Assembly (NCBI GenBank): GCA_017407325.1
Contig: JAFQWV010000028.1
Coordinates: forward strand, 1 to 64,000
Length of the DNA: 64,000 nucleotides
From: Clostridia bacterium
Lineage (GTDB): Bacteria; Bacillota; Clostridia; Christensenellales; Borkfalkiaceae
Reading direction: 5' to 3'
Each line of letters opens with the position of its first letter. Positions within the stretch are counted from its first letter, which is position 1. Made by a program: the position numbers and the translations under genes. Positions 1 through 64,000 of the stretch are shown one piece after another. The notes below the pieces were generated by a model. That model worked only from the letters and a program-made list of their open reading frames with translations, did no database searches and had not been told where the DNA came from.

Positions 1-141
1 TCTCGCTTGGAATACGTTGAGTAGCAAGGTGTATGCCGCTGCTGCCCCTAACATTACCATTCCACTGAATAGCAATGCCTTTAAAAGCGATTCTTTGGCT
101 ACCCTTGCCCTGAATTTTTGAAGAGAATCGTTATTTGCCAT
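1..141 (-). CDS. Membrane protein, N-terminal fragment (cut by window edge)
   Basis: The first 47 codons of a minus-strand gene are visible; the rest lies outside the window. The ATG is preceded by a G-rich ribosome site. A short charged start (MANNDSLQKF) leads into a hydrophobic segment from about residue 19 to 44, so the product is probably membrane-anchored or exported. No family can be named from this much. An ECF-type promoter signature at 216-246 faces it, identical to those of the sigma/anti-sigma locus at 4.6-5.3 kb, so it is a predicted member of that regulon (inference). Confidence 0.6.
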   Translation of the reverse strand, partial: MANNDSLQKFRARVAKESLLKALLFSGMVMLGAAAAYTLLLNVFQAR

Positions 142-215
142 ATGTCCCCCCTGAAAATTTGAAATTTTAACTTTTTTTAGCAAAATTTCATCGTCTTTTT
201 TTATCCTTTCACTTC

Positions 216-246
216 TTAGACTATCCCAAATAAAAAAAAGGGACAA
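216..246 (-). promoter_or_regulatory. ECF sigma promoter signature, copy 1
   Basis: On the minus strand TTGTCCC is followed by 17 nt and AGTCTAA. The same two heptamers with the same 17-nt spacing occur at 4592-4622 and 5232-5262. It lies about 75 nt upstream of the gene at 1-141. The pattern is unlike sigma-A promoters and fits an ECF -35/-10 pair. Confidence 0.65.
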
Positions 247-369
247 AAAAGAAAAATTTTTTTCATATTATATAATATTAATATAAATGATGTGCAACTT
301 TCGTTGCGTTATTGCGAGCACAACTTGCTACTTTTTTGTCATTGCGAGCGTTACTTTTATCCCCATAAC

Positions 370-495
370 GTCATTGCGAGCGTTACGAAGTAACGCGTGG
401 CAATCTCTAAAGAACTAACCGAGCACTTTTAACGCTACACATTGAAATAACAAACAACGCACTTTAGAGATTCTTACGCTTTCGCTCAGAATGAC
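370..495. repeat. 126-bp inverted-end (MITE-like) repeat, copy 1
   Basis: Begins GTCATTGCGAGC and ends GCTCAGAATGAC, an imperfect terminal inverted repeat. Just inside, GGCAATCTCTAAAG faces CTTTAGAGATTCTTACGC. Copies of nearly equal length lie at 47077-47204 (opposite orientation) and 59815-59940. The middle varies. It has no coding potential. A partial extra GTCATTGCGAGCG start lies near 336. It resembles non-autonomous, possibly transposable, repeats. Confidence 0.6.
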
Positions 496-552
496 AGTAT
501 TCGGTGTTATAAAATAATAAGACGGCGTTTTGAAAAAACGCACGACCTTTAT

Positions 553-690
553 GCAAGTTGAAAACTTGCTATCGAGCAACCTTTCGGTTGCATATCGAGC
601 CCAATAGCAACATATCGAGCGCAAACGAAGTTTGCGCATATCGAGCAAAGCAACGCTTTGCATATCATGAAGATTTATCTTCAAATCATT
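553..690. repeat. Modular short-palindrome array A
   Basis: A run of small hairpins with unrelated stems is joined by the fixed linker CATATCGAG. Units include GCAAGTT/AACTTGC, CAACC/GGTTG, CGCAAAC/GTTTGCG and CAAAGC/GCTTTG, each with a 2-4 nt loop, then GAAGAT/ATCTTC flanked by the other linker type (CAAATCAT). Same design as arrays near 5.3, 20.9, 40.3, 41.0, 43.3, 44.2, 47.3, 49.0, 55.0, 56.3, 59.8, 60.9 and 62.9 kb. Confidence 0.7.
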
Positions 691-700
691 ATTAAAACCC

Positions 701-730
701 TTGACAATTATCCCCCGATTATGATAGAAT
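701..730 (+). promoter_or_regulatory. Sigma-A type promoter for the SPFH gene
   Basis: TTGACA at 701-706 and TAGAAT at 725-730 with an 18-nt spacer. It reads toward the gene at 980 through about 240 nt of structured leader. Confidence 0.6.
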
Positions 731-741
731 ATAATTGCTAC

Positions 742-898
742 GGGGGAGTAAGCACCGAAAATGTGATATCCTTTTCGGAAAACGCCCGTCATTGCGGTAT
801 TTTTTTACCCGGACGTTTTTTAAAAAATCAGACTCGTACGCTTAACGGCGTGCGTTTTTTTATACCAATGCACGCAAAAAAAAGATGGCGTGCGTTTT
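742..898 (+). promoter_or_regulatory. Structured 5' leader with terminators (attenuator or riboswitch-like)
   Basis: Between the promoter and the SPFH start codon the leader holds GGGGGAGTA (742-750), a 7-bp hairpin CCGAAAA/TTTTCGG (755-761/772-778), an intrinsic terminator (CGTACGC 835-841, GCGTGCG 848-854, seven T) and a second terminator-like hairpin with the same stem (GCACGC 870-875, GCGTGC 888-893, TTTT). The two share stem halves and could pair alternately. The GGGGAGUA string recalls yybP-ykoY manganese riboswitches, but the rest could not be matched, so the ligand is unknown. It may be a plain attenuator. Confidence 0.4.
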
Positions 899-979
899 GT
901 TTTTGCCAAAAACACACGCAAAAATTAATAGGCTGTGGACTTTAAAAAAATTTCACCCCACGCCTAAAAGGAGAAAATT

Positions 980-2146
980 ATGGCATTAGGTACGATTATT
1001 GGCATTATTTTAGTAGCAATTATCGCAGGCTGTATTGCAATTTTGGCTATTCCTGCGTTAAAACCTAAAAAACGTGGTTATCAAAGCACGGCTTCTGAAG
1101 ACAAAAACGTAAAGAAAAGAAGCATTATTGCAGGCATCGTTGCAGGTGTTGCAGTTTTAGCTGTTATCACAGTTCCACCTTCTTTTCACACGGTAGACGC
1201 TGGTGAAATTGCCGTCGTTAAAAGACTTGGTAAAATCACAAACACCAGAACAGCAGGCACGTATTTTGATTTTTGGATGATTAATACGTACGACGTTTAC
1301 GACGCTAAAGTTCAACAATTAAATATTCAAACGGAAGCATACACCACAGACAGCCAACAAATGGATATATCTCTTACGGTACAATTCCAAATTCAACAGC
1401 ACAACGTAAAAGAAATTGCAACTAACTACGGTAAGCTCGAACTTTTAGCTAACCGAATTGAAGCAGTTTCTACAGAAAGAACGAAGTCAGTTTTATCGCA
1501 GTATAAAGCTGAAACCTTAATCGTTGAACGCGCTAACGTATCCCCTATGGTTGAACAATCTATTCGCGAAGCTATTTCCGATAAGTTCTTCGTAGACTTT
1601 AACGCAGCAGTTCTAACAGATATTTCCTTCTCTGACGCCTTCGAAAAAGCCGTCGAAGACAAAATGACGGCAGAGCAAGAAAAACTTAAGGCTGAATACG
1701 AAAACGAAAAGAAAATCGCCCAAGCAACGGCAGAGCTCGAAATTGCAAAAAAAGCGGCTGAAGCTAAAATCAGAGAAGCTGAAGGTCAAGCAGAATCTCA
1801 ACGTTTACTTGCTAAAGCAAGTGCTGACGAAGTTAAAATTAAATCGGTTGAAACGGCAAGAATGCTCGGCTTTAATATAAACGAAGTCGAAACTGCTGAC
1901 GGAACGGAATACGAAATCGACTTTACGGGTAAAACCGCAGAAGAAATTGCGCTTATTTCAGACTATCTGAAATACGTTGCTTACCTTGAAGCGTGGGACG
2001 GTAAACTTCCACAAACCGTCGTTACAGACGGCAGTGCCCAACTTTTAATCCCTACCGCGCCAAGTCTTGGCGAAAACCAAAACACAACCAATCCGTCAAC
2101 GCCTTCGACTGACGCGTCGCAAGACGTAGCCCCTGACGGCGAATAA
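980..2146 (+). CDS. SPFH/Band-7 (prohibitin-like) membrane protein
   Basis: 388 aa. Two hydrophobic segments (about residues 3-25 and 49-66) precede an SPFH/Band-7 domain starting at the VDAGEIAVVKRLGKI motif (about 72 on), then an Ala/Glu/Lys-rich coiled coil (about 225-285) and a Thr/Ser/Pro-rich tail. Members form membrane-associated oligomeric rings and influence membrane organisation and proteases such as FtsH; that role here is inferred from the family. The RBS AAGGAG lies 8 nt before the ATG. Transcribed alone from the 701 promoter, through a terminator-containing leader. Confidence 0.85.
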   Translation: MALGTIIGIILVAIIAGCIAILAIPALKPKKRGYQSTASEDKNVKKRSIIAGIVAGVAVLAVITVPPSFHTVDAGEIAVVKRLGKITNTRTAGTYFDFWMINTYDVYDAKVQQLNIQTEAYTTDSQQMDISLTVQFQIQQHNVKEIATNYGKLELLANRIEAVSTERTKSVLSQYKAETLIVERANVSPMVEQSIREAISDKFFVDFNAAVLTDISFSDAFEKAVEDKMTAEQEKLKAEYENEKKIAQATAELEIAKKAAEAKIREAEGQAESQRLLAKASADEVKIKSVETARMLGFNINEVETADGTEYEIDFTGKTAEEIALISDYLKYVAYLEAWDGKLPQTVVTDGSAQLLIPTAPSLGENQNTTNPSTPSTDASQDVAPDGE

Positions 2147-2155
2147 CAAAAAATT

Positions 2156-2196
2156 AGTGCGATAATCGGCTTATAGCCCGATTACCGCACTTTTTT
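2156..2196 (+). terminator. Intrinsic terminator after the SPFH gene
   Basis: A GTGCG and TAATCGG stem pairs with CCGATTA and CGCAC around a TTATA-type loop, followed by six T. Confidence 0.8.
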
Positions 2197-2383
2197 AATT
2201 ATTAACAATACTTATTTAATAATGCTTAAGACACAAATAAAAACTGGTTTAAAAGTTCTTACATTCTTCATAAGTATTTCTACTTTTTTCATTTATTTTA
2301 TACAGATTTCACTATATATTTCAATTAATATTTTCTTCTTTTTACATAAATCATTTGTGACTAAAAATCTGCGCTCGCCGAAC

Positions 2384-3133
2384 TTATGAAATTATTATTT
2401 TTCCGCTTTCTTTTTTATACGATACGGCATCAACGTTTAAGGATTTATAATCACCTGTTAATATATCTGTGCCACAAACTCTGTATCCGATAATTCCTTC
2501 ACTTTCTGTAAAAAACTCTTGCGGGAATATCACCTTTTCAGAGTGGTTAAATTCATATTTATATTTACCACCCACTTTTACTGACTTAACCAAATATTCT
2601 TCTGAAACGTAATTTTCATTAACCGTTCTATACAAAACTTTCTTTTCTTCACCTAATTTTCTTATCCCGTCAACTATCGTATAATGCTTAACGAATAAAT
2701 AAACGTCAAATTGCGGAATATTCCAACGCCCTTTAAGTTCCTCTTCAACGCCCGCAGGGAATAAATCTCCATAAGAAATAGTCAATTCTACGTTATCAAT
2801 ATCATATTCTGGTTTGTCAATAGCAATATAAGATTTAAAACTTATATCAGGAGCGTCTGAACCAATGTACCAGTTTTCGCCACTAGTTATTTCTGAAGTT
2901 GAAGTTGAAGCTTGCGTTTGGTCTGGAAGCTTTACGTTGCTAACGATAATCGGTGTCGCAATTATTATTGCTAAAAAAAGAGCAGATAGAGATATTGCAT
3001 AGCGCATTCGGATTGGTTTTGTAGTGACCGCCTTTGGCTTGACTTTATTTAAAAGCTCGGTTAAAAATTCTTGATTATGATAAATTTCTAAGCTTTCGTT
3101 TGCGATGTTTTGTAATTTTTTAGTTATTTTCAT
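2384..3133 (-). CDS. Putative anti-sigma factor 1 (single-pass membrane protein)
   Basis: 249 aa from the ATG at 3133; a GTG 12 nt upstream overlaps the sigma stop and is less likely because GTGGGG then serves as the RBS. A short cytoplasmic part (about 1-48), one membrane segment (about 49-69) and an extracytoplasmic domain of about 180 aa with no recognised family. The layout and the position directly after an ECF sigma gene fit an anti-sigma factor that holds the sigma at the membrane until a surface signal arrives. Function is inferred from context. Same arrangement as the pair at 3813-5120. Confidence 0.6.
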   Translation of the reverse strand: MKITKKLQNIANESLEIYHNQEFLTELLNKVKPKAVTTKPIRMRYAISLSALFLAIIIATPIIVSNVKLPDQTQASTSTSEITSGENWYIGSDAPDISFKSYIAIDKPEYDIDNVELTISYGDLFPAGVEEELKGRWNIPQFDVYLFVKHYTIVDGIRKLGEEKKVLYRTVNENYVSEEYLVKSVKVGGKYKYEFNHSEKVIFPQEFFTESEGIIGYRVCGTDILTGDYKSLNVDAVSYKKESGKIIIS

Positions 3134-3144
3134 ATTGCACCCCA

Positions 3145-3630
3145 CTATTTTAATTTTTTTATAATTCTTGAATATTTTTTTCGGGCGTTTGCATGCGATA
3201 CGCCCAAAATTTCGGCAATTTCTTTTAAGTTATAGCCGTCCCAATGCACGAGATAAATAATCTCGCGCTCTTTATCATCGAGAATTTTAAGCTTTTCGTA
3301 CAGATCGCCAAAAATCTCAATACTTGGCTCGAAATCGACTTTTTTGTCAGTTTTAAGCTCGGTATATTTGTTCTCTCTTGCTTTTTTATTTTTTGCAATA
3401 TTTATAGAGCACCTATACACCCAAGCGGTAGGATTTTTCACGTAATCTTCGACCGGCTTATTTAAAAGGTTAAGAAAAAATTCTTGCGCGCAATCTTCGG
3501 AGAAAGCTTTATCGTAGGTTTTTTGCAAGAATTGCATAATACGCCTATAATAAAAATCGTAAATTTTAATAAGCGCATTTTCATCAACCGCAACTTTTTT
3601 TATAAGCTTGTTAAATTCTCTTTCAGTCAT
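3145..3630 (-). CDS. ECF-type RNA polymerase sigma factor 1
   Basis: 161 aa. Region 2 is at about 15-75 (FSEDCAQEFFLNLLN, TAWVYRCSINIAKN) and region 4 at about 112-160 (LDDKEREIIYLVHWDGYNLKEIAEILGVS, a helix-turn-helix). This is the compact two-domain form of extracytoplasmic-function sigma factors. It is co-transcribed with the downstream membrane protein, its likely anti-sigma. A candidate own promoter at 3665-3695 has the same architecture as the promoters of the second sigma but different letters, suggesting a related but distinct specificity. Confidence 0.85.
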   Translation of the reverse strand: MTEREFNKLIKKVAVDENALIKIYDFYYRRIMQFLQKTYDKAFSEDCAQEFFLNLLNKPVEDYVKNPTAWVYRCSINIAKNKKARENKYTELKTDKKVDFEPSIEIFGDLYEKLKILDDKEREIIYLVHWDGYNLKEIAEILGVSHANARKKYSRIIKKLK

Positions 3631-3664
3631 ACGGTTTCTCCTTTGAATTTTTCCTTTCTACTAT

Positions 3665-3695
3665 ATAGACAATTTTAAACTAAAAAGTGTGACAT
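3665..3695 (-). promoter_or_regulatory. Candidate ECF promoter of sigma 1 (variant)
   Basis: On the minus strand ATGTCAC, 17 nt, then TGTCTAT. Spacing matches the TTGTCCC-N17-AGTCTAA signature and the core letters TGTC and GTCTA are shared. It lies 35 nt upstream of the sigma 1 start. Confidence 0.4.
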
Positions 3696-3721
3696 ATTTT
3701 TTAAAAATTTTTTAATTAAAC

Positions 3722-3754
3722 AAAAAATCGGGCCTATAAAAGGTCCGATTTTTT
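3722..3754. terminator. Terminator after anti-sigma 2
   Basis: AAAAAATCGG pairs with CCGATTTTTT around a 13-nt loop. The symmetric A/T runs allow use on either strand. It ends the minus-strand transcript of the 3813-5120 pair. Confidence 0.75.
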
Positions 3755-3812
3755 AAAGAGAAAAATTTAAAGAATGAAATTACAGTTACACATTTTTAAA
3801 TGCGACTTTTTG

Positions 3813-4553
3813 TTATTCGATTATATTGTTTAAAAATTCAATAAACTTAGTTTCGCTTTGACCTGCTTTTGTCGAGTAGTTAATAACAAGCGTTTCGCCG
3901 TTATCTTGAGCTTCTGCAAAGAAGTAAACCGTTTTATTGTTTTGAGCGTAAACTGACGAATAAACTATTTCTAAGCCTGAAATATTAAGTGTCGAAGTTT
4001 TTTCGCCTAAGTAAGAAGTTCTTTCGAGTTCAGGATTGAAAATAATCTGCAATCCGTAAAAATCGCCGTCATGAACGTCTGTTAAATAGTAAAAGTTGCG
4101 ATAACCGTCACTTTCGCGCACGTCTTCGTAAATGGCAACTTCTGGATCAAGCTTTAAAGTCTTGCTACCAAACGATAAAGTTACAAAATTTTCTACGCGC
4201 ATTAAAGTGTTGACGTTATAATTAGTGTCACCTATCGACGTCACGATTTGAGCGTTTTCAGGAATGCTAATCTCGTCACCGCTGTTATTGACTTCGCCAA
4301 TGCCGTTATTTTTATTTATCATAAAGCCAATCCCAAACGAAACGGATAGAACCAGCACCAAACAGCACGCCAAACCTGCGAGCGCACGGCGAGAAAAAAT
4401 TCTCGAAAAGTCGAACGAGCTTTTTTCTTCTTTGACGGTTTCTTTTTCAGGGTAATAGTTATCAAGCATGCTTTGGTAAAAATCTGCGTGCTTTTCCCTT
4501 AATTTTTGACCGTCGTTTTCTATTAAGTTTTTAAGTTTTTTGCTTTCTTTCAT
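3813..4553 (-). CDS. Putative anti-sigma factor 2 (single-pass membrane protein)
   Basis: 246 aa. A Lys/Glu-rich cytoplasmic part (about 1-57), a membrane segment (about 58-78, LAGLACCLVLVLSVSFGIGF) and an extracytoplasmic domain of about 165 aa. It follows the sigma gene 4611-5120 by 57 nt. An ECF promoter signature at 4592-4622 overlaps the end of that sigma gene, so the anti-sigma gene can also be transcribed alone by the sigma it should restrain. The anti-sigma role comes from layout and position; no domain was recognised by sequence. Confidence 0.6.
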   Translation of the reverse strand: MKESKKLKNLIENDGQKLREKHADFYQSMLDNYYPEKETVKEEKSSFDFSRIFSRRALAGLACCLVLVLSVSFGIGFMINKNNGIGEVNNSGDEISIPENAQIVTSIGDTNYNVNTLMRVENFVTLSFGSKTLKLDPEVAIYEDVRESDGYRNFYYLTDVHDGDFYGLQIIFNPELERTSYLGEKTSTLNISGLEIVYSSVYAQNNKTVYFFAEAQDNGETLVINYSTKAGQSETKFIEFLNNIIE

Positions 4554-4591
4554 ATTTCCTAAAAACCCCGATCCTTTCGACCTTTCACTTA

Positions 4592-4622
4592 TTAGACTAT
4601 AAAAAAATGGTTACGGGGACAA
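4592..4622 (-). promoter_or_regulatory. ECF sigma promoter signature, copy 2
   Basis: On the minus strand TTGTCCC, 17 nt, AGTCTAA. It overlaps the last codons of the sigma 2 gene and drives the anti-sigma gene separately. Confidence 0.65.
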
Positions 4623-5120
4623 CTTTTTTAAATTTTTGTTTAATTTTTTTAAAAGCCTTAGATGCCGTTTTTTAACTGTCTCGTAAGGATAGGCTAAAAT
4701 TTCAGCAATTTCCTTTAGAGAATAGCCTTCCCAATAATACATACCGACGATTTTTTTATCAAGCTCGTCTAAATCTTTCATTGCGTTTTTAATCATTTCA
4801 CGCTCAGATAAATCTGACGAAAATTCGTAATACTCGTCACCGGATAGCTCGTCGTAGCTTTTAAACTTTTTCATAAAAGTCTTTGCAAGATTATCGCAAA
4901 CGGTGTAAACCCAAGTGGTTGGATACTCGACAGGCTCGTCAAGCTCAATGCGCATAAGCTTTATAAAAAATTCCTGCGCGACGTCTTCTGCAAAGCTTTT
5001 ATCAAACTTAATACTTATATGATAAACGATTCGGTGAAAGTAATATTCGTAAAGCTCGGAGAACGCTTCGCGACTTGTTTTGTAGTTGTCAAGCAGATAA
5101 TTAAATTTTTTCTTATCCAT
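4611..5120 (-). CDS. ECF-type RNA polymerase sigma factor 2
   Basis: 169 aa. Region 2 at about 15-80 (KSFAEDVAQEFFIKLM, TTWVYTVCDNLAKTF) and region 4 at about 113-165 (LDELDKKIVGMYYWEGYSLKEIAEILAYPYETVKKRHLRLLKKL). Clearly a paralogue of the sigma at 3145-3630; the two sigma/anti-sigma pairs look like a tandem duplication. The upstream signature at 5232-5262 is identical to those at 4592 and 216, which predicts autoregulation. Confidence 0.85.
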   Translation of the reverse strand: MDKKKFNYLLDNYKTSREAFSELYEYYFHRIVYHISIKFDKSFAEDVAQEFFIKLMRIELDEPVEYPTTWVYTVCDNLAKTFMKKFKSYDELSGDEYYEFSSDLSEREMIKNAMKDLDELDKKIVGMYYWEGYSLKEIAEILAYPYETVKKRHLRLLKKLNKNLKKLSP

Positions 5121-5231
5121 ACAAAACCTTACTTCTCCTATCGTATTTATATAAGTTTAACACAAATTTAGTTAAGTTTGCAACCTTTTACGCGCGCAAC
5201 AATAATTATATAATTAATTAGTTCTTATTTA

Positions 5232-5262
5232 TTAGACTTTATAAACACAAAAAAAGGGACAA
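5232..5262 (-). promoter_or_regulatory. ECF sigma promoter signature, copy 3
   Basis: On the minus strand TTGTCCC, 17 nt, AGTCTAA, about 110 nt upstream of the sigma 2 start. Same heptamers and spacing as copies 1 and 2. Confidence 0.65.
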
Positions 5263-5273
5263 AGGCTATTAAA

Positions 5274-5430
5274 TGCAAAACTATGTTTTGCTCGATATGT
5301 TGCTCTCGCAACTCGATATGCAAAAACTATGTTTTTGCTCGATATGTGCCTACGGCACTCGATAGCAATTTTTCAAATTGCATAAAGGTCGCGAACGCTA
5401 TCGCGTTCCGTCTTATTATATAATAATTTA
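5274..5430. repeat. Modular short-palindrome array B
   Basis: Palindromes GCAAAA/TTTTGC, TTGC/GCAA, CAAAAA/TTTTTG, TGCC/GGCA and GCAATTT/AAATTGC are joined by CTCGATATG. The array ends with the recurrent block GGTCGCGAACG-CTAT-CGCGTTCCGT followed by TTATTATATAATAA. Orientation is opposite to array A. Confidence 0.7.
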
Positions 5431-5474
5431 AGTTGTTATGTATTGCTTTTGCAAACACTTTATCTTATATGGTT

Positions 5475-5597
5475 AAAAGCCTTAGAAACAAGCAGTTCAA
5501 GGCACTAAAAAACACTTCGGATTAGATAGACCTTTGCGGTCATCTAAGTCGAAGTGTTTTTTACGAAACGCAGAAATGCGCCGTTTATAAGGCTTTT
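5475..5597 (+). ncRNA. Cloverleaf repeat S1 (123-nt structured element)
   Basis: The closing stem is AAAAGCCTTA (5475-5484) with TAAGGCTTTT (5588-5597), extended inward by GAAAC/GTTTA. Inside are a 13-bp stem (5507-5519/5550-5562), a 2x2 GA/GT internal loop, stem TTAGAT/ATCTAA (5522-5527/5542-5547) and hairpin GACC-TTTGC-GGTC, then a CGCA-GAAA-TGCG hairpin (5569-5580). Four copies elsewhere keep the fold while stem letters change. The end overlaps the stop codon of the ABC exporter gene on the other strand. Whether it acts as RNA or folded ssDNA is unknown. Confidence 0.6.
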
Positions 5598-7356
5598 AAA
5601 TTCTTTGGCTTAGGTTATATAAGTTGGCGTATATGCCGTTTAACTGTAAAAGTTCTGAGTGAGTGCCACGTTCAACAATACCGTCGTCGGTTAAGACTAA
5701 AATCAAGTCTGCGCTACGGATAGTTGAAAGACGGTGCGCGACGGTAAAAGTCGTTCTTCCAACTGCTAAGCGTTCGAGTGACTTCTGAATAATAAATTCG
5801 CTTTCGTTATCAAGTGCGCTGGTTGCTTCGTCTAGAATAAGAATAGGAGGATTTTTCAAAAATACTCGCGCTATTGAAATTCGTTGCTTTTGACCGCCTG
5901 AAAGTTTTACACCACGCTCTCCGACGAAAGTATCATAGCCGTTAGGAAGCTCGGAAATAAATACGTCGCAACCTGCTAAGCTTGCCGCTTTTTCTACTTC
6001 TTCGCGCGTTGCGCCTATTTTACCGTAAGCGATATTTTCAAAAACCGTACCGCTGAAAAGATAAACGTCTTGCTGAACTACGCCGATATTTTCTCTTAGC
6101 GATTTTATTTTTATATCTTTAACGTCAACACCGTCAATTTTTATCGAGCCACTTGTGACGTCGTAAAATCTTGGAATAAGGTTACACAAAGTCGTTTTAC
6201 CGCCACCGCTTGGTCCAACGAGCGCAACGTGCGTTCCACTTTTTATATCTAAGTTTACGTTATTTAACACAAAACCGTTATCACTTTCATATCTAAAGCT
6301 AACGCTTTCAAAAGTAACGTTTCCCGAAACTCTTTCAAGCTTAACTGCATTTTCGCTGTCAACTATGTCGGGCTCTATGTCGATTATCTCGAAAAATCTG
6401 TCAATACCGGTAAGTCCGCGCTGGAACTGTTCAGTAAATTCGACAAGCCTTCTGATTGCTGCGATTAAAAGCGACGTGTACAAAAGATAAGCTGTTAAAT
6501 CGGCAGGAGTAATTTTCCCGTTCATCATAAAATAGCTTCCGAACGCAACGACGACTATATACATAATACCGTCGAACGCGCGCGTCAGCGAGTGGAAACC
6601 ACCCATATATTTATAAGTATTTTTCTTAGTGTTAAAGAAAGTTGCGTTATCTTTTTCGAACTTTTCAATCTCTTTTTCTTCGCGAGCAAACGATTTTACA
6701 ACGCGAATACCTAAAAGAGTATCTTCGGTGCTTGCGTTAATTTCGCCGAGGCTTTGGCGCTGTTTCCTGAACGCCCTTTTCATTTTTAAGTTGAAAAAAC
6801 TTGATACGATAATAATAAGTGGAATCGACAAAAACATTATAATCGTAAGTGGAATATTCATCGTGCAAAGAATTATAAACGAAACGACTATTTTTAGCCC
6901 TGCGATAAAAAATTCTTCCGGACAATGGTGCGAAAATTCGGTAATATCGAACAAATCGCTTGTCATACGCGCCATAATCTGACCGATTTTTGCATCGCTG
7001 TAATATGAAAACGAAAGCTTTTGCAAGTGCTTAAATAAGTCTGAACGCATGTCCGTTTCGAGCCTTGCGCCCGTCACGTGACCGCGATTAGACATAAAGT
7101 AATACGCCGCGCAGTCAATAAGTCTAAGCGCAATATAAGAAACTGTGACAGTCATTATAAGCCTTATAGTAAGCGCGCCCACGTCGTTAATTCCGATATC
7201 TGTAAGATGCCTTACGATAAGTGGTAGCACAAGCTCGCAAACGGTAGTAATTCCAGCGCAAAATAGGTCGAGTAAAACCCAACCTACATACTTTTTATAA
7301 TATGGCAAAAATCTAATTAGATTATTGCGTTTTTTGCTTTTAATCGCTTTATTCAT
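5596..7356 (-). CDS. ABC exporter, fused membrane and ATPase domains
   Basis: 586 aa half-transporter. The membrane domain (about 1-320, six predicted helices) precedes an ATP-binding domain with Walker A GPSGGGKTT, signature LSGGQKQR, Walker B ILILDEATSALD and H-loop VAHRLST. Such proteins dimerise and export drugs, lipids or peptides; the substrate cannot be told. The gene starts 9 nt after the stop of the collagen-like surface protein gene, so the two are probably co-transcribed. The 3' end touches cloverleaf repeat S1. Confidence 0.92.
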   Translation of the reverse strand: MNKAIKSKKRNNLIRFLPYYKKYVGWVLLDLFCAGITTVCELVLPLIVRHLTDIGINDVGALTIRLIMTVTVSYIALRLIDCAAYYFMSNRGHVTGARLETDMRSDLFKHLQKLSFSYYSDAKIGQIMARMTSDLFDITEFSHHCPEEFFIAGLKIVVSFIILCTMNIPLTIIMFLSIPLIIIVSSFFNLKMKRAFRKQRQSLGEINASTEDTLLGIRVVKSFAREEKEIEKFEKDNATFFNTKKNTYKYMGGFHSLTRAFDGIMYIVVVAFGSYFMMNGKITPADLTAYLLYTSLLIAAIRRLVEFTEQFQRGLTGIDRFFEIIDIEPDIVDSENAVKLERVSGNVTFESVSFRYESDNGFVLNNVNLDIKSGTHVALVGPSGGGKTTLCNLIPRFYDVTSGSIKIDGVDVKDIKIKSLRENIGVVQQDVYLFSGTVFENIAYGKIGATREEVEKAASLAGCDVFISELPNGYDTFVGERGVKLSGGQKQRISIARVFLKNPPILILDEATSALDNESEFIIQKSLERLAVGRTTFTVAHRLSTIRSADLILVLTDDGIVERGTHSELLQLNGIYANLYNLSQRI

Positions 7357-7365
7357 TAACTTTTC

Positions 7366-8646
<1,281 letters not shown>

Positions 8647-8680
8647 TAACCCTTTATTAATCGCGTTATAGAGCGATTTA

Positions 8681-10030
8681 TTAGTTTTTATACGAGTGAA
8701 TTGGCGCAGGGATTCTTCCACCGCGAGAAATAAATTTATCCGCGTTGCCATTGCCGAGTGGAAGTATTGGCGCAAAACCTAAAAGCCCGCCAAAATTAAC
8801 CTCGCCCGTTTCTTTTCCACATACAGGAATAATTCTTACAGCAGTTGTTTTATTATTGATAACGCCTATAGCCGCTTCGTCTGCAATGATAGCCGAAACG
8901 GTTTCAGCAGAAGTCGAGCCAGGAACGGCAATCATATCAAGCCCTACCGAGCAAACTGAAGTCATAGCCTCAAGCTTATCCATAGAAAGCGCACCGCGTT
9001 TAACCGCGTTAATCATTCCGATATCTTCGCTTACAGGAATAAACGCGCCGGAAAGTCCACCTATATGCGAGCTTGCCATAGTACCACCCTTTTTAACGGC
9101 GTCGTTAAGCATCGCAAGACACGCCGTCGTTCCGTGAGTTCCAACGGTTGATAAGCCCATTTCTTCTAAAACTTCTGCAACCGAATCACCACGAACAGGA
9201 GTTGGGGCTAAGCTTAAGTCAACGATACCGAACTGAGCGCCGAGCATTTTAGCAGCCTCGCGACCAACGAGTTCGCCCATACGCGTAATTTTAAACGCTG
9301 TATTTTTGATAACTTCGCTCATCTTACCGCAGTCAGCGTCTTTAACTTCGCTAAGCGCAGCCTTAACTACGCCAGGTCCAGAAATTCCGACGTTTACGAC
9401 GATATCACCTTCGCCCACACCATTAAAAGATCCTGCCATAAACGGATTATCTTCAACGGCGTTTGCAAAAATAACGAGTTTTGCACAGCCTAAACTGTCG
9501 CTATCTTTGGTAAGGCGAGCCGTTTCTTTTACAATTTTCCCCATAAGCGCGACTGCGTCCATGTTAATACCTGCGCGAGTCGAGCCAACGTTTACGCTCG
9601 AACAAACGCGTTCAGTCGTCGCTAAAACCTCTGGGATAGTTTCAATAAATTCACGCTCGAACGGTGTCATTGACTTTTGAACGAGCGCAGTATATCCGCC
9701 GATAAAATCAATCTCGTTTTCCTTTGCCGCCTTATCCATAGCGATAGCAATTTCTTTATAGCCCCCGCTCGATGCGCCTATCAAGCTTATAGGCGTTACC
9801 GACAAACGCTTGTTTACGATAGGAATACCGTATTTTGCCGAAATAATATCTGCCGTCTTTTTAAGGTTTTTAGCAGTTTTCATAAGTTTATTGTAGACGT
9901 TTTCGGCAGTCTTATTTTTGTCCTTGTCGATACAGTCGAATAAACTTATATGTAAAGTTATAGTTCTGATGTCAAGGTGCTGGTCCTTGATCATTTTTAT
10001 AGTCTGAATAATCTCGTTTCCGTTAATCAT
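8681..10030 (-). CDS. UPF0210 (DUF711, PFL-like) family protein
   Basis: 449 aa, the family's usual length. Recognised by conserved stretches such as [29 protein letters not shown] and the Gly-rich [12 protein letters not shown]. The family has a glycyl-radical-enzyme-like barrel fold but no proven reaction. In Firmicutes it is regularly paired with a small ACT-domain gene, as here (10033-10302, 2 nt upstream), which suggests amino-acid-linked regulation (inference). Confidence 0.9.
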
Positions 10031-10032
10031 AA

Positions 10033-10302
10033 TTATACCCTGTGCATTAAGTTGAAAATGTCCTCGTGTTGGATTCTGATTTCTACCCCAAGCTCAGACG
10101 CAACTTTTTGTAAAGACGCGTCGATATCTTTAATGTTTGCTTCGTCAGAAAGTCCAACCATCATAATCATAGTAAAATATTCGTTTTGCATAACCGTTTG
10201 AGAAATATCTTCAATGTTTACAGATAGTTCATAAAGTGCCGTCGCAACTTTTGCGATAATTCCCGTGCGGTCTTTTCCGATAACTGATACGATTGCTCTC
10301 AT
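10033..10302 (-). CDS. ACT-domain protein (UPF0237 family)
   Basis: 89 aa from [14 protein letters not shown]. The frame is open 75 nt further upstream, but this ATG matches the family start and has a GGAAG ribosome site. A single ACT domain fills the protein ([28 protein letters not shown]). ACT domains bind small ligands, often amino acids. It probably acts with the UPF0210 protein encoded 2 nt downstream. Confidence 0.88.
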
Positions 10303-10429
10303 AAGTTTTCTTCCTTTATATATATTTATTAAATTAGTATAACACCGCGCGCGCAAAAAATCAAGTTTTTTTAACAAGCAAAAACAGGAAGAAAATTAAT
10401 TAATAGCCCCGTTTTTCCCCTTAACTCAC

Positions 10430-10458
10430 TTGAAATTATTAAAAAAGTCAGTTATAAT
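10430..10458 (+). promoter_or_regulatory. Sigma-A type promoter
   Basis: TTGAAA (10430-10435), 17-nt spacer, TATAAT (10453-10458). It reads into the two membrane-protein genes at 10515 and 11121. Confidence 0.7.
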
Positions 10459-10514
10459 AGAGTTAAACAATTTTTTTGTTTTATCAACAAGTTCTTTCAA
10501 GGAGTTTAACGACT

Positions 10515-11096
10515 TTGCAAGAAAAAATTAAGAAAAAAAAGTATTTTACAAATAATTTAATAATTCTTTTTATCGTATTCTCAGCCGTAGTTTTAGGTAT
10601 AACTATTTTGCTTTTATCCACTAAAAAATACATATTGCTAATTGTTCCTGCGCTACTATTTGTAATGTTGATAATTTTGCTTTTTATCCCAGCCACAGAA
10701 TACGTTTATTTTTGCGAAACGTCATACTTTTATAGACATAACATTTTTTGTAAAGAAGTTGAAATTGATTACAAGGCTATTGATAAAATCGTAATTGATT
10801 TTGGCACAGGACTTTATACAGGGACTAAGCCACTTTCAAATCCAGGTAGCGTTATATATTTTCTAAATAATAAAAATCTTGTTCACCACGCATATATAAG
10901 CGTCGCGTTTATAAAAGAATTAACTTGCCACTTTTCTAAAAAACAAATAAAGATTTTAGTAAACCTAAACGCAAAAATATGGGGATTTCCAAAAAAATAT
11001 CATAAATTACTTTACCCATATTTGTCTGAAAAAGACAAAAAAGCCTTTGTCGAAAAGTATGGGACAGCATACACCGATAGTCTAAACAACAATTAA
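10515..11096 (+). CDS. Hypothetical membrane protein
   Basis: 193 aa from a TTG at 10515, chosen because AAGGAG ends 10 nt upstream; the frame also opens at a TTG at 10476, which lies too near the promoter. Two adjacent membrane segments (about 14-34 and 38-58) precede a soluble domain of about 130 residues that may be PH-like (inference from size and layout). Forms a two-gene unit with 11121-11663. No family recognised. Confidence 0.6.
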   Translation: MQEKIKKKKYFTNNLIILFIVFSAVVLGITILLLSTKKYILLIVPALLFVMLIILLFIPATEYVYFCETSYFYRHNIFCKEVEIDYKAIDKIVIDFGTGLYTGTKPLSNPGSVIYFLNNKNLVHHAYISVAFIKELTCHFSKKQIKILVNLNAKIWGFPKKYHKLLYPYLSEKDKKAFVEKYGTAYTDSLNNN

Positions 11097-11120
11097 TTAT
11101 ACAATTTTTGGAAGTCGATA

Positions 11121-11663
11121 ATGATTTGGTATTTCAAACTTTTAGTATTAGCCGTTATTCCTTGCCTATCTTTAACGGCGATTATATTTTGTCTCTCGAT
11201 TATAGACAAAGAAAAACAAAAAAGAGAAACTAAAATTGGTTTAAAAAGCAGAGAACCGTTTGTAGTTAAAAAAACGTTGGCTGAAAAACTAATATTTTTG
11301 TTTCTTGCAATTTTAATGTGCCCTTTTTTAATTTGGGCGATAGTTGAAAAGTTTGATATTTGGGCAATCTTTGGCTTTTCAGCCTTTGTAATACTACCGT
11401 TAATCCCATTAGTTTATTGCTTGTTTTTTAGCATTAAAGTTGATCCTGAAAAAGATTATATTGAAAGAGTTTTGTTTGGAATTAAAAGCAAATTTTACTA
11501 TAAAGATATGATTTACTATAAAGAATTACCAAAAATGGGCTACGTTATAAAAACAAGTAAAAAACATAAATTTATTTTATTTAGTTTTATGGATCTTTTT
11601 GGTTATCATTTGGTATACAATTTAAATTGCAACGGCGTAAAAGTCATAAAAAAATTCAAATAA
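11121..11663 (+). CDS. Hypothetical membrane protein
   Basis: 180 aa. One N-terminal membrane segment (about 5-25), two more at about 55-75 and 80-105, then a C-terminal soluble part of about 75 aa containing YYKDMIYYKELPKMGYVI, similar in layout to the preceding gene. It starts 24 nt after that gene and ends at a strong terminator, so the two form one transcript. No function assigned. Confidence 0.65.
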   Translation: MIWYFKLLVLAVIPCLSLTAIIFCLSIIDKEKQKRETKIGLKSREPFVVKKTLAEKLIFLFLAILMCPFLIWAIVEKFDIWAIFGFSAFVILPLIPLVYCLFFSIKVDPEKDYIERVLFGIKSKFYYKDMIYYKELPKMGYVIKTSKKHKFILFSFMDLFGYHLVYNLNCNGVKVIKKFK

Positions 11664-11670
11664 CTTATAT

Positions 11671-11708
11671 AAAAAGTGGTCGATAATCGCGTTATCGACC
11701 ACTTTTTT
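11671..11708 (+). terminator. Intrinsic terminator
   Basis: AGTGGTCGATAA pairs with TTATCGACCACT around TCGCG, followed by six T. The A-run on the other side may let it also serve the convergent aquaporin gene. Confidence 0.85.
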
Positions 11709-11723
11709 GCTTAATTTTTAATT

Positions 11724-12728
11724 TTATTCTTCGTCGTCATCTTCTTCATCGTCGTCTTCGTACTCGTCATCATCCTCGTACTCGTCGTCATCTTCGTACT
11801 CGTCGTCGTCTTCATACTCGTCGTCATCATCTTCGACTTTTGATTTATCTTTCTTTTTATCGTTTAATTTTTCGCTTTTCTTAGCGATCTTTTCTAAGCG
11901 TTTTTCTTCTTCAAGTTCTGCTTTTTCAGCTTCTTTTTTCGCTTTTTCTTCGGCTTTTAATCTTTCTTTTTCTTCTTTTTCAGCGTCTTTTCTAGCCTTT
12001 TCTTCTTCGCGCTTTTGCTTAGATTGTGCAATATCTTCTTCAGAATATTCTGTGTGGAAGATCTTATGAACTATAACTGCACATATGGCACCACCAATAG
12101 GAGCAATCAAGAATACCCAAACTTGAGAAATGCCCACACCACCGTCACCGAACATCCAAGAAAATAATGCAGGTCCAAAACTTCTTGCAGGGTTTACGCT
12201 TGTGCCTGTTAAGTTAATACCTAAAAGGTGAACGATTGTTAACGCTAAGCCGATTATTATACCACCTTTTGCTGATAAATTTTCGTTATTTGCAACTAAA
12301 AGCACAACGTAAATAAAGAAGAAGGTTATAATAAGCTCAAACAAAAAGCTTGCGATAACAGAGCCTACAGAATAACTTCCACCAATAAGCGTGTTGACAC
12401 CAAAGCCTGCGTATACACCTCCGCCCATTGCAAGGATAAGGTATAAAAGAAGTGATGCAACAGATGCACCTGCAAATTGAGCAACGATGTAAAATAGCAT
12501 ATCCTTAAGGCTTAACTTACCACTTGTATGTAGCGCAATCGAAACTGCTGGGTTAAGATTACAACCACTGATTTTACCGATTGTGTAATAAACTGCCATA
12601 AGAACTAAGCCAAACGTTAGCGCAATCGCAACAACGTTAGTCGTAACGCACGCAACACCCACAGCAAAGAATACCAAAATAAAAGTTCCTATGCCTTCTG
12701 CAAAACATCTTTTTAATAAACTATGCAT
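11724..12728 (-). CDS. Aquaporin/MIP channel with acidic repeat tail
   Basis: 334 aa. The channel (about 1-230) has six membrane helices and both pore motifs: NPA in CNLNPAVSIA and in SVNPARSFGPA, so it should conduct water or glycerol-like solutes. After it comes a Lys/Glu/Ala-rich coiled coil (about 230-298) and a tail made of DDDEYE units repeated five times. Such a tail is not part of the usual MIP family and accounts for about 100 extra residues. The repeat-coding DNA is itself a short tandem repeat, so length variation is likely. Confidence 0.9.
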   Translation of the reverse strand: MHSLLKRCFAEGIGTFILVFFAVGVACVTTNVVAIALTFGLVLMAVYYTIGKISGCNLNPAVSIALHTSGKLSLKDMLFYIVAQFAGASVASLLLYLILAMGGGVYAGFGVNTLIGGSYSVGSVIASFLFELIITFFFIYVVLLVANNENLSAKGGIIIGLALTIVHLLGINLTGTSVNPARSFGPALFSWMFGDGGVGISQVWVFLIAPIGGAICAVIVHKIFHTEYSEEDIAQSKQKREEEKARKDAEKEEKERLKAEEKAKKEAEKAELEEEKRLEKIAKKSEKLNDKKKDKSKVEDDDDEYEDDDEYEDDDEYEDDDEYEDDDEEDDDEE

Positions 12729-12871
12729 TTTTATTTCTCCAAAAAATTATTCAGCACCAAAAAACCGGCACCTATATCATTATATAATTAAACCTAATAA
12801 TTGTCAATACCCAATTTTTCAATCTTTCCGTATAGTGCTAAAATAGGTCGTAAATTGTAAAGAAAAGCAAT

Positions 12872-12902
12872 AAAAAAGACGCGGATAATCGACTTATCCG
12901 CG
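12872..12902 (-). terminator. Terminator after ypeB
   Basis: CGCGGATAA pairs with TTATCCGCG (12880-12902), with a run of T on the minus strand after it. Confidence 0.8.
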
Positions 12903-12908
12903 AACTTT

Positions 12909-14714
12909 TTAAACTAAAAGCGTTCCTTCGGTTGTTTCAACAACTCTAAATATTTGTGTTTCTTTACCTGTTTTTGCATCAATATAAACGTAATAAGTTG
13001 CGCCGTTAAACGTTCCGCTTATTTCATAAGCTAAAGATTCTTTGCCTTCGCCCTTTGGAATTTGACAAAGTCTTACCGTTTCTACGTCTAAATTTTGCGA
13101 CATTTTTTCAAGTGCTTGCTTTTTAGAAATTGCTGGCTTTTCGATTTCTCTTTCTTTATGGTTTAGATAGTATTCGGTAGCGTCAAAGCTTGAAACGATT
13201 CCACGTTCTTGACAAACGGTAATTTTAACCATATCGGGATAAATTATAACGCCATTTTCTTCGTATGCGTAGTTTATATAAACGACTGCGCTACTTTCGG
13301 TTGCCCAAACGGCTTTCATATTATCAAGTTCCATACCCTTTAAAAATTCGTTTGCAATTTCAACGCAAGTATCAATATCCGTTTCAGTTACGTTACAATC
13401 TTTATAGCAGTCGAACATTACGATTTTACCACCCTGTTTACTTATTTCTGCCAAAACAGAGCTTTCACTATCTATCATACCTTCAATTTGATAGCAAGTA
13501 ATCTTGCCTTCAACTTCGCCCTTAACCTCAACCGTTTCAAAATTATAATCTTTGAAGGTTGATTTAAAGATGTCTAAAGCTTCAGTCGCACTAATTTCTT
13601 CACCTTCGATATTTTTTGCAGTGTCGGTATCTAAACTGTCAGAGAACGGTCCGTCGTAAATAAGTTTTGGATAGTCAACTGCGCCCTTTTCAAGAGTAAC
13701 GAAGCTGTCAAGCACCGCGTTCTCTTTTTCACCTGCCATAAGCGAAGTAAATTTATAATTTTCGCCAAGCCTTGAAGCTAAAGTATCAAGCTCAGATTTT
13801 AAGCTATCATTGATTTTTGCCATGCTTTGAAGGTTTTCCCAATCTGTTTTTGACAAATTTAACCCGTCTATAAGCTTATTATCGAGATATTTTGAAAAAT
13901 CTGCAACTTGGTTTACAAACTTCATAGTATAATATTTGCTCTCATCCTGAAGTGGTAATTCGCTTAGTTTATCACTTGCTAAGCTTGCTTGAGTAGTGAT
14001 ATCTCCAAGTAGGCGTTGTTGCTCGGACTCGTCGTTAGAAACCATCATTTTTGATAAGTTTACGTCAATGTTATCAACGTAGCCAACAAGGTCGTAAAAC
14101 GAACGCTCTATCGTGTTTTCAAACATGTCTTTACCGCCAAAATCTGAAACGAGAGTGTAGGTAAAGAGTGCGCTAAGAACTAACACGAGTGACGAAAGTG
14201 TAACAACTGCAGCAATCCAGCCACCCACACCACGCGATCTCTTATCGCGTTTTTCTTGATATTTAAGTTCGCGTTTTTGTGCTTTTAATTCTTTTTTAGC
14301 CTTAAGCCTTTCACGCTTTAGTCTAAGCATTTCTTCTCTTTCACGAGAAAGTTCAGCCATCTTTTCAGCCTTTTTTTGCTTTCTTTCTTCCTTTTCGCGA
14401 GAAAGTCTTTCTGCTTTTTGAAGGGCATTTTCATTTTTTAAGGCTTCTTTTCTTTTTTGTTTTTCTTCAAGTCGTTTTTCTCTCTCACGCTTCATTTTTT
14501 CTTCTCTTTCCTTCTTCTCAGCCTTTTTGGCTTGTCTAATAAGCGCAAGTTCTTCGCGTCTTTTTTCCATCATAAGCGCCCTTTCAACTCTTTTAGCTTC
14601 TTCGTTAGAATTTTCCGCCATCTGGTTAGCTTCAACCGTATTTTTAAGGCTTTGGTCATTTTCTTGACTTGCTAAGTTTTCTACTTTTTCAGTAGCGTTA
14701 TTTTTTTCTTCCAT
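12909..14714 (-). CDS. ypeB: YpeB-like germination protein with long charged N-terminal extension
   Basis: 601 aa. After the membrane segment (about 165-187) comes a YpeB-type region (ERSFYDLVGYVDNIDVNLSKMM, later PKLIYDGPFSDSL) and PepSY-like repeats to the end. In Bacillus, YpeB stabilises and localises the spore cortex lytic enzyme SleB, and the two genes are neighbours, as here (sleB ends 18 nt upstream). The oddity is about 160 residues of Lys/Glu/Arg-rich coiled coil before the membrane segment, where Bacillus YpeB has only a few residues. YpeB is normally about 450 aa. Confidence 0.8.
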   Translation of the reverse strand: MEEKNNATEKVENLASQENDQSLKNTVEANQMAENSNEEAKRVERALMMEKRREELALIRQAKKAEKKEREEKMKREREKRLEEKQKRKEALKNENALQKAERLSREKEERKQKKAEKMAELSREREEMLRLKRERLKAKKELKAQKRELKYQEKRDKRSRGVGGWIAAVVTLSSLVLVLSALFTYTLVSDFGGKDMFENTIERSFYDLVGYVDNIDVNLSKMMVSNDESEQQRLLGDITTQASLASDKLSELPLQDESKYYTMKFVNQVADFSKYLDNKLIDGLNLSKTDWENLQSMAKINDSLKSELDTLASRLGENYKFTSLMAGEKENAVLDSFVTLEKGAVDYPKLIYDGPFSDSLDTDTAKNIEGEEISATEALDIFKSTFKDYNFETVEVKGEVEGKITCYQIEGMIDSESSVLAEISKQGGKIVMFDCYKDCNVTETDIDTCVEIANEFLKGMELDNMKAVWATESSAVVYINYAYEENGVIIYPDMVKITVCQERGIVSSFDATEYYLNHKEREIEKPAISKKQALEKMSQNLDVETVRLCQIPKGEGKESLAYEISGTFNGATYYVYIDAKTGKETQIFRVVETTEGTLLV

Positions 14715-14732
14715 AATTCCCCCTTACACCTA

Positions 14733-15440
14733 TTAAACAGCAAAGACGTGATTGCCGAAAGTTGCGACCGTCTTTCTTGAGTAAATCCAAGAACTTGTTG
14801 CAGTTCTAGGGTTGTAGTAGTAAATTGCGCCACCTGTTGGGTCCCAACCGTTCATAGCCGCTTTTGCCGCTTTTATTGCAGTATCGTTTGGCGTAAGATT
14901 AATTTGCCCGTCAGCTACAACCGTAAACGCATAAGGTTGATAAATAACACCCGAGATTGTGTTCGGGAAAGACGAGCTTCTTACCCTATTTAAAACCACC
15001 GCAGCAACTGCCACTTGACCGGTGTAGCTTTCACCTCGCGCTTCGCCGTATACAAGTCGCGCTAAGAGATTGATATCCGAACTAGAATATCCACCTGCTC
15101 CTTGCGAAGAAGATGCGCCAGAAGAACTCATACCAAGCGCTTTAAGTGTGTTAGGTCCGATTATACCGTCAACCTTAAGTCCGTTTTTTCTTTGGAAATA
15201 TTCTACTGCACTTTTAGTTTTCGGTCCGTAAATTCCGTCGACTGCACCTTTATAATATCCCCAATTTTTAAGTTTTTGTTGCGCGGTTTTAACAGTATCA
15301 CCTTTAGCCCCTTGATTTAAAACAACTGCAGCCGCGACGTCTTGTGCGTCTGTGTTTCTGATCGCCACAACTTGTGAAAAGCCGACTATAATCATAGCAA
15401 TACACAAGCATAGCGAAAGTATGCGTAATGCTTTTTTCAT
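14733..15440 (-). CDS. sleB: Spore cortex-lytic enzyme SleB
   Basis: 235 aa. Signal peptide (about 1-27), a peptidoglycan-binding domain (about 45-105, GAKGDTVKTAQQKLKNWGYYKGAVDGIYG) and a SleB/CwlJ-type hydrolase domain (about 120-235, LLARLVYGEARGE with the likely catalytic Glu, then VAAVVLNRV). It cleaves muramic-delta-lactam cortex peptidoglycan during germination. Domain order and length match Bacillus and Clostridium SleB. First gene of the sleB-ypeB pair. Confidence 0.92.
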   Translation of the reverse strand: MKKALRILSLCLCIAMIIVGFSQVVAIRNTDAQDVAAAVVLNQGAKGDTVKTAQQKLKNWGYYKGAVDGIYGPKTKSAVEYFQRKNGLKVDGIIGPNTLKALGMSSSGASSSQGAGGYSSSDINLLARLVYGEARGESYTGQVAVAAVVLNRVRSSSFPNTISGVIYQPYAFTVVADGQINLTPNDTAIKAAKAAMNGWDPTGGAIYYYNPRTATSSWIYSRKTVATFGNHVFAV

Positions 15441-15481
15441 TTTTCCCCCTTTAGCACGGGGAATCTTACGCCCCGTATTTG

Positions 15482-16009
15482 CTAATTTTTATTTTTAAAT
15501 TTTTCAATTATGTCAAGTATTAGCGAGCGATAAATTACGTTTTTAGTATCCGTAAAACAAAGTGGCGGATAGACCACGCACCACCAATTATCCCCTGTAC
15601 CGCTTCCAAGGTTTATAATTAGCGCGTCATAAATTCCCGCCTCAAGCGTAACGTCTTCGTAAACGCGAGTTGGAAAATTTTCAGATAGAATTTGAACGCT
15701 AGATGAATAATTAAAACCTTTTTGAGCCAAAAACTCGTCTATAACGCGATTAATGCCACTTAAATTTTCGTTAAGCATCTTTTTGGCGTCGCTTTTAGAA
15801 TAACATTTACTGACTTTTGGCGTTAAATATTCAACCACTAAATCTTTAATTTCGTATTTTATATTTTGGTCGATTGCCGTGTTTGAGTTTGCGCGAATAT
15901 GAAGGCGCAAATATTCAGTTTGGGTTGAAGATTTATTTCCAAAAACAATCAGCAAAATTATTATGGCTAAGATAAAAAAACTTATGCAACACTTTTTAAA
16001 ATCAATCAT
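15482..16009 (-). CDS. spoIIR: Stage II sporulation protein R
   Basis: 175 aa. N-terminal membrane/signal segment (about 9-26), then the conserved LRLHIRANSNTAIDQNIKYEIKD start of the SpoIIR domain and GDNWWCVVYPPLCF near the end. SpoIIR is made in the forespore and secreted to trigger SpoIIGA processing of pro-sigma-E in the mother cell. Length fits the short clostridial form. It precedes the sleB-ypeB pair on the same strand. Confidence 0.9.
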   Translation of the reverse strand: MIDFKKCCISFFILAIIILLIVFGNKSSTQTEYLRLHIRANSNTAIDQNIKYEIKDLVVEYLTPKVSKCYSKSDAKKMLNENLSGINRVIDEFLAQKGFNYSSSVQILSENFPTRVYEDVTLEAGIYDALIINLGSGTGDNWWCVVYPPLCFTDTKNVIYRSLILDIIEKFKNKN

Positions 16010-16070
16010 TTTTACACTTCCTTTAACTGTTGATAGTTTAATTATTGACAGAATAAATTTTTTAAAACAT

Positions 16071-16098
16071 AAAAAAAGACTTATTTTAAAAATAAGCC
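16071..16098 (-). terminator. Terminator after ispE
   Basis: On the minus strand GGCTTATTTT pairs with AAAATAAGTC, followed by seven T. Confidence 0.7.
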
Positions 16099-16106
16099 TT
16101 AATTTT

Positions 16107-16997
16107 TTAAATTTTATATATTGATTTAGTCGTTTTATTAAGTTCTGCTTTTGTCAAGCTTTCTGAAAGTATTAAGTTTGTATATTTGCGCTTTAGTTTT
16201 TTCTCTGCCCACAAACAAAATTCAGGCGTATCGAAAATTGCAAAAACCGAACTTCCACTTCCACTCATACACACCGCGCGTGGTGATAAACTAAGTAAAT
16301 CTTCATACGCATTAGCTACGTTTTTATTAAGCACGGTTGCCGGTTTATATAATGCGTTATAAAAATGCGTTCTATCGTAAAAGCCCCCCTCTAACGCGGT
16401 TATTAGCCTATCTGCGCCATTAGCAACTATTTCTTGACTTAAACTGTCACACAGTTTGAAGCACTCAGCCGTATTTACTCCACCGTCAGCAGGGATAATA
16501 ACCATATATAATTTGTTTTTAAGCGACAGCTCTTCAACGATTTCCCCACGGCCCTTAAGACGAGCGTATCCACCCGTTAAGAGATAGCCAGAATCGCTTC
16601 CGAGCGCGTCTGCTAGTTGCTTAATGTCTTCTTCGATATCGTAAAGCTGTTTCATGCCATTTAACACGCCTGAAATATCTGCCGACGAACCACCTAGCCC
16701 ACTACCGATAGGAATATTCTTTTTTAAAGCAATATCGACGCCACTAGTATTAAACCTTTCCATAAAAAGTTTAGCTGCTTTATAGGCGTTGTTGCTTTCA
16801 TCAGCTATGCCCACGCTGTAAAGACCGTCGCGCTGTTTTAAAACGATTTTGTCGTCGCGCCTTTTGGTAAGTGTAATTTTATCCTTGAGATCAATGGTTA
16901 CCACAACGCTGTCGAGCATATGATACCCGTCATTTTGTCCGACGATATCTAAAAACAAATTGACTTTTGCAAAAGCGTTTACGGTAACCGTTTTCAT
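16107..16997 (-). CDS. ispE: 4-diphosphocytidyl-2-C-methyl-D-erythritol kinase
   Basis: 296 aa GHMP kinase. N-terminal AFAKVNLFLDIVGQNDGYH matches the IspE substrate-binding start; the ATP loop PIGSGLGGSSAD and the C-terminal MSGSGSSVFAIF are present. It phosphorylates CDP-methylerythritol in the MEP pathway of isoprenoid synthesis. It sits between a sipL-like gene (12 nt upstream) and spoIIR, a neighbourhood common in Clostridia. Confidence 0.93.
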   Translation of the reverse strand: MKTVTVNAFAKVNLFLDIVGQNDGYHMLDSVVVTIDLKDKITLTKRRDDKIVLKQRDGLYSVGIADESNNAYKAAKLFMERFNTSGVDIALKKNIPIGSGLGGSSADISGVLNGMKQLYDIEEDIKQLADALGSDSGYLLTGGYARLKGRGEIVEELSLKNKLYMVIIPADGGVNTAECFKLCDSLSQEIVANGADRLITALEGGFYDRTHFYNALYKPATVLNKNVANAYEDLLSLSPRAVCMSGSGSSVFAIFDTPEFCLWAEKKLKRKYTNLILSESLTKAELNKTTKSIYKI

Positions 16998-17009
16998 AAG
17001 TGCCCCTTC

Positions 17010-18482
17010 TTATTTCTGTCTGTAATAGATTATTTTTTCGCCACCAGATAGTGGAAATTCAAGGTCGGGATTAAGTGCGTAAATTTCGTCAATTGAAACG
17101 CCAAATTCCTTTTCAATTGCCCACTCGTCGTCGCCACTTTGTCCTAAATATACGCTAATAGCCGAGCTATTAGCCACTTTTTCTTGACCTTCTAAAATTT
17201 CTTCGATATATTCAACAATATATTCTTCAAGTTTTTTAGCGGTAATTTTAACTGCGCCGTCGCAAAGAAGCTGACCGTTTTTAAACTTTACGGATAGACT
17301 TGATAAACACATTGAAACGTCGCTAGCAAAGTCGAAACTACCGTCCATTGCAAAAGATAGAGTAAGCTCACCTTTTTTAGAAACGACTTCACCTTCTCCG
17401 TCAACAAAAATCATATCTGCATAAATAATTGCATCAATTTTTAAAACGCCGTCAGAAACTTCACTGTCAACAATTTCAACCGTTTCACCCGTTGCAGTAA
17501 CAAAGCGAGAATTTTCTGGGATTTGACAAATAAACTTGCCGTCAATTTTTTCCGTTCTTATAAACTCGCCCAAAAGTCTTTTTGCTTTATCGCTAGCGCG
17601 AACAATTTCAACTTCACAAGCCGTTGAATAAGCGTCTGTTACGGCGATTTTTTCAACTTTTTGCTCGCACTCAGTAAATATTTTAAGACCTACAATAGTA
17701 TTTACCGTACTCTTTTCACCGTCAACCGACGTATAGACCTTAAGAGAAAGCTTTTCTATCTGACAAACCGCGTAGCTTATAGAGTCAGGACCTATGCTAG
17801 GCGTTTCAACTTCTATGCTAAACGGAATACATCTTCTTTCTTTTACTATATCACTATTTGGTAAAAAAGGCAACAAACTAAGCGATAAAAAAACTTCACC
17901 TTCAACCAAAACGTTACCGTAGTTACACTCTGTACGATTTACGACAGCGCTCGCTTGAGAAAAGAGAACGTTTTTAAGCTTATCGCACTCGAATTCGTCG
18001 TCAAGGTCGATTGAAAGCTCGCCTTTTTTCTTTTCATAAAGAACGACTGGACTTTGCTTTTTAAGCACGTCACAACCGGCTAAGAAAGTTTTTTCCTTTC
18101 CTGTTTCACCTAAAATATGCGCCGATAGCACGGTTTCTGCGTAAAGCAAGCCATTATTTTTCTTAAGCGTAATTTCGCCGAGCGTGTAATTCACCGTTGC
18201 GCTATCAAAATTGAAATCACCTTGCTTTTTGAACGAAAACTCTGCACCAACTTCTAATCTTTCGTATCCGTCAGAAAGATAAATTACGTTGAAGGTAATA
18301 CGACCACCATAGCGAATTTCATTTGCGCTCGTTTCAATAAAAGGCGAGAATACCGCACCGCTAGCGGACAAAATTTTGTCAAAATGCGAATCGGATAAAT
18401 TTAAGCTTGTTTCTATTCTATTTTGTTCTAAATAACTTTCTTTACTATCCATTCTAAAAGCATCGTACTCTGTGTTTATCAT
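17010..18482 (-). CDS. SipL-like spore coat morphogenesis protein (SPOCS domains plus LysM)
   Basis: 490 aa. Repeated SPOCS/DUF3794 domains (clear at about 160-240, VLFSQASAVVNRTE, and about 310-400, RFVTATGETVEIVDSEVSDGVLKIDAIIY) and a C-terminal LysM-like domain (about 440-490, WAIEKEFGVSIDEIYALNPDL). This layout matches SipL of Clostridioides difficile, which binds SpoIVA through its LysM domain to assemble the coat. Function is taken from that family. Confidence 0.8.
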   Translation of the reverse strand: MINTEYDAFRMDSKESYLEQNRIETSLNLSDSHFDKILSASGAVFSPFIETSANEIRYGGRITFNVIYLSDGYERLEVGAEFSFKKQGDFNFDSATVNYTLGEITLKKNNGLLYAETVLSAHILGETGKEKTFLAGCDVLKKQSPVVLYEKKKGELSIDLDDEFECDKLKNVLFSQASAVVNRTECNYGNVLVEGEVFLSLSLLPFLPNSDIVKERRCIPFSIEVETPSIGPDSISYAVCQIEKLSLKVYTSVDGEKSTVNTIVGLKIFTECEQKVEKIAVTDAYSTACEVEIVRASDKAKRLLGEFIRTEKIDGKFICQIPENSRFVTATGETVEIVDSEVSDGVLKIDAIIYADMIFVDGEGEVVSKKGELTLSFAMDGSFDFASDVSMCLSSLSVKFKNGQLLCDGAVKITAKKLEEYIVEYIEEILEGQEKVANSSAISVYLGQSGDDEWAIEKEFGVSIDEIYALNPDLEFPLSGGEKIIYYRQK

Positions 18483-18552
18483 ATTTGCTCCTTTAACCTA
18501 AAACTTTTTCGATATAATTGTATGCAAGGCTTTTTAGTCTAAGAACAAAAAG

Positions 18553-18587
18553 ACAAAAATAAAGCGTGGTAATTTCAACCACGCTTA
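18553..18587 (-). terminator. Terminator overlapping the veg stop codon
   Basis: AAGCGTGGT pairs with ACCACGCTT, then TTATTTTT on the minus strand. Confidence 0.75.
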
Positions 18588-18848
18588 CGTTTTAATTTTT
18601 TGAATTTTTACTAAATTACAAATTAGTTCTGTATAGGAAAAACTCGTTTTCCCTAAAAACTTAGGATCTTTCGGCAAGACTGTAAAGAGTGCAGGATATA
18701 CACCCGACACAACACCCAAATAGGAAACGAACTTATTCCGTCCCAAATTTTGGGTTACGACCACCTTACCGCCTTCTAGCCTTTTAACAGCGCGCTTTAC
18801 TACGTTTAAATCAATGTCCGACTTTATCATAGTACTATTATGCGCCAA
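18585..18848 (-). CDS. veg: Veg family protein
   Basis: 87 aa, the Veg length. The conserved layout is present: a first beta-rich half (LEGGKVVVTQNLGRNKF) and TSFSYTELICNLVKI near the end. Veg is a short, highly expressed protein of Firmicutes linked in Bacillus to biofilm regulation; its biochemistry is not settled. It is followed at once by a terminator and seems to form its own unit. Confidence 0.78.
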   Translation of the reverse strand: MAHNSTMIKSDIDLNVVKRAVKRLEGGKVVVTQNLGRNKFVSYLGVVSGVYPALFTVLPKDPKFLGKTSFSYTELICNLVKIQKIKT

Positions 18849-18872
18849 AAAGAATATTTTTAAACGGCCAGA

Positions 18873-19382
18873 TTAAAAATCGTCGTCGTCATCTTCATCA
18901 TCTTCATCTTCTTCGTCGTAGTCTTCAAACTCGCTCGCGTCAACAGGTGAGAAGTCAAAATCGTCTTCTGGATCCTCGTATTCCTCTTCTTCCTCAAGAT
19001 ATTCTTCTTCGTCGTCAAAAAGCTCGTCTGCTTCTTCTTGTTGAAGTTGGTTAAGAGAAAGCATTTCTTCACTGTTTTCGCTGTTGATGATATCGTCTTT
19101 TTCGTCGTCGTCAAGGAAGTTACGCCATTCTTCATCGTTTTCAATGTCCACTTCTCTTTCTTCGTGATATCTTCTTTCTTCTTTGCAACTTTCGCACATA
19201 TCCTTGTTGTAAGGAATATAACTGCTTTTACAAATTGGGCAAAGTTTTTCTTGCATATCTTCGTCGTCAATCGCAAACATAAGCTGTGGACCGAGTTTAA
19301 GTTCAGCCTTACAAACGTCGCAATAACCTTCTTCTTCCTTAATATAATTTAGTTCACATCTTGGACAAAGTTTGTATCCCAT
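18873..19382 (-). CDS. Zinc-ribbon protein with acidic tail
   Basis: 169 aa from the ATG at 19382 (MGYKLCPRCELNYI); an in-frame ATG 12 nt upstream is less well placed. Four CxxC pairs (CPRC, CDVC, CPIC, CESC) in the first 70 residues can form two zinc ribbons. The last 100 residues are almost all Asp/Glu. No family name. Acidic tails of this kind also occur on the aquaporin in this window, suggesting a lineage habit. It starts upstream of veg on the same strand. Confidence 0.7.
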   Translation of the reverse strand: MGYKLCPRCELNYIKEEEGYCDVCKAELKLGPQLMFAIDDEDMQEKLCPICKSSYIPYNKDMCESCKEERRYHEEREVDIENDEEWRNFLDDDEKDDIINSENSEEMLSLNQLQQEEADELFDDEEEYLEEEEEYEDPEDDFDFSPVDASEFEDYDEEDEDDEDDDDDF

Positions 19383-19554
19383 AATAGCTCCCACGGTAAT
19401 TTTGCTAAAAAGTTATCGAAAGTATTCTACCCTTTAACAAAAAATTTATACTTATTTTGTATATTTCGCAATAAGTATAATAATATTATATTAATTTGTA
19501 AACTGTTTTGTCCAAAAATTTCAAAAAATTAAGAAAAATTTTTAATTTTTTATA

Positions 19555-20292
19555 CTAAGCACCTTCTAGAAGCATTTTGTCGGCAACAAGCGCAATAAAC
19601 TCGCCGTTTGTAGGCTTTTCGCTACCGACGTAAGCACGCACACCGAAAAGGTTGTTAATGCTATCAATTCTTCCCCTATTCCAAGCAACCTCTATCGCGT
19701 GACGGATTGCGCGCTCGACTTTCGACGGAGTAGTTTCGTACTTTTCGCCAATTTTAGGGTACAGCTCTTTTGTGATGCTATTAATAATCGCAGGACGGTC
19801 AATCGCCATTTTTACCCCTTCACGAAGATACGAATACCCCTTTATGTGCGGTGGAATTCCAACGGATATAAAAATTTTACTTATCCTTTCTTCTAGTGTT
19901 GCGTTATGAACCTTCGCTTGCGCTATGCCACCAAACAACTCTTGAAGTCTTGCGTTTATCAGCGAGCTTTCAACCGGCTTTACAAGGTAATAAACAGCCC
20001 CTTTTGATATCGCACTGCGAATGATGTCGTCAGATACGATAGAGCTTAAAATTACCGTTTTAACGTTCGGCGCATTAAGCTTAACCCTTTCACAAACCTC
20101 AAGCCCGTCAATACCTGCTAACGTTATAGAAGTTATAACTAAATCTGGCGATAACTTTAAAATCTTTTGTACGCCGTCTAAACCGTTGAGTGAACTTCCG
20201 ATTATTTTGAACTTTTGAGTGTCAATCGCTTTCATAAGTGAATTTAACGCCGTTTCATCTTCTTGTATCAAAAAAACGCTTGCAATAGCCAT
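19555..20292 (-). CDS. spo0A: Spo0A-like sporulation regulator with degenerate receiver
   Basis: 245 aa. The C-terminal Spo0A DNA-binding domain (about 128-245) is well kept: IPPHIKGYSYLREGV, then SKVERAIRHAIEVAW (recognition helix) and GEFIALVADKM. The N-terminal receiver (about 4-120) keeps the fold and the Lys of LVKPVE, but the phosphoacceptor position is Ser55 (DLVITSITLAGIDG, where Spo0A has LDIIMP), and the acidic pocket reads Gln-Glu instead of Asp-Asp. It may be phosphorylation-independent or differently activated. A second normal Spo0A elsewhere cannot be excluded. Confidence 0.85.
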   Translation of the reverse strand: MAIASVFLIQEDETALNSLMKAIDTQKFKIIGSSLNGLDGVQKILKLSPDLVITSITLAGIDGLEVCERVKLNAPNVKTVILSSIVSDDIIRSAISKGAVYYLVKPVESSLINARLQELFGGIAQAKVHNATLEERISKIFISVGIPPHIKGYSYLREGVKMAIDRPAIINSITKELYPKIGEKYETTPSKVERAIRHAIEVAWNRGRIDSINNLFGVRAYVGSEKPTNGEFIALVADKMLLEGA

Positions 20293-20499
20293 AAGCCACC
20301 CTCCAAAAATTCTAACCTATTCATTTTAACATAATTTTAAAAAAAGTAAAATGATTTTTCGCATAATTTCGAACGAAATTAGTAATATTTTGTCGAATTT
20401 TAAATAAAAATAAAAAATCATTGATACAATCAATGATTTTAATAATATTTTGTTAGCATAAAAAAGAATTTTGTCGAATTTTAGTATTTTTGAACGAAA

Positions 20500-20739
20500 T
20501 TAAGATTTTTTAATTTCACTTATTACTTTATCCAAATATTCTCTAAATTTTTTCTTATCGTCAATAAGCAAAGCAAGGTTTAACATAACTAGCTTATAAT
20601 CGATTTTCTGAAATTCGTCAAAAGTACAAAGTGGTGCAAAAAGGCTATCGTAAATTTCGCGCTGTTTCTTTTTTTCGTTATCAAGCTCAGAAAAGCTTAT
20701 TTCGTTGTCGGTTGAATTTATATTTTTATCATCTATCAT
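20500..20739 (-). CDS. Small hypothetical protein
   Basis: 79 aa, Lys/Asp/Glu-rich, predicted mostly helical, with no signal peptide or membrane segment. It starts at an ATG (MIDDKNINSTDN). It stands alone between Spo0A and a palindrome array. No family recognised. Confidence 0.5.
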   Translation of the reverse strand: MIDDKNINSTDNEISFSELDNEKKKQREIYDSLFAPLCTFDEFQKIDYKLVMLNLALLIDDKKKFREYLDKVISEIKKS

Positions 20740-20795
20740 AGCAAAACCACTTTACAGAAAAATCGCTTATTTGTCAAGCGATTTTAAAGCAAAGC

Positions 20796-20970
20796 AAAAA
20801 GCTTCAGCCTTTTGCTTTGCTCGATATGTAGATGATTTGAAGATTGCATCTTCATGATTTGAGCGACTTTAGTCGCTCGTGATTTGAAAGTAAACTTTCA
20901 TGATTTGCAAACCAAATGGTTTGCATTATTGTCGAGCAGTTTTTTGCAAAACTGCCACCTTATTATATTA
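20796..20970. repeat. Modular short-palindrome array C
   Basis: Palindromes AAAGCAAAA/TTTTGCTTT, AAGAT/ATCTT, AGCGAC/GTCGCT, GAAAGT/ACTTTC and CAAACCA/TGGTTTG are joined mainly by CATGATTTG. The array ends with GTCGAGCAGTTTT-TTGC-AAAACTGC. The switch from CTCGATATG at the start to CATGATTTG shows that both linker types belong to one family. Confidence 0.7.
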
Positions 20971-20983
20971 AGTTTATTTTTAC

Positions 20984-21330
20984 CTTAAACGCATAAACTT
21001 TTACGGACTAAAAAAGCGTTTTAAGGGGTGCGGTGACGTAAGGTAATAGGTAAAAAGTAATAGTGAAAAAGTATACATACCTATTCACTTTTCACTATTC
21101 ACTATTCACTTTTCACTACACCTGCATCTTTTGACCTTAAACGAATAAACTTTCGCAGACAAAAAAAGGCGTTTTAAGGGGTGTGGGGAGAATCGCAACT
21201 CCCCACGTTTTTGTTTCTTTTTGCTACAAAAAGAAAATGTAAATAATTACATTTACGCTTAAGTTTATCAAAAATATTTATTAAAAAATAAAACTAGTTT
21301 GTTTTTATGAACAAAATGTAAAACGCCGTC
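20984..21330. repeat. Direct repeat copies a and b with a short-repeat patch; no gene
   Basis: Copy a (20984-21033, partial) and copy b (21134-21287) share TTAAACG-ATAAACTTT, AAAAAAGGCGTTTTAAGGGG and the sequence up to TTTATCAAAAATATTTATT. A third, near-complete copy c is at 22323-22468, so b and c flank the 21.3-22.3 kb gene pair. Between a and b lies a patch of repeated TTCACTTTTCACTA and TATTCAC units (about 21050-21118). No coding potential seen. Confidence 0.6.
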
Positions 21331-21780
21331 TTAATTATATAAATTTATAAATTCTTTCCTTTTTAACTTTGCATATTTTAACGCTTTATACGCACCACTA
21401 TTTTCGTCTTCTTTCGCATAGAAAATCAAATAATCTGATAAATTTATAATCTCTATGTTCCTATAATAAATCTTTGTATACCACCAATCAAATGAAACAC
21501 TCAGACAAACGTATTCATCAAACTTTTGATTTGTCGCAAGTCTTGTTTTCCTTAAATTTTTTTCTTCTAAAACACAAAAGACAGTTTTTATATTTGGATA
21601 CGTCTTCTTTAAATCAAAAACGACGTCTTGACACAACTCATCAAACATACCAAACCCACCAAAATAAAAATTATCAAAACCGTTTTTAATTAATTCTTCA
21701 ACTCTGCTTTTTACCTTTTCATTTAAAGCAACACTTAATTCAATTTTTCTATGCCCAAAAAAAGCGCAACTCTTCCCCAT
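21331..21780 (-). CDS. SLOG-family (DUF1273/YspA-like) nucleotide-binding protein
   Basis: 149 aa from the ATG at 21780 (MGKSCAFFGHR). The frame extends 18 nt further to a TTG. CAFFGHR near the start, FYFGGFGMFDELC (about 40-52) and later SDYLIFYAKEDENSG are typical of the Rossmann-like SLOG fold, which senses or processes nucleotide signals and occurs in phage and defence contexts as well as housekeeping. Divergent from an XRE regulator, both between long direct repeats. Function not proven. Confidence 0.7.
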   Translation of the reverse strand: MGKSCAFFGHRKIELSVALNEKVKSRVEELIKNGFDNFYFGGFGMFDELCQDVVFDLKKTYPNIKTVFCVLEEKNLRKTRLATNQKFDEYVCLSVSFDWWYTKIYYRNIEIINLSDYLIFYAKEDENSGAYKALKYAKLKRKEFINLYN

Positions 21781-21790
21781 TTTTACACAC

Positions 21791-21902
21791 TGCGACAATA
21801 ATTAGTATTATTTTAACTATTTGCGTCAATAATTATCTCAAATTAAAACATTTTTTATAAATTATAACATATTTAGGTGTATAATGCACTCATTTTGACG
21901 CA
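21791..21902. promoter_or_regulatory. Candidate operators between divergent SLOG and XRE genes
   Basis: The 14-mer TGCGWCAATAATTA occurs at 21791-21804 and 21822-21835, exactly 31 bp apart (about three helical turns). The inverted core TGACGCA lies at 21896-21902. The placement fits binding sites for the XRE protein encoded at 21981 (inference). Confidence 0.4.
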
Positions 21903-21980
21903 GTTTCGCAAAAATTGGTATAGTGGCTATATCGTCTGTATTAAAGTTGTAAGTTAAAATGTAATTATAGGAGAGTATTT

Positions 21981-22295
21981 ATGGAAAAAATAACTTATGA
22001 CGAAATTATTAACAGAATAGGATATTTTAGAACTAAAGCAAACTTATCGCTAAGAGAAACGAGCGCGCGACTTGGCTATAATCCACAATTTATGAAAACA
22101 ATCGAAAACAAAAGCATTGAATTAAAGGTGAAAACTTTAATTGACTTTTGCGACGTCGTTGATATTAGTTTACACGACTTTTTCTATCTTGGTAAAAACT
22201 ACAATAAAGACGACAAAAACGTTTTAGAAATGTTTAATAGTCTTTCTGAAGACAGCAAGCAAACTATTATAGATTTAATGAAAAAACTAAAATAA
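21981..22295 (+). CDS. XRE-family transcriptional regulator
   Basis: 104 aa. A helix-turn-helix of the Cro/CI type at about 9-65 (IGYFRTKANLSLRETSARLGYNPQFMKTIENKS) and a short C-terminal helix region. The RBS AGGAGAG lies 7 nt before the ATG. Divergently arranged with the SLOG gene; repeated 14-mers in the shared intergenic region are candidate operators. Confidence 0.85.
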   Translation: MEKITYDEIINRIGYFRTKANLSLRETSARLGYNPQFMKTIENKSIELKVKTLIDFCDVVDISLHDFFYLGKNYNKDDKNVLEMFNSLSEDSKQTIIDLMKKLK

Positions 22296-22322
22296 TCAAA
22301 TATGTCGATAAAACACCTTTTT

Positions 22323-22468
22323 GCTTAAACTTTTACGGACTAAAAAAGCGTTTTAAGGGGTGTGGGGAGAATCAGCCACTTGCCACGTTTTTGTTTCTTT
22401 TTGCTACAAAAAGAAAATATAAATTATTACGTTTACGCCTAAGTTTATCAAAAATATTTATTAAAAAC
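22323..22468. repeat. Direct repeat copy c
   Basis: Near copy of 21134-21287, including GCGTTTTAAGGGGTGTGG, TTGTTTCTTTTTGCTACAAA and AAGTTTATCAAAAATATTTA. It closes the interval that contains the SLOG and XRE genes. Differences are confined to a few bases and the loop between GGGGAGAATC and CCACG. Confidence 0.65.
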
Positions 22469-22480
22469 ATCTTTCACATA

Positions 22481-22513
22481 AAAAACCGCGACTTCGTGCG
22501 AAGTCGCGGTTTT
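22481..22513 (-). terminator. Terminator after rplL
   Basis: ACCGCGACTTCG pairs with CGAAGTCGCGGT around a 2-nt loop; T run on the minus strand. Confidence 0.9.
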
Positions 22514-22526
22514 ATACTTTTTAGAA

Positions 22527-22898
22527 TTATTCTGCAACTGCAGTTGCGCCAGCTTCTTTAAACTTAGCAACCATCTTTTCAGCTTCTTCTTTGTTAACGC
22601 CTTCTTTAACAGTGCCAAGTTTTTCAACAAGACCCTTAGCTTCAACAAGACCAAGACCAGTGATTTCTCTAACTGCCTTGATAACAGCAATCTTGTTAGC
22701 GCCAACGTCTTTTAAGATTACGTTGAATTCAGTCTTTTCTTCAGCTGCTGGAGCTGCTGCGCCACCTGCTGCTGGAGCTGCAACAACGCTAGCTGCTGCG
22801 CTTACGCCGAATTCTTCTTCAACTGCTTTAACTAAATCGTTGAGTTCAACGATAGTCATTGACTTAATTTCTTCTATAATTTTTGCAATATCTGCCAT
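22527..22898 (-). CDS. rplL: Ribosomal protein L7/L12
   Basis: 123 aa. N-terminal dimerisation domain (about 1-33), Ala-rich hinge (about 34-52) and C-terminal factor-binding domain ([39 protein letters not shown]). It forms the stalk that recruits translation factors. It follows rplJ by 77 nt, the standard order. AGGAG precedes the ATG. Confidence 0.98.
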
Positions 22899-22975
22899 TT
22901 TTATATTCCTCCGAATTTATCTTTATTTTTAAAATTTTTAATTTAATCGACCTATGGCGCGATTATCTCCATAAA

Positions 22976-23467
22976 TTAACCTTCGTTCTTTTCTGCAATC
23001 GCTTTAACGCACATAGCAAATTTTGTAAGTGGTGATTGTAAAGAACCAAGCAACTTTGCAAGTAAAACTTCCTTAGACGGAATAGATGCAAATACTTTAA
23101 CTCCGTTAGCATCAACGTAAGCACCGTCAACGTAACCACTCTTTACAGAGATTTTGTCGTTGTACTTCTTGCACGCATCAACGCAAACTTTAGCTGCGCT
23201 TGTTTCATCGTTACCGAAAGCTACTGCTGTAGGACCGTTAAGGTCAGCATCAAAGTCAGTTACACCAAGTTCGTTAAACGCTCTTCTTACTAAAGTGTTT
23301 TTAAGAACCTTGTATTCACAGCCTGCCTTTCTGAATTCCGTTCTGAATTCTGTATCTTCACCAACGGTTAACCCTTTATAGTCAATAAATACTACCGACT
23401 TAGCGGCTTGAATTTTTGCTTTAATGTCCTCAACAACTTGCTTCTTAATTTCAATATTAGCCGACAA
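22976..23467 (-). CDS. rplJ: Ribosomal protein L10
   Basis: 163 aa, normal length. N-terminal rRNA-binding domain (VEDIKAKIQAAKSVVFIDYKGLTV, KVLKNTLVRRA) and C-terminal helix that binds L7/L12. The RBS AGGAGG lies 7 nt before the ATG. A leader with an attenuator hairpin and its own promoter lie upstream. Normally rplA lies just upstream; here a 9.7-kb prophage intervenes. Confidence 0.97.
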   Translation of the reverse strand: MSANIEIKKQVVEDIKAKIQAAKSVVFIDYKGLTVGEDTEFRTEFRKAGCEYKVLKNTLVRRAFNELGVTDFDADLNGPTAVAFGNDETSAAKVCVDACKKYNDKISVKSGYVDGAYVDANGVKVFASIPSKEVLLAKLLGSLQSPLTKFAMCVKAIAEKNEG

Positions 23468-23655
23468 GATTGTTACCTCCTATAAAATTTTTGAAAATTC
23501 GCTTGAAAAAAGCACCCTTATGCGCCAAAAGCATAAGGGTGCGAAAAGATTCGTACTATCTTGTGCCTCGGCGGGAAGACTTTCGTCTATTAAAAACCTG
23601 CTTTCTTCAGCGTTAGCCGAAACGGTTGATTTTATCCGTTCCCTTTCGGCTAAAT
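23468..23655 (-). ncRNA. L10 leader (ribosomal protein autoregulatory leader)
   Basis: The 5' leader of rplJL between the promoter and the L10 start. It has paired GCCGAAAGGGAACGG/CCGTTTCGGC segments, a central GCACAAGATAGTACGAA segment resembling the conserved L10-binding region, and an intrinsic terminator just before the RBS. In Firmicutes, excess L10-L12 complex binds such leaders and causes early termination. The match is by position and layout; no model was run. Confidence 0.65.
23504..23542 (-). terminator. Attenuator terminator in the L10 leader
   Basis: GCACCCTTATGC pairs with GCATAAGGGTGC (23512-23523/23531-23542), followed by TTTTTT on the minus strand, 37 nt upstream of the rplJ start. 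Confidence 0.8.
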
Positions 23656-23663
23656 TTTTTATT

Positions 23664-23692
23664 ATTTTAACACATTAAATTTTGTTTGTCAA
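23664..23692 (-). promoter_or_regulatory. rplJL promoter
   Basis: TTGACA (23692-23687), exactly 17 nt, TAAAAT (23669-23664) on the minus strand. The -35 box ends 3 bp from the prophage attachment repeat, so rplJL expression survives the insertion. Confidence 0.85.
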
Positions 23693-23695
23693 CAA

Positions 23696-23723
23696 AAATT
23701 AATTACATTTTGCTTGCAACTTT
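23696..23723. repeat. attL: 28-bp direct repeat
   Basis: Identical to 33414-33441 over 28 bp (AAATTAATTACATTTTGC, then TTGCAACTTT). The other copy contains the last codons and stop of rplA. The identity ends abruptly on both sides. Marks the left end of the prophage. Confidence 0.85.
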
Positions 23724-23806
23724 GTTGTTTTATAATGTGATTGTAACCTAAAGGTTAACCCCTTTTGGTTGCGGTCACTATTTTTTTATAAAAGGAAGTT
23801 TTAAAA

Positions 23807-24499
23807 ATGGAAAGAGCAAACGAACGGTATGTTAAAACGGTAAAATTTCTTAACAAAACATTTGATTTTATTAACGAAAAATTTTTTGCAAACGAATTGC
23901 AAAAAGTAGTGATAACTATTCAAGCGGACGAAAAAAACAAGGCTTATGGTTGGTTTACTTTAAAAAAAGTTTGGAAATGGACTGAAGAAGTTCCTGCAAA
24001 TTGCGCTGATTGTTCTGACAGGGATAATTGTGACAATTATTCAAATTGTTTACAAATTAAAGAACGTGAAGCACACGAATTAAATATTTCGGCACAGTTC
24101 TTAAACCGCCCTATGCTTGATATTTGCGAAACAATGTTGCACGAAATGTGTCACCTATATGCAAGTCAAAACGCGTTAAAAGATTGTTCACGGTCGGGAA
24201 CGTATCACAATAAATTGTTTAAGCAAATAGCGGAAAAACACGGCTTGAATTGTGAGTGTGTAAAGACTATTGGTTGGTCGGCAACTTCATTGACTGACGA
24301 AAGCAAAGCAATTTTACAAGCATTTTTAGACCAAAACAAAGAAGTTGTTATATATCGTTCGCCTAAGGTAAACGGCGTAAAGATTAAAAGTTCGTCTACG
24401 CGCAAATATATATGCCCTATTTGTGGTATGAGTGTCCGCGCGACAAAAGAAGTTAGGCTCATTTGCGCTGACTGTAACGAGCCTATGACGGAAGAATAA
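23807..24499 (+). CDS. SprT-like zinc metalloprotease domain protein
   Basis: 230 aa. The HEMCH zinc motif (HExxH, about residue 111) sits in LHEMCHLYASQNALKD, with a downstream SGTYHNKLFKQIAEKHGL as in SprT-like proteins. A C-terminal zinc ribbon (CPICG, CADC) and an extra Cys cluster (CADCSDRDNCDNYSNC) are present. SprT domains cleave proteins bound to DNA. As the first prophage gene it may act on host or phage DNA-bound proteins (inference). RBS AAGGAAG. It is not among the usual inovirus genes. Confidence 0.8.
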   Translation: MERANERYVKTVKFLNKTFDFINEKFFANELQKVVITIQADEKNKAYGWFTLKKVWKWTEEVPANCADCSDRDNCDNYSNCLQIKEREAHELNISAQFLNRPMLDICETMLHEMCHLYASQNALKDCSRSGTYHNKLFKQIAEKHGLNCECVKTIGWSATSLTDESKAILQAFLDQNKEVVIYRSPKVNGVKIKSSSTRKYICPICGMSVRATKEVRLICADCNEPMTEE

Positions 24500-24511
24500 A
24501 CGGTGGATAAA

Positions 24512-24712
24512 ATGAAAAACGAATTAAAAATAAGACAAGCAAAACCATTAGAAGAAGTTAAAAAATCACTTGAATTATGTTCAAAAAACACAAATTGCGA
24601 TAAATGTTCTTATCGCCATAGCGATTTTTGTTTTCGTGAGTTGTGCAAAGACGTTTTATTCTATATGAAAATAAATAAAATTCAAGATATACGCGACAAA
24701 AAGTCGGTCTGA
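24512..24712 (+). CDS. Small Cys-rich phage protein
   Basis: 66 aa from the ATG at 24512 (MKNELKIRQAKPLEE); a GTG 9 nt upstream is also possible. Cys residues in CSKNTNCDKCSYRHSDFCFRELC suggest a small zinc-binding fold. It starts 12 nt after the SprT-like gene, so it is probably translated from the same transcript. No family recognised. Confidence 0.55.
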   Translation: MKNELKIRQAKPLEEVKKSLELCSKNTNCDKCSYRHSDFCFRELCKDVLFYMKINKIQDIRDKKSV

Positions 24713-24796
24713 CGAGTCTTTGAAAATTAAGACGAAACAAGGCAGGTTTGCTCCTTAACTGCCTTGTCACTGACAAAAAAAGGTAGGTAATTAAAA

Positions 24797-25243
24797 ATGG
24801 CAAACGAAAAAAACACAAATCAAAACGAAGTATTAAACGAAACAGTTGCAACGGAAACAGTCGCAAACAAGGTTGAAACACCTAAACTATTTATCACGCG
24901 TGAACCTTTTACAAGTTCTAAAAACGGCGAAACTTATTTTGCTTATTTGTTACGTGGTAAGGCGCGCGGTAAGGACGTTAAAGTTGATTTCTCACCTAAA
25001 GATATTGGCGGTTATGAGCCTTTAGATATTGTATTTGACGGCACTGACACTGCGGAACTTATTATAAGCGAAGAAAAAATGACTGACGATAACGGCAATA
25101 AAGTTTCTTATACGACTTATACCGTCCGCAATATTGACGAAGACGGCAACGTTTGGCAATGTCCTGTAAAACCGACACGCGGAAGTGACAAGTCTTTACT
25201 TGATATGCTCTTATTAACGTTAAAAATAAACAAAAAACAATAA
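24797..25243 (+). CDS. Candidate phage ssDNA-binding protein
   Basis: 148 aa. A 30-residue polar start, then a compact beta-rich domain (FITREPFTSSKNGETYFAYLLRGKARGKDVKVDF, TTYTVRNIDEDGNVW). Size, beta content and early position fit the single-stranded DNA-binding protein that inoviruses need to coat replicated strands (gene V analogue). No signature confirms it, so the call is by context. RBS AGGTAGG. Confidence 0.45.
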   Translation: MANEKNTNQNEVLNETVATETVANKVETPKLFITREPFTSSKNGETYFAYLLRGKARGKDVKVDFSPKDIGGYEPLDIVFDGTDTAELIISEEKMTDDNGNKVSYTTYTVRNIDEDGNVWQCPVKPTRGSDKSLLDMLLLTLKINKKQ

Positions 25244-25246
25244 TTT

Positions 25247-25268
25247 TTGAAAGTGTATTTTCAAAAAA
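25247..25268 (+). repeat. 22-bp hairpin repeat, copy 1
   Basis: TTGAAAGTGTATTTTCAAAAAA, identical to 30950-30971. Symmetric TTTTTGAAA/TTTCAAAAA arms flank a GTGTAT centre. Each copy lies just upstream of a gene with a GGGGTAA ribosome site (25280 and the Rep gene at 31002). Confidence 0.6.
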
Positions 25269-25279
25269 AGGGGTAATTT

Positions 25280-25396
25280 ATGAAAAAGAAAGTAACTAAA
25301 CCATTAAAGGAACGCAAAAAGTTACTACTGACTTCATTTATTAAAGGTTATTCCTTTTTAGATTGCAGGCAAAATAAAGCGGTTTTTGCTTTATAA
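25280..25396 (+). CDS. Possible 38-aa phage peptide
   Basis: A short basic frame (MKKKVTKPLKERKKLL) after GGGGTAATTT. It has the same upstream repeat as the Rep gene, which is the main reason to list it. Composition is Lys-rich then hydrophobic. Could be non-coding. Confidence 0.3.
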   Translation: MKKKVTKPLKERKKLLLTSFIKGYSFLDCRQNKAVFAL

Positions 25397-25584
25397 TTTG
25401 GCGAAGAAAAAGCAACTAAAAAGCGGTTATTCCCTTTTGAGTTGCTTTGGCAAGGCAAAGGAAAAACAAAAATAAAAGGTTGTCAAACGGCGTAAGAAAA
25501 GATTTTTATATAAGCCACTGCATTATGCTAAAAATGTTTTTGAAACGTGATTGACAACCTTTTAAGCGTTAAAAGGAAAAAACT
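25397..25584 (+). other. Structured non-coding prophage segment
   Basis: AAAGCAACT (25409-25417) pairs with AGTTGCTTT (25440-25448). A 13-bp inverted repeat AAAAGGTTGTCAA (25474-25486) and TTGACAACCTTTT (25551-25563) encloses 64 nt. No open frame. In inoviruses such segments can be replication origins or packaging signals; the role here is unknown. Confidence 0.45.
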
Positions 25585-25737
25585 ATGCAAAGACGAAAAT
25601 TAAATAATCAAACAAATTCTTTACAAGCAAGAAGACGGATAAAGTTTTTTTACGAGCGTAAAAAAATTTTATGCGACAAATGCGACTTACGTCAATTATC
25701 GTCTAACGATATAAAGAAAATTACAAAAATTTATTAA
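25585..25737 (+). CDS. Small basic phage protein
   Basis: 50 aa, Arg/Lys-rich (MQRRKLNNQTNSLQARRRIKF) with a CDKC pair. An AAAAGGAAAA ribosome site precedes the ATG. It may bind nucleic acid. No family. Confidence 0.4.
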   Translation: MQRRKLNNQTNSLQARRRIKFFYERKKILCDKCDLRQLSSNDIKKITKIY

Positions 25738-25793
25738 ACTAAAAAATCAATAGTCCAAGCGACTTTAAAAATATAGGTGTAAAGTGTGTCTAA
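25736..25793 (+). repeat. Leader repeat copy 1 (58 bp)
   Basis: First of three near-identical 53-58 bp sequences, each covering the end of one small gene and the ribosome site and start of the next. Core GACTTTAAAAATATAGGTGT. Confidence 0.75.
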
Positions 25794-26040
25794 TTCAAAT
25801 TTTTATGATAGTTATATCGAGCATTTGGATATTGAAACCGCTAAAAAAAATAAACAACGTTCTAAGCAGTTGAAATTATCACAAAAAGCACATAAAAGGC
25901 TTGAAGACAAAGCAATAAAAAATAATGATTATGACTCAATGGTTTATCATAATTACGTTTCTTATCAACAGGCTAAAAGGAATTGTGTGTTAAGTTCCGC
26001 TGAACGAAAGAGAATTTATAGAAAACTAAAAAATCAATAG
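25786..26040 (+). CDS. Small phage protein
   Basis: 84 aa from a GTG inside leader repeat 1 (AGGTGT upstream). Lys/Arg/Gln-rich and predicted helical (KKNKQRSKQLKLSQKAHKRL). No membrane segment or family. Its last codons form the first bases of leader repeat 2. Confidence 0.5.
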   Translation: MSNSNFYDSYIEHLDIETAKKNKQRSKQLKLSQKAHKRLEDKAIKNNDYDSMVYHNYVSYQQAKRNCVLSSAERKRIYRKLKNQ

Positions 26041-26080
26041 TCCACGCGACTTTAAAAATATAGGTGTAAAGTGTGTCTAA
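26023..26080 (+). repeat. Leader repeat copy 2 (58 bp)
   Basis: Differs from copy 1 at one position (TCCACGCG instead of TCCAAGCG). It contains the GTG start of the next gene. Confidence 0.75.
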
Positions 26081-26321
26081 AAGGTTTAATTATACGAAAA
26101 ATGAGAATTATACTAAATTTAATTGGAAAGTAAAAAATATTTTTCAAGGGCGCGACGGTAGATTATATGCGGTAATTGAACGTCCGCAAGCGAGTGATTA
26201 TGTTGTTGCGCGTGGTTTTGATAAGCGCGACGGACGTTGGGCACAGGGCGAGTATGGTTATAGTTCGCGCAATAAAGCAAAAAAGCGCGCAAAAACATTA
26301 AGTAATAAAAGGTTTTATTAA
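26073..26321 (+). CDS. Small basic phage protein
   Basis: 82 aa from a GTG inside leader repeat 2. Aromatic and Arg-rich (KVKNIFQGRDGRLYAVIERPQ), with a basic C-terminus (NKAKKRAKTLSNKRF). Not similar to the proteins before and after, although all three share the same leader DNA. No family. Confidence 0.5.
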   Translation: MSKRFNYTKNENYTKFNWKVKNIFQGRDGRLYAVIERPQASDYVVARGFDKRDGRWAQGEYGYSSRNKAKKRAKTLSNKRFY

Positions 26322-26375
26322 TAAAAAATCAATAGTCCACGTGACTTTAAAAATATAGGTGTAAAATATGGCTAA
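26319..26375 (+). repeat. Leader repeat copy 3
   Basis: TAAAAAATCAATAGTCCACG, then TGACTTTAAAAATATAGGTG, as in the other copies. The start region is changed so that the gene begins with ATG (26368) instead of GTG. Confidence 0.7.
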
Positions 26376-26595
26376 AAGAAGTAAAAATTTTAAACGTAAA
26401 AAAAGAAGTGTTAGCGAAATTCGTAGTTATTGGGTTGGTGTTGGTATTGCATTAGGACATGCAGGCAACGGAAATGTAACTCCAATTTTTGCTAATGCAA
26501 AACATGAAAAATCTATGCGTGCAGGTTTTAATAAAGAGATGAATTCTAATTATTATAATACACCTACAGGCAAAGCAAATTTGTTTGATGATTAA
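26368..26595 (+). CDS. Small phage protein
   Basis: 75 aa. A basic start (MAKRSKNFKRKKRSVSE), then SYWVGVGIALGHAGNG and an acidic end. The central stretch is only weakly hydrophobic. No family. Third gene of the leader-repeat series. Confidence 0.5.
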   Translation: MAKRSKNFKRKKRSVSEIRSYWVGVGIALGHAGNGNVTPIFANAKHEKSMRAGFNKEMNSNYYNTPTGKANLFDD

Positions 26596-26633
26596 AATAA
26601 AACGCTCTATTTTGGGCGTTAAGGTGGTGTTAT

Positions 26634-27128
26634 ATGTTTGTTCACGGTAAAACAGGAAAAACTTATTATTCAGTTCGTGAAAAGATTAATTATTATAATA
26701 AAGTAATAAATGGTAAAATTGAAGTTTCGCCTGCCGTTAAAAGAAAGGCTAAGTTAAGATTGAAATCACTTATTAAAATTAATGAACAAGATTATTCCGT
26801 TCCAAGGATAATTATGACAAATGATAAAAAATTTAATAGTGATAATTTTGAAAAACCAAGAATTTGTGTGGCTATTAAAGAAGACGATAAAAATCGTATC
26901 TTTGTTGCTCCAATGCTTAAAACAAATTCGCAAACAATTATATTAGACAAGGATATAAATCGTCAAATTTCTAATACTTCCGAAGGTCACTGTCGTTGGA
27001 TAGACAAAAGTGACGTTTATGAAACAAAGACGATTTCTAATGTTTGTAGTTTGTCTAAGTATGATATAGCAAAGATTAGAAAAATTTTTGTTGGAAAGAA
27101 AGTAAAAAAAAATAACACGACTTATTAG
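26634..27128 (+). CDS. Phage protein, possibly MazF/PemK-like fold
   Basis: 164 aa. The C-terminal half (RICVAIKEDDKNRIFVAPML, then HCRWIDKSDVYETKTI and SLSKYDIAKIRKIF) follows the strand/helix pattern of PemK/MazF-type proteins, but the catalytic residues cannot be assigned and no antitoxin is evident, so this is a weak resemblance. The N-terminus (about 1-55) is basic and helical. RBS AAGGTGG before the ATG. Confidence 0.4.
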   Translation: MFVHGKTGKTYYSVREKINYYNKVINGKIEVSPAVKRKAKLRLKSLIKINEQDYSVPRIIMTNDKKFNSDNFEKPRICVAIKEDDKNRIFVAPMLKTNSQTIILDKDINRQISNTSEGHCRWIDKSDVYETKTISNVCSLSKYDIAKIRKIFVGKKVKKNNTTY

Positions 27129-27134
27129 GTCGTG

Positions 27135-27228
27135 TTGGTGCAAGGTCAACTTGCTGACCGCTAACGATAAGCGGTATTTTCGATAGACCGTGCCAAAGGC
27201 TAAGTTACTATCACTATATTAATAGTAT
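27135..27228 (+). other. Multi-hairpin non-coding prophage segment
   Basis: An outer TTGG/CCAA pair (27135-27138/27193-27196) encloses hairpins GGTCA/TGACC (27144-27148/27155-27159) and ACCGCT/AGCGGT (27157-27162/27070-offset arm at 27170-27175). GCAAG/CTTGC (27140-27144/27150-27154) is an alternative to the first. TACTAT/ATAGTA follows (27206-27227). It separates the small-gene block from the structural genes; could be a replication origin, packaging signal or RNA switch. Confidence 0.4.
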
Positions 27229-27276
27229 TAAAAAAATAATTTAAAGTCAACTATTTTTTAGGAAAAATTTAATTTT

Positions 27277-27498
27277 ATGGGAAATTTTATGCGAAACTTT
27301 ATAGAAACTTATGACGTTCACGACAAAACAAAAGTTTTAATACATATAAGTTCGATAAAAACCGTATCAAAAGACGCGGACAATTACACTTTTATTGAGT
27401 TAAAGCGCGACAATAACGGAAACGCTTACGGTATTAAAACAAATGAAAGTTACGACGTTATTTTTAACAAAATTTATTATGCTCAAGGGGGAAAATAA
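27277..27498 (+). CDS. Small phage protein upstream of the adsorption-like gene
   Basis: 73 aa; an internal ATG at 27289 is an alternative start. Beta-rich (KVLIHISSIKTVSKDADNYTFIELKRDNNGNAYGIKTNES), resembling short FlbD-like or SH3-like phage proteins in layout only. It ends 2 nt before the 687-aa gene, so the two are translationally linked. No family. Confidence 0.5.
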   Translation: MGNFMRNFIETYDVHDKTKVLIHISSIKTVSKDADNYTFIELKRDNNGNAYGIKTNESYDVIFNKIYYAQGGK

Positions 27499-27500
27499 AA

Positions 27501-29564
27501 ATGACAAATGAAAAGCAAAAAAAGAAAGGTTTAGGTTTATTCTTTTGGGTAAGCTTTATAACCGCAATAGCGATTATGTTCGGTCTAATGTTTCAAACTG
27601 CTATGCTTGTAAAAACCGCTAATGCGGACGAAAATTCTAATATAAATATTGACAAATTTGCAAGCGATTTTGATTTTGTAAAATATAGTTATACACTTGA
27701 AAACGAATTTAGTCACGGTGACGATTTTTCAGTTTATGGCAGTTGCACAAACACTATTACAAGTTGTTGCGACGAAGTTGTTCCGTTCATAAAAGACGGT
27801 GACACTGTGACTATTAAGCGTGAGCCGTGTTGTTATGATTACGACGAAAACGGTCAAATAATTGTAGAAGATTGGAAATTTGATTTGCTCGAAATATCGT
27901 ATTTACCTGTTATTGACGGCGTTTCTTATAATGGTGGCGAGTGCGGTAGTTGTGATACAATATTGATTTACGTTCAAGATTTTAACGCAACGGAAATTGT
28001 GCTTGATATTAACACTTTTGAAAATTTTGAAGTTGCAATTTTAGATATTAATTTTTATCAAAAAGCACAATTAAAAAACGGCGAAGTTCAATACGGAAAA
28101 TATTATTATTTCGCAGAAAGTTCTTTTTATCCATATTCTATGCGACCATATAACAATTACGTTAGAATTTTTACGGACTTTTGGTCTTTAACTTATAGTG
28201 GCGATAGTGCGTATGCGTATGGTTGTGCGCACGGTTTATATAACGGAACTTTAGACAGTTTCAATGAATTATACGGAAATACGACTTTGACGACAAATAC
28301 CGCGCTTAATAAGACTAATATCGAATATCCGTCAAATATCAATGAAGACGAAGAAAAGTATTATTTTCAAACAGGTTTTTTATCGACTTATATCAATGCG
28401 TATAACAATATAACGTTGCGCTATTACTGTAATATGTATGACGAAACGACTGAAAGCATTAAAACGTATCGCAATTTAACGTTTTATTATACGTTAGCAA
28501 GCGACGAAGAAAACGGCGGAAATTCAAGCGAAAATAGTTCTAATTCTGCACTACCTAATACAAGTGTTGAAATTCCTAAAACAAGTGCAAGTAATAGCAC
28601 CGAAAGTGGCGAAAATGACGTTGAAATAGTTGTATCAATTTATGACCATAATCACGAATATATTTCACAATTTATTGTAAACAAAGGCGTTACAATATCG
28701 CTTGACGATATTAAAAATGCTTGCGGTGGTGTATTGATTTGCGAAAAGTGGGAATTTTTTAACCCTGTAACTTTGGAAAGCGGTATATTTAATTTTGATA
28801 TGCCTATAGAAAATACGATTAATCTTTATGCGCGTATGTGTGAAGTTACGCTAAAAGATATTGACGAAAGTGTTTTAGGCGTTGTAAATGTTGAGTATAA
28901 AAACACGATATCTCTTGACGATATTAAAACGGCTTGCGGTGGTGAGTTACCTTTTGAGCGTTGGGAATATTTGTTAAGCGAATACGATTTTTCAAAAGAA
29001 GTAACTTACGATTTTGATTTGTATCCGTTAAACCACGATATAAATATTATGCTTAACGACCTTGACGACGACGTTGGCGCGATTGCAAGTTTAAAAGTTT
29101 ATGACAGTTCGACTGTTACTGTTGACGAATTAAAAGAAGTTGTTTCGGACGAATATAAAAACTTTAAGGTTATTAAGTCTTTATGTGTTGTTGACGGCGA
29201 TATTAAGCCTATTAATATTGAAACAACGCCTATAACTCAAGACGTTTACACGTTTATTTCCGTATCTAACGATAATCAAACGCCTGATAATTCTTCAACG
29301 CCTACGTCAAGCGACAATTTAGTTGAAAACAGTTCGGGAAACGTTGAAATTTCGGGAAGTAACGGATATACAGGCTCTGCGGTGCTTGGTGACGGCAACG
29401 AAAAAGGCTGTAACCATAAATTTACTTGGAAACCTATGGAATTTCCTTGTGCTTTATGCGGTATAGGTTTATGGGCGTATTTATGGCAGTATTTAAAGTG
29501 GGCAGTTTATGTTGCTATCGGTATTTTTGCGATTGTTATAATTGTAAAAATATTAAGAAAATAA
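27501..29564 (+). CDS. Putative phage adsorption protein (pIII-like)
   Basis: 687 aa. Signal peptide with KKK start, hydrophobic core (about 12-36) and likely cleavage at NADEN (about 40). A large exported domain rich in Tyr, Asp and Cys, a Ser/Asn-rich linker (about 335-375), two repeats containing ISLDDIKNACGG and ISLDDIKTACGG (about 395-500), a second Ser-rich linker and a C-terminal membrane helix with a KILRK end. Modular exported head plus C-terminal anchor is the plan of inovirus minor coat/adsorption proteins. It lies just upstream of the coat-like gene. No sequence family recognised. Confidence 0.65.
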   Translation: MTNEKQKKKGLGLFFWVSFITAIAIMFGLMFQTAMLVKTANADENSNINIDKFASDFDFVKYSYTLENEFSHGDDFSVYGSCTNTITSCCDEVVPFIKDGDTVTIKREPCCYDYDENGQIIVEDWKFDLLEISYLPVIDGVSYNGGECGSCDTILIYVQDFNATEIVLDINTFENFEVAILDINFYQKAQLKNGEVQYGKYYYFAESSFYPYSMRPYNNYVRIFTDFWSLTYSGDSAYAYGCAHGLYNGTLDSFNELYGNTTLTTNTALNKTNIEYPSNINEDEEKYYFQTGFLSTYINAYNNITLRYYCNMYDETTESIKTYRNLTFYYTLASDEENGGNSSENSSNSALPNTSVEIPKTSASNSTESGENDVEIVVSIYDHNHEYISQFIVNKGVTISLDDIKNACGGVLICEKWEFFNPVTLESGIFNFDMPIENTINLYARMCEVTLKDIDESVLGVVNVEYKNTISLDDIKTACGGELPFERWEYLLSEYDFSKEVTYDFDLYPLNHDINIMLNDLDDDVGAIASLKVYDSSTVTVDELKEVVSDEYKNFKVIKSLCVVDGDIKPINIETTPITQDVYTFISVSNDNQTPDNSSTPTSSDNLVENSSGNVEISGSNGYTGSAVLGDGNEKGCNHKFTWKPMEFPCALCGIGLWAYLWQYLKWAVYVAIGIFAIVIIVKILRK

Positions 29565-29582
29565 TTTTTTGGGGGTATGATT

Positions 29583-29735
29583 ATGGGTGCTAAAATTGGT
29601 GCGTTATTATCAAAATTCGGTCAATGGATATTTGCAAACCCTGTTAAATTCTTGATTGTATTGGGCTTGACTGTTGCGGGTGTATTTGCAATTTCATTGA
29701 TTATAAAGTTTATAAAATGGACTTTTAAACGTTAA
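29583..29735 (+). CDS. Putative major coat protein (pVIII-like)
   Basis: 50 aa. An amphipathic start (MGAKIGALLSKFGQWI), one membrane helix (about 22-42) and a basic end (KFIKWTFKR), the plan of mature filamentous-phage coat protein, whose basic C-terminus lines the DNA. No cleavable signal peptide is needed for this layout. Start at 29583 because GGGGG lies 7 nt upstream; an ATG at 29577 is too close. A strong terminator follows, as after the coat gene of Ff phages. Confidence 0.65.
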   Translation: MGAKIGALLSKFGQWIFANPVKFLIVLGLTVAGVFAISLIIKFIKWTFKR

Positions 29736-29742
29736 AATTAAG

Positions 29743-29772
29743 CCGTGAACGTGAAAACCGTTCACGGTTTTA
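29743..29772 (+). terminator. Terminator after the coat-like gene
   Basis: CCGTGAACG pairs with CGTTCACGG around a 7-nt loop, then TTTT. It separates the highly expressed structural genes from the Zot/Rep genes. Confidence 0.85.
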
Positions 29773-29797
29773 CCCTAACCCTTAAAGGAAAATTAAA

Positions 29798-30589
29798 ATG
29801 ATAACGATAATTTACGGAAAACCGAGAAAAGGTAAAACTTCATATATGACGGCACAATTAAACGAAATAGCTTTTGATAGAAAACGCAACCACGCAATGC
29901 AACTTGAAATAATGCAACGAAACGCAAGCGGTTTTAACTTAACTATACCGCAATATAGCGTATGCACGAATTACGGCGCAATGTTTCGTAAGTTTGGGTA
30001 TACGCCACGCCCTACAAACATTATAAACCCTTACCGTTTAGGTTTTGTCAATGATAGTGTAGATACGCACTTTTTACCGCCCTATTCGGCTATTGGGATA
30101 ATGGAAGGTCAACGCTATTTCAATTCACGCGCTTTTAAAAAATTCCCTGATTGGGTAAGTCGGTTTTATGAATTGCACGGTCACAATTATCTTGATATAT
30201 TCATAGATACGCAACGCCCTACGTTGATAGACCCTAATATTCGAGAATTGGCGAACTTTATTGAAATAGTAGATAAACAAAATTTGTCAAACGGCGGTAT
30301 ATCGTGGCTTATACGCTACATAGACGGCGAGCCTGAACGACTTGCATATATGGAAAGTGGAAGAAAGGACACGTCAACTTATACGGAAAGCGTTTTTACG
30401 ATTGATTATAACGTTTTTGAACGCTACGACAGTAGAGAGTCTAAACCGCTATTTTATGACGGAAATTTTGAAAGCGATTTTTATTTTAACTACTACGAGC
30501 CGAGCGACGGCAGTATAACTGCATTTAAAGACTATGCACAAAAACACGGCAAGGAAATGCCTGAAAAATTTTATAAAAAGGACGGATAA
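29798..30589 (+). CDS. Zot-like (pI) assembly ATPase
   Basis: 263 aa. Walker A in YGKPRKGKTSYM (about 6-17) and the Zot-type Walker B block YLDIFIDTQRPTLIDPNIRELANF (about 131-154). In filamentous phages this P-loop ATPase drives extrusion of ssDNA through the membrane as coat protein is added. Family members usually have a membrane helix in the C-terminal third; none is evident here. RBS AAAGGAAAA. Overlaps nothing upstream; the next gene follows 4 nt after the stop. Confidence 0.85.
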   Translation: MITIIYGKPRKGKTSYMTAQLNEIAFDRKRNHAMQLEIMQRNASGFNLTIPQYSVCTNYGAMFRKFGYTPRPTNIINPYRLGFVNDSVDTHFLPPYSAIGIMEGQRYFNSRAFKKFPDWVSRFYELHGHNYLDIFIDTQRPTLIDPNIRELANFIEIVDKQNLSNGGISWLIRYIDGEPERLAYMESGRKDTSTYTESVFTIDYNVFERYDSRESKPLFYDGNFESDFYFNYYEPSDGSITAFKDYAQKHGKEMPEKFYKKDG

Positions 30590-30593
30590 AAAA

Positions 30594-30953
30594 ATGGAAT
30601 TTTTAAAAAATGAGCTTTTAGAAAACGTAATGGATAATTATTACCAAACATTTGCAAAAACGCTTAATACCTGTGATTTTGTTCCTGAAAAGTATTGTAA
30701 TAAAATAAATAAATACATATTTAATGACATGAAACGCAGTTTTAAGCAAGCGGAAAAGGAATATAAACGCTATCGACGTAAAGAATTTTGGGCGAAATTT
30801 AAGTTTAAGTTTGGCGGTTTTAAGGCGGAAACGACTGCAAGACTTAACAATTTAGACGATAAATTAACCTATTTGTTAAAATTCTTTGTAAGCGATAACG
30901 CAAATAATGACGGCGAATTAAACGAAAAAGCCGAAAGCAAAAACAAAAATTGA
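30594..30953 (+). CDS. Phage protein downstream of Zot
   Basis: 119 aa from the ATG at 30594 (MEFLKNELLENVMDN, AAGGACGG upstream). The same frame is open 60 nt further, overlapping the Zot gene, but without a ribosome site. Basic central part (KQAEKEYKRYRRKEFWAKFKF) and acidic end; predicted helical; no membrane segment. No family. It may partner the Zot-like ATPase given the tight spacing (inference). Confidence 0.55.
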   Translation: MEFLKNELLENVMDNYYQTFAKTLNTCDFVPEKYCNKINKYIFNDMKRSFKQAEKEYKRYRRKEFWAKFKFKFGGFKAETTARLNNLDDKLTYLLKFFVSDNANNDGELNEKAESKNKN

Positions 30954-30971
30954 AAGTGTATTTTCAAAAAA
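30950..30971 (+). repeat. 22-bp hairpin repeat, copy 2
   Basis: Identical to 25247-25268. It overlaps the stop of the preceding gene and lies 30 nt upstream of the Rep start. Confidence 0.6.
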
Positions 30972-31001
30972 TTTGACAATTAAACTATTAAGGGGTAAAC
31001 T

Positions 31002-31970
31002 ATGTTTCAAAATTCACGTTTAACAAAAGTAAACGATAAAGATTTTCCGTTTTTTTTTGCGGACGATAAACCTTGTTTAGACGGTTTGTATAAGGTGTAT
31101 AACGACGGCGGTCACTTCGTTGCTACGCCTGTATATCAATTACAAAGCAAGGTAAAAAGTGGGCGCAAGGGAAAACAAGCGATTGATTATCTTTTTGACA
31201 GTCTATACAAAAATGCTATTGAAAAGAATTTAAAAAAACACAAACTTTACGAATACTTAAAAGACGGAATTTTGAAACTGTTTCCCGACTTTGAAGAAGT
31301 TGACAAATTTATAAGCGAAAAGATTGAGAGAAAGAAAAAGAACTTATATCAACGTATTAAAAGGTTTAAGCGTAAGGCTTATTTAAACCGTTGGAATTAT
31401 TTTATAACATTTACATACGACGATAAAAAACACGACGAAACTACTTTTAGAAAGAAGTTGCGCCGTTGTTTGTCGAACTTAAAAACGCGCCGAAATTGGC
31501 GATATATGGGCGTATTTGAGCGCGCGCCTGAAACAGGTCGATTGCATTTTCACGCCCTTTGTTATATCCCTGACGGTCAAATGGTTGGTAGCGTGTCGGA
31601 AGTTAAGGACTACGACAAAAAACACGGTATAATGCAAACTACGTTTTGCAACGATTTTTTTATGCAAAATTTTGGAAGAAACGATTTTAAGGAACTAAAC
31701 GAAATGGAAGTAACGCACGGAAACACAATCGAATATTTATTGAAATATATTGGGAAGTCTAACGAAAGAATTATTTACAGTCGCGGAATAGCAACGGAAG
31801 TATGTTTGAACTTAACGGAAAGTGAAATAGCAACCACAATGTTTGATTATGTCCAAAAGTTTATACTTTTTGACAAAATTATACAATGGGATATTCATAT
31901 AATGAATTTCAAACCGCGACAAATGTCAATGTTTGATATGTTCTGTAATTATCCGCAAGTAGCGGTTTAA
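31002..31970 (+). CDS. HUH-type rolling-circle replication initiator (Rep)
   Basis: 322 aa. Motif I FITFTYD (134-140), motif II HFHAL (182-186, the HUH metal site) and motif III YLLKYIGKS (245-253) with the catalytic Tyr and Lys, as in initiators of ssDNA phages. It nicks the origin and remains bound through the Tyr. RBS AAGGGG. It is followed by a terminator at 32003. The origin was not identified; candidates are the hairpin segments at 25.4, 27.1 and 32.2 kb. Confidence 0.88.
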   Translation: MFQNSRLTKVNDKDFPFFFADDKPCLDGLYKVYNDGGHFVATPVYQLQSKVKSGRKGKQAIDYLFDSLYKNAIEKNLKKHKLYEYLKDGILKLFPDFEEVDKFISEKIERKKKNLYQRIKRFKRKAYLNRWNYFITFTYDDKKHDETTFRKKLRRCLSNLKTRRNWRYMGVFERAPETGRLHFHALCYIPDGQMVGSVSEVKDYDKKHGIMQTTFCNDFFMQNFGRNDFKELNEMEVTHGNTIEYLLKYIGKSNERIIYSRGIATEVCLNLTESEIATTMFDYVQKFILFDKIIQWDIHIMNFKPRQMSMFDMFCNYPQVAV

Positions 31971-32002
31971 TTGCGATTTTAAAACAAAATATATCTTTTG
32001 TT

Positions 32003-32028
32003 AGCACCTGAAAAAACGGTGCTTTTTG
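32003..32028 (+). terminator. Terminator after Rep
   Basis: AGCACC pairs with GGTGCT (32003-32008/32018-32023) followed by TTTT. Confidence 0.75.
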
Positions 32029-32089
32029 TCGTGCGTGAAAAAACGATATTTTAATTAAAAAACCTATGATTTTTTAACTAAAAACATTT

Positions 32090-32135
32090 AACGGCGGTTT
32101 TGCAAAAACATTTGTTTTGCAAACCGCCGTTTTTC
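32090..32135 (+). terminator. Long terminator-like hairpin
   Basis: AACGGCGGTTTTGCAAAA pairs with TTTTGCAAACCGCCGTT with one bulged base and then TTTT. A second stop between Rep and the recombinase, or a ssDNA hairpin signal. Confidence 0.65.
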
Positions 32136-32195
32136 ATTACATTTAGCCACTTTTTTTGTGTTTTCTTGCTTTGTTTGCTCTCTTTTTCTCTCTTG

Positions 32196-32257
32196 CGCGA
32201 TACCTTGCTACGGAACGCGCAACGCGCGTTCCGCTTGTATTATAGCAAGGTATCGCG
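32196..32257 (+). other. Nested perfect hairpin upstream of the recombinase
   Basis: Outer 15-bp stem CGCGATACCTTGCTA/TAGCAAGGTATCGCG (32196-32210/32243-32257) and inner 10-bp stem CGGAACGCGC/GCGCGTTCCG (32211-32220/32224-32233), stacked directly, with a 9-nt bulge on one side. There is no T run, so it is not a terminator. A double-stranded signal on packaged ssDNA (packaging signal, conversion origin or recombinase site) is plausible. Confidence 0.6.
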
Positions 32258-32314
32258 TAATACTCTCTACTGTCAAAATTGACGGTTTTATCAATAATTA
32301 TAAGGGGTAATATT

Positions 32315-33256
32315 ATGTATAAATTCACTGCAAAAGAAAAACTATACGCACTAAGGGCGTTAAAAACTGCGGATATGTTAGTTGTGTGTCGCCGTTATAA
32401 GGTTAGCCGTGTCACTTTGTGGCGTTGGCGCAAACAGTATGACGGAACTTTGGAAAGTTTAGAACCTAAATTTAGTCGTAAGCACATTAAAATGCCTAAC
32501 GAGCAAACGGAAGAAGAAAAAACGATTATAAACAATTTGGTTAGGCGTAACCCTAATATAGGTTTAAACGAACTTTACGGCAAATTGTGTTCAAATTATG
32601 GATATAAGCGCAACCCTATAACTTTATATAGGTATTTGCGTAAAAGCAATTATTTTAAAACTAAAAAACGCAAGCTGTATAAACCTAAACCGTATATCAC
32701 GCCTTTGGAAATCGGCGAAAAATGGCAGTTGGACGTAAAATTTGTTCCGCGTGAGTGTTATTCTGGCGTAATCTATGAAAAAATGTATCAATACACCGTA
32801 ATAGACGAAGCAAGTCGAAAGCGGTATATAAGGGCTTATAAAGAACAGTCGTCCTATTCTACTATTGATTTTATCGTTCGTGCTTTTCGCTATTTTGGTT
32901 ATCAACCTAAAATTATACAAACGGATAACGGTCAAGAATTTACGTTTTTAAAAGGCGAAACACGTGACGGACGTATACACGCGTTTGATAAATTGTGTTT
33001 AAAGTTGGGAATAATTCATAAAACTATACGCCCACGCACACCACGTCACAACGGCAAAGTTGAAAGGTCGCACCGCAATGATAATGAAAGATTTTATAAG
33101 ACTCTGCGCTATTATGATTTTGACGACTTGCAAACGCAAATGTCACGATATTTAACACGTTCAAATAATATTCCGTCAAGCGTTTTGCGTTCAAAGTTTG
33201 ATAAACGGCGTTGGTTGAGTCCAAACGAAAAAGAAAAAGAATTGTTGTCACAATAA
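32315..33256 (+). CDS. DDE (rve) recombinase, likely phage integrase
   Basis: 313 aa from the ATG at 32315 (AAGGGG upstream); 12 codons upstream are open but lack a ribosome site. N-terminal helix-turn-helix (about 5-42, CRRYKVSRVTLWRWRKQY), an IS3/IS481-like linker and an integrase core with D140 (WQLDVKF), D204 (QTDNGQEF) and E250 (HNGKVERSHR). It is the last gene before the right repeat and the only recombinase in the element, so it probably performs integration. DDE enzymes in ssDNA phages are known (Spiroplasma phages), but site choice at a gene end is unusual. Confidence 0.85.
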   Translation: MYKFTAKEKLYALRALKTADMLVVCRRYKVSRVTLWRWRKQYDGTLESLEPKFSRKHIKMPNEQTEEEKTIINNLVRRNPNIGLNELYGKLCSNYGYKRNPITLYRYLRKSNYFKTKKRKLYKPKPYITPLEIGEKWQLDVKFVPRECYSGVIYEKMYQYTVIDEASRKRYIRAYKEQSSYSTIDFIVRAFRYFGYQPKIIQTDNGQEFTFLKGETRDGRIHAFDKLCLKLGIIHKTIRPRTPRHNGKVERSHRNDNERFYKTLRYYDFDDLQTQMSRYLTRSNNIPSSVLRSKFDKRRWLSPNEKEKELLSQ

Positions 33257-33413
33257 CTAATTTAATAATATATCGGCGGTTTAACCGTCTATTTTGACTT
33301 GCAAAAAAATTAAAATTCAAGGTAAATTCAACGATTTTTGAGTTTACTTTTTTTATTTAAAAATTTTTTTAATTTTTTTCAAAAAATATGTTTCAATCAC
33401 TTGACAAATTTAC

Positions 33414-33441
33414 AAATTAATTACATTTTGCTTGCAACTTT
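33414..33441. repeat. attR: 28-bp direct repeat containing the rplA 3' end
   Basis: Identical to 23696-23723. Bases 33421-33441 encode the last six codons and stop of rplA, so the insertion leaves L1 intact. Confidence 0.85.
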
Positions 33442-34107
33442 AACGCCAGGGCCCATAGTGCTTGCAAGTGCAACAGATTTAACGTATTGACCTTTTGCAG
33501 CAGCTGGTTTAGCCTTAACGATTGCTTCAAACAATGCGTTGTAGTTTTCAACGAGCTTTTCTTTACCGAAACTCTTTTTACCGATTGGGCAGTGAATAAT
33601 AGCAGTTTTGTCAAGTCTGTATTCAACCTTACCTGCTTTAGTGTCACGAATTGCCTTTTCAACGTCCATAGTAACAGTACCTGATTTTGGGTTTGGCATA
33701 AGGCCCTTAGGACCTAAAACCTTACCGATTCTACCAACAACGCCCATCATGTCAGGTGTAGTGATAACTACGTCGTAATCAAACCAGTTTTCTTTTTGGA
33801 TCTTAGCAACCATTTCTTCAGCACCAACGAAATCTGCGCCAGCAGCAAGAGCTTGGTCAGCCTTTTCGCCTTTAGCGATAACTAAAACCTTAACGTCTTT
33901 ACCGGTACCGTTAGGAAGGACGATAACGCCTCTAACTTGTTGGTCAGCTTGTTTAGGATCAACACCAAGTCTTACGTGAAGTTCGATAGTTTCGTCAAAT
34001 TTAGCTTTAGCCGTAGATAAAACTAAATCCATAGCTTCGTTTATATCATATTGTTTAGCGTGGTCGTACGCCTTTCTGCTTTCAGCGTATTTTTTACCCA
34101 TTTTCAT
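33421..34107 (-). CDS. rplA: Ribosomal protein L1
   Basis: 228 aa, normal length. Conserved [19 protein letters not shown] start, [21 protein letters not shown] signature and a KVASKM end. It binds 23S rRNA at the stalk used for tRNA exit. GGAGG precedes the start. The 3' end coincides with the prophage attachment repeat; downstream transcription would run into the prophage antisense to its genes. Confidence 0.97.
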
Positions 34108-34161
34108 AAATCCTCCTTGTGGTCAATCAAGCAACCGTCTGCTCTCCCACATAATATATAA

Positions 34162-34587
34162 TTAGTCTTCTACGGTTACACCCATACTGCGAGCAGTACC
34201 TGCTACCATGCTCATAGCAGCTTCTAAGCTAGCTGCGTTCATATCTTGCATTTTAATCTTAGCGATTTCTTCAACTTGAGCCTTAGTGATTTTAGCCACT
34301 TTAGTCTTGTTTGGAACAGCGCTACCAGATTGAATCTTACAAGCTTTCTTAATAAGAACCGGTGCTGGTGGGGTTTTAAGAATAAACGTAAACGAACGGT
34401 CTTGATAAATAGTGATAACTACTGGAATAATCAAACCTTCTTGACTTGCTGTTTTTGCGTTAAATTCTTTAGTGAAACCAGGGATATTGATACCGTGAGG
34501 TCCTAAGGTTGAACCTACTGGTGGGCCTGGAGTCGCCTTTCCTGCTGGAAGTTGAAGTTTAACTACAGCGGTGATTTTCTTTGCCAT
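34162..34587 (-). CDS. rplK: Ribosomal protein L11
   Basis: 141 aa. Starts [22 protein letters not shown] and ends with [16 protein letters not shown], as in the family. Part of the GTPase-associated centre. Located 54 nt upstream of rplA in the usual order; GGAGG ribosome site. Confidence 0.98.
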
Positions 34588-34699
34588 AACATTCCTCCAT
34601 ATACGTGGTATAACAAGACGCCATGAAAAAATTTAACGCCTCTCCCACATTATAAACTGCTAAATCCTTAATTTAGCAGTAAAAAACTTAATTATTGAC

Positions 34700-35254
34700 T
34701 TATTCAGCCGTGTTGCCGAGCTTTGATAATTCTACCAAGTCAAACTCAGCTTCAGTTTCTCTACCGAACATAGAAACCATAACTCTTGCCTTTTGCTTAG
34801 CAACGTTTAAAGATAATACTTCGCCCATATAAGATGCAAGTGGACCTGAAACGATTTGAACCATATCGCCTTCGGCAATGTCGATATGCTCAACTTTGTC
34901 TTCAAGACGCATACGCTTAACCTCGTCGTCAGTAAGTGGAAGTGGTCTACCTTGTGGACCTACAAATCCCGTTACACCCCTTATGCTAGTAATCTGAAAC
35001 CATAAATCGTTATGATAATTCATCTTGACGAAAACGTAGCAAGGCATAAGCTTTCTCTGAACGAGCTTCTTTTTGCCGTTTGCACGCTCTTCAATAGTTT
35101 CTTCCGTCGGAATTTTTATTTCAAAAATGGTATCCGTTAGATTGTTGTTCTCAATCATCTTTTCCAAGCCGTCCTTAACTAAAGCTTCATAGCCTGAATA
35201 AGTATGAATAACGTACCACTTTGCGTTTTCAGAACCTATCATTTTGTTCTCCAA
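34700..35254 (-). CDS. nusG: Transcription antitermination factor NusG
   Basis: 184 aa. N-terminal NGN domain (WYVIHTYSGYEALVKDGLEK, CYVFVKM) and C-terminal KOW domain (EGDMVQIVSGPLASYMGEV). It binds RNA polymerase and aids elongation. It starts directly after the secE stop. Confidence 0.97.
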   Translation of the reverse strand: MENKMIGSENAKWYVIHTYSGYEALVKDGLEKMIENNNLTDTIFEIKIPTEETIEERANGKKKLVQRKLMPCYVFVKMNYHNDLWFQITSIRGVTGFVGPQGRPLPLTDDEVKRMRLEDKVEHIDIAEGDMVQIVSGPLASYMGEVLSLNVAKQKARVMVSMFGRETEAEFDLVELSKLGNTAE

Positions 35255-35524
35255 TTATTTAGTAAGACCGGTTAGCCAAGATAATGCTTGACCTAAGCCA
35301 AAGTCTACCGCAGTGATTACGATGAGAAATACTAAAACAACGCCCAAAACAACACCCGTTTGCTTAACAACGGTTGGAAGTTTTGGCCATGCAACCTTCT
35401 TAAGTTCTGCCCACATGTTCGAAAGTCCTTTCTTAAGACCACGCCAAGCGCGAACGAAAAAGTTTGGCTTTTTAGCCTTGTCGTTTGTTTTTTGGTTGCC
35501 AGCAACCTGTTTTTCTTTACTCAT
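35255..35524 (-). CDS. secE: Preprotein translocase subunit SecE
   Basis: 89 aa. A Lys-rich start, then the conserved WRGLKKGLSNMWAELKKVAWP amphipathic helix region and one membrane helix (about 55-80). Component of the SecYEG channel. The stop adjoins the nusG start, the standard secE-nusG pair. Confidence 0.96.
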   Translation of the reverse strand: MSKEKQVAGNQKTNDKAKKPNFFVRAWRGLKKGLSNMWAELKKVAWPKLPTVVKQTGVVLGVVLVFLIVITAVDFGLGQALSWLTGLTK

Positions 35525-35568
35525 AAATCCTATCCTCGAAATTAAAATCTACAAATAGTACCGACAAA

Positions 35569-35733
35569 TTACTTCGTTTCTTTGTGCGCGGTGTGCTTTT
35601 TGCAGAATGGACAATACTTGTTTAATTCAAGTCTGTCTGCCGTATTTTTCTTATTCTTGTATACGTCGTAATTTCTTTGTTTGCACTCGGTGCATGCAAG
35701 TGTAATTCTTACTCTAGCTCCTTTTGCTGCCAT
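35569..35733 (-). CDS. rpmG: Ribosomal protein L33
   Basis: 54 aa. [22 protein letters not shown] start; two CxxC pairs (CTEC, CPFC) mark the zinc-binding form. First gene of the rpmG-secE-nusG-rplK-rplA unit; GGAAA ribosome site. Confidence 0.95.
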
Positions 35734-35785
35734 TTCCTTTTGCCTTCCTAAAAAATTAACACCCCTTGATGCGGGATGCTAACTT

Positions 35786-35814
35786 ATTTTACAATATATA
35801 ATATTAAATGTCAA
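35786..35814 (-). promoter_or_regulatory. Promoter of the rpmG-secE-nusG-rplKA unit
   Basis: TTGACA, 17-nt spacer, TAAAAT on the minus strand, about 50 nt upstream of rpmG. Same boxes as the rplJL promoter. Confidence 0.8.
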
Positions 35815-35918
35815 GCATTTTTTAGCCTTTTATCGCAATTTTTTCGCCCTTGTAAATTTTCAACAAAAACCACAAAATACTGTGTTAAAAATTGCAAACT
35901 GTTACAATATACAGTAAA

Positions 35919-35949
35919 TTTGTCGCGCGAAATTTTTCGCGCGACAAAA
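35919..35949 (-). terminator. Terminator after the 162-aa lipoprotein gene
   Basis: TTGTCGCGCGAA pairs with TTCGCGCGACAA, with A/T runs on both sides. Confidence 0.75.
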
Positions 35950-35951
35950 AA

Positions 35952-36440
35952 TTATTTAATGTAATCCGTCCATTCGTCGCTAGACCCGCCACCTGTAACA
36001 GGCTTTGAACTTGACGAAACCGTCGAAGAGCTAGTTTCACTAGTTTGTGCGCTACTATCATCTTCTGAAGATTCCACACTTGAATTTTGTGTAGAAGTTT
36101 GTGTAGAAGTTTGTATAGAATTTTCAGTTGAGCCTTCGCCACTCGGTTGGTCGAATGAAACTTCGTTATCACCCGTTTCAGACGAAACACTTTCGCTTAC
36201 GCTATCCGACTGACTGTTTTGGGCGCTCGATTCTGTGCTACTACTAGGTTTTATTTCGTTAGTTGATACGCTAGTTAGAGCCGAGCTTTCCTCTGTTTCG
36301 GTTGACGTGCTAGTTAACATAGAACTACTCGAGCTCTTAGAAGGTGAATACTCTTTTTCCGTTTCACCACACGCAGTGACAGTCAGCATCGCAACCGCTA
36401 AGCAACAAACCAGAAGTATTGCCGTCAGTAATTTATTCAT
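35952..36440 (-). CDS. Ser/Thr-rich lipoprotein
   Basis: 162 aa. Signal peptide with lipobox TVTAC (Cys about 24), then almost pure Ser/Thr/Glu/Gln low-complexity sequence and a short end (GGGSSDEWTDYIK). Surface-exposed and lipid-anchored. It starts 3 nt after a second, similar lipoprotein gene (36444-36794). No functional domain. Confidence 0.7.
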   Translation of the reverse strand: MNKLLTAILLVCCLAVAMLTVTACGETEKEYSPSKSSSSSMLTSTSTETEESSALTSVSTNEIKPSSSTESSAQNSQSDSVSESVSSETGDNEVSFDQPSGEGSTENSIQTSTQTSTQNSSVESSEDDSSAQTSETSSSTVSSSSKPVTGGGSSDEWTDYIK

Positions 36441-36443
36441 TTA

Positions 36444-36794
36444 TTAATAATCTTTTCCGTAACCGTCAGAGTCAACTGCGCCTTGACCTTCTGCGCTTGA
36501 CGTCGGTTCTTCAGTTGAAGTGCCACCTTGAGAATTATCTCCGGTCGAGCTATCTCCACCTTGAGTGCTACTGTTTGGTTCTATACTCGTATTTTCGTTG
36601 CTTGAAGTTTCAGGTGCGCTTGTAGTGCTATTATTGTTATCGATAGACGAGTTGTCGTCTTTACTTGAACGGGTAATTACGTCCGACGTACTGTTAGTTG
36701 GATCAGGATTTTTCTTGCAGCTGCAACCAACAGCAGTTAACGCAACTGTTGTAAAGAGCGCAACCACTAAAATTATAGATAAAATCTTTTTCAT
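36444..36794 (-). CDS. Ser-rich lipoprotein
   Basis: 116 aa. Signal peptide with lipobox TAVGC (Cys about 24) and then a Ser/Asn/Thr-rich tail ending GAVDSDGYGKDY. Paralogue-like neighbour of 35952-36440, probably one transcript. It could be a spacer-type surface protein. No domain recognised. Confidence 0.7.
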   Translation of the reverse strand: MKKILSIILVVALFTTVALTAVGCSCKKNPDPTNSTSDVITRSSKDDNSSIDNNNSTTSAPETSSNENTSIEPNSSTQGGDSSTGDNSQGGTSTEEPTSSAEGQGAVDSDGYGKDY

Positions 36795-36843
36795 TTTAAA
36801 TCTCCATATAGGTTTATTTAAGCGACAAAAAGCCGTTTATGTA

Positions 36844-37668
36844 TTATTCTTCACCTTCGCCGTTGTCAGCTACTGCAACGTCTTGATCTACAACGTTTTC
36901 GACGTCTTCGTCACCAGTATTTAAAGACTCTTCAATTAAAGCCATAGCGTCAACTTCTTGGAATTTCTTATTTTCAACAAGTCCGTGGAATTCTGCGCAT
37001 TGGTCGATAAGGAGTTTTGCGTACTTAACGGCACGGCCTGACTTAATTCTCAAAAGAACAGGAACCGTTACGTAAGTTTTCTTATCGCTAACGTCTTTAC
37101 AGTGGAATTTAGTATCAACAGTATCGATATCCATATTGAGATAAAGCTTTAAAGTCTTACCTGCAACGGATAACTTAACAAATTGTAAACGTCCTTTGTT
37201 GATCGAGTCGAACTTTCTAGAAATTCTTGCCTTAAGTTTCTTAAAGCGAAGAGCGTAGTTCTTGAGTTCGTCGTATCTATCTTGTAAAACTTCGTCGCTA
37301 TCGAGCATCTTTTGAGCGAAAGTCTTAGCAATGAACTTAGGCTTATCAGATTCTGGAAGATCGGCGATAGCAAGTTCAGGAGCTTCTTCTTGAGCAGGTT
37401 CTTCTTGAACTTCTTCTGCTACTTCTTCAACGACTTCTTCTTGAACAGGCTCTTCTTGAACTTCTTCAGCCACTTCTTCAACCACTTCTTCTTGAACAGG
37501 TTCTTCAACGACTTCTTCGATAGGTTCTTGAACAGGCTCAACTACTGGTTCTTGAACAGGTTCTTCATACTCTGGTTCTTGACCAGGTAAAATAACGTTT
37601 CCGTTAGGATCAATCAAAACTTCTTCAATAACGCCGTAAATTCTTCTTTCCTTCTTTACTTTTTCCAT
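36844..37668 (-). CDS. Acidic-repeat protein with uncharacterised C-terminal domain
   Basis: 274 aa from the ATG at 37668 (MEKVKKERRIYG, AGAGGG upstream); the frame is open 51 nt further. Residues about 35-105 are Glu/Val/Pro/Gln repeats with a 17-residue period (EEVVEEVAEEVQEEP). The C-terminal part (about 115-245; YDELKNYALRFKKLKARISRKF, DVSDKKTYVTVPVLLRIKSGRA) is a domain seen in other gut Firmicutes hypothetical proteins, function unknown. No signal peptide. Confidence 0.6.
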   Translation of the reverse strand: MEKVKKERRIYGVIEEVLIDPNGNVILPGQEPEYEEPVQEPVVEPVQEPIEEVVEEPVQEEVVEEVAEEVQEEPVQEEVVEEVAEEVQEEPAQEEAPELAIADLPESDKPKFIAKTFAQKMLDSDEVLQDRYDELKNYALRFKKLKARISRKFDSINKGRLQFVKLSVAGKTLKLYLNMDIDTVDTKFHCKDVSDKKTYVTVPVLLRIKSGRAVKYAKLLIDQCAEFHGLVENKKFQEVDAMALIEESLNTGDEDVENVVDQDVAVADNGEGEE

Positions 37669-37847
37669 AAAAACCCTCTTAATCAACATGCGTTCCCCCA
37701 CGAAAAAGGGCAAAAACACACTTATACGCTATTTATTATATATTACTTTATCAAATTTATCAAGCGTTTTTTAAAAAAAAGCACATATTTTTATAATTTT
37801 TTTCCGAAAAAGTCAATTAATAAGCTTATACGCCGATATTTTGGTAT

Positions 37848-37872
37848 AAAAAAGGCGCGCCCAGCCTTTTTT
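37848..37872. terminator. Symmetric terminator
   Basis: AAAAAAGGC pairs with GCCTTTTTT around GCGCCCA. It lies downstream of the transcarbamylase-like gene on the minus strand. Confidence 0.75.
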
Positions 37873-37921
37873 TCACAAGCTTCAGTCGCGCCGATTATTC
37901 AATTTTTACAGTCACTGGCAA

Positions 37922-38836
37922 TTACTTACCTAAAAGATAAATTGCAGCGCGTTCTACGTGGAGAAGGTTTTCACCTTGATCGTAAATAAGTGCTTTTTGC
38001 GAACTGATAAGTTCTTCGTCAGCTTCTTTTCCGTGTACGAACGGAATATTTTGAGAGTAGTAAGCGTTTGGAGCAAGTTTATTAAGCTTATCTAAAGTCA
38101 AGCAATAATCTTCGCCGTAGTCGTGACCGTAGCAGTAAACGAAATCACAGCCTTCCAGCGCTTCGTCAAGATTGCTGGTCCACTTAACGTAACCGTCTTC
38201 ACCAAGGTCTTCTCTAGCACGCTCGATTGCGCGTTGAATATTTGCAACCTTGCTTGGAGAAACAATCGTTACGTCCATACCGCACTTGCACATACCGTAA
38301 AGAAGTGAAGTCTGGTCTTGTTCGAATCCACCGATAATTACGACCTTTAAATCTTTGAGTTTATTCTTGAATTCCCAAATGGTTAATAAAACTGCAAGCG
38401 AGTGGCAAGCACCTGCGCGTTCGTTTGCGTTAATAACAGGAAGAGCAAGGTGTTTAGAAAGCTCAAGCGCGTCAGTTCTATCGCTTGTGTCAACCACTGC
38501 AAGCGAGATATCAAAACGTTCTAAAACTCTGATACTGTCTTGGTTGTGAGTAAGATCTTCAATATCCTTACCACCCATAGGCAATGAAATAGGATTCGCA
38601 TCGAGTGAACGAACGGCTATTTCAAACGCGAGTCTTGCTTTACCGAAAGAGTTTTTGGTCATAAGGAAAATGTTCTTTCCTGCAAGTTTTTTTAATCTTT
38701 CGCCTTGACGCGATTTAAGCTTAAGTTCTCTTGCACTTTGTAAAAGTTCGTAAATATCGCTCTTTTCAACAGTTCTTAAGTTCAAAAGCTCTTCAGTTTC
38801 GATGACGCCTTTTCTGCGGTAGTTATTAATATCCAT
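37922..38836 (-). CDS. Transcarbamylase-fold protein lacking catalytic motifs
   Basis: 304 aa, the length of ornithine/aspartate carbamoyltransferases. The fold is recognisable: N-terminal helix block, CHSLAVLLTIWEFKNKL where OTCs have HPTQ/HPCQ-LADLLTIWE, and VVIIGG starting the second domain. The carbamoyl-phosphate loop STRTR is replaced by SFGKAR (63-68), and the HCLP loop by SQNIPF (261-266). It is therefore unlikely to be a normal OTC or ATC. It may use another substrate or be regulatory. Stands alone. Confidence 0.7.
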   Translation of the reverse strand: MDINNYRRKGVIETEELLNLRTVEKSDIYELLQSARELKLKSRQGERLKKLAGKNIFLMTKNSFGKARLAFEIAVRSLDANPISLPMGGKDIEDLTHNQDSIRVLERFDISLAVVDTSDRTDALELSKHLALPVINANERAGACHSLAVLLTIWEFKNKLKDLKVVIIGGFEQDQTSLLYGMCKCGMDVTIVSPSKVANIQRAIERAREDLGEDGYVKWTSNLDEALEGCDFVYCYGHDYGEDYCLTLDKLNKLAPNAYYSQNIPFVHGKEADEELISSQKALIYDQGENLLHVERAAIYLLGK

Positions 38837-38902
38837 TGGTGTTTCCCCCTTAAAAATTTGTATTAGTTAGCGTATTGCACGGTTTACGCAATACTATTTC
38901 AA

Positions 38903-39118
38903 TTAAAGATATAAAGTGTAGTTATCTTTTTCTGCTTTGTTAGGAACTTTTTTAACCCACTTATCTCCGTTTAACACGTAAAGAACGTCGTAGGTCCGAA
39001 GTTTTTTCTGTACGTGCCATTCACCTTGACGGTAAACGCAAAAGCCCCCGTTTGACTTTTCTTTTAATCTTTCTTGTGCTTCATCTGCCTGCTGTGCTGA
39101 AAAAACTCTTTTTTGCAT
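38903..39118 (-). CDS. Small hypothetical protein
   Basis: 71 aa. Basic and aromatic (FCVYRQGEWHVQKKLRTYDVLYVLNGDKWVKKV), single-domain size. GGGGT precedes the ATG. No signal peptide, no family recognised. Confidence 0.6.
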   Translation of the reverse strand: MQKRVFSAQQADEAQERLKEKSNGGFCVYRQGEWHVQKKLRTYDVLYVLNGDKWVKKVPNKAEKDNYTLYL

Positions 39119-39250
39119 AACGTTACCCCTTTCGCAGTTTAAGAAAAAAAATTTTCTTAAGTCGATTATACATTATTTTTCAAATTTGTCAATTATTATT
39201 TAATAAATTAATACTAAATAAAATAATTTATGCAAAATAAGCACGAAAAT

Positions 39251-39274
39251 GCGCGACAAAAAATTTTGTCGCGC
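39251..39274 (-). terminator. Terminator after cysK
   Basis: GCGCGACAAAA pairs with TTTTGTCGCGC around two bases; A/T flanks. Confidence 0.75.
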
Positions 39275-39280
39275 AAAAAT

Positions 39281-40213
39281 TTATTCATTTTCAAAAAGCG
39301 GTGTAGAAAAATATCTTTCAGCAGTATCAGGTAAAACCGTAACGACAGTTTTTCCTTCTCCTAACTTTTTAGCAAGCTTCATTGCCGCCGCCACGTTAGT
39401 TCCTGACGATATACCACACATAATACCTTCGTATTTAGCAAGGGCGCGCGACGTTTCAAGCGCTTCGTCGTCACTGATTATACAAACGCGAGAAAAGATA
39501 TTAGTATTCAAAACACTTGGAATCAAACCGTCGCCAATACCCATCTGAATATGCGAGCTAACCGTTCCACCAGCTAAAATAGCAGCGTTTTCCGGCTCTA
39601 CTGCCCAAATTTCAATGTCGGGATTTTGCGCCTTTAACACTTCGCCAATACCCGTTATCGTGCCACCCGTTCCAATTCCAGAGCAAAAACCGTGAATAGG
39701 ACCTGCAACCTGCTCTAAAATCTCTAAGCCTGTATGATGGCGATGCACCATAGGATTTGCCGGGTTTTCAAACTGCTGTGGAACGAAAACCTTAGGATTT
39801 TCATTAGCCATTTCTATCGCTTTTTTAACACAGCAATCAATGCAGTCGCCGATATTTCCGTCGTCGTGCATTAAAACGACTTCTGCGCCGTAATGACGAA
39901 CGAGTTTTCTTCTCTCTTCGCTGACAGAGTCTGGCATAATGATAACCGTCTTATAGCCCTTTACCGCGCCAACGAGCGCTAAGCCAATACCCTGATTTCC
40001 ACTAGTCGGCTCAACGATAATCGTGTCCTTGTCAATAAGACCGCGCTTTTCTGCGTCACAAATCATATTGTAAGCAGTTCTCGTCTTTATAGACCCACCC
40101 ACGTTCAAACCTTCGAACTTGACCAAAACTTCGGCAGAGCCTTTTTCTACTATTTTGTTAAGTCTAATAATCGGAGTGTGTCCGATTGCTTGTAAAATGT
40201 CGTTATGTATCAT
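39281..40213 (-). CDS. cysK: Cysteine synthase A (O-acetylserine sulfhydrylase)
   Basis: 310 aa. PLP Lys in GGSIKTRTAYNMI, substrate loop PTSGNQGIGLA, phosphate-binding GTGGTITGIGEVLK and GISSGTNVAAA near the end. It makes cysteine from O-acetylserine and sulfide. Length and motif order are standard; Gln replaces the common Thr in TSGNTG. Monocistronic by position. Confidence 0.93.
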   Translation of the reverse strand: MIHNDILQAIGHTPIIRLNKIVEKGSAEVLVKFEGLNVGGSIKTRTAYNMICDAEKRGLIDKDTIIVEPTSGNQGIGLALVGAVKGYKTVIIMPDSVSEERRKLVRHYGAEVVLMHDDGNIGDCIDCCVKKAIEMANENPKVFVPQQFENPANPMVHRHHTGLEILEQVAGPIHGFCSGIGTGGTITGIGEVLKAQNPDIEIWAVEPENAAILAGGTVSSHIQMGIGDGLIPSVLNTNIFSRVCIISDDEALETSRALAKYEGIMCGISSGTNVAAAMKLAKKLGEGKTVVTVLPDTAERYFSTPLFENE

Positions 40214-40253
40214 ACTTTATTAAGAATACTATAAAACGCGTTTTTAAGCAAGC

Positions 40254-40399
40254 AAAAAAGCAAGCAGGATTTAATTTTTGGTTTAAAAAACACAAAAATC
40301 AAATCCTGCTTTGCATATCGAGCGAAATATATTTCGCATATCGAGCAATCTTCAGATTGCATATCGACTTTCGCAAGCAACGCTTGCAAATCATCTATT
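40254..40399. repeat. Modular short-palindrome array D
   Basis: A long hairpin AGCAGGATTT-type/AAATCCTGCT, then CGAAATATATTTCG, CAATCTTCAGATTG and GCAAGC/GCTTGC units joined by CATATCGAG. CGAAATATATTTCG and CAATCTTCAGATTG recur in array J at 54.9 kb in the other orientation. Confidence 0.65.
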
Positions 40400-40897
40400 T
40401 TAAAGCAAAGAAGCGCCTATTATTGCAAATGCAATAAAAAATCCAACGACAAATCCTGCGACTGTAAAGCCTAAACAAACAAGTATCTTTAAAATCGGTT
40501 TTTTAACGTTTTTGCCAATGATTAAAGCACACAAGCCTGCTAAAGCGTAAAGCGCACCACCGATTGCACCACCAACGATAGGAACAATCTCGCAAAGCGT
40601 AACTACGTTAGACCAAATTACGTTGAACATAAATCCTGCAATTACAATTAAATACTCGTACCACTTAGGGCTTGGCATTAAGAGTATTTCATTACCTTCA
40701 ATAAGTAGCTTTACACCTGTTAAAAAAGAGCCTTTAACCTCAACGTTAATAGATTTACCGTCTTTTTGGTAAGAAAAAATTCTGCCCTTAATCTTAGTTA
40801 ATTGAACGCCGTTGATTTTAATAATCTTTTTACCCGTCCAAAAGCTTTCTTCATACGATATTTCACCGTAGATTTCATTGTTAATTGTCTGTAACAT
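40400..40897 (-). CDS. Hypothetical membrane protein
   Basis: 165 aa. The N-terminal half (about 1-75) is soluble and beta-rich (KIIKINGVQLTKIKGRIFSY). The C-terminal half holds three hydrophobic segments (about 80-100, 105-128, 135-163). AAGGAG ribosome site. No family recognised. Flanked by palindrome arrays on both sides. Confidence 0.65.
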   Translation of the reverse strand: MLQTINNEIYGEISYEESFWTGKKIIKINGVQLTKIKGRIFSYQKDGKSINVEVKGSFLTGVKLLIEGNEILLMPSPKWYEYLIVIAGFMFNVIWSNVVTLCEIVPIVGGAIGGALYALAGLCALIIGKNVKKPILKILVCLGFTVAGFVVGFFIAFAIIGASLL

Positions 40898-40938
40898 TTT
40901 ATTTCTCCTTTAATATTTTTTTATTATTTTATTATTTC

Positions 40939-41050
40939 GGAACGCAAACCGTTCGCGACCGAAATGCAAGCTTGCTTGCAATTTATGAACGCATTCGCGT
41001 TCAATTTATGGCGGCATAGCCGTCAATTTATGCAAAATTTATTTTGCAAT
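40939..41050. repeat. Modular short-palindrome array E
   Basis: CGGAACG/CGTTCGCG-type start, then GCAAG/CTTGC, GAACGC/GCGTTC, GGCGG/CCGTC and CAAAAT/ATTTTG joined by CAATTTATG, a third linker type. Confidence 0.65.
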
Positions 41051-43027
41051 TTATTCTAAAGCAAAGCTTTTAATATAAATTACGTCACCTGCTTGACAAG
41101 CGTCAAAAAAGTCGAATCTTATTAAATTCAGTTTTCCACTAAAATACGAAAGATTAGATAAGTCGATTTCTACTTTTTGGAAAGCTCCCGATTTAGTCAA
41201 CGTTTTTCTTACGCGCATATTCCCGTCCGGGTTTAAAGTAGCACCTGCACACAAGAAAATATCGCAGTTATAGCTTGATTGAGAATTAGAAGTCGGTATC
41301 ATGTATTCAATAACGAGTTTATCGTAATTATCGGCGTATAGCGTGGTTTCTGCTAGCGAATAGTTTATGCAAGCGTAACTGTCAACGCCCGTCGACGTCA
41401 ATTTTACGGCACCTAATTGACTATTAAACTCGCTCGTTGCACTGTTTAAATTCGTAAACATTTTCTCGCTTCCGTTTGCCGTACAATCAATACTATCCGT
41501 AATTTCGCCGTCTGCGACACGTCGCGAAACGCAGTTATTTCTCAGGCTAACATTGCTTGCAAAATCTTTATTTTGTTTAAACACGCCACGTATTTCTGAT
41601 AATGAGCCACAAGCAATCAAATAGCTGTACTCTATCGGCTGAAAGCTTTTAAGCTCGATATTATTTACAGGCGCCACGTAGTTACAAGCATTATTTAAAG
41701 AATCTTTCGAGCCGTTGTACGCGTGGCGACCGGCAAGAAGCACGTCGGTATTAGGAACGAACAAACCTATACCGTAGTTTGCGCTAGCGTTCGTCCAAGC
41801 GCACCAAGTTTCGGTGTTAGAATGTTTTTGATAGAAGGTACAATCGTTTTGGTTCTCCCCCCAGAACGGCAAATTCTTTTCGGTAGATAAGCTATCGTCC
41901 GTCCACGGCTTCGAACCGTTATACCAAGTGAATTCGTCTAAGTAGCTTACCGTATAAAAGGCTGGAAGTTCTTGACTTGCCACGCGGTGAGTCCAGGAAG
42001 AAAAGTCTATAAAGCGATTATCGACGCGAATATTATCGCTTGAGAGCGTGTAAGTGTTTTCCATATAACTCGGCGTTAAAAATCCGTCTTTCGCCCAGTC
42101 CATAGGTTGTGACTTAATATAAACAGAGTTTGATGAAACGCTTATATCGATAAGCTTACTGTGGTTTTGCGCTACGTCACCACCTTGCACCGGATTGTAA
42201 GGCCAATCGTTTTGATTGTATTTTGACGAAACGTAGTCGCTGTTCGAGCCGTCTGTTCCGTAGTATGACTGTTGAATAAGTCTACCGGTATCTGCTTGGT
42301 TTACAAGGTTGGTAAGACCTGATACCTTACAGTTTTTATCGCCGATATAGCAAATTCCACCACCCCAAATAAGTTTTATGCCAAGCTTAAAGCGAGCGTT
42401 TTCGATATAGTAAACTTCGTCAGAATAAACCTGAATTTTTTGACTTGATAAAGTTTTTAAACTAAAAGATGAACTTCCACCTTCAAGCGATTTTATTTCA
42501 ATGGTTTTAAGCTTTTCGCCCGTTTTCCCGTTTAAATATCCGCCAATAAGCCCGTTAAACGACTTTTCCCCTTTTTCAAGATAGAACTCGTCAGTTTGTA
42601 AAGCCTCGCCAATTTGATAATAAACCTTACATAAAAGATTATTGCTTGAAGTATAACTAAGCCCCAAACGGTTAAAATCTATAAAGTCGTCACCCGAAAA
42701 ATTTAGCGTTAATTTATCTGTAAAAGTAAAACAAGTTTCATCGCTTACAAAACCGCTTGCTTTAAAAGATACGCCGTTTTCAGTCGTATACGGATATTTG
42801 CTTTGAGTTTCTGAACTTACTTGACTTGAAGAACTTACTTGACTTGAAGAACTAGTAGAAGAATTATCATCCTTAGTACTAAAGTTGCTTGAATAATTTG
42901 ACTTCGACGACCTTTGAATTATTTTACTCGAACTTTCTACCGTCGAATTATCCGACGAATTATTATTACACCCAACTATCAAAAGTGCAAACGCTAGCGC
43001 GATTATTAAACAAACGATTTTTTTCAT
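41051..43027 (-). CDS. Large secreted lipoprotein, probably carbohydrate-related
   Basis: 658 aa. Signal peptide and lipobox (LLIVGC, Cys about 20), a Ser-rich linker (about 21-80), a large aromatic-rich beta domain (about 85-510; many Trp/Tyr/Asn, GGGICYIGD, NPVQGGDVAQNH) and a C-terminal jelly-roll-like domain (about 555-658) that resembles carbohydrate-binding modules in pattern. Likely binds or cleaves polysaccharide at the cell surface (inference). No catalytic family recognised. Confidence 0.6.
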   Translation of the reverse strand: MKKIVCLIIALAFALLIVGCNNNSSDNSTVESSSKIIQRSSKSNYSSNFSTKDDNSSTSSSSQVSSSSQVSSETQSKYPYTTENGVSFKASGFVSDETCFTFTDKLTLNFSGDDFIDFNRLGLSYTSSNNLLCKVYYQIGEALQTDEFYLEKGEKSFNGLIGGYLNGKTGEKLKTIEIKSLEGGSSSFSLKTLSSQKIQVYSDEVYYIENARFKLGIKLIWGGGICYIGDKNCKVSGLTNLVNQADTGRLIQQSYYGTDGSNSDYVSSKYNQNDWPYNPVQGGDVAQNHSKLIDISVSSNSVYIKSQPMDWAKDGFLTPSYMENTYTLSSDNIRVDNRFIDFSSWTHRVASQELPAFYTVSYLDEFTWYNGSKPWTDDSLSTEKNLPFWGENQNDCTFYQKHSNTETWCAWTNASANYGIGLFVPNTDVLLAGRHAYNGSKDSLNNACNYVAPVNNIELKSFQPIEYSYLIACGSLSEIRGVFKQNKDFASNVSLRNNCVSRRVADGEITDSIDCTANGSEKMFTNLNSATSEFNSQLGAVKLTSTGVDSYACINYSLAETTLYADNYDKLVIEYMIPTSNSQSSYNCDIFLCAGATLNPDGNMRVRKTLTKSGAFQKVEIDLSNLSYFSGKLNLIRFDFFDACQAGDVIYIKSFALE

Positions 43028-43185
43028 TACATAAGCCTTTTTATTTTTATGTATTTAATTATACTATATTCTCACAAAAAATCAATAGAAAATCAAAAAT
43101 TTTTTGTATATTTAAATAATTTGACAACGATAGAGAAATTTGTTAAAATAATTCTGTATAATGCGATTATTATATAATATATAAT

Positions 43186-43445
43186 ATGAAACGAAACTTA
43201 CGTTTCATGAAATGACGTCAAAGACGTCATGAAATGACAAACAAGTTTGTCGTGAAATGCAAAAAAGAATTTTGCATTATTGTCGCGAACGCAAAGCGTT
43301 CCGTATTATTATATAATGATTTCGGCAAATTTTCAATTTGCCCGACTGCAACGCAATCGAAGATTGCATTTCACGATTTTTGAAAAAAATCATTTCACGG
43401 CGCAAGCCATTTCACGAAAAGTCAAAGACTTTTCATTTCATTTCT
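43186..43445. repeat. Modular short-palindrome array F
   Basis: GAAACG/CGTTTC, GACGTC-type, ACAAAC/GTTTGT and CAAAA/TTTTG joined by CATGAAATG. Then the block GTCGCGAACGCAAAGCGTTC followed by TATTATTATATAAT. Then a second run (GGCAAA/TTTGCC, CAATC/GATTG, GATTT/AAATC, GGC/GCC, AAAAGTC/GACTTTT) joined by CATTTCACG, the reverse-complement linker. The whole gap between the lipoprotein and the next gene is this array. Confidence 0.7.
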
Positions 43446-43459
43446 TTAAGGGGGTTTTT

Positions 43460-44113
43460 ATGAACGAACGTTTTATATATTTAGTTTTTTCAAACACGCC
43501 GTATAAAACGGGTAGCTTTATTCGTGCGATGACACATTGCGAATATAATCACGCATCTATTGCGCTAGACCCTTGCCTTAATGAAATGTATTCTTATGCC
43601 AGATACTATAAAAGAGCACCTTTTTACGCAGGCTTTGTCCGCGAATCGGCACTTAGATACTTCAATAACGGCATTTACGCGCGCGTAAAAGTGTGCAAAA
43701 TCCCCGTTACAAACGAGCAGTACGTAAAAGCCCTTGCTTTTTTGAAAGATTGTCAAGATAATAAAGAACAACACTTTTACAATTTCTTTTCTGCACTCGT
43801 TCACCCACTCCACAAGCGCGTCAACATACCAAATTCTTACACTTGCGTAGAGTTTTGCTGTGAATTTTTCCGTCATATCGGTATTGAAACGGGTATTGAA
43901 AAAGGCAAGTTCTGCTCTGTAAACTCATTAATGCAAAATTTTGATAAATATTCACTGTACACTGGTCAAATAAACAACCTATTTTCTAACGCAACGTGGG
44001 ACGGCGATACTTTCGTTCAAAAGAAAGGCTTTTGGGAATGCCTTCGCCTAACCCTTAAAACAAACGCCGTTATGATAAAGAGTATGTTTTTAAGAAACAA
44101 AAAAGCGCACTGA
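43460..44113 (+). CDS. Papain-like fold (NlpC/P60 or YiiX-like) protein
   Basis: 217 aa from the ATG at 43460 (AAGGGGG upstream); the longer frame runs back through the palindrome array and is not credible. MTHCEYNHASIALDP (about 24-38) supplies a His, and NIPNSYTCVEFCCEFFRHIG (about 119-138) a Cys nucleophile region, in the permuted order of YiiX/NlpC-like proteins. No signal peptide. It may be a cysteine hydrolase. RHS cassettes follow convergently. Confidence 0.65.
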   Translation: MNERFIYLVFSNTPYKTGSFIRAMTHCEYNHASIALDPCLNEMYSYARYYKRAPFYAGFVRESALRYFNNGIYARVKVCKIPVTNEQYVKALAFLKDCQDNKEQHFYNFFSALVHPLHKRVNIPNSYTCVEFCCEFFRHIGIETGIEKGKFCSVNSLMQNFDKYSLYTGQINNLFSNATWDGDTFVQKKGFWECLRLTLKTNAVMIKSMFLRNKKAH

Positions 44114-44358
44114 TACGTAGCCTTAGGCTACACAGTGAAATCCGATTAAAATCGGGTGAAATTGCGACTTGTCAGTCGCAGTGAAATTTTACCTTGCTTT
44201 ACGCGCAAGGTAAAGTGAAATTCAACTTTTTGACAAAAGTTGAGTTGTTGTCGCGCAGATTTTGCATAAAGCAAAATTGCTAACTTAACGTATAATATTT
44301 TCTAAGGACTAAAATAATATATAATATTTACGAACGCTACGCGTTCCGTCATTATTAT
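44114..44358. repeat. Modular short-palindrome array G
   Basis: GTAGCC/GGCTAC, CCGATT/AATCGG, TGCGAC/GTCGCA, TTTACCTTG/CAAGGTAAA and TCAACTTTT/AAAAGTTGA joined by AGTGAAAT. Ends with CGAACGCTACGCGTTCCGTC and ATTATTATA. Several units recur inverted in array H. Confidence 0.7.
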
Positions 44359-44365
44359 AAAAAGC

Positions 44366-44396
44366 AAGTGGGTGGAATAACTCCACCCACTTTTTT
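44366..44396 (-). terminator. Terminator of RHS cassette 1
   Basis: AAGTGGGTGGA pairs with TCCACCCACTT around ATAAC. Near-identical hairpins end cassettes 2 (45659) and 3 (56395). Confidence 0.75.
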
Positions 44397-44410
44397 GAAT
44401 TAATCTTGAT

Positions 44411-44704
44411 TTACAGAAAAAAACCGATAATAAAACCAATTAACTCAATTAAAATAAACATCAAAGAAGCACTAAATGGAAAGGCTTTGGGATAATTAGG
44501 AAATTTCCAATCTATCAAAAAAGATAACAAAAATAAAGGATAAGCTACAATAACACATCGCCCGCCTTCGTTGGAACACAAAAAAGAAACAATAAATATA
44601 ACTAATGAAACTAAAAATGAAATAATTAATATTATCTTTTTAAATTTCACAACAAAATCGTATATCTTTTGTTCAGTTGTCCTATAATCATCTTTTTTAT
44701 GCAT
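44411..44704 (-). CDS. Putative immunity protein of RHS cassette 1
   Basis: 97 aa from the ATG at 44704. Three to four membrane helices fill the protein (IILIISFLVSLVIFIVSFL and others). The start overlaps the restored end of the toxin frame (ATGCATAA), a typical toxin-immunity coupling. A membrane immunity protein fits the Gly-zipper, pore-like toxin end encoded upstream (inference). Confidence 0.55.
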   Translation of the reverse strand: MHKKDDYRTTEQKIYDFVVKFKKIILIISFLVSLVIFIVSFLCSNEGGRCVIVAYPLFLLSFLIDWKFPNYPKAFPFSASLMFILIELIGFIIGFFL

Positions 44705-45683
44705 CAACTACTTCTCTCCACTTATTTGATAACCATTCAAAAAAAATCATCTACATTCTTATCAATCCAGTTTACAACATCTTCTTTAAAATATTGAATG
44801 AACCCTTCAATCAGAATTCCAGCAACAGCTCCAATAATAGCACCTGGCACATTTCCTATCCAGCTACCAATTACACCACCAATGTAAGACGCTAATAAAC
44901 CGCCCCCACATCATATAATCCCGTATAGAGCGCCTTCCCTTGATCTCCAGTTTGATTATATACAGTAAATCCATCTACAAACGCTGCCACGTATCCAATA
45001 AAATTGGATATTTTATTAAACTTCGATACATTATCTAGAAACCATGCGACTTTTGGCGGATTTCCATGAATATGAGATAAATATTTTGCAGCTTCAACAC
45101 CATTAAGAACAGCAAAAATATTTGACGCATGGCCTAGTGCATCATATAATGATGGCTTTAGAAATCTTAATAAATTATTATATACATTATTATAAATCGA
45201 ACCATATGTTCCAAAAATAGAACTATTGTAGGCAATATTAATCGGATTGTTTTTTGCATAACTATACAAATTAAGTCCATTAATGCTTGTAGAATCTAAG
45301 TTACTTAAATCAGGAGAAATGAAACGACCGACTTGTGGATCGTAGTAACGAGCATTGAGATAGTATAATCTCGTTTCTCTGTCATAACAGTAGCCATGGT
45401 ATAAGAACGGATTTAATTTTGCAATGCGGACGTTGCGTGCATAGTCAGAATTGCTGTCTAACGCAGCAGAGTTTTCAAGCAGTACCCAATTACTGCCGTC
45501 TGATACGTACGTTTTATTCACGCCCCACGCGTCGTATGCGTATTTGACGATTAATTCTGCGTTTTTGTAAATTCCTAATATATCGCCGAAGATATTCTTT
45601 TCAATTTGAATTATATCATATATAGGCAAATTTTTCAAGTGGTAAGGATAAAAAAGGCAAGTGGGCGGAGAAACTCCACCCAC
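44697..45683 (-). pseudogene. Orphan RHS C-terminal toxin 1, two homopolymer frameshifts
   Basis: The frame 44892-45683 encodes an RHS core end (LNPFLYHGYCYDRETRLYYL, ARYYDPQVGRFISPDL, NGLNLYSYAKNNP), then a variable region. It is cut at a G5 run (44903-44907). In the next frame the protein continues as a hydrophobic Gly zipper (IGGVIGSWIGNVPGAII) and FKEDVVNWIDKNVDDFF until a T8 run (44739-44746); skipping one T gives EWLSNKWREVVDA and a stop overlapping the immunity start. The 5' end has no start codon or promoter and abuts the terminator of cassette 2. Silent cassette or sequencing error at the runs. Confidence 0.65.
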
Positions 45684-45688
45684 TTTTT
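45659..45688 (-). terminator. Terminator of RHS cassette 2
   Basis: GTGGGCGGAG against CTCCACCCAC with one mismatch, T run after on the minus strand. Confidence 0.7.
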
Positions 45689-45725
45689 AGTTAAGTAACA
45701 TTTTTTGTGAAAAGTAATTTGATAA

Positions 45726-46199
45726 TTATTTCAATATTCTCTTGATTAAATCAATTAATTGTGAATTTTGTATAATGACAACATTAGACTCATTCCAGTA
45801 TGAACTATACTCCATATTTTCATATGGTTCAAAATCAATATAAAGAATTAAACAACTTCTATACTTAAATCTAGGATATTCATCAAAAGCAATTTTTAAA
45901 TAGCTGCTTTTTAAATTTTTTATTTGAAATGCTTTAATTTTAGAATTTTTATAATCATAGATTGTTATAATATCCTTGTTGTAAGAAAGTTTTTTACCAT
46001 ATTTCCTTTTATTTTTGTTCCATGTAATAAAGAAGATTAAACTAATAGTTAGAAATATTATTGCTAAAGAAATTAATGCTGCAATATAAAAAATAGATAA
46101 GATACTTAAAGTTAGTGATAAAAATACGCCAACTAAAAAAACATATTTATGTCCTTTTATATAATAATCGTTCAAATTTTTATCTATTAAATCATACAT
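45726..46199 (-). CDS. Putative immunity protein of RHS cassette 2
   Basis: 157 aa. Two adjacent membrane helices (about 18-38 and 40-62), then a soluble domain (about 70-157). It follows the toxin fragment by 45 nt and ends at the shared cassette terminator. PH-like or YcxB-like layout; immunity role is inferred from position. Confidence 0.5.
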   Translation of the reverse strand: MYDLIDKNLNDYYIKGHKYVFLVGVFLSLTLSILSIFYIAALISLAIIFLTISLIFFITWNKNKRKYGKKLSYNKDIITIYDYKNSKIKAFQIKNLKSSYLKIAFDEYPRFKYRSCLILYIDFEPYENMEYSSYWNESNVVIIQNSQLIDLIKRILK

Positions 46200-46244
46200 T
46201 AAATTAATATCTCCTTATCCACTAATAAGAGTAATTTAATCCAT

Positions 46245-47027
46245 TTACACAAATTGAATAAGTTCTCTTCGCTTTTTCCCTCTAATTCTTTGTTGGGCTT
46301 TTGGTGAAAAATATAATTCAGTTTGAAGTATGTCTACGCCAGCATCTATAGTTCCACCCACAGCGGCACTAATAAATGAACTAGCTATGCTACCTACTTT
46401 ATCTAAATATAACATTGACAAACCAACATCCATTATTGTATCTGCTATATATATTCCTAAATTGTTTATATCAAATGTACCTGTCTGAAATATTTCATTT
46501 GTTATATCATAAATCATTGTACTTGCTGCCCTACCTAATAAATTGCCAGCTCCAGGTAAGAAATAATTAATCGCTCCCCCTACTGCTCCTCCAATTGCAC
46601 CAGCTGCAAAACCTTTCCAAAAATTTTGTCCAGACATTTGTGCAGTCACTCCACCATCTATAGCCCCTAACAACGCAGTTACTCCAACGGTTATTAAAAA
46701 AGCCGCTAATGTAAAACTATTCCCGTTTGCGTCTTGATTCATTACAGGATTATTTCCACAGTAAGCATAGAGATTCAATCCATTGATTGTGGTTGGATCT
46801 AAATAACTTATATCGTCAGGGCAAATGAATCTGCCAACTTGTGGATCGTAGTAACGAGCATTGAGATAGTATAATCTCGTTTCTCTGTCATAACAGTAGC
46901 CACGGTATAAGAACGGATTTAACTTTGCAATTTTAGTTGCAATATCATCACTTTCAGTATACGAAATTCTGTCAGAAATGTCAATACTTGCGCCGTTAAT
47001 AACAGCAAAGGTTTTGTGATTTACACC
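46245..47027 (-). pseudogene. Orphan RHS C-terminal toxin 2, 5'-truncated
   Basis: The open frame begins directly after a stop inside the CTCATCC repeat, with VNHKTFAVINGASIDISDRI, then RHS core RGYCYDRETRLYYLNARYYD, PQVGRFICPDD, NGLNLYAYCGNNPV and a variable toxin region (FWKGFAAGAIGGAVGGAINY, end IRGKKRRELIQFV). A TTG at 46778 lies inside the core and is not a real start. No promoter. The truncation point is the same as in cassette 3, so both derive from one parent junction. Confidence 0.7.
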
Positions 47028-47068
47028 TCATCCGTCACTTCGTGACACCTTCCCCTCAAGGTGAAGGC
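47025..47068. repeat. CTCATCC repeat R1
   Basis: CACCTCATCCGTCACTTCGT, then GACACCTTCCCCTCAAGGTG, AAGGCT. Copies at 47421, 49092 and 57632. Here it abuts the truncated RHS frame. Confidence 0.6.
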
Positions 47069-47076
47069 TGAATACT

Positions 47077-47204
47077 GTCATTCTGAGCGCAAGCGTAAGA
47101 ATCTCTAAAGTGCTTTGTTGGTTGTTTAAGTTCTAGGGCGTTAAAAGTACGCGGTTAGTTCTTTAGAGATTGCCACGCAAAACCAAAGTTTTGCTCGCAA
47201 TGAC
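47077..47204. repeat. 126-bp inverted-end repeat, copy 2
   Basis: Reverse orientation: GTCATTCTGAGCGCAAGCGT start and GCTCGCAATGAC end, with AATCTCTAAAG/CTTTAGAGATT inside. Confidence 0.6.
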
Positions 47205-47242
47205 AAAAAAACGAATTATACAATAATTTCAGTCCTTAGAAA

Positions 47243-47420
47243 AAAGTTATATGTTATGCTGGCAATTTTGCTAAAGGCAAAATCTGCTCAGGCGATAACT
47301 CAACTTTTGAAGAAAGTTGAATTTCACTTTTTCTTACGCGTAAAGTAAGCAAAAATTTCACTGCGACTGACAAGTCGCAATTTCACGAAGCCGTAAGGCT
47401 TCATTTCACTCTTTTTTTAC
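47243..47420. repeat. Modular short-palindrome array H
   Basis: GCAATTTTGC-type, TCAACTTT/AAAGTTGA, CTTACG/CGTAAAG, TGCGAC/GTCGCA and GAAGCC/GGCTTC units joined by ATTTCACT. Essentially array G inverted and altered. Confidence 0.6.
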
Positions 47421-47465
47421 ATCTCATCCGTCACTTCGTGACACCTTCCCCTCAAGGTGAAGGCT
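47421..47465. repeat. CTCATCC repeat R2
   Basis: CTCATCCGTCACTTCGTGAC, then ACCTTCCCCTCAAGGTGAAG, GCT. Followed by scrambled pieces (GGTCGGCAACCGACTGTTAT) and truncated cloverleaf starts. Confidence 0.6.
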
Positions 47466-47501
47466 TAGCGTCAGCCTACACGAGAGGCGAGTCGCTCGCC
47501 T

Positions 47502-47660
47502 AAAAGACTTAGAAACAAGGTCGGCAACCGACTGTTATGTATTTTACCAAAACTTAAAAAAGCGTCAACCACACGACTGGCAGGTCGCCTGCCTAAAAGA
47601 CTTAGAAACAAGCAGTTCAAGGCACTAAAAAACACTTCGGATTAGATAGACTGTTATAAT
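47502..47660 (+). repeat. Truncated cloverleaf repeat pieces
   Basis: AAAAGACTTAGAAACAAG at about 47502, then other sequence; a longer piece from 47595 runs identically to S1 through the left stem arm and GGATTAGATAGAC, then breaks off into TGTTATAAT. These are 5' fragments without a 3' half. The segment 47466-47666 holds no gene. Confidence 0.55.
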
Positions 47661-47666
47661 ATGTTT

Positions 47667-47790
47667 AAAAAGCCTTAGAAACAAGCAAGACAAGGCTCGA
47701 AAAGGGTGTTCGGATTGGATAGACCTTGTCGGTCATCCAAGTCGAACACCCTTTTCAGAAACGCAGTATTGCGTAGTTTATAAGGTTTTT
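47667..47790 (+). ncRNA. Cloverleaf repeat S2
   Basis: Closing stem AAAAAGCCTTA/TAAGGTTTTTT with a G-U wobble. A 14-bp stem GAAAAGGGTGTTCG/CGAACACCCTTTTC (47699-47712/47743-47756) replaces the S1 stem at the same place, then TTGGAT/ATCCAA, GACC-TTGTC-GGTC and CGCA-GTAT-TGCG. The end meets the rpsR stop codon. Confidence 0.6.
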
Positions 47791-48035
47791 TATTCTCCTT
47801 TGAATGGGAGAAGAGCCACAATTCTTGCTTTCTTAATTGCTTCAGAAAGAGCGCGTTGGTGTTTAGCGCAAACGCCAGTCATACGGCGTGGTAACATTTT
47901 ACCCTTTTCTGTAACGTATTTTTTAAGTTTAGCAACGTCTTTATAATCGATTTTTTCAGCCTTTTCTACACAGAAAGCGCAAACCTTTTTTCTGCCTTGC
48001 TTTCTTACAGGCTTTCTGACTTGTTTTTCTTCCAT
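47790..48035 (-). CDS. rpsR: Ribosomal protein S18
   Basis: 81 aa. The VCAFC pair plus [25 protein letters not shown] is the zinc-type S18. Binds with S6 on the small subunit platform. Last gene of rpsF-ssb-rpsR; its stop lies in cloverleaf repeat S2. Confidence 0.97.
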
Positions 48036-48057
48036 TATTAAAATACTCCTTTAAAAA

Positions 48058-48465
48058 TTAGAACGGCAAATCATCGTCGGTAACAGGTTCAAGCGCAGCG
48101 CGAGTTGCTGGTTTTCTTGGAGCGAAATCATCGTCATCCTCGCCCGGATTTTTAGTTGAAAGGAATTCTACTTCGCTTGCAACGATATCCGTAACCGTTC
48201 TCTTGTTTCCGTCCTTATCTTCATAAGAACGGTTTTGAAGACTGCCTACGATTGCAACCTTGCTACCTTTACGAAGGTATCTTTCGCAATTTTCAGCTTG
48301 AGCGCGCCAAACCGTAATATTGAAAAAGTCGGTTTCGCGAGTACCGTCGCTTGATGAATAATTGCGATTTACTGCAATACCGAAACGGCAAACTTTAATA
48401 CCGCTATTGGTTTCAGCAAGTTCTGGATCTCTTGTTAAGTTTCCGATTAAATATACTTTGTTCAT
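48058..48465 (-). CDS. ssb: Single-stranded DNA-binding protein
   Basis: 135 aa. OB fold (MNKVYLIGNLTRDPELAETNSG, FFNITVWRAQAENC) and an acidic C-terminal tip DDDLPF that recruits partner proteins. Located between rpsF and rpsR as in most Firmicutes. Confidence 0.96.
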   Translation of the reverse strand: MNKVYLIGNLTRDPELAETNSGIKVCRFGIAVNRNYSSSDGTRETDFFNITVWRAQAENCERYLRKGSKVAIVGSLQNRSYEDKDGNKRTVTDIVASEVEFLSTKNPGEDDDDFAPRKPATRAALEPVTDDDLPF

Positions 48466-48514
48466 AAATTACCTCTTTGCCTTTGTTTGATTGCTTTTTG
48501 CAAATTACGTAAGA

Positions 48515-48796
48515 TTAACGTTTTGTGATTAAGATTCTCATCATACCTTCAGTGATACCAGCAACACGATCAAGCTCTTTAATAAGAGTTGCAGCTGCAC
48601 TGAAAGTCATAAGAACGTAAAAGCCTTCTGACTTGTAGTTGATAGGGTAAGCGAGTTTTTTAACGCCCCACTTATCAATACCTTCTACTTCGCCACCGTT
48701 ATCTTTAACAATCGATTCAAACTTAGCGATAATCCCGTCGCGAGCTTCATCAGCTAAATCAGTTGCTAAAATGTAAAGCATTTCGTACTTGTTCAT
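48515..48796 (-). CDS. rpsF: Ribosomal protein S6
   Basis: 93 aa. NKYEMLYILATDLADEARD start and GVKKLAYPINYKSEGFYVLM core. First gene of the unit; GGAGG ribosome site. The leader upstream may bind S6:S18. Confidence 0.96.
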   Translation of the reverse strand: MNKYEMLYILATDLADEARDGIIAKFESIVKDNGGEVEGIDKWGVKKLAYPINYKSEGFYVLMTFSAAATLIKELDRVAGITEGMMRILITKR

Positions 48797-48933
48797 TGAT
48801 ATTTACCTCCTGGACTTATTCGGCTTATTCACAAGGAATAAGCAAGGTTTTATGCCACAAATCAATGTGGCTAAATTTCTCACTTGATATAATCAAGTTA
48901 AGAAAGTTTAACAGATTTAAAAATTTTTGTCAA
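48797..48933 (-). promoter_or_regulatory. rpsF promoter and structured leader
   Basis: TTGACA (48933-48928), 17 nt, TAAACT (48910-48905) on the minus strand. The leader has hairpins CTTGATTATATCAAG, GCCACA/TGTGGC and CTTATTC/GAATAAG followed by CCGAATAAG, similar to the CCG-containing S6:S18 binding leader. Confidence 0.55.
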
Positions 48934-48973
48934 TCGTTTTACGTGACATTGTAAAAGTTTGCACTTTTAATGA

Positions 48974-49066
48974 TAATTTGAAAGCAACGCCTTCATGATT
49001 TGAACGGCAAGCCGTTCGTGATTTGAAAGTAAACTTTCATGATTTGCAAAAACAAGTTTTTGCATT
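48974..49066. repeat. Modular short-palindrome array I
   Basis: GAAGGC-like, GAACGGC/GCCGTTC, GAAAGT/ACTTTC and CAAAAAC/GTTTTTG joined by CATGATTTG or CGTGATTTG. Confidence 0.65.
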
Positions 49067-49091
49067 AAGGATTTTATTAATTATATAACTA

Positions 49092-49137
49092 CACCTCATC
49101 CGTCGCGTTGCGACACCTTCCCCTCGAGGGGAAGGCT
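49092..49137. repeat. CTCATCC repeat R3
   Basis: CACCTCATCCGTCGCGTTGC, then GACACCTTCCCCTCGAGGGG, AAGGCT. The GTCGC/GCGAC centre is a small palindrome. Confidence 0.6.
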
Positions 49138-49142
49138 ATTAG

Positions 49143-49261
49143 CCAAACGGTTTAGAAACGAGTTAGGCTAGGCTCGCTTAGGTTGAACGGATTGGATAGA
49201 CCTTTGCGGTCATCCAAGTCGTGAAACCTAAGCAGAAACTCAGATATGAAAATATCTTTAA
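49143..49261 (+). ncRNA. Cloverleaf repeat S4 (3' arm altered)
   Basis: Starts CCAAACGGTTTAGAAACGAG like S3. Stem GCTTAGGTT/AACCTAAGC (49176-49184/49225-49233), then TTGGAT/ATCCAA and GACC-TTTGC-GGTC. The expected closing arm is missing; GATAT/ATATC runs directly into S3. In tandem with S3. Confidence 0.5.
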
Positions 49262-49388
49262 CCAAACGGTTTAGAAACGAGCAAGACAAGGCTCTTTGAG
49301 TGCGATTGGACTTGATAGACCTTGTCGGTCATCAAGGTCGAGCGCACTCAAAAGAAACGCAGTATTGCGAAGTTTATAAGCCGTTTGG
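49262..49388 (+). ncRNA. Cloverleaf repeat S3, supplies the end of a coding region
   Basis: A 12-bp closing stem CCAAACGGTTTA/TAAGCCGTTTGG (49262-49273/49377-49388) with one U-G wobble, stem TTTGAGTGCG/CGCACTCAAA (49295-49304/49343-49352), CTTGAT/ATCAAG (49311-49316/49331-49336), GACC-TTGTC-GGTC and CGCA-GTAT-TGCG. Its right arm encodes the last residues (PNGL) and stop of the 1749-aa protein on the minus strand. Confidence 0.6.
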
Positions 49389-52300
49389 AAGTTGGATTCC
49401 AGCACCCGCAAGCGCCCCCGCATTTTCAATAAACCATTTTTGATATTCGGTTACGGTTGCCATAATAGACGACATAAACTCTGGCATTGAGAGGGATAAC
49501 CAGTATTCTCTTACACCCATATCGTCTGGTGCTGTTACTACAAAAATAGTGTCGAGCAAGCCGTAGTTATTATATTCGTCTTTACCCGTTTGGTCATTAT
49601 AAATCTTAGCAGGCATAGTAGCGTCGGTATAACCATCACTTGCGACTAAGTAATCACCGAATACGCCGAGCGAGATAAGTTCTTGAATAGTAGTTGCTGT
49701 CTTGAGTTTATCCATAAGTCTTTGACTTAATTCGCCAAGCTTCCAATCAGGCTCTAAAACACTCATAAATCCGTCGGCATTAGTTTGACCTGCGTTAGGA
49801 TAAATTGTTTTAAGAGTTACGTTATCAAGCATTTTTGAAACGACATCTTGAGTAAAGGTCTTACCGTCTTCTATTTCGTAAGCACCAGTAAGTTCACCTA
49901 CTTTGTAATCACATAAAACGAGAGCAATTTCGTCGTCAACGACAGTGCCGTTTTTCTTGTACCACTTGTTATCGCCTTTCTTTTCATAGCCCATTACGGT
50001 ACCGAACTCAACCTTTTCAATTTCGGTTGAAATTTCGTCAAGTGGAATATCTTTTACAGCAATCAAAATTGTGTTATCACCTATTTGTTCGCTTGATAAT
50101 ACGTCTTGAAGAGTCCAATCGTGAACGATACCGTCAAGGTCGCCTTCAAGCTCAGTAATAGTGTGGTTAGCAAGCTTTTGCATAAGTCCTGAAACTTTAG
50201 TAAGCGACTTATCAGCTTCCTTTTTGTACCAAACGGTTATTCCACTTTCATCTATTGCAACGTATTCTAAAGCGTCACCAATCTTGAGTGCTTTTACTTT
50301 TTCAATAATTGCAGTGGTTGCAGTCGGTTTAGTTAATTCGCTTGCGTGAATTTCACTTAACGCTTGCGCTAAGTTAGTTGCAGGCTCGCTTTCTGTAATT
50401 CTTTCGCCGAATTCAGCCTTATCGCAAACGTTATAACCACCAACTTCAGCGTATTTATACCAAACGTCACCGTCAGAAGTTTCGACAGCCTTTAAGCCGA
50501 TAACGTCACCAAGTTTACAATCTTCAAAAATCGTCTTGAGAGAGAACCCACCGTCAAGAAGCGACTTGAGTTCAAGTGACGAGATAGTTTGGTCGAGCGA
50601 TTTAAGTTTTACGATAACTTTTTGCGGACCTAAATCTTCTTCGCCTACAACGAACGCGTCTATTTCTTCATACCACTCGCAATCAGCGCTGTGTACGTGT
50701 CCAACGCTATCAAGAGAACAAGTGTAGCCAAGGAATTCACCTAAGTAAAGCCCTTCTAGAACGCTGTCAAACTTGAAGTTTCCAGATAAAACGTCACCGA
50801 AAGTGAGTTTGTAAATAGTCTTTCTGATAAGTCCGTCAGTTCCGACGAATTCGCAAGGTTTTCCGTTTTTGTCGAACCAAGCATTCTTTTCTTCAACCCA
50901 CTCGTTATTGCCTTTTGCAAATAGATATCCAAGCTTAACCTTTCCGAAGGTTTCGTCTTTACCGAAGTACGCCTTGCCGTCAGCCTTAAAGCCTGACATC
51001 GCATCGCCAATATTGAGATTGTATAATACTGAAAGAATTTCGTCGTAATCGCCAGAAACTTCCCAAGTCGTGCCGTCGCTAGATAACACGGCTTTTCCGT
51101 TGTAAGCATTACCTAAATATTTATCAGATGCGAAATTTACTACGTCCGCCAAAACGTCACCGACGTTTGCAGATTTAATAATATCTTTTACAAGCGCCTT
51201 TCTTTGCTTATAGAAATCGTATAAGGTCGTATTATAGAACTGCTGGCTAACGTTTTTAAACGCACCACTTACGATATACTTACCGTCAACGACTTTATAG
51301 TCGTGCTCGATTCCGAAGGTTTCTAAGCCCTTGTGCATGATTCCTGCACCGACGTCACCAAGCGTTACGTCGCCGAAAGTATCTACGATAAAGCCCTTAA
51401 CGTTATTTCTGTTTCTGTAAACGTCGATAGGTTTAATGCTGAATATTACTTTTGAAAGTCTATCAAAACGGCCTTTTAAGTAAATTCCTTCATCGTCTGA
51501 AGAAAGAGTACCTATTTTGCCTAATTCGTTAGCTTTTTCAACGTAAGAAATTAGTTTTTTGTGAGATGCAAGCATTTCACCGAAAGTAACTTGCTCGATA
51601 TATTCTTTTCTGATACTGCACTTAGTCTTATCGAAAGTCACGCGCATTTCTTGTTTTAACAACTTATCTGCAAGCGGGTTATAAACGCCACTTATAGTAT
51701 AATTACCGTCTGCGCCCATTTCGTAACCAAAGCGCGTTGCAAGGTAATCGCCCCAAGTAGCATCTTCAAATACGTCGCCGATAAGTTTTACAAGAATTTC
51801 ATTATCAAATTCGTAAAGTGCTAGTACGCCAACGCCAGCGCCACCTAAAACGACTATTTTTTCTTTCTTTTCGAGTTGTTTGAACGCAGTCTTGAAGTCG
51901 TCAAGTAACGTGCCGTATTCGCCAGTTCTTAGCGCGCGCATAATATCGTCAAGTTCAAAATCAAGAATTGGACCGTACGATTCAAGTTTTTCGCCGAAGT
52001 TTCTGAAGTCGTCGATGCAATCCATGATAGTCAAACCGTCGTATACAGGTTCGAAAACGTGTTCGAACGCAAATTTAATTTGAGTTTTCAAAGATTCGTT
52101 TCTGTTTCTGTAAATATCAATCAAACCGTTAAGGTCGATTAATAAAGTCGCTTGAACGAAATCACTCTTTTGAAGTCTTTCAGGAACGTAGTCACTTCCA
52201 AGCTGACCAAGCGTTAAGTGTCCGAACGCCTCACGCTTAGATTCAGTACCCAAGATTGCGCAAGCACTCTTAGCAAATTCTAAGTTGCCGATTGTTTCCA

Positions 52301-54623
52301 TCGTGCAGTTATTGCGCCAATCCGGTGTTAAAAGCTCAAACAAATCGCCCATATAAACGACTGTTTCAACGCCGTTTAACTCGACCGTCTTATAGTGCTT
52401 ATTAATCATATCGGATAGAACTTGTTTTCCCGATTTGTCGTCGGTAGTATCGGTAAGTTCAATAAATTCGCCAACGGTTACCGAAAGCGTGCCTTTTATG
52501 AACGCGTTCGCATTTTCCTGTTCTTCGCTTAGGAACATTCCAAGAAGTGACTGCGCTTTTACAGGCATTAGCTTATCGAGCCAATACTGTTTATCCTTTC
52601 TGTGAAGTCTAAATTCTTCAAGGTCGATCTGGAATAAAATTTCAGAAAGCTGACGTGCATCTTCGTTTTCTAGCGCATAGCCGTCTTCGGTCATACCTTC
52701 AAGATATTGATATTCGTCCACGTCAACAGCGATAAATCCACTTGGTAGACGGTCGATAGCAGAAAGTAAGCTAAATAACGTTTCGCCGATAGAAAGTTCT
52801 TTTAAATCTTCGTACATCACGTAATCGCTATTTTTGTCGAATGCTGAAAGCATTTCCCAAAGTTTCATATGCATTGCTTCGCCAAAGTCAGGATCGAGAT
52901 ATTCTCTTACTTCAACTTCCGTTTCACCGTCGTCTAAAATTTCGGTTGAACTCTTGTACCAGTTGCGTTCGTTTTCGTCGTAATCATACTTAAAGATAAC
53001 CGCAAACGCATCACCAACCTTTAAGTCACCAAAGAGCGCTTGCCCTATTTCGGTGATACCGCCTTCGCTGAAAATACTCAATAATACAAGCAGACTTAAT
53101 CCTGCAGGCGCTTCGCCGAAAGTTACGTCTAGAATCGGTTTAAGGTATTCGTTTTCACAATTCCAATTACCTTCACCGTCGCGAACGTATCCTAAAAGCT
53201 CACCAACAGCAATACCGTTTAACGCGTTTTGGATAGAACTTAAAATTTCTTCACCAGTTGCACCCGGTTTAATAAGGTCGCCAACCTTGATTTGGTAAAC
53301 GTTTTCTAAAACCTTGTTTTCAGCAGTTATACCTAAGAATTCTTGTAAAGTAGTGTCACCTAACGCACGTGAGAATTCCTTTCTCATATTAGTGATAATG
53401 TCGCTACCTTCTTCGCCGATAATATCACCTACCGTTACGGTAAATAACGCTTTCATACCTTCAGGAATCCTGCCTTCCATACCTAAAGTATTGATAAACT
53501 CGCCAATTTCAACGTCGCCGAACGCAGCTTTAATAAGAGCTAGCGTGTCGTCTTTATTTTCTAAAAGTTCTTTTACGTTTGCACTTGCGATTGCGTTCTT
53601 TACGCCGTCAACAGTAATAGTGCAAGCTTCGTCTTGATACCAAAGCCCGTCTTCACCCTTATAGTAGCCTAAGACGTAACCAACCTCGATTTTATCACTT
53701 ACGTTATCTAAGGTGAATTTATACTCGCCGTCAACCTTTTCAAAAAGGTCAGAAATCTTAGCATCGCCAAACGCTTTAGCGCGCTTTTCAACGAAGTCCT
53801 TCATATCACTTGACGCCGAGCCTGCGACAGTAACCAAAATTTCGTATAAAGTAAGGTCGCCAATCGATTCAAGCCCACCTTCCATAATTTCGTCAATTAT
53901 CGGCGAGCCGTTCATAATATCAAATAACGTACCTATGTAAACGTTTCCAAGAAGACCTAATGCGTTCTCAGGTTCGCCTTCTTTTAAGGTGTAGATATAT
54001 TCGTGCGTTGCACGGTCGTAGGTTGAGTCAAACTTAGCAGGTAGGATAGAGCCAAGCTTTAAATTTTTGAGCGCAGAAACAAAACCAGCTTCTTCAGTAA
54101 GTTCGTCTTTTGAGAAAAAGTCTAAAAGAGAATAGTCTCCAAGCTTTGCTTGTGCTTCGCTTGAGAGAAGTTCATCTATAGGCTTATCGATTAATTTCGG
54201 TAAAAATACGTACAAAGCACGCACCTTAATGCCGTCTAAGAAGGCTGCGCTACCGTTCACTATTGAGAAAAGTGAAACGTCACGTATCGCATCCATATCC
54301 ACGCTAGAGGCGTTTTCAGTATCAATACCCACGCTTTTTAAAAGCGACGCAAGATCAAGACCGTATTCTTTTTCAAGTCTTTTAATCTTGTACTCGTCAG
54401 GATTATTGACGGCATCACCAATTAAATCGAGCAACTCTTCAATAGATGCTGATTCAAGTTCGCCAAGTCCCGCTATTTTTTCTTCTTCTTTGTTGACAAG
54501 TTCAAGGGGTTTTACGTTTTTGTACGCCCAATACGCGCCACCAACGACACTACCTACAAGCGCAGTCACGCCAAAAACCATTCCGAGCACGAACGCAAGC
54601 GCTCTTCTAAACAGTTTGCCCAT
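49374..54623 (-). CDS. Giant repeat protein with N-terminal membrane segment
   Basis: 1749 aa. N-terminal basic start and one membrane helix or signal anchor (about 8-34, ALAFVLGMVFGVTALVGSVVGGA). The rest is built from more than 20 degenerate repeats of about 60-80 aa marked by hydrophobic-Gly-Asp/Glu motifs such as KVGDLIKP, AVGELLGY, TLGDVGAG, KLGDVIGL and KIGDALEY, often near GYxKxxxxxWY. Acidic overall. Probably a long extracytoplasmic fibre or elongated envelope protein (inference); no family recognised. The C-terminus (AGIQLPNGL) is set by cloverleaf repeat S3. Confidence 0.7.
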   Translation of the reverse strand: MGKLFRRALAFVLGMVFGVTALVGSVVGGAYWAYKNVKPLELVNKEEEKIAGLGELESASIEELLDLIGDAVNNPDEYKIKRLEKEYGLDLASLLKSVGIDTENASSVDMDAIRDVSLFSIVNGSAAFLDGIKVRALYVFLPKLIDKPIDELLSSEAQAKLGDYSLLDFFSKDELTEEAGFVSALKNLKLGSILPAKFDSTYDRATHEYIYTLKEGEPENALGLLGNVYIGTLFDIMNGSPIIDEIMEGGLESIGDLTLYEILVTVAGSASSDMKDFVEKRAKAFGDAKISDLFEKVDGEYKFTLDNVSDKIEVGYVLGYYKGEDGLWYQDEACTITVDGVKNAIASANVKELLENKDDTLALIKAAFGDVEIGEFINTLGMEGRIPEGMKALFTVTVGDIIGEEGSDIITNMRKEFSRALGDTTLQEFLGITAENKVLENVYQIKVGDLIKPGATGEEILSSIQNALNGIAVGELLGYVRDGEGNWNCENEYLKPILDVTFGEAPAGLSLLVLLSIFSEGGITEIGQALFGDLKVGDAFAVIFKYDYDENERNWYKSSTEILDDGETEVEVREYLDPDFGEAMHMKLWEMLSAFDKNSDYVMYEDLKELSIGETLFSLLSAIDRLPSGFIAVDVDEYQYLEGMTEDGYALENEDARQLSEILFQIDLEEFRLHRKDKQYWLDKLMPVKAQSLLGMFLSEEQENANAFIKGTLSVTVGEFIELTDTTDDKSGKQVLSDMINKHYKTVELNGVETVVYMGDLFELLTPDWRNNCTMETIGNLEFAKSACAILGTESKREAFGHLTLGQLGSDYVPERLQKSDFVQATLLIDLNGLIDIYRNRNESLKTQIKFAFEHVFEPVYDGLTIMDCIDDFRNFGEKLESYGPILDFELDDIMRALRTGEYGTLLDDFKTAFKQLEKKEKIVVLGGAGVGVLALYEFDNEILVKLIGDVFEDATWGDYLATRFGYEMGADGNYTISGVYNPLADKLLKQEMRVTFDKTKCSIRKEYIEQVTFGEMLASHKKLISYVEKANELGKIGTLSSDDEGIYLKGRFDRLSKVIFSIKPIDVYRNRNNVKGFIVDTFGDVTLGDVGAGIMHKGLETFGIEHDYKVVDGKYIVSGAFKNVSQQFYNTTLYDFYKQRKALVKDIIKSANVGDVLADVVNFASDKYLGNAYNGKAVLSSDGTTWEVSGDYDEILSVLYNLNIGDAMSGFKADGKAYFGKDETFGKVKLGYLFAKGNNEWVEEKNAWFDKNGKPCEFVGTDGLIRKTIYKLTFGDVLSGNFKFDSVLEGLYLGEFLGYTCSLDSVGHVHSADCEWYEEIDAFVVGEEDLGPQKVIVKLKSLDQTISSLELKSLLDGGFSLKTIFEDCKLGDVIGLKAVETSDGDVWYKYAEVGGYNVCDKAEFGERITESEPATNLAQALSEIHASELTKPTATTAIIEKVKALKIGDALEYVAIDESGITVWYKKEADKSLTKVSGLMQKLANHTITELEGDLDGIVHDWTLQDVLSSEQIGDNTILIAVKDIPLDEISTEIEKVEFGTVMGYEKKGDNKWYKKNGTVVDDEIALVLCDYKVGELTGAYEIEDGKTFTQDVVSKMLDNVTLKTIYPNAGQTNADGFMSVLEPDWKLGELSQRLMDKLKTATTIQELISLGVFGDYLVASDGYTDATMPAKIYNDQTGKDEYNNYGLLDTIFVVTAPDDMGVREYWLSLSMPEFMSSIMATVTEYQKWFIENAGALAGAGIQLPNGL

Positions 54624-54899
54624 TTCGTCAACCTCCTACCTAAAAATTTTTATATCCAAAAAGTAATAAATTTTAGCTAAAAATGTAAGTTATCCCCAAA
54701 AAGGCATACTACGCCCCTTTGCTACTTAATAGATATTATATATTTTATTTCGCGCGTTGTCAATATTATGAGTATTTATTTTTTCAGTTTTTTAAAAACT
54801 TTTTTCGCGTTTTTGCCCTAATTTCATAAAATTTTTGCCAAAATATGCCAATAATCGACCTATAAGCCAATTAAATGACAGTTTGCAATTATCGCAATA
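54624..54899. other. Upstream region of the giant gene; no gene seen
   Basis: AGGAGG precedes the minus-strand start at 54623. An AT-rich stretch follows (about 54720-54850) with possible minus-strand promoter sequence (TTGACAACGCGCGAAATAAA, TATAAT-like TATAATATC). No coding frame of note. Confidence 0.4.
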
Positions 54900-55256
54900 T
54901 GCTGGCGTGATGATTTGCAAGCCTTGCTTGCGAAAGTCTATATGCAATCTGAAGATTGCTCGATATGCGAAATATATTTCGCTCGATATGCAAAGCGGTG
55001 CTTTGCTCGATATGTGCCTTGGCACTCGATAGCAAGTTTTTTAACTTGCGTTATGGTCGCGAACGCTCCGCTTTCCGTGATTAACATATAATTTTAATTG
55101 CGGACTGAAATTATAATATAATAAGACGGCGTTTTTTTAAAAAACGCTCGACAATAATGCAAATCTTCTGATTTGCAAATCATGAAAGTTTACTTTCAAA
55201 TCACGAGCGACTTTGTCGCTCAAATCATGAAGGCTTTGCCTTCAAATCATCTAAAA
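54900..55256. repeat. Modular short-palindrome array J (longest)
   Basis: First part: GCAAGc/gCTTGC, CAATCTGAAGATTG, CGAAATATATTTCG, CAAAGC/GCTTTG, TGCC/GGCA and GCAAGTT/AACTTGC joined by CTCGATATG, ending with GGTCGCGAACG and TTTCCGTGATTA. Second part: GGCGTTTTT/AAAAACGCT, GCAAATC/GATTTGC, GAAAGT/ACTTTC, GAGCGAC/GTCGCTC and GAAGGC/GCCTTC joined by CAAATCATG or CAAATCACG. Confidence 0.7.
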
Positions 55257-55318
55257 ATTATTGATTAATTTTTACATATAGTGTATAATTATCACAGAAT
55301 AACAACAAAGGACAAATT

Positions 55319-56185
55319 ATGCTCGATTTAATTTATAACGAAACTTCAGGCAGCGGTAAATGCAAAAAAATTATCGCTAAAATTTCTGAAGCACTCAAAA
55401 ACAGAAATATCGAACACAGACTTTTTCCAACTAAAGCAAAAAAACACGCGACAGAACTTGCTAAAGAATTATCCGCTGAGGGCTCGACTGATATTATCGC
55501 CGTCGGTGGTGACGGAACGGTTCACGAAGTGCTAAACGGAATTGATACCGAAAAAGTCAATTTTGGTATTATCCCCGCAGGTAGTGGCAACGATTTTATT
55601 GAAACTGCTAAAATTCCACTCGATCCAATGAAAGCGCTCGAAATTATTTTAACTAGAGAGCCAAAACCAACCGACTATCTCGACTGCGCTGGCGTTCGTG
55701 GAATTAATATTATCGCAACGGGAATTGACGTTGAAATTTTAAAACGCTGTGCTAAATTCAAAGTTATAAAAGGCAAGCTTCAATACCTACTCTCTCTGAT
55801 AATTAGCTTATTCAAGTTTGAATTTTACAATTTCGACACGCTTATCGACGGAAAGCGCGAAGAAAAAGAAGCTTTAATCGTTGCGTGCGGAAACGGAAAG
55901 GTTTTCGGTGGTGGCATACAAATGTGCCCCGAAGCACAAATCGACGACGGACTTATGGATTTTGTAATTTGCAACAAAATGAAAAAAAGCAAAATCCCTA
56001 GCGCGTTTGTAAAACTTATGAAAGGTAAGATTTTGCAAGAACCGTTTACCGAATTTTCTCGCCAAACTCACGTCGAAGTTTGTTTTGACAAAAAAACCAC
56101 CGTCAACGTTGACGGCGAGCTTTACGAAGATCTACCGTTTGACGTAAAGATAGTTAATAACGAATTAAAAATGTACAGACCTTAG
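55319..56185 (+). CDS. Diacylglycerol kinase-family lipid kinase
   Basis: 288 aa. The catalytic GGDGTVHEVLNGI (about 63-75) and IIPAGSGNDF (about 85-94) motifs mark the DagK/YegS/BmrU family. C-terminal beta-sandwich with the conserved NVDGELYEDLPFDVKIV end. Phosphorylates a membrane lipid, probably diacylglycerol. ACAAAGGAC ribosome site. Monocistronic between arrays J and K. Confidence 0.9.
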   Translation: MLDLIYNETSGSGKCKKIIAKISEALKNRNIEHRLFPTKAKKHATELAKELSAEGSTDIIAVGGDGTVHEVLNGIDTEKVNFGIIPAGSGNDFIETAKIPLDPMKALEIILTREPKPTDYLDCAGVRGINIIATGIDVEILKRCAKFKVIKGKLQYLLSLIISLFKFEFYNFDTLIDGKREEKEALIVACGNGKVFGGGIQMCPEAQIDDGLMDFVICNKMKKSKIPSAFVKLMKGKILQEPFTEFSRQTHVEVCFDKKTTVNVDGELYEDLPFDVKIVNNELKMYRP

Positions 56186-56231
56186 CCGAAAGGCTTCTTT
56201 CGGCTAAAAACGCGCTATAAGTCGATTATTG

Positions 56232-56390
56232 CACGTTTTTTGTAGCCTTAAGGCTACTCGATACGCGCGAATTTATTCGCGCTCGATATGTTACTATTAG
56301 GCTCGATATGCAACCTAAAGGTTGCTCGATAGCAAGTTTTCAACTTGCGTAATTGTCGCAAACGCTTTCGCGTTCCGTCGTTATTATAAA
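56232..56390. repeat. Modular short-palindrome array K
   Basis: GTAGCCTTAAGGCTAC, GCGCGAAT/ATTCGCGC, CAACCT/AGGTTG and GCAAGTT/AACTTGC joined by CTCGATATG; ends GTCGCAAACGCTTTCGCGTT and CCGTCGTTATTATA. Confidence 0.65.
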
Positions 56391-56394
56391 AAGC

Positions 56395-56422
56395 AAGTGG
56401 GTGGAGAAACTCCACCCACTTT
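56395..56422 (-). terminator. Terminator of RHS cassette 3
   Basis: AAGTGGGTGGAG pairs with CTCCACCCACTT around AAA. Same hairpin as at 44366 and 45659. Confidence 0.75.
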
Positions 56423-56451
56423 ATTAATTATCATTTGCTTGTGAAAACAAT

Positions 56452-56751
56452 TTACTTATCTAATACCTGTTCTATTTTATTTTTTAACCATCGCGAAGCA
56501 AATAGTGCTTTCTTTTTATAATTCCCCTGTGTTTTAAATTCTTCACAATATTCAGTAACATCGTAACATGTACCTAAAGAATCAGCATCTGAAATTAAAA
56601 TAGAAATGTTTTCGTCGCCTAAAATCGTTATTCTAACTTGAGAATTAATATAAACTATTTGTGTATATCCCAATCTTTGTTTATAAGCAATTTTGAATCC
56701 GTATTCATCTATCAAAAATTTAAAATGTTTTTTCAATATAGAATATCTCAT
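56452..56751 (-). CDS. Putative immunity protein of RHS cassette 3
   Basis: 99 aa from the ATG at 56751 (AAGGAG upstream); the frame is open 33 nt further into the toxin end. Small soluble alpha/beta protein (MRYSILKKHFKFLIDEYGFK, ILISDADSLGTCYDVTEYCE). It follows the toxin fragment and precedes the cassette terminator. Immunity role inferred from position. Confidence 0.5.
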   Translation of the reverse strand: MRYSILKKHFKFLIDEYGFKIAYKQRLGYTQIVYINSQVRITILGDENISILISDADSLGTCYDVTEYCEEFKTQGNYKKKALFASRWLKNKIEQVLDK

Positions 56752-56761
56752 AATTTTCTCC

Positions 56762-57634
56762 TTATAACAACCAAATATTAACAAAATATTGATATCCTTT
56801 AGTCAAAACAATTTCTTTTGCATATGCTCCTGTTAATTCTCCCCCACAGTCGTAAATAACTCCTTTAAACTTCATTACGCCTTGAACAATAGATTTGTTT
56901 TGAACCCAACCAACTTTATCAGCAAAATTTTTCCCAAATAACTTTGTTAAAAACCCATGACTTTTCAACCCTCCATAATGAGCAGTCCCAGTCATTTCAC
57001 CAACTATTTCATAAGTTCCCTTTTTCCCAATTGTTAACCCTTTTGAAGCATAATTACCGACTTTTACAACTCTAAAAACAGATTGTCCGAATGCTAGTAC
57101 TCCTCCTGTTAAAGCACCATTCGCAGCTCCATCGGCAAATCCTTTCCAGAAACTTTCACCACGTATAGCATTTGCTGTACCTTGTACCAATCCACCCAAT
57201 ACTATACTTGCACCCATTTGAATAAACATCGGAGCGAGCGCTCCCCCAGTAAAATATGTTAACGCAACAGCTCCTACAAAAGCAACCCCACCGATAACCC
57301 ACTTCGCCCAGTTTGGTAATGAGAAATGCCCACTAGGATCGCTATACATTACTGGGTTATTAGCACAATAAGCATATAGATTCAAGCCGTTGATTGTGGT
57401 TGGATCTAGATATTCAATACTATCAGGGCAAACGAATCTACCAATTTGCGGATCGTAGTAGCGAGATTGTAAATAGTAGTAGCCTGTTTCAATATCAAAG
57501 TAGTAACTTCTATAACGGAATGGGTTTAAAATTGCAAGTTTAGTTGCAATATCATCACTTTTAGTATACGAAATTCTGTCAGAAATGTCAATACTTGCGC
57601 CGTTAATAACAGCAAAAGTTTTGTGATTTCCACC
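56762..57634 (-). pseudogene. Orphan RHS C-terminal toxin 3, 5'-truncated
   Basis: The open frame starts right after a stop in CTCATCC repeat R4, beginning NHKTFAVINGASIDISDRIS like cassette 2. RHS core (YYFDIETGYYYLQSRYYDPQ, IGRFVCPDS, NGLNLYAYCANNPV), a hydrophobic pretoxin (GESFWKGFADGAANGALTGG) and a C-terminal domain (KGTYEIVGEMTGTAHYGGLK to YQYFVNIWLL) of unknown activity. No promoter; likely a silent donor cassette. Confidence 0.7.
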
Positions 57635-57811
57635 TCATCCGTCGCTTTGCGACACCTTCCCCTCAAGGTGAAGGCTTAGGTCGGCAACCGACTGTTATGT
57701 ATTGTTTATTACCAAAACTTAAAAAAGCGTCAGCCTACACGACTGGCAGGTCGGTCGGGCAACCCGACTGTTATGTATTGTTCTTTCAATCGCCGTACTT
57801 ATTATATGGTT
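57632..57811. repeat. CTCATCC repeat R4 and repeat debris
   Basis: CCTCATCCGTCGCTTTGCGA, then CACCTTCCCCTCAAGGTGAA, GGCT at 57632-57676, followed by pieces GGTCGGCAACCGACTGTTAT (twice) and AAAAAAGCGTCAGCCTACAC also present near 47.5 kb. No gene. Confidence 0.6.
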
Positions 57812-57924
57812 AAAAGACTTAGAAACAAGCAGTTCAAGGCACTAAAAAACACTTCGGATTAGATAGACCTTTGCGGTCATCTAAGTCGAACACCCTTTTC
57901 AGAAACGCAGTATTGCGCCGTTTA
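57812..57924 (+). ncRNA. Cloverleaf repeat S5 (chimeric)
   Basis: The left half matches S1 (AAAAAACACTTCG arm) and the right half matches S2 (CGAACACCCTTTTC arm), so the main stem cannot pair fully. The inner stem TTAGAT/ATCTAA, loop and closing arm are intact. It ends 17 nt before the stop of the Na/Pi cotransporter gene. Confidence 0.55.
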
Positions 57925-57941
57925 TAAGGCTTTTAAGGCTT

Positions 57942-59582
57942 TTAAATTTTGTTTAAAATCTCTTCGTTTACAGAATATCCAATAGCGTGTAAGTGGTCGC
58001 CAATACGTTCCATATTGCCAACCAGGTTGATAAACACGCCACTAGATTGTGGTTGACACTTGCCTTCGCCAAGACGGTCGATATGACCTTGAACGAGTTT
58101 ACGGCGCATATTATCGACTTTATCTTCAATTTCGTTGACGGTAGAGACGAGTTCTTTATCGTTTTTCATATACGCCCTAATTGACACTTCATAAAGCGAG
58201 TTAAGGTCAGCCGTCATTTGAGCAAGGTCCTTTTTAACTTCGTCGGAAAAAACAAGGCTTTGCGCTACTGATTTTTCGGTGTGTTTAACGATATTGTCGG
58301 CAAGTTCAGCAACTCTGACGACGTCGCCGACTATGTAGTGCAACCGACCGATTTTTTGTTCGTCGGCGTAAGAAAGTTCACCAGCAGAAACTTTTACGAT
58401 ATATTCGGTAATAGCCTTACCCATTTCGTTAACTTGTTCAATGTTTGCGCGAATTTGTTCTGCATTTTCGCTATTTGCTGACAAAAATCCTTCAAGTGCG
58501 CCGTTTACAGCTTGCATCGCAATGACGCTTGCATCTTTAAGTTCGCGGTTAGCCGCCTGCAACGCAACCGCAGGCGAACGGAGCACGCGCGCATCAAGAT
58601 GACTGACTCTTTTAACTTCTTCTTTATCCTTGTAAATCTTGGTAGCCACCCAAACGAACACTTTAATGAACGGTAAGAAAATAAGCGTACAAATTACGTT
58701 AAAGAAGGTGTGGAACATTGCTACTTGAGTACCTGCGTCGGTAAACCATTTTGCAAACGTTAGGTCCATAAACTTAGGCACACACAACAATATAATAAGG
58801 AATATTACGCTACCCGTGACGTTAAACAATAAGTGTATAAGCGAAGTGCGTTTACCGTTGGTGTTTGCCGAGAACGAAGAAAGTAACGCCGTCGTGGTCG
58901 AACCGATATTAGTACCTAAAATGACGTATAGTATCGCGTTTCCACCACCACCTATTACGAGTCCACTCGCTGCCATAGTGATTAAAATTGAAGTAATGGC
59001 TGACGAACTTTGAACTATCGTAGTCGTAACGATACCGATTAATAATAATAAGAAAGGATTGTTTATTACTTGCAACGCGTTAACTATTGCAGGACTTTCT
59101 TTAAAAGCGTCCATTGACGCACTCATAAGTTCAAGACCGATAAAGATAAGACCAAGACCAGCAAGGAGCAAGCCGAAAGTCTTAATTTTGTCTTTTTTCA
59201 AAAACATATCAAGCGCCATACCGACTAAAGTCATTGCCATAGCAACTTCAGCAATAGGCAAAGATTTAAGTGCAGCGATCTGACCTGTAATAGTCGTACC
59301 GATATTAGCACCCATAATCATTGCGGTTGCCTGATACAAACTCATAATCCCCGAGTTTACGAAACCGACGATCAAAACGGTTGTTGCACCACTCGACTGA
59401 ATAATCGCGGTTGCACCCGCACCAATCAACACGCCGACGAGTGGATTTTTACTCGTTTTATTAAACAAACTTCTAAGTCCACTGTTAGCAAGTTTACTGG
59501 TGTTTTCTGAAAGCATCTTAAAGCCAACAAGCAAAGCACCAAGCCCTGCAAAAAGTTGCATTATCGTGCCAAAAAGATTCAT
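57942..59582 (-). CDS. Na/Pi cotransporter with PhoU-like C-terminal domain
   Basis: 546 aa. Two inverted membrane repeats, each with the substrate motif (AIIQSSGATTVLIVGF and TIVQSSSAITSILIT), then a cytoplasmic PhoU-like helical domain (about 340-540). The NptA/PNaS family imports phosphate with sodium. AGGGAAAA ribosome site. Cloverleaf repeat S5 lies at its 3' end. Confidence 0.9.
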   Translation of the reverse strand: MNLFGTIMQLFAGLGALLVGFKMLSENTSKLANSGLRSLFNKTSKNPLVGVLIGAGATAIIQSSGATTVLIVGFVNSGIMSLYQATAMIMGANIGTTITGQIAALKSLPIAEVAMAMTLVGMALDMFLKKDKIKTFGLLLAGLGLIFIGLELMSASMDAFKESPAIVNALQVINNPFLLLLIGIVTTTIVQSSSAITSILITMAASGLVIGGGGNAILYVILGTNIGSTTTALLSSFSANTNGKRTSLIHLLFNVTGSVIFLIILLCVPKFMDLTFAKWFTDAGTQVAMFHTFFNVICTLIFLPFIKVFVWVATKIYKDKEEVKRVSHLDARVLRSPAVALQAANRELKDASVIAMQAVNGALEGFLSANSENAEQIRANIEQVNEMGKAITEYIVKVSAGELSYADEQKIGRLHYIVGDVVRVAELADNIVKHTEKSVAQSLVFSDEVKKDLAQMTADLNSLYEVSIRAYMKNDKELVSTVNEIEDKVDNMRRKLVQGHIDRLGEGKCQPQSSGVFINLVGNMERIGDHLHAIGYSVNEEILNKI

Positions 59583-59739
59583 TTTTCCCTTTAATCGCGC
59601 TATACGCGCACCTTTTGTTTTTGAAAAATTTACAAACTAAAATATCTTCGCAAATTTTCCTAAACTAATAATACCATAATCGTTTGTCAATGTAAAACAA
59701 TTTAACCGACAAAATTTATTTTTACAAAAAAAGACGCAA

Positions 59740-59814
59740 AAACTTAGTTTTTGCATATCGAGCCCAATAGCAATATATCGAGCGCGAACAACTAGCCATA
59801 GGCTACATATCTTC
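59740..59814. repeat. Modular short-palindrome array L
   Basis: GCAAAAACTTAGTTTTTGC, then CCCAATAGCAA (also in array A) and GTAGCC-like units joined by ATATCGAG. It adjoins the 126-bp repeat copy 3. Confidence 0.6.
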
Positions 59815-59940
59815 GTCATTGCGAGTGCGACTTGTCGCGCGTGGCAATCTCTAAAGAACCAACCGAGCGCTTTCAGTGCTTGAAAACTTAAAGAGCCAAC
59901 AAGGCGCTTTAGAGATTCTTACGCTTCCGCTCAGAATGAC
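59815..59940. repeat. 126-bp inverted-end repeat, copy 3
   Basis: GTCATTGCGAGTGCGACTTG start, GGCAATCTCTAAAGAACCAA, and CGCTTTAGAGATTCTTACGC to GCTCAGAATGAC. Same length as copy 1. Confidence 0.65.
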
Positions 59941-60014
59941 AAAATTAGCGTAGTAATTATATAATAACTAAAATCCTTAGTAAAAATTCGCAAGATGCGA
60001 TCCTGCGAATTTTT

Positions 60015-60434
60015 TTATTTAATTAATTTATACTTAATAAGACTTTCTGGAAAAATTTCTCGCCAACTGTGTTTTAACAACCTGTAAACTTGATTTACTT
60101 CGTCTAAAGTAAGCCGCATTTCAACTGCTTTTTTGTACGAATCTTTAAAACTAGGAATTGCATACATCATTTTTCTATAATAAAAATCATATCGTATAAT
60201 GCTTAATAAAAACATATATTTAGGACACAATTTATATGCTAGCGCTTTTTCAACCCAAATCTCAACTTGGTTTATACATTTAATATCGTGATCAAAAGGC
60301 AAAACACCATGCAACTTTATTATTGCATAATAAAAGCACTTCTCCCCGATTTCCATTTCAAGATTATAATCATTTATATATTTTTCAGCATTTAAAAAAT
60401 CCCCTTCTAAAATAAGTTTCTCAATTTCACTCAC
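60015..60434 (-). CDS. Hypothetical helical (TPR-like) protein
   Basis: 139 aa. Predicted all-helical, with repeat-like ILEGDFLNAEKYINDYNLEM and WVEKALAYKLCPKYMFLLSI stretches as in TPR/Sel1-type solenoids. No signal peptide. Divergent from the small XRE gene at 60526. No function assigned. Confidence 0.55.
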   Translation of the reverse strand: MSEIEKLILEGDFLNAEKYINDYNLEMEIGEKCFYYAIIKLHGVLPFDHDIKCINQVEIWVEKALAYKLCPKYMFLLSIIRYDFYYRKMMYAIPSFKDSYKKAVEMRLTLDEVNQVYRLLKHSWREIFPESLIKYKLIK

Positions 60435-60525
60435 TACACTTTCCCCATAATGCTATTTTTAATATTATAGTGGCACAGTGTGCAATTTGTCAAGCAAAAA
60501 TTATAATTTATGCTATTATCAAAAT

Positions 60526-60738
60526 ATGATAAAACTTGAAGATATTCAAAAAAGATTGCGAGAAGCAATAAAATCGAGTAATATGACTCAAAAAGAAATT
60601 GCCGAAAAGGTAGGCATAAATCCGTCAACTTTAAGCAAATATTTGTGTCAAAACAAATTTCCGTCAATAGAAACTTTTGCAAACTTGTGTGAAGTCTTGC
60701 AAGAGTCAAGTGATGAAATTTTAGGAATTAAAAAGTAA
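60526..60738 (+). CDS. Small XRE-family regulator
   Basis: 70 aa from the ATG at 60526 (MIKLEDIQKRLREAIKSSN); the frame is open 48 nt further up. A complete Cro/CI helix-turn-helix (MTQKEIAEKVGINPSTLSKYL) fills the protein. Divergent from the helical protein gene, which it may control. Confidence 0.82.
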   Translation: MIKLEDIQKRLREAIKSSNMTQKEIAEKVGINPSTLSKYLCQNKFPSIETFANLCEVLQESSDEILGIKK

Positions 60739-61198
60739 AAATATGCGCCGTGCAAAATTTTGCACGGCGCAATTTTTTGTAACGGATAATTATTTAATTT
60801 TTCGTTTTTTATTGATTTTAGGAAGTTGCGCGGACTGAAATTATGATGATTTGCAAACTGCGTTTGCATGATTTGCCAACTTGGCAGTTGGCGTGATTTG
60901 CAACTTTAGTTGCATGATTTGAAAAAACAAGTTTTTTCATTTCGGTCGCAAACGCTTTGCGTTCCGTCATATTATTATATAATAACTAAAATCCTTAGAA
61001 AAAACTATATGTCGGGTTGGCAATTTTTTCGGAGAAAAAATCTGCGCGACCACAATGCAAAACACAGTTTTGCATTTCATGCAATCCGTACGCAAAAAGT
61101 AGGATTGCAATTCATGACAATCGCCAGATTGTCAAATCATGAAAGTCGTAGACTTTCAAATCATCTTCACCTACTACACCTTGACCAACCCCACTTAA
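60739..61198. repeat. Modular short-palindrome arrays M; no gene
   Basis: Terminator-like GTGCAAAATTTTGCAC at 60750-60772. Array 60845-60978: GCAAACTGCGTTTGC, GCCAAC/GTTGGC, GCAACT/AGTTGC and AAAAAAC/GTTTTTT joined by CATGATTTG, ending GGTCGCAAACGCTTTGCGTT, CCGTCATATTATTATATA. Array 61053-61165: GCAAAAC/GTTTTGC, GCAATCC/GGATTGC, GACAATC/GATTGTC and GAAAGTC/GACTTTC joined by CATTTCATG, CAATTCATG and CAAATCATG. Confidence 0.65.
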
Positions 61199-62083
61199 CT
61201 AAATTCTATCTTTTCCCCAAAAGAACAATGCAACCGTTCCCGGACCTGTGTGACAGCCGATAGTCGTTCCGATACTAGTTATCGAAACACCGCCTTTAAT
61301 ATTAGGAAATCTGTCTTCGACTAGCGCTTTAACTTCAAGCGCATCTTGTTCTGCTTCTGAATGAGTTATAAAACACTTATCACTATAATCTAACCCATTT
61401 TCCGCGTGAAGATCCATTTTGTCAACGATAGCCTTAATTACGTTTTTCTTACCACGCACTTTGTGTCTTGGGATAAGCTTACCGTTTAAGTCAACGTTTA
61501 AAAGCGGACAAATTTTAAGTAGCGTTCCCATAAAACCGCTTACTTTAGAAACTCTGCCCCCACGAACGAAATACGTTAAATCGGTCGTAAAAAACCACAA
61601 ATGAAGATTTGTTTTATTCTTTTCAGCCCAGTCACGAACTTCTAAGATTGACTTTCCTTCGTCTCTCAAATCACAAAGCTTATCAACGAGTAGCCCGTAT
61701 CCACCACTTGCTGCGAGCGAGTCAACGACGTAAACCATTTCCTTGCCACATTTTTCGTTTATCTCTTTTGCGGCAATAACCGCCGAGTTATAAGTTCCTG
61801 ATAAACCGCTTGATAAGGTTATATGAAGAATTTGTTTACCACTAGTTAATAACCCGTTAAAATAATCAATATAATCGGTTACGTTATTTTGAGTAGTTTT
61901 AGTGTCTGCACCGTCGCGCATTGCCTGATAAAATTCCCCGTAAGAAATGCTTTTCCCAAAGTCGTCTGAAAATTCTTTTCCACCTATCATAAATTTAAAA
62001 GGAAGATAAACGACTTTTCTTTTTGTCAAGTACTCGCTCGTAAGATCTACCGGCGAGCAACAACTTAAAATAAAATCACACAT
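61199..62083 (-). CDS. DegV family fatty-acid-binding protein
   Basis: 294 aa from the ATG at 62083 (MCDFILSCCSPVDLTSEYL), matching the family's length; the frame is open 57 nt further. Typical HITLSSGLSGTYNSAVIAAKEI and VRGGRVSKVSGFMGTLLKI segments. DegV/FakB proteins carry acyl groups for fatty acid kinase. No FakA nearby. The N-terminal SxxD motif is CCSPVDL rather than the usual TDSxxDL. Confidence 0.88.
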   Translation of the reverse strand: MCDFILSCCSPVDLTSEYLTKRKVVYLPFKFMIGGKEFSDDFGKSISYGEFYQAMRDGADTKTTQNNVTDYIDYFNGLLTSGKQILHITLSSGLSGTYNSAVIAAKEINEKCGKEMVYVVDSLAASGGYGLLVDKLCDLRDEGKSILEVRDWAEKNKTNLHLWFFTTDLTYFVRGGRVSKVSGFMGTLLKICPLLNVDLNGKLIPRHKVRGKKNVIKAIVDKMDLHAENGLDYSDKCFITHSEAEQDALEVKALVEDRFPNIKGGVSITSIGTTIGCHTGPGTVALFFWGKDRI

Positions 62084-62266
62084 AAAATTAAACCTGCCTT
62101 TTCGCTTTTTCTTTGTCTTAATTTTATACACTTTTTCCAAAAATTAGCAAGCGAAACAAAAATTTTTTGTTCTACTCTTTAAAAATTCAGTTCGCTTTTA
62201 AAGCGAAATGCCGTTTTATCGCGTTATTTGATTGCATTCTTTATTTTTTTGTGCTATTATCGTTTT

Positions 62267-62899
62267 ATGGACGAAAGAGATATTATTGCGAAAAACATAA
62301 TATTTTATCGAAAAAAACTAAACTTATCTCAGCTAGAATTAAGCGAAAAATTACAATACTCTAACAAAAACATCTCTAAATGGGAAAAAGGAGAAACCAC
62401 GCCGAGTATTTTTACGCTTAAACGGCTTGCAGAAATTTTTGGTATAACGCTTGACGAGCTTGTTTCCACCCCTGCCGAAAATAGAGAAGAAATAGCTGAA
62501 CCCGTTAAAAAGAAAAAAGAAAAAACTAAACTGTCTACTAAAATTCTTTATCTTTTAATGGCAAACGCTATACTTTTAGTTCTTTCCTTTATCGCAATTT
62601 GGGTGTTGCGTTTGTTAGGCGTGCAAAGGTTTAATAAATGGCTAATTCTTTTGTACATTTTACCGCTTTCTGCACTAAGCGTTTTTATCTTTATTGCATG
62701 CGTTAAAAAACGCGCGGATATTATATCTTTGTCAATAGCAGGTTGGCTTACCGCGCTTTGCGTTTTTCTGTCGTTAAAATCAATAAGTGGAATAGGTTAT
62801 ATCTTTATTCTTATGGCAGGAATACAAATATTAATGCTTTTGATACTTCTTATAATTAACGCTTACGTTAAAAGCAGAGGAAAAAGAAAAAGCGAATAG
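62267..62899 (+). CDS. XRE regulator with C-terminal membrane domain
   Basis: 210 aa from the ATG at 62267 (MDERDIIAKNIIFYRKKLN). A Cro/CI helix-turn-helix (about 5-62, LSQLELSEKLQYSNKNISKWEKGE), a short charged linker (KKKKEKTKLST) and four membrane helices (about 95-205). Membrane-bound XRE proteins of this plan occur in Clostridia; they may sense membrane signals. No obvious target gene. Confidence 0.82.
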   Translation: MDERDIIAKNIIFYRKKLNLSQLELSEKLQYSNKNISKWEKGETTPSIFTLKRLAEIFGITLDELVSTPAENREEIAEPVKKKKEKTKLSTKILYLLMANAILLVLSFIAIWVLRLLGVQRFNKWLILLYILPLSALSVFIFIACVKKRADIISLSIAGWLTALCVFLSLKSISGIGYIFILMAGIQILMLLILLIINAYVKSRGKRKSE

Positions 62900-62912
62900 C
62901 TATTTAGCTTCG

Positions 62913-62990
62913 CTGGATACGTCGCTTACGCAACTCGATAGCAAGTTTTCAACTTGCATAAAGGTCGCGAACGGCAACCGAAATAATAAT
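62913..62990. repeat. Modular short-palindrome array N
   Basis: GCAAGTT/AACTTGC and ACGTCGC/GCG-type units with CAACTCGATA linker; ends GGTCGCGAACGGCAACCGAA, ATAATAAT. Confidence 0.6.
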
Positions 62991-63014
62991 TTTAAATTTT
63001 CTCATATAAAAAGC

Positions 63015-63040
63015 AAAAATCGCGCTATAGCGCGATTTTT
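63015..63040. terminator. Intrinsic terminator
   Basis: AAAAATCGCGC pairs with GCGCGATTTTT around TATA. Confidence 0.8.
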
Positions 63041-63113
63041 TATGTTTTACGTAGTAACAATTCAATCTTCCACTCAAGCATAGACAAATTTTTCAAGCGT
63101 CAAAAAATTCTTC

Positions 63114-63142
63114 TTGACAAACGGCTAAAATTATGATATATT
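63114..63142 (+). promoter_or_regulatory. Promoter of the ATPase gene
   Basis: TTGACA (63114-63119), 17 nt, TATATT (63137-63142), 41 nt upstream of the start codon. Confidence 0.75.
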
Positions 63143-63182
63143 AAAGTCAACTTATAAAATATCATAAATTCAGGAGGCAAAA

Positions 63183-64000
63183 ATGTATATTCATAGGCAC
63201 TTGGAAAACAAGTTTTTAAAAATGAGCAGTTTTTTCAAGGCTGTACTGGTTACAGGAGCAAGACAAGTTGGAAAAACAACTATGCTTAAACATTTAGCTA
63301 ACGGAACACGTACCTACGTTAGTCTTGACGATATTGATACTCGCACTCTTGCCAGAGAAGACCCGAAACTTTTCTTTATGCGCTATAAACCACCTATTAT
63401 CATTGACGAGGTTCAAAAAGCGCCTGAACTTTTTCCATATATAAAGATTATGTGTGACGAATCCTCCGAAAAAGGATTATTTTGGTTAACAGGCTCGGAA
63501 CAGTATCAAATGATGGAAAACATAACCGAATCCCTTGCTGGTAGAATTGGCATAATGACGTTATATCCTCTTTCTTACAACGAATTAAACGGCGTTAAAT
63601 ACGATATTCCGATTGATTTTTCGCTTGATAACCTTTTAGAAAGGGAAAAAGTAGCAAAGCCGTTTGATATGGATACGGTATTTAGTTATATTTGGAAAGG
63701 TGGTATGCCTGACGTTCAATCTGCTGACGTGGAAGTAAGAGATATTTTCTTTTCTTCCTATATTGACACTTACCTTATGCGCGACGTTAGACAAGCAGCA
63801 GGGATTACGGACGAAACGAAATTTAAAAAGTTTTTAACCGCCTGCGCTTCAAACGTATCTGAACAACTTAATCTAAACAATATCGCTGCTATTACGGAAA
63901 TATCGCACCCTACGGCAAAAAACTGGTTGTCCGTACTTGAAAGATTGCACGTTGTTTTTCTTTTGCAACCCTACGCCAACAACAAATTCAAGCGTTTAGC
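63183..64000 (+). CDS. AAA_14/DUF4143 ATPase (runs off the right edge)
   Basis: The first 272 codons are visible. Walker A GARQVGKTTM (about 26-35), Walker B PPIIIDEVQKAPELF (about 69-83), sensor LTGSEQYQMM and the start of the DUF4143 region (YIDTYLMRDVRQAAGI, FLTACASNVSEQLNLNNIA). Members are widespread ATPases of unclear function, often mobile and linked to toxin-antitoxin or defence. AGGAGG ribosome site and a strong promoter are present. Confidence 0.88.
   Translation, partial: MYIHRHLENKFLKMSSFFKAVLVTGARQVGKTTMLKHLANGTRTYVSLDDIDTRTLAREDPKLFFMRYKPPIIIDEVQKAPELFPYIKIMCDESSEKGLFWLTGSEQYQMMENITESLAGRIGIMTLYPLSYNELNGVKYDIPIDFSLDNLLEREKVAKPFDMDTVFSYIWKGGMPDVQSADVEVRDIFFSSYIDTYLMRDVRQAAGITDETKFKKFLTACASNVSEQLNLNNIAAITEISHPTAKNWLSVLERLHVVFLLQPYANNKFKRL

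Follow-up and report, generated by a model that had tools for sequence, protein, structure and literature searches.

To our knowledge, phosphorylation of Spo0A is regarded as the universal entry to endospore formation. The Spo0A proteins of Bacillus and Clostridium (TIGR02875; structures 1lq1, 1fc3, 1dz3, and 1qmp) have the same domain architecture and DNA-binding domain as the protein described here, and Spo0A boxes in the gene's own promoter and linkage to sporulation genes are likewise common to both. The isolated Spo0A DNA-binding domain binds legitimate Spo0A targets when unphosphorylated (PMC3485338). Aspartate-less receivers, or pseudo-receivers (reviewed in PMC4395418 and PMC12632262), also keep the receiver fold without the catalytic residues, and their known modes of control elsewhere are amount, dimerisation, or ligands (PMC12632262). 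For CmrT of C. difficile, which is also a pseudo-receiver regulator in Clostridia, control by amount together with positive autoregulation of its operon has been proposed (PMC12632262). We found no description in the open-access papers searched of a Spo0A without a phosphorylation site, nor of unphosphorylated binding combined with amount or ligand control in a sporulation master regulator, and a 2025 review of atypical response regulators does not name Spo0A (0 occurrences).

The spo0A gene and its phosphorylation pocket

A preliminary description of the window (the whole 64,000-nucleotide stretch of DNA that was analysed) had reported a Spo0A lacking the phosphoacceptor aspartate at 19555-20292, which proved correct and needed only the addition that the gene lies on the minus strand. 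The reading frame there is real and intact, while the plus-strand reading is rich in stops, and a GGAGG ribosome-binding site stands ahead of the ATG. The 245-residue product, composed of a receiver domain and a Spo0A_C domain, scored 214 bits against the full-length NCBIfam model TIGR02875 (spore_0_A), above its curated cut-off of 200, and also exceeded the Pfam cut-offs for Response_reg and Spo0A_C (133-134 bits for PF08769). The features of the gene are as follows.

19555..20292, minus strand: spo0A orthologue, pseudo-receiver plus Spo0A_C DNA-binding domain, 245 aa, above the TIGR02875 cut-off
19933..20280, minus strand: receiver-like domain spanning residues 5-120; its (beta-alpha)5 fold is predicted to be intact (mean pLDDT of 91-99 in 10-residue blocks)
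20260..20265, minus strand: codons for Gln10-Glu11, replacing the Mg2+-binding acidic pair
20128..20130, minus strand: codon for Ser55, replacing the phosphoacceptor Asp
20044..20046, minus strand: codon for Ser83, the Thr/Ser position, retained in this protein
19978..19980, minus strand: codon for Lys105, retained
19576..19884, minus strand: Spo0A_C DNA-binding domain, ~55% identical to the solved Spo0A DNA-binding domains 1fc3 and 1lq1

Alignment with relatives bore out the earlier assignment of Ser55 to the phosphoacceptor position, and the Gln-Glu reading of the acidic pair (Gln10-Glu11), the retained lysine (Lys105), and the strong DNA-binding domain were upheld as well. In this protein alone the register of the acidic pair could slide by one residue (Q10-E11-D12); it is settled by relatives that have LQDN, LESN, or LQEN next to the canonical VDDN. 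With Ser55 and Gln10-Glu11 the protein fails the definition of a phosphorylation-activated regulator, which calls for the Asp and the acidic pair, and it meets that of an aspartate-less pseudo-receiver, in which the receiver fold, here predicted, is kept and the Asp is absent. The AlphaFold model (mean pLDDT 91) contains a receiver fold and a DNA-binding domain and resembles solved Spo0A and response-regulator structures; because its pTM is 0.56, we do not trust the relative placement of the two domains.

Distribution, conservation, and orthology

The comparison of related genomes at Ser55 that had been suggested earlier revealed that the Asp is lost throughout the genus and that its loss is a family-wide trait. 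Each of the seven genus genomes carries one full Spo0A, and none has Asp55 (0/7; S, E, or G instead). The family sample comprised 82 Spo0A sequences from 18 genera; 62 of them lack Asp55 and none has a complete phosphorylation pocket, which, with the absence of Asp55 from the genus, makes this more than chance or sequencing error. Other families of the order keep the Asp in 58 of 64 Spo0A proteins and a fully canonical pocket in 47 of 64. The pocket is dismantled across the family without a common replacement residue: position 55 varies among G, S, E, N, and A (Ser or Glu in 30/82), and since it is Gly in 25/82 and Asn in 6/82 there is no common acceptor there. Position 83 is Gly in 33/82, and position 105 is Lys in 76/82. 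Some family members may still be phosphorylated, because 20 of the 82 keep Asp55; most members of one genus (g2) additionally retain one acid, Ser/Cys, and Lys.

On a quick, unrooted tree, the Spo0A proteins of the family formed one clade together with a single sequence of family f9, and the nearest relatives of this clade, families f19 and f9, are likewise eroded. The sampled tree requires ten switches between Asp and another residue, the direction of which was not inferred. A class-wide sample of 86 Spo0A-type proteins had mainly canonical pockets, with further losses scattered; Asp-less proteins occur at loci L393 and L395 (family f40), L376, L371, and L401 of other Clostridia families, and some of these also lack the Lys. 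The relatives in the genome scan are all metagenome assemblies, chiefly from animal gut (Candidatus Coproplasma, Gallimonas, Onthoplasma, and uncultured Clostridia), and from these names we infer that the genome belongs to the Borkfalkiaceae/Christensenellales.

The family has kept the predicted receiver fold along with its alpha4-beta5-alpha5 face, and the DNA-binding domain as well. The loss of conservation at the five pocket positions exceeded that of sets of receiver columns drawn at random (permutation p about 7e-5). Measured against canonical proteins, the steepest declines were, among others, at the Asp, at the second of the two acidic residues, at the beta3-alpha3 loop Pro, and at the Thr/Ser and the residue next to it. 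Conservation of the whole receiver was close to that of canonical proteins (0.335 vs. 0.352), that of the alpha4-beta5-alpha5 dimer face was unchanged relative to canonical Spo0A, and that of the DNA-binding domain was higher (0.76 vs. 0.685). Some receiver columns of the family gained conservation (Phe28, Pro49, Leu58, and Lys/Arg71), and the spo0A reading frames are unbroken throughout the family.

Judged by synteny, membership in one clade, and copy number, the Asp-less gene is the true spo0A orthologue and usually the only full Spo0A. The genes that follow it in the window are listed here.

18873..19394, minus strand: zinc-ribbon protein with an acidic tail, directly downstream of spo0A, also present at canonical Spo0A loci
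18585..18848, minus strand: Veg-family protein, second conserved downstream neighbour
17010..18482, minus strand: SipL/SPOCS-domain protein (spore coat/cortex type)
15482..16009, minus strand: SpoIIR, sporulation signalling protein
14733..15440, minus strand: SleB, spore cortex-lytic enzyme
12909..14714, minus strand: YpeB, germination protein

The zinc-ribbon and Veg genes lie downstream of spo0A at Asp-less and canonical loci alike. Of the 61 family genomes, 59 encode SpoIIE-type proteins and all encode sigF-type sigma factors, in both cases with scores below the curated cut-offs of the models. The family apparently forms spores, an inference from the genes of metagenome-assembled genomes.

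Several further observations were made at these loci. At most loci in which it was detected, the zinc-ribbon gene, whose product has a very acidic tail, directly follows spo0A; as a new dedicated Spo0A partner it was rejected as unspecific, since canonical spo0A has the same downstream gene. In one sister genome (L236, G001:C22), a 1341-aa protein with a Cas9-like N-terminus is encoded directly downstream of spo0A. Genus g2 contains short frames of about 134-139 aa with Spo0A_C and no room for a receiver (e.g., G039:C7:34263-34556), and locus L234:12515-14893 encodes a Spo0A_C paralogue with an intact receiver, an AgrC-like GHKL sensor, and ABC transporter genes, possibly a peptide-sensing system. 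Elsewhere in the window, an Inovirus-like prophage occupies 24500-33260 between the rplJ/rplL and rplA/nusG genes and encodes a long secreted-type protein (27501-29564), a Zot-like assembly ATPase (29798-30589), a rolling-circle replication protein (31002-31970), and an IS-type transposase (32279-33256). Translations of 44892-46778 and 56762-57385 resemble C-terminal Rhs/YD-repeat fragments, which may be remnants of polymorphic toxins.

Kinases and Spo0A boxes

A check for phosphorelay kinases, also suggested by the preliminary description, left none of the three HisKA kinases of the window genome free for Spo0A, as each directly adjoins an OmpR-type response regulator. No unpaired HisKA kinase and no stand-alone Spo0F-like receiver were found in this genome, which is about 95% complete, and its one GHKL sensor adjoins a second Spo0A_C protein. 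The other HATPase_c matches of this genome are consistent with gyrase/topoisomerase, SpoIIAB, a MutL/HSP90-type protein, and a decayed PhoR-type histidine kinase. This last is a short remnant that lies inside its contig (G000 C14:43152-43433, L306). In two sister genomes (G001 and G005), all response regulators except Spo0A are near a kinase match; a small HATPase protein of the sister genomes was rejected as an orphan kinase because it is located in a hydrogenase-type gene cluster. A relative, G027 (96% complete), yielded no match in the HisKA search, and gyrase/topoisomerase, SpoIIAB, MutL, and HSP90 would account for its five HATPase_c matches, as judged by length only, with no alignment. 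On that basis neither HisKA nor HATPase_c points to a histidine kinase in G027, and this genome carries an Asp-less Spo0A (Glu55), SpoIIE, sigF-type genes, and a Spo0A box. The absence of kinases rests on metagenome-assembled genomes that are 94-97% complete.

Two perfect Spo0A boxes lie upstream of spo0A in the window.

20388..20399, plus strand: proximal perfect Spo0A box TTTTGTCGAATT, at ~-105, reverse relative to spo0A
20469..20480, plus strand: distal perfect Spo0A box TTTTGTCGAATT, at ~-186

Within 300 bases upstream of spo0A, TGTCGAA was the most enriched 7-mer; it was present at 59 of 75 loci, against a mean of 3.0 and at most 8 in shuffles and 2/72 in a distant control, and it lay mostly in reverse orientation near -95 to -150. 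It was equally frequent before the Asp-less genes of the family (37/59) and the canonical genes of the order (23/39). The canonical box is kept in the promoter of spo0A itself, where its binding by the Asp-less protein is inferred. Over the whole window TGTCGAA was no more frequent than expected, and when the extended box was counted across genomes of the genus, it did not clearly exceed a reversed-pattern control. Perfect boxes were absent from most spoIIE promoters and present in only some spoIIA promoters; direct control of these genes is therefore not shown, and autoregulation is the only target class that is supported.

Probable sporulation control without the receiver pocket

Since the receiver pocket is lost while the DNA-binding half and the gene's own boxes are kept, the sporulation decision must be controlled otherwise. 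We consider it probable (about 0.75) that this protein is the true Spo0A of its lineage, turned into a phosphorylation-independent, aspartate-less pseudo-receiver that is probably controlled by dosage and autoregulation and/or by a ligand or partner. Of the two readings offered in the preliminary description, a bypass of phosphorylation in sporulation control or a paralogue with another signal, the first is thus supported and extends to the whole family. We know of no DNA-binding, phosphorylation, or sporulation experiment for this family, and the steps that follow are inferred. The full-length protein would bind Spo0A boxes without being phosphorylated; its receiver would either dimerise even in the unphosphorylated state or have ceased to repress the DNA-binding domain. 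What then sets the activity would mainly be how much protein the cell makes, with the gene's own boxes providing feedback, a ligand or protein partner that acts on the pseudo-receiver, or both. Amount with autoregulation is, tentatively, the likeliest of these modes of control.

Binding of a small molecule or protein in the vacated pocket or at the alpha4-beta5-alpha5 face ranks second; it is a sub-version of the preferred explanation, so that its likelihood does not add to it, and we regard it as possible at most. It can draw on the receiver fold, which is retained despite the lost chemistry, on the columns that gained conservation, and on the ligands that other pseudo-receivers are known to bind (PMC12632262), whereas neither a candidate ligand nor a dedicated partner gene was found and the adjoining zinc-ribbon gene is also present at canonical Spo0A loci. 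Phosphorylation by other chemistry, in which a kinase would modify Ser55, Glu55, or another acidic residue, is compatible with the Ser or Glu at position 55 in 30 of 82 proteins, with the kept Lys105, and with a Ser83 that is often kept. It is improbable in view of the lack of a common acceptor at position 55, the Gly at position 83 in 33 of 82, the absence of a free HisKA kinase from the window genome, and the failure to find one in G027.

Decay is harder still to sustain: if sporulation were being lost and the receiver were degenerating under relaxed selection, small genomes, pocket residues that drift among G, S, E, and N, and the decayed PhoR-type kinase fragment would all fit. That reading is disfavoured by conservation and gene inventory, however, and we think it very unlikely. 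The DNA-binding domain is conserved above that of canonical relatives, the receiver core and dimer face are unchanged, reading frames are intact family-wide, SpoIIE-type and sigF-type genes are near universal, spore and germination genes adjoin spo0A, and the Spo0A boxes are retained. Least credible, and largely refuted, is the proposal that the Asp-less protein is a side paralogue serving another signal while sporulation is run by a canonical, phosphorylated Spo0A that the genome encodes at another locus. The preliminary description had named such a canonical copy as the finding that would overturn its own reading. The sole other Spo0A_C protein of the genome (C20:78123-78410) is just outside the window on the same contig as spo0A and has an intact receiver, and several family genomes carry further Spo0A_C copies, most having one full Spo0A. 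Against this, the DNA-binding domain of the second protein is divergent (61 vs. 134 bits), its spore_0_A score is 87 bits against the cut-off of 200, and it adjoins its own GHKL sensor and ABC transporter genes; it is a divergent side paralogue, part of a side system, and no canonical second Spo0A was found in this genome, which is about 95% complete. The near-complete sister genomes G001 and G005 yielded neither a second Spo0A_C copy nor an unpaired response regulator other than Spo0A, and the zinc-ribbon and Veg synteny ties the Asp-less gene to canonical spo0A, which, with its usual status as the only full copy, marks it as the orthologue.

Returning to the phosphorylation-independent Spo0A, we think it somewhat likely that a whole family of Clostridia, along with several further lineages independently, uses a non-phosphorylatable Spo0A to start sporulation, in some cases without any histidine kinase, and relies on dosage or ligand control instead. 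If this is true, the sporulation decision can be wired without a phosphorylation pocket in an uncultured animal-gut family, which would account for the sporulation kinases that cannot be found in such genomes. The Spo0A proteins of this family would then be natural candidates for phosphorylation-independent Spo0A and for studying how a receiver controls its output without phosphorylation chemistry.

Each step of the proposed mechanism has a precedent, in the unphosphorylated binding of Spo0A targets (PMC3485338) and in control by amount, dimerisation, or ligand (PMC12632262). In contrast to the Spo0A of Bacillus and Clostridium, the window protein lacks the phosphoacceptor Asp, its acidic pair is broken, and its genome has no unpaired HisKA kinase. 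Unlike the isolated Spo0A DNA-binding domain, it retains a folded receiver domain, and any relief from repression would therefore need to stem from the receiver's own sequence. Whereas CmrT is an accessory OmpR-type regulator in a three-gene system with a canonical partner, the protein described here is a single-copy master regulator, and it differs from known pseudo-receivers in that the loss affects a master regulator of development and prevails in a bacterial family.
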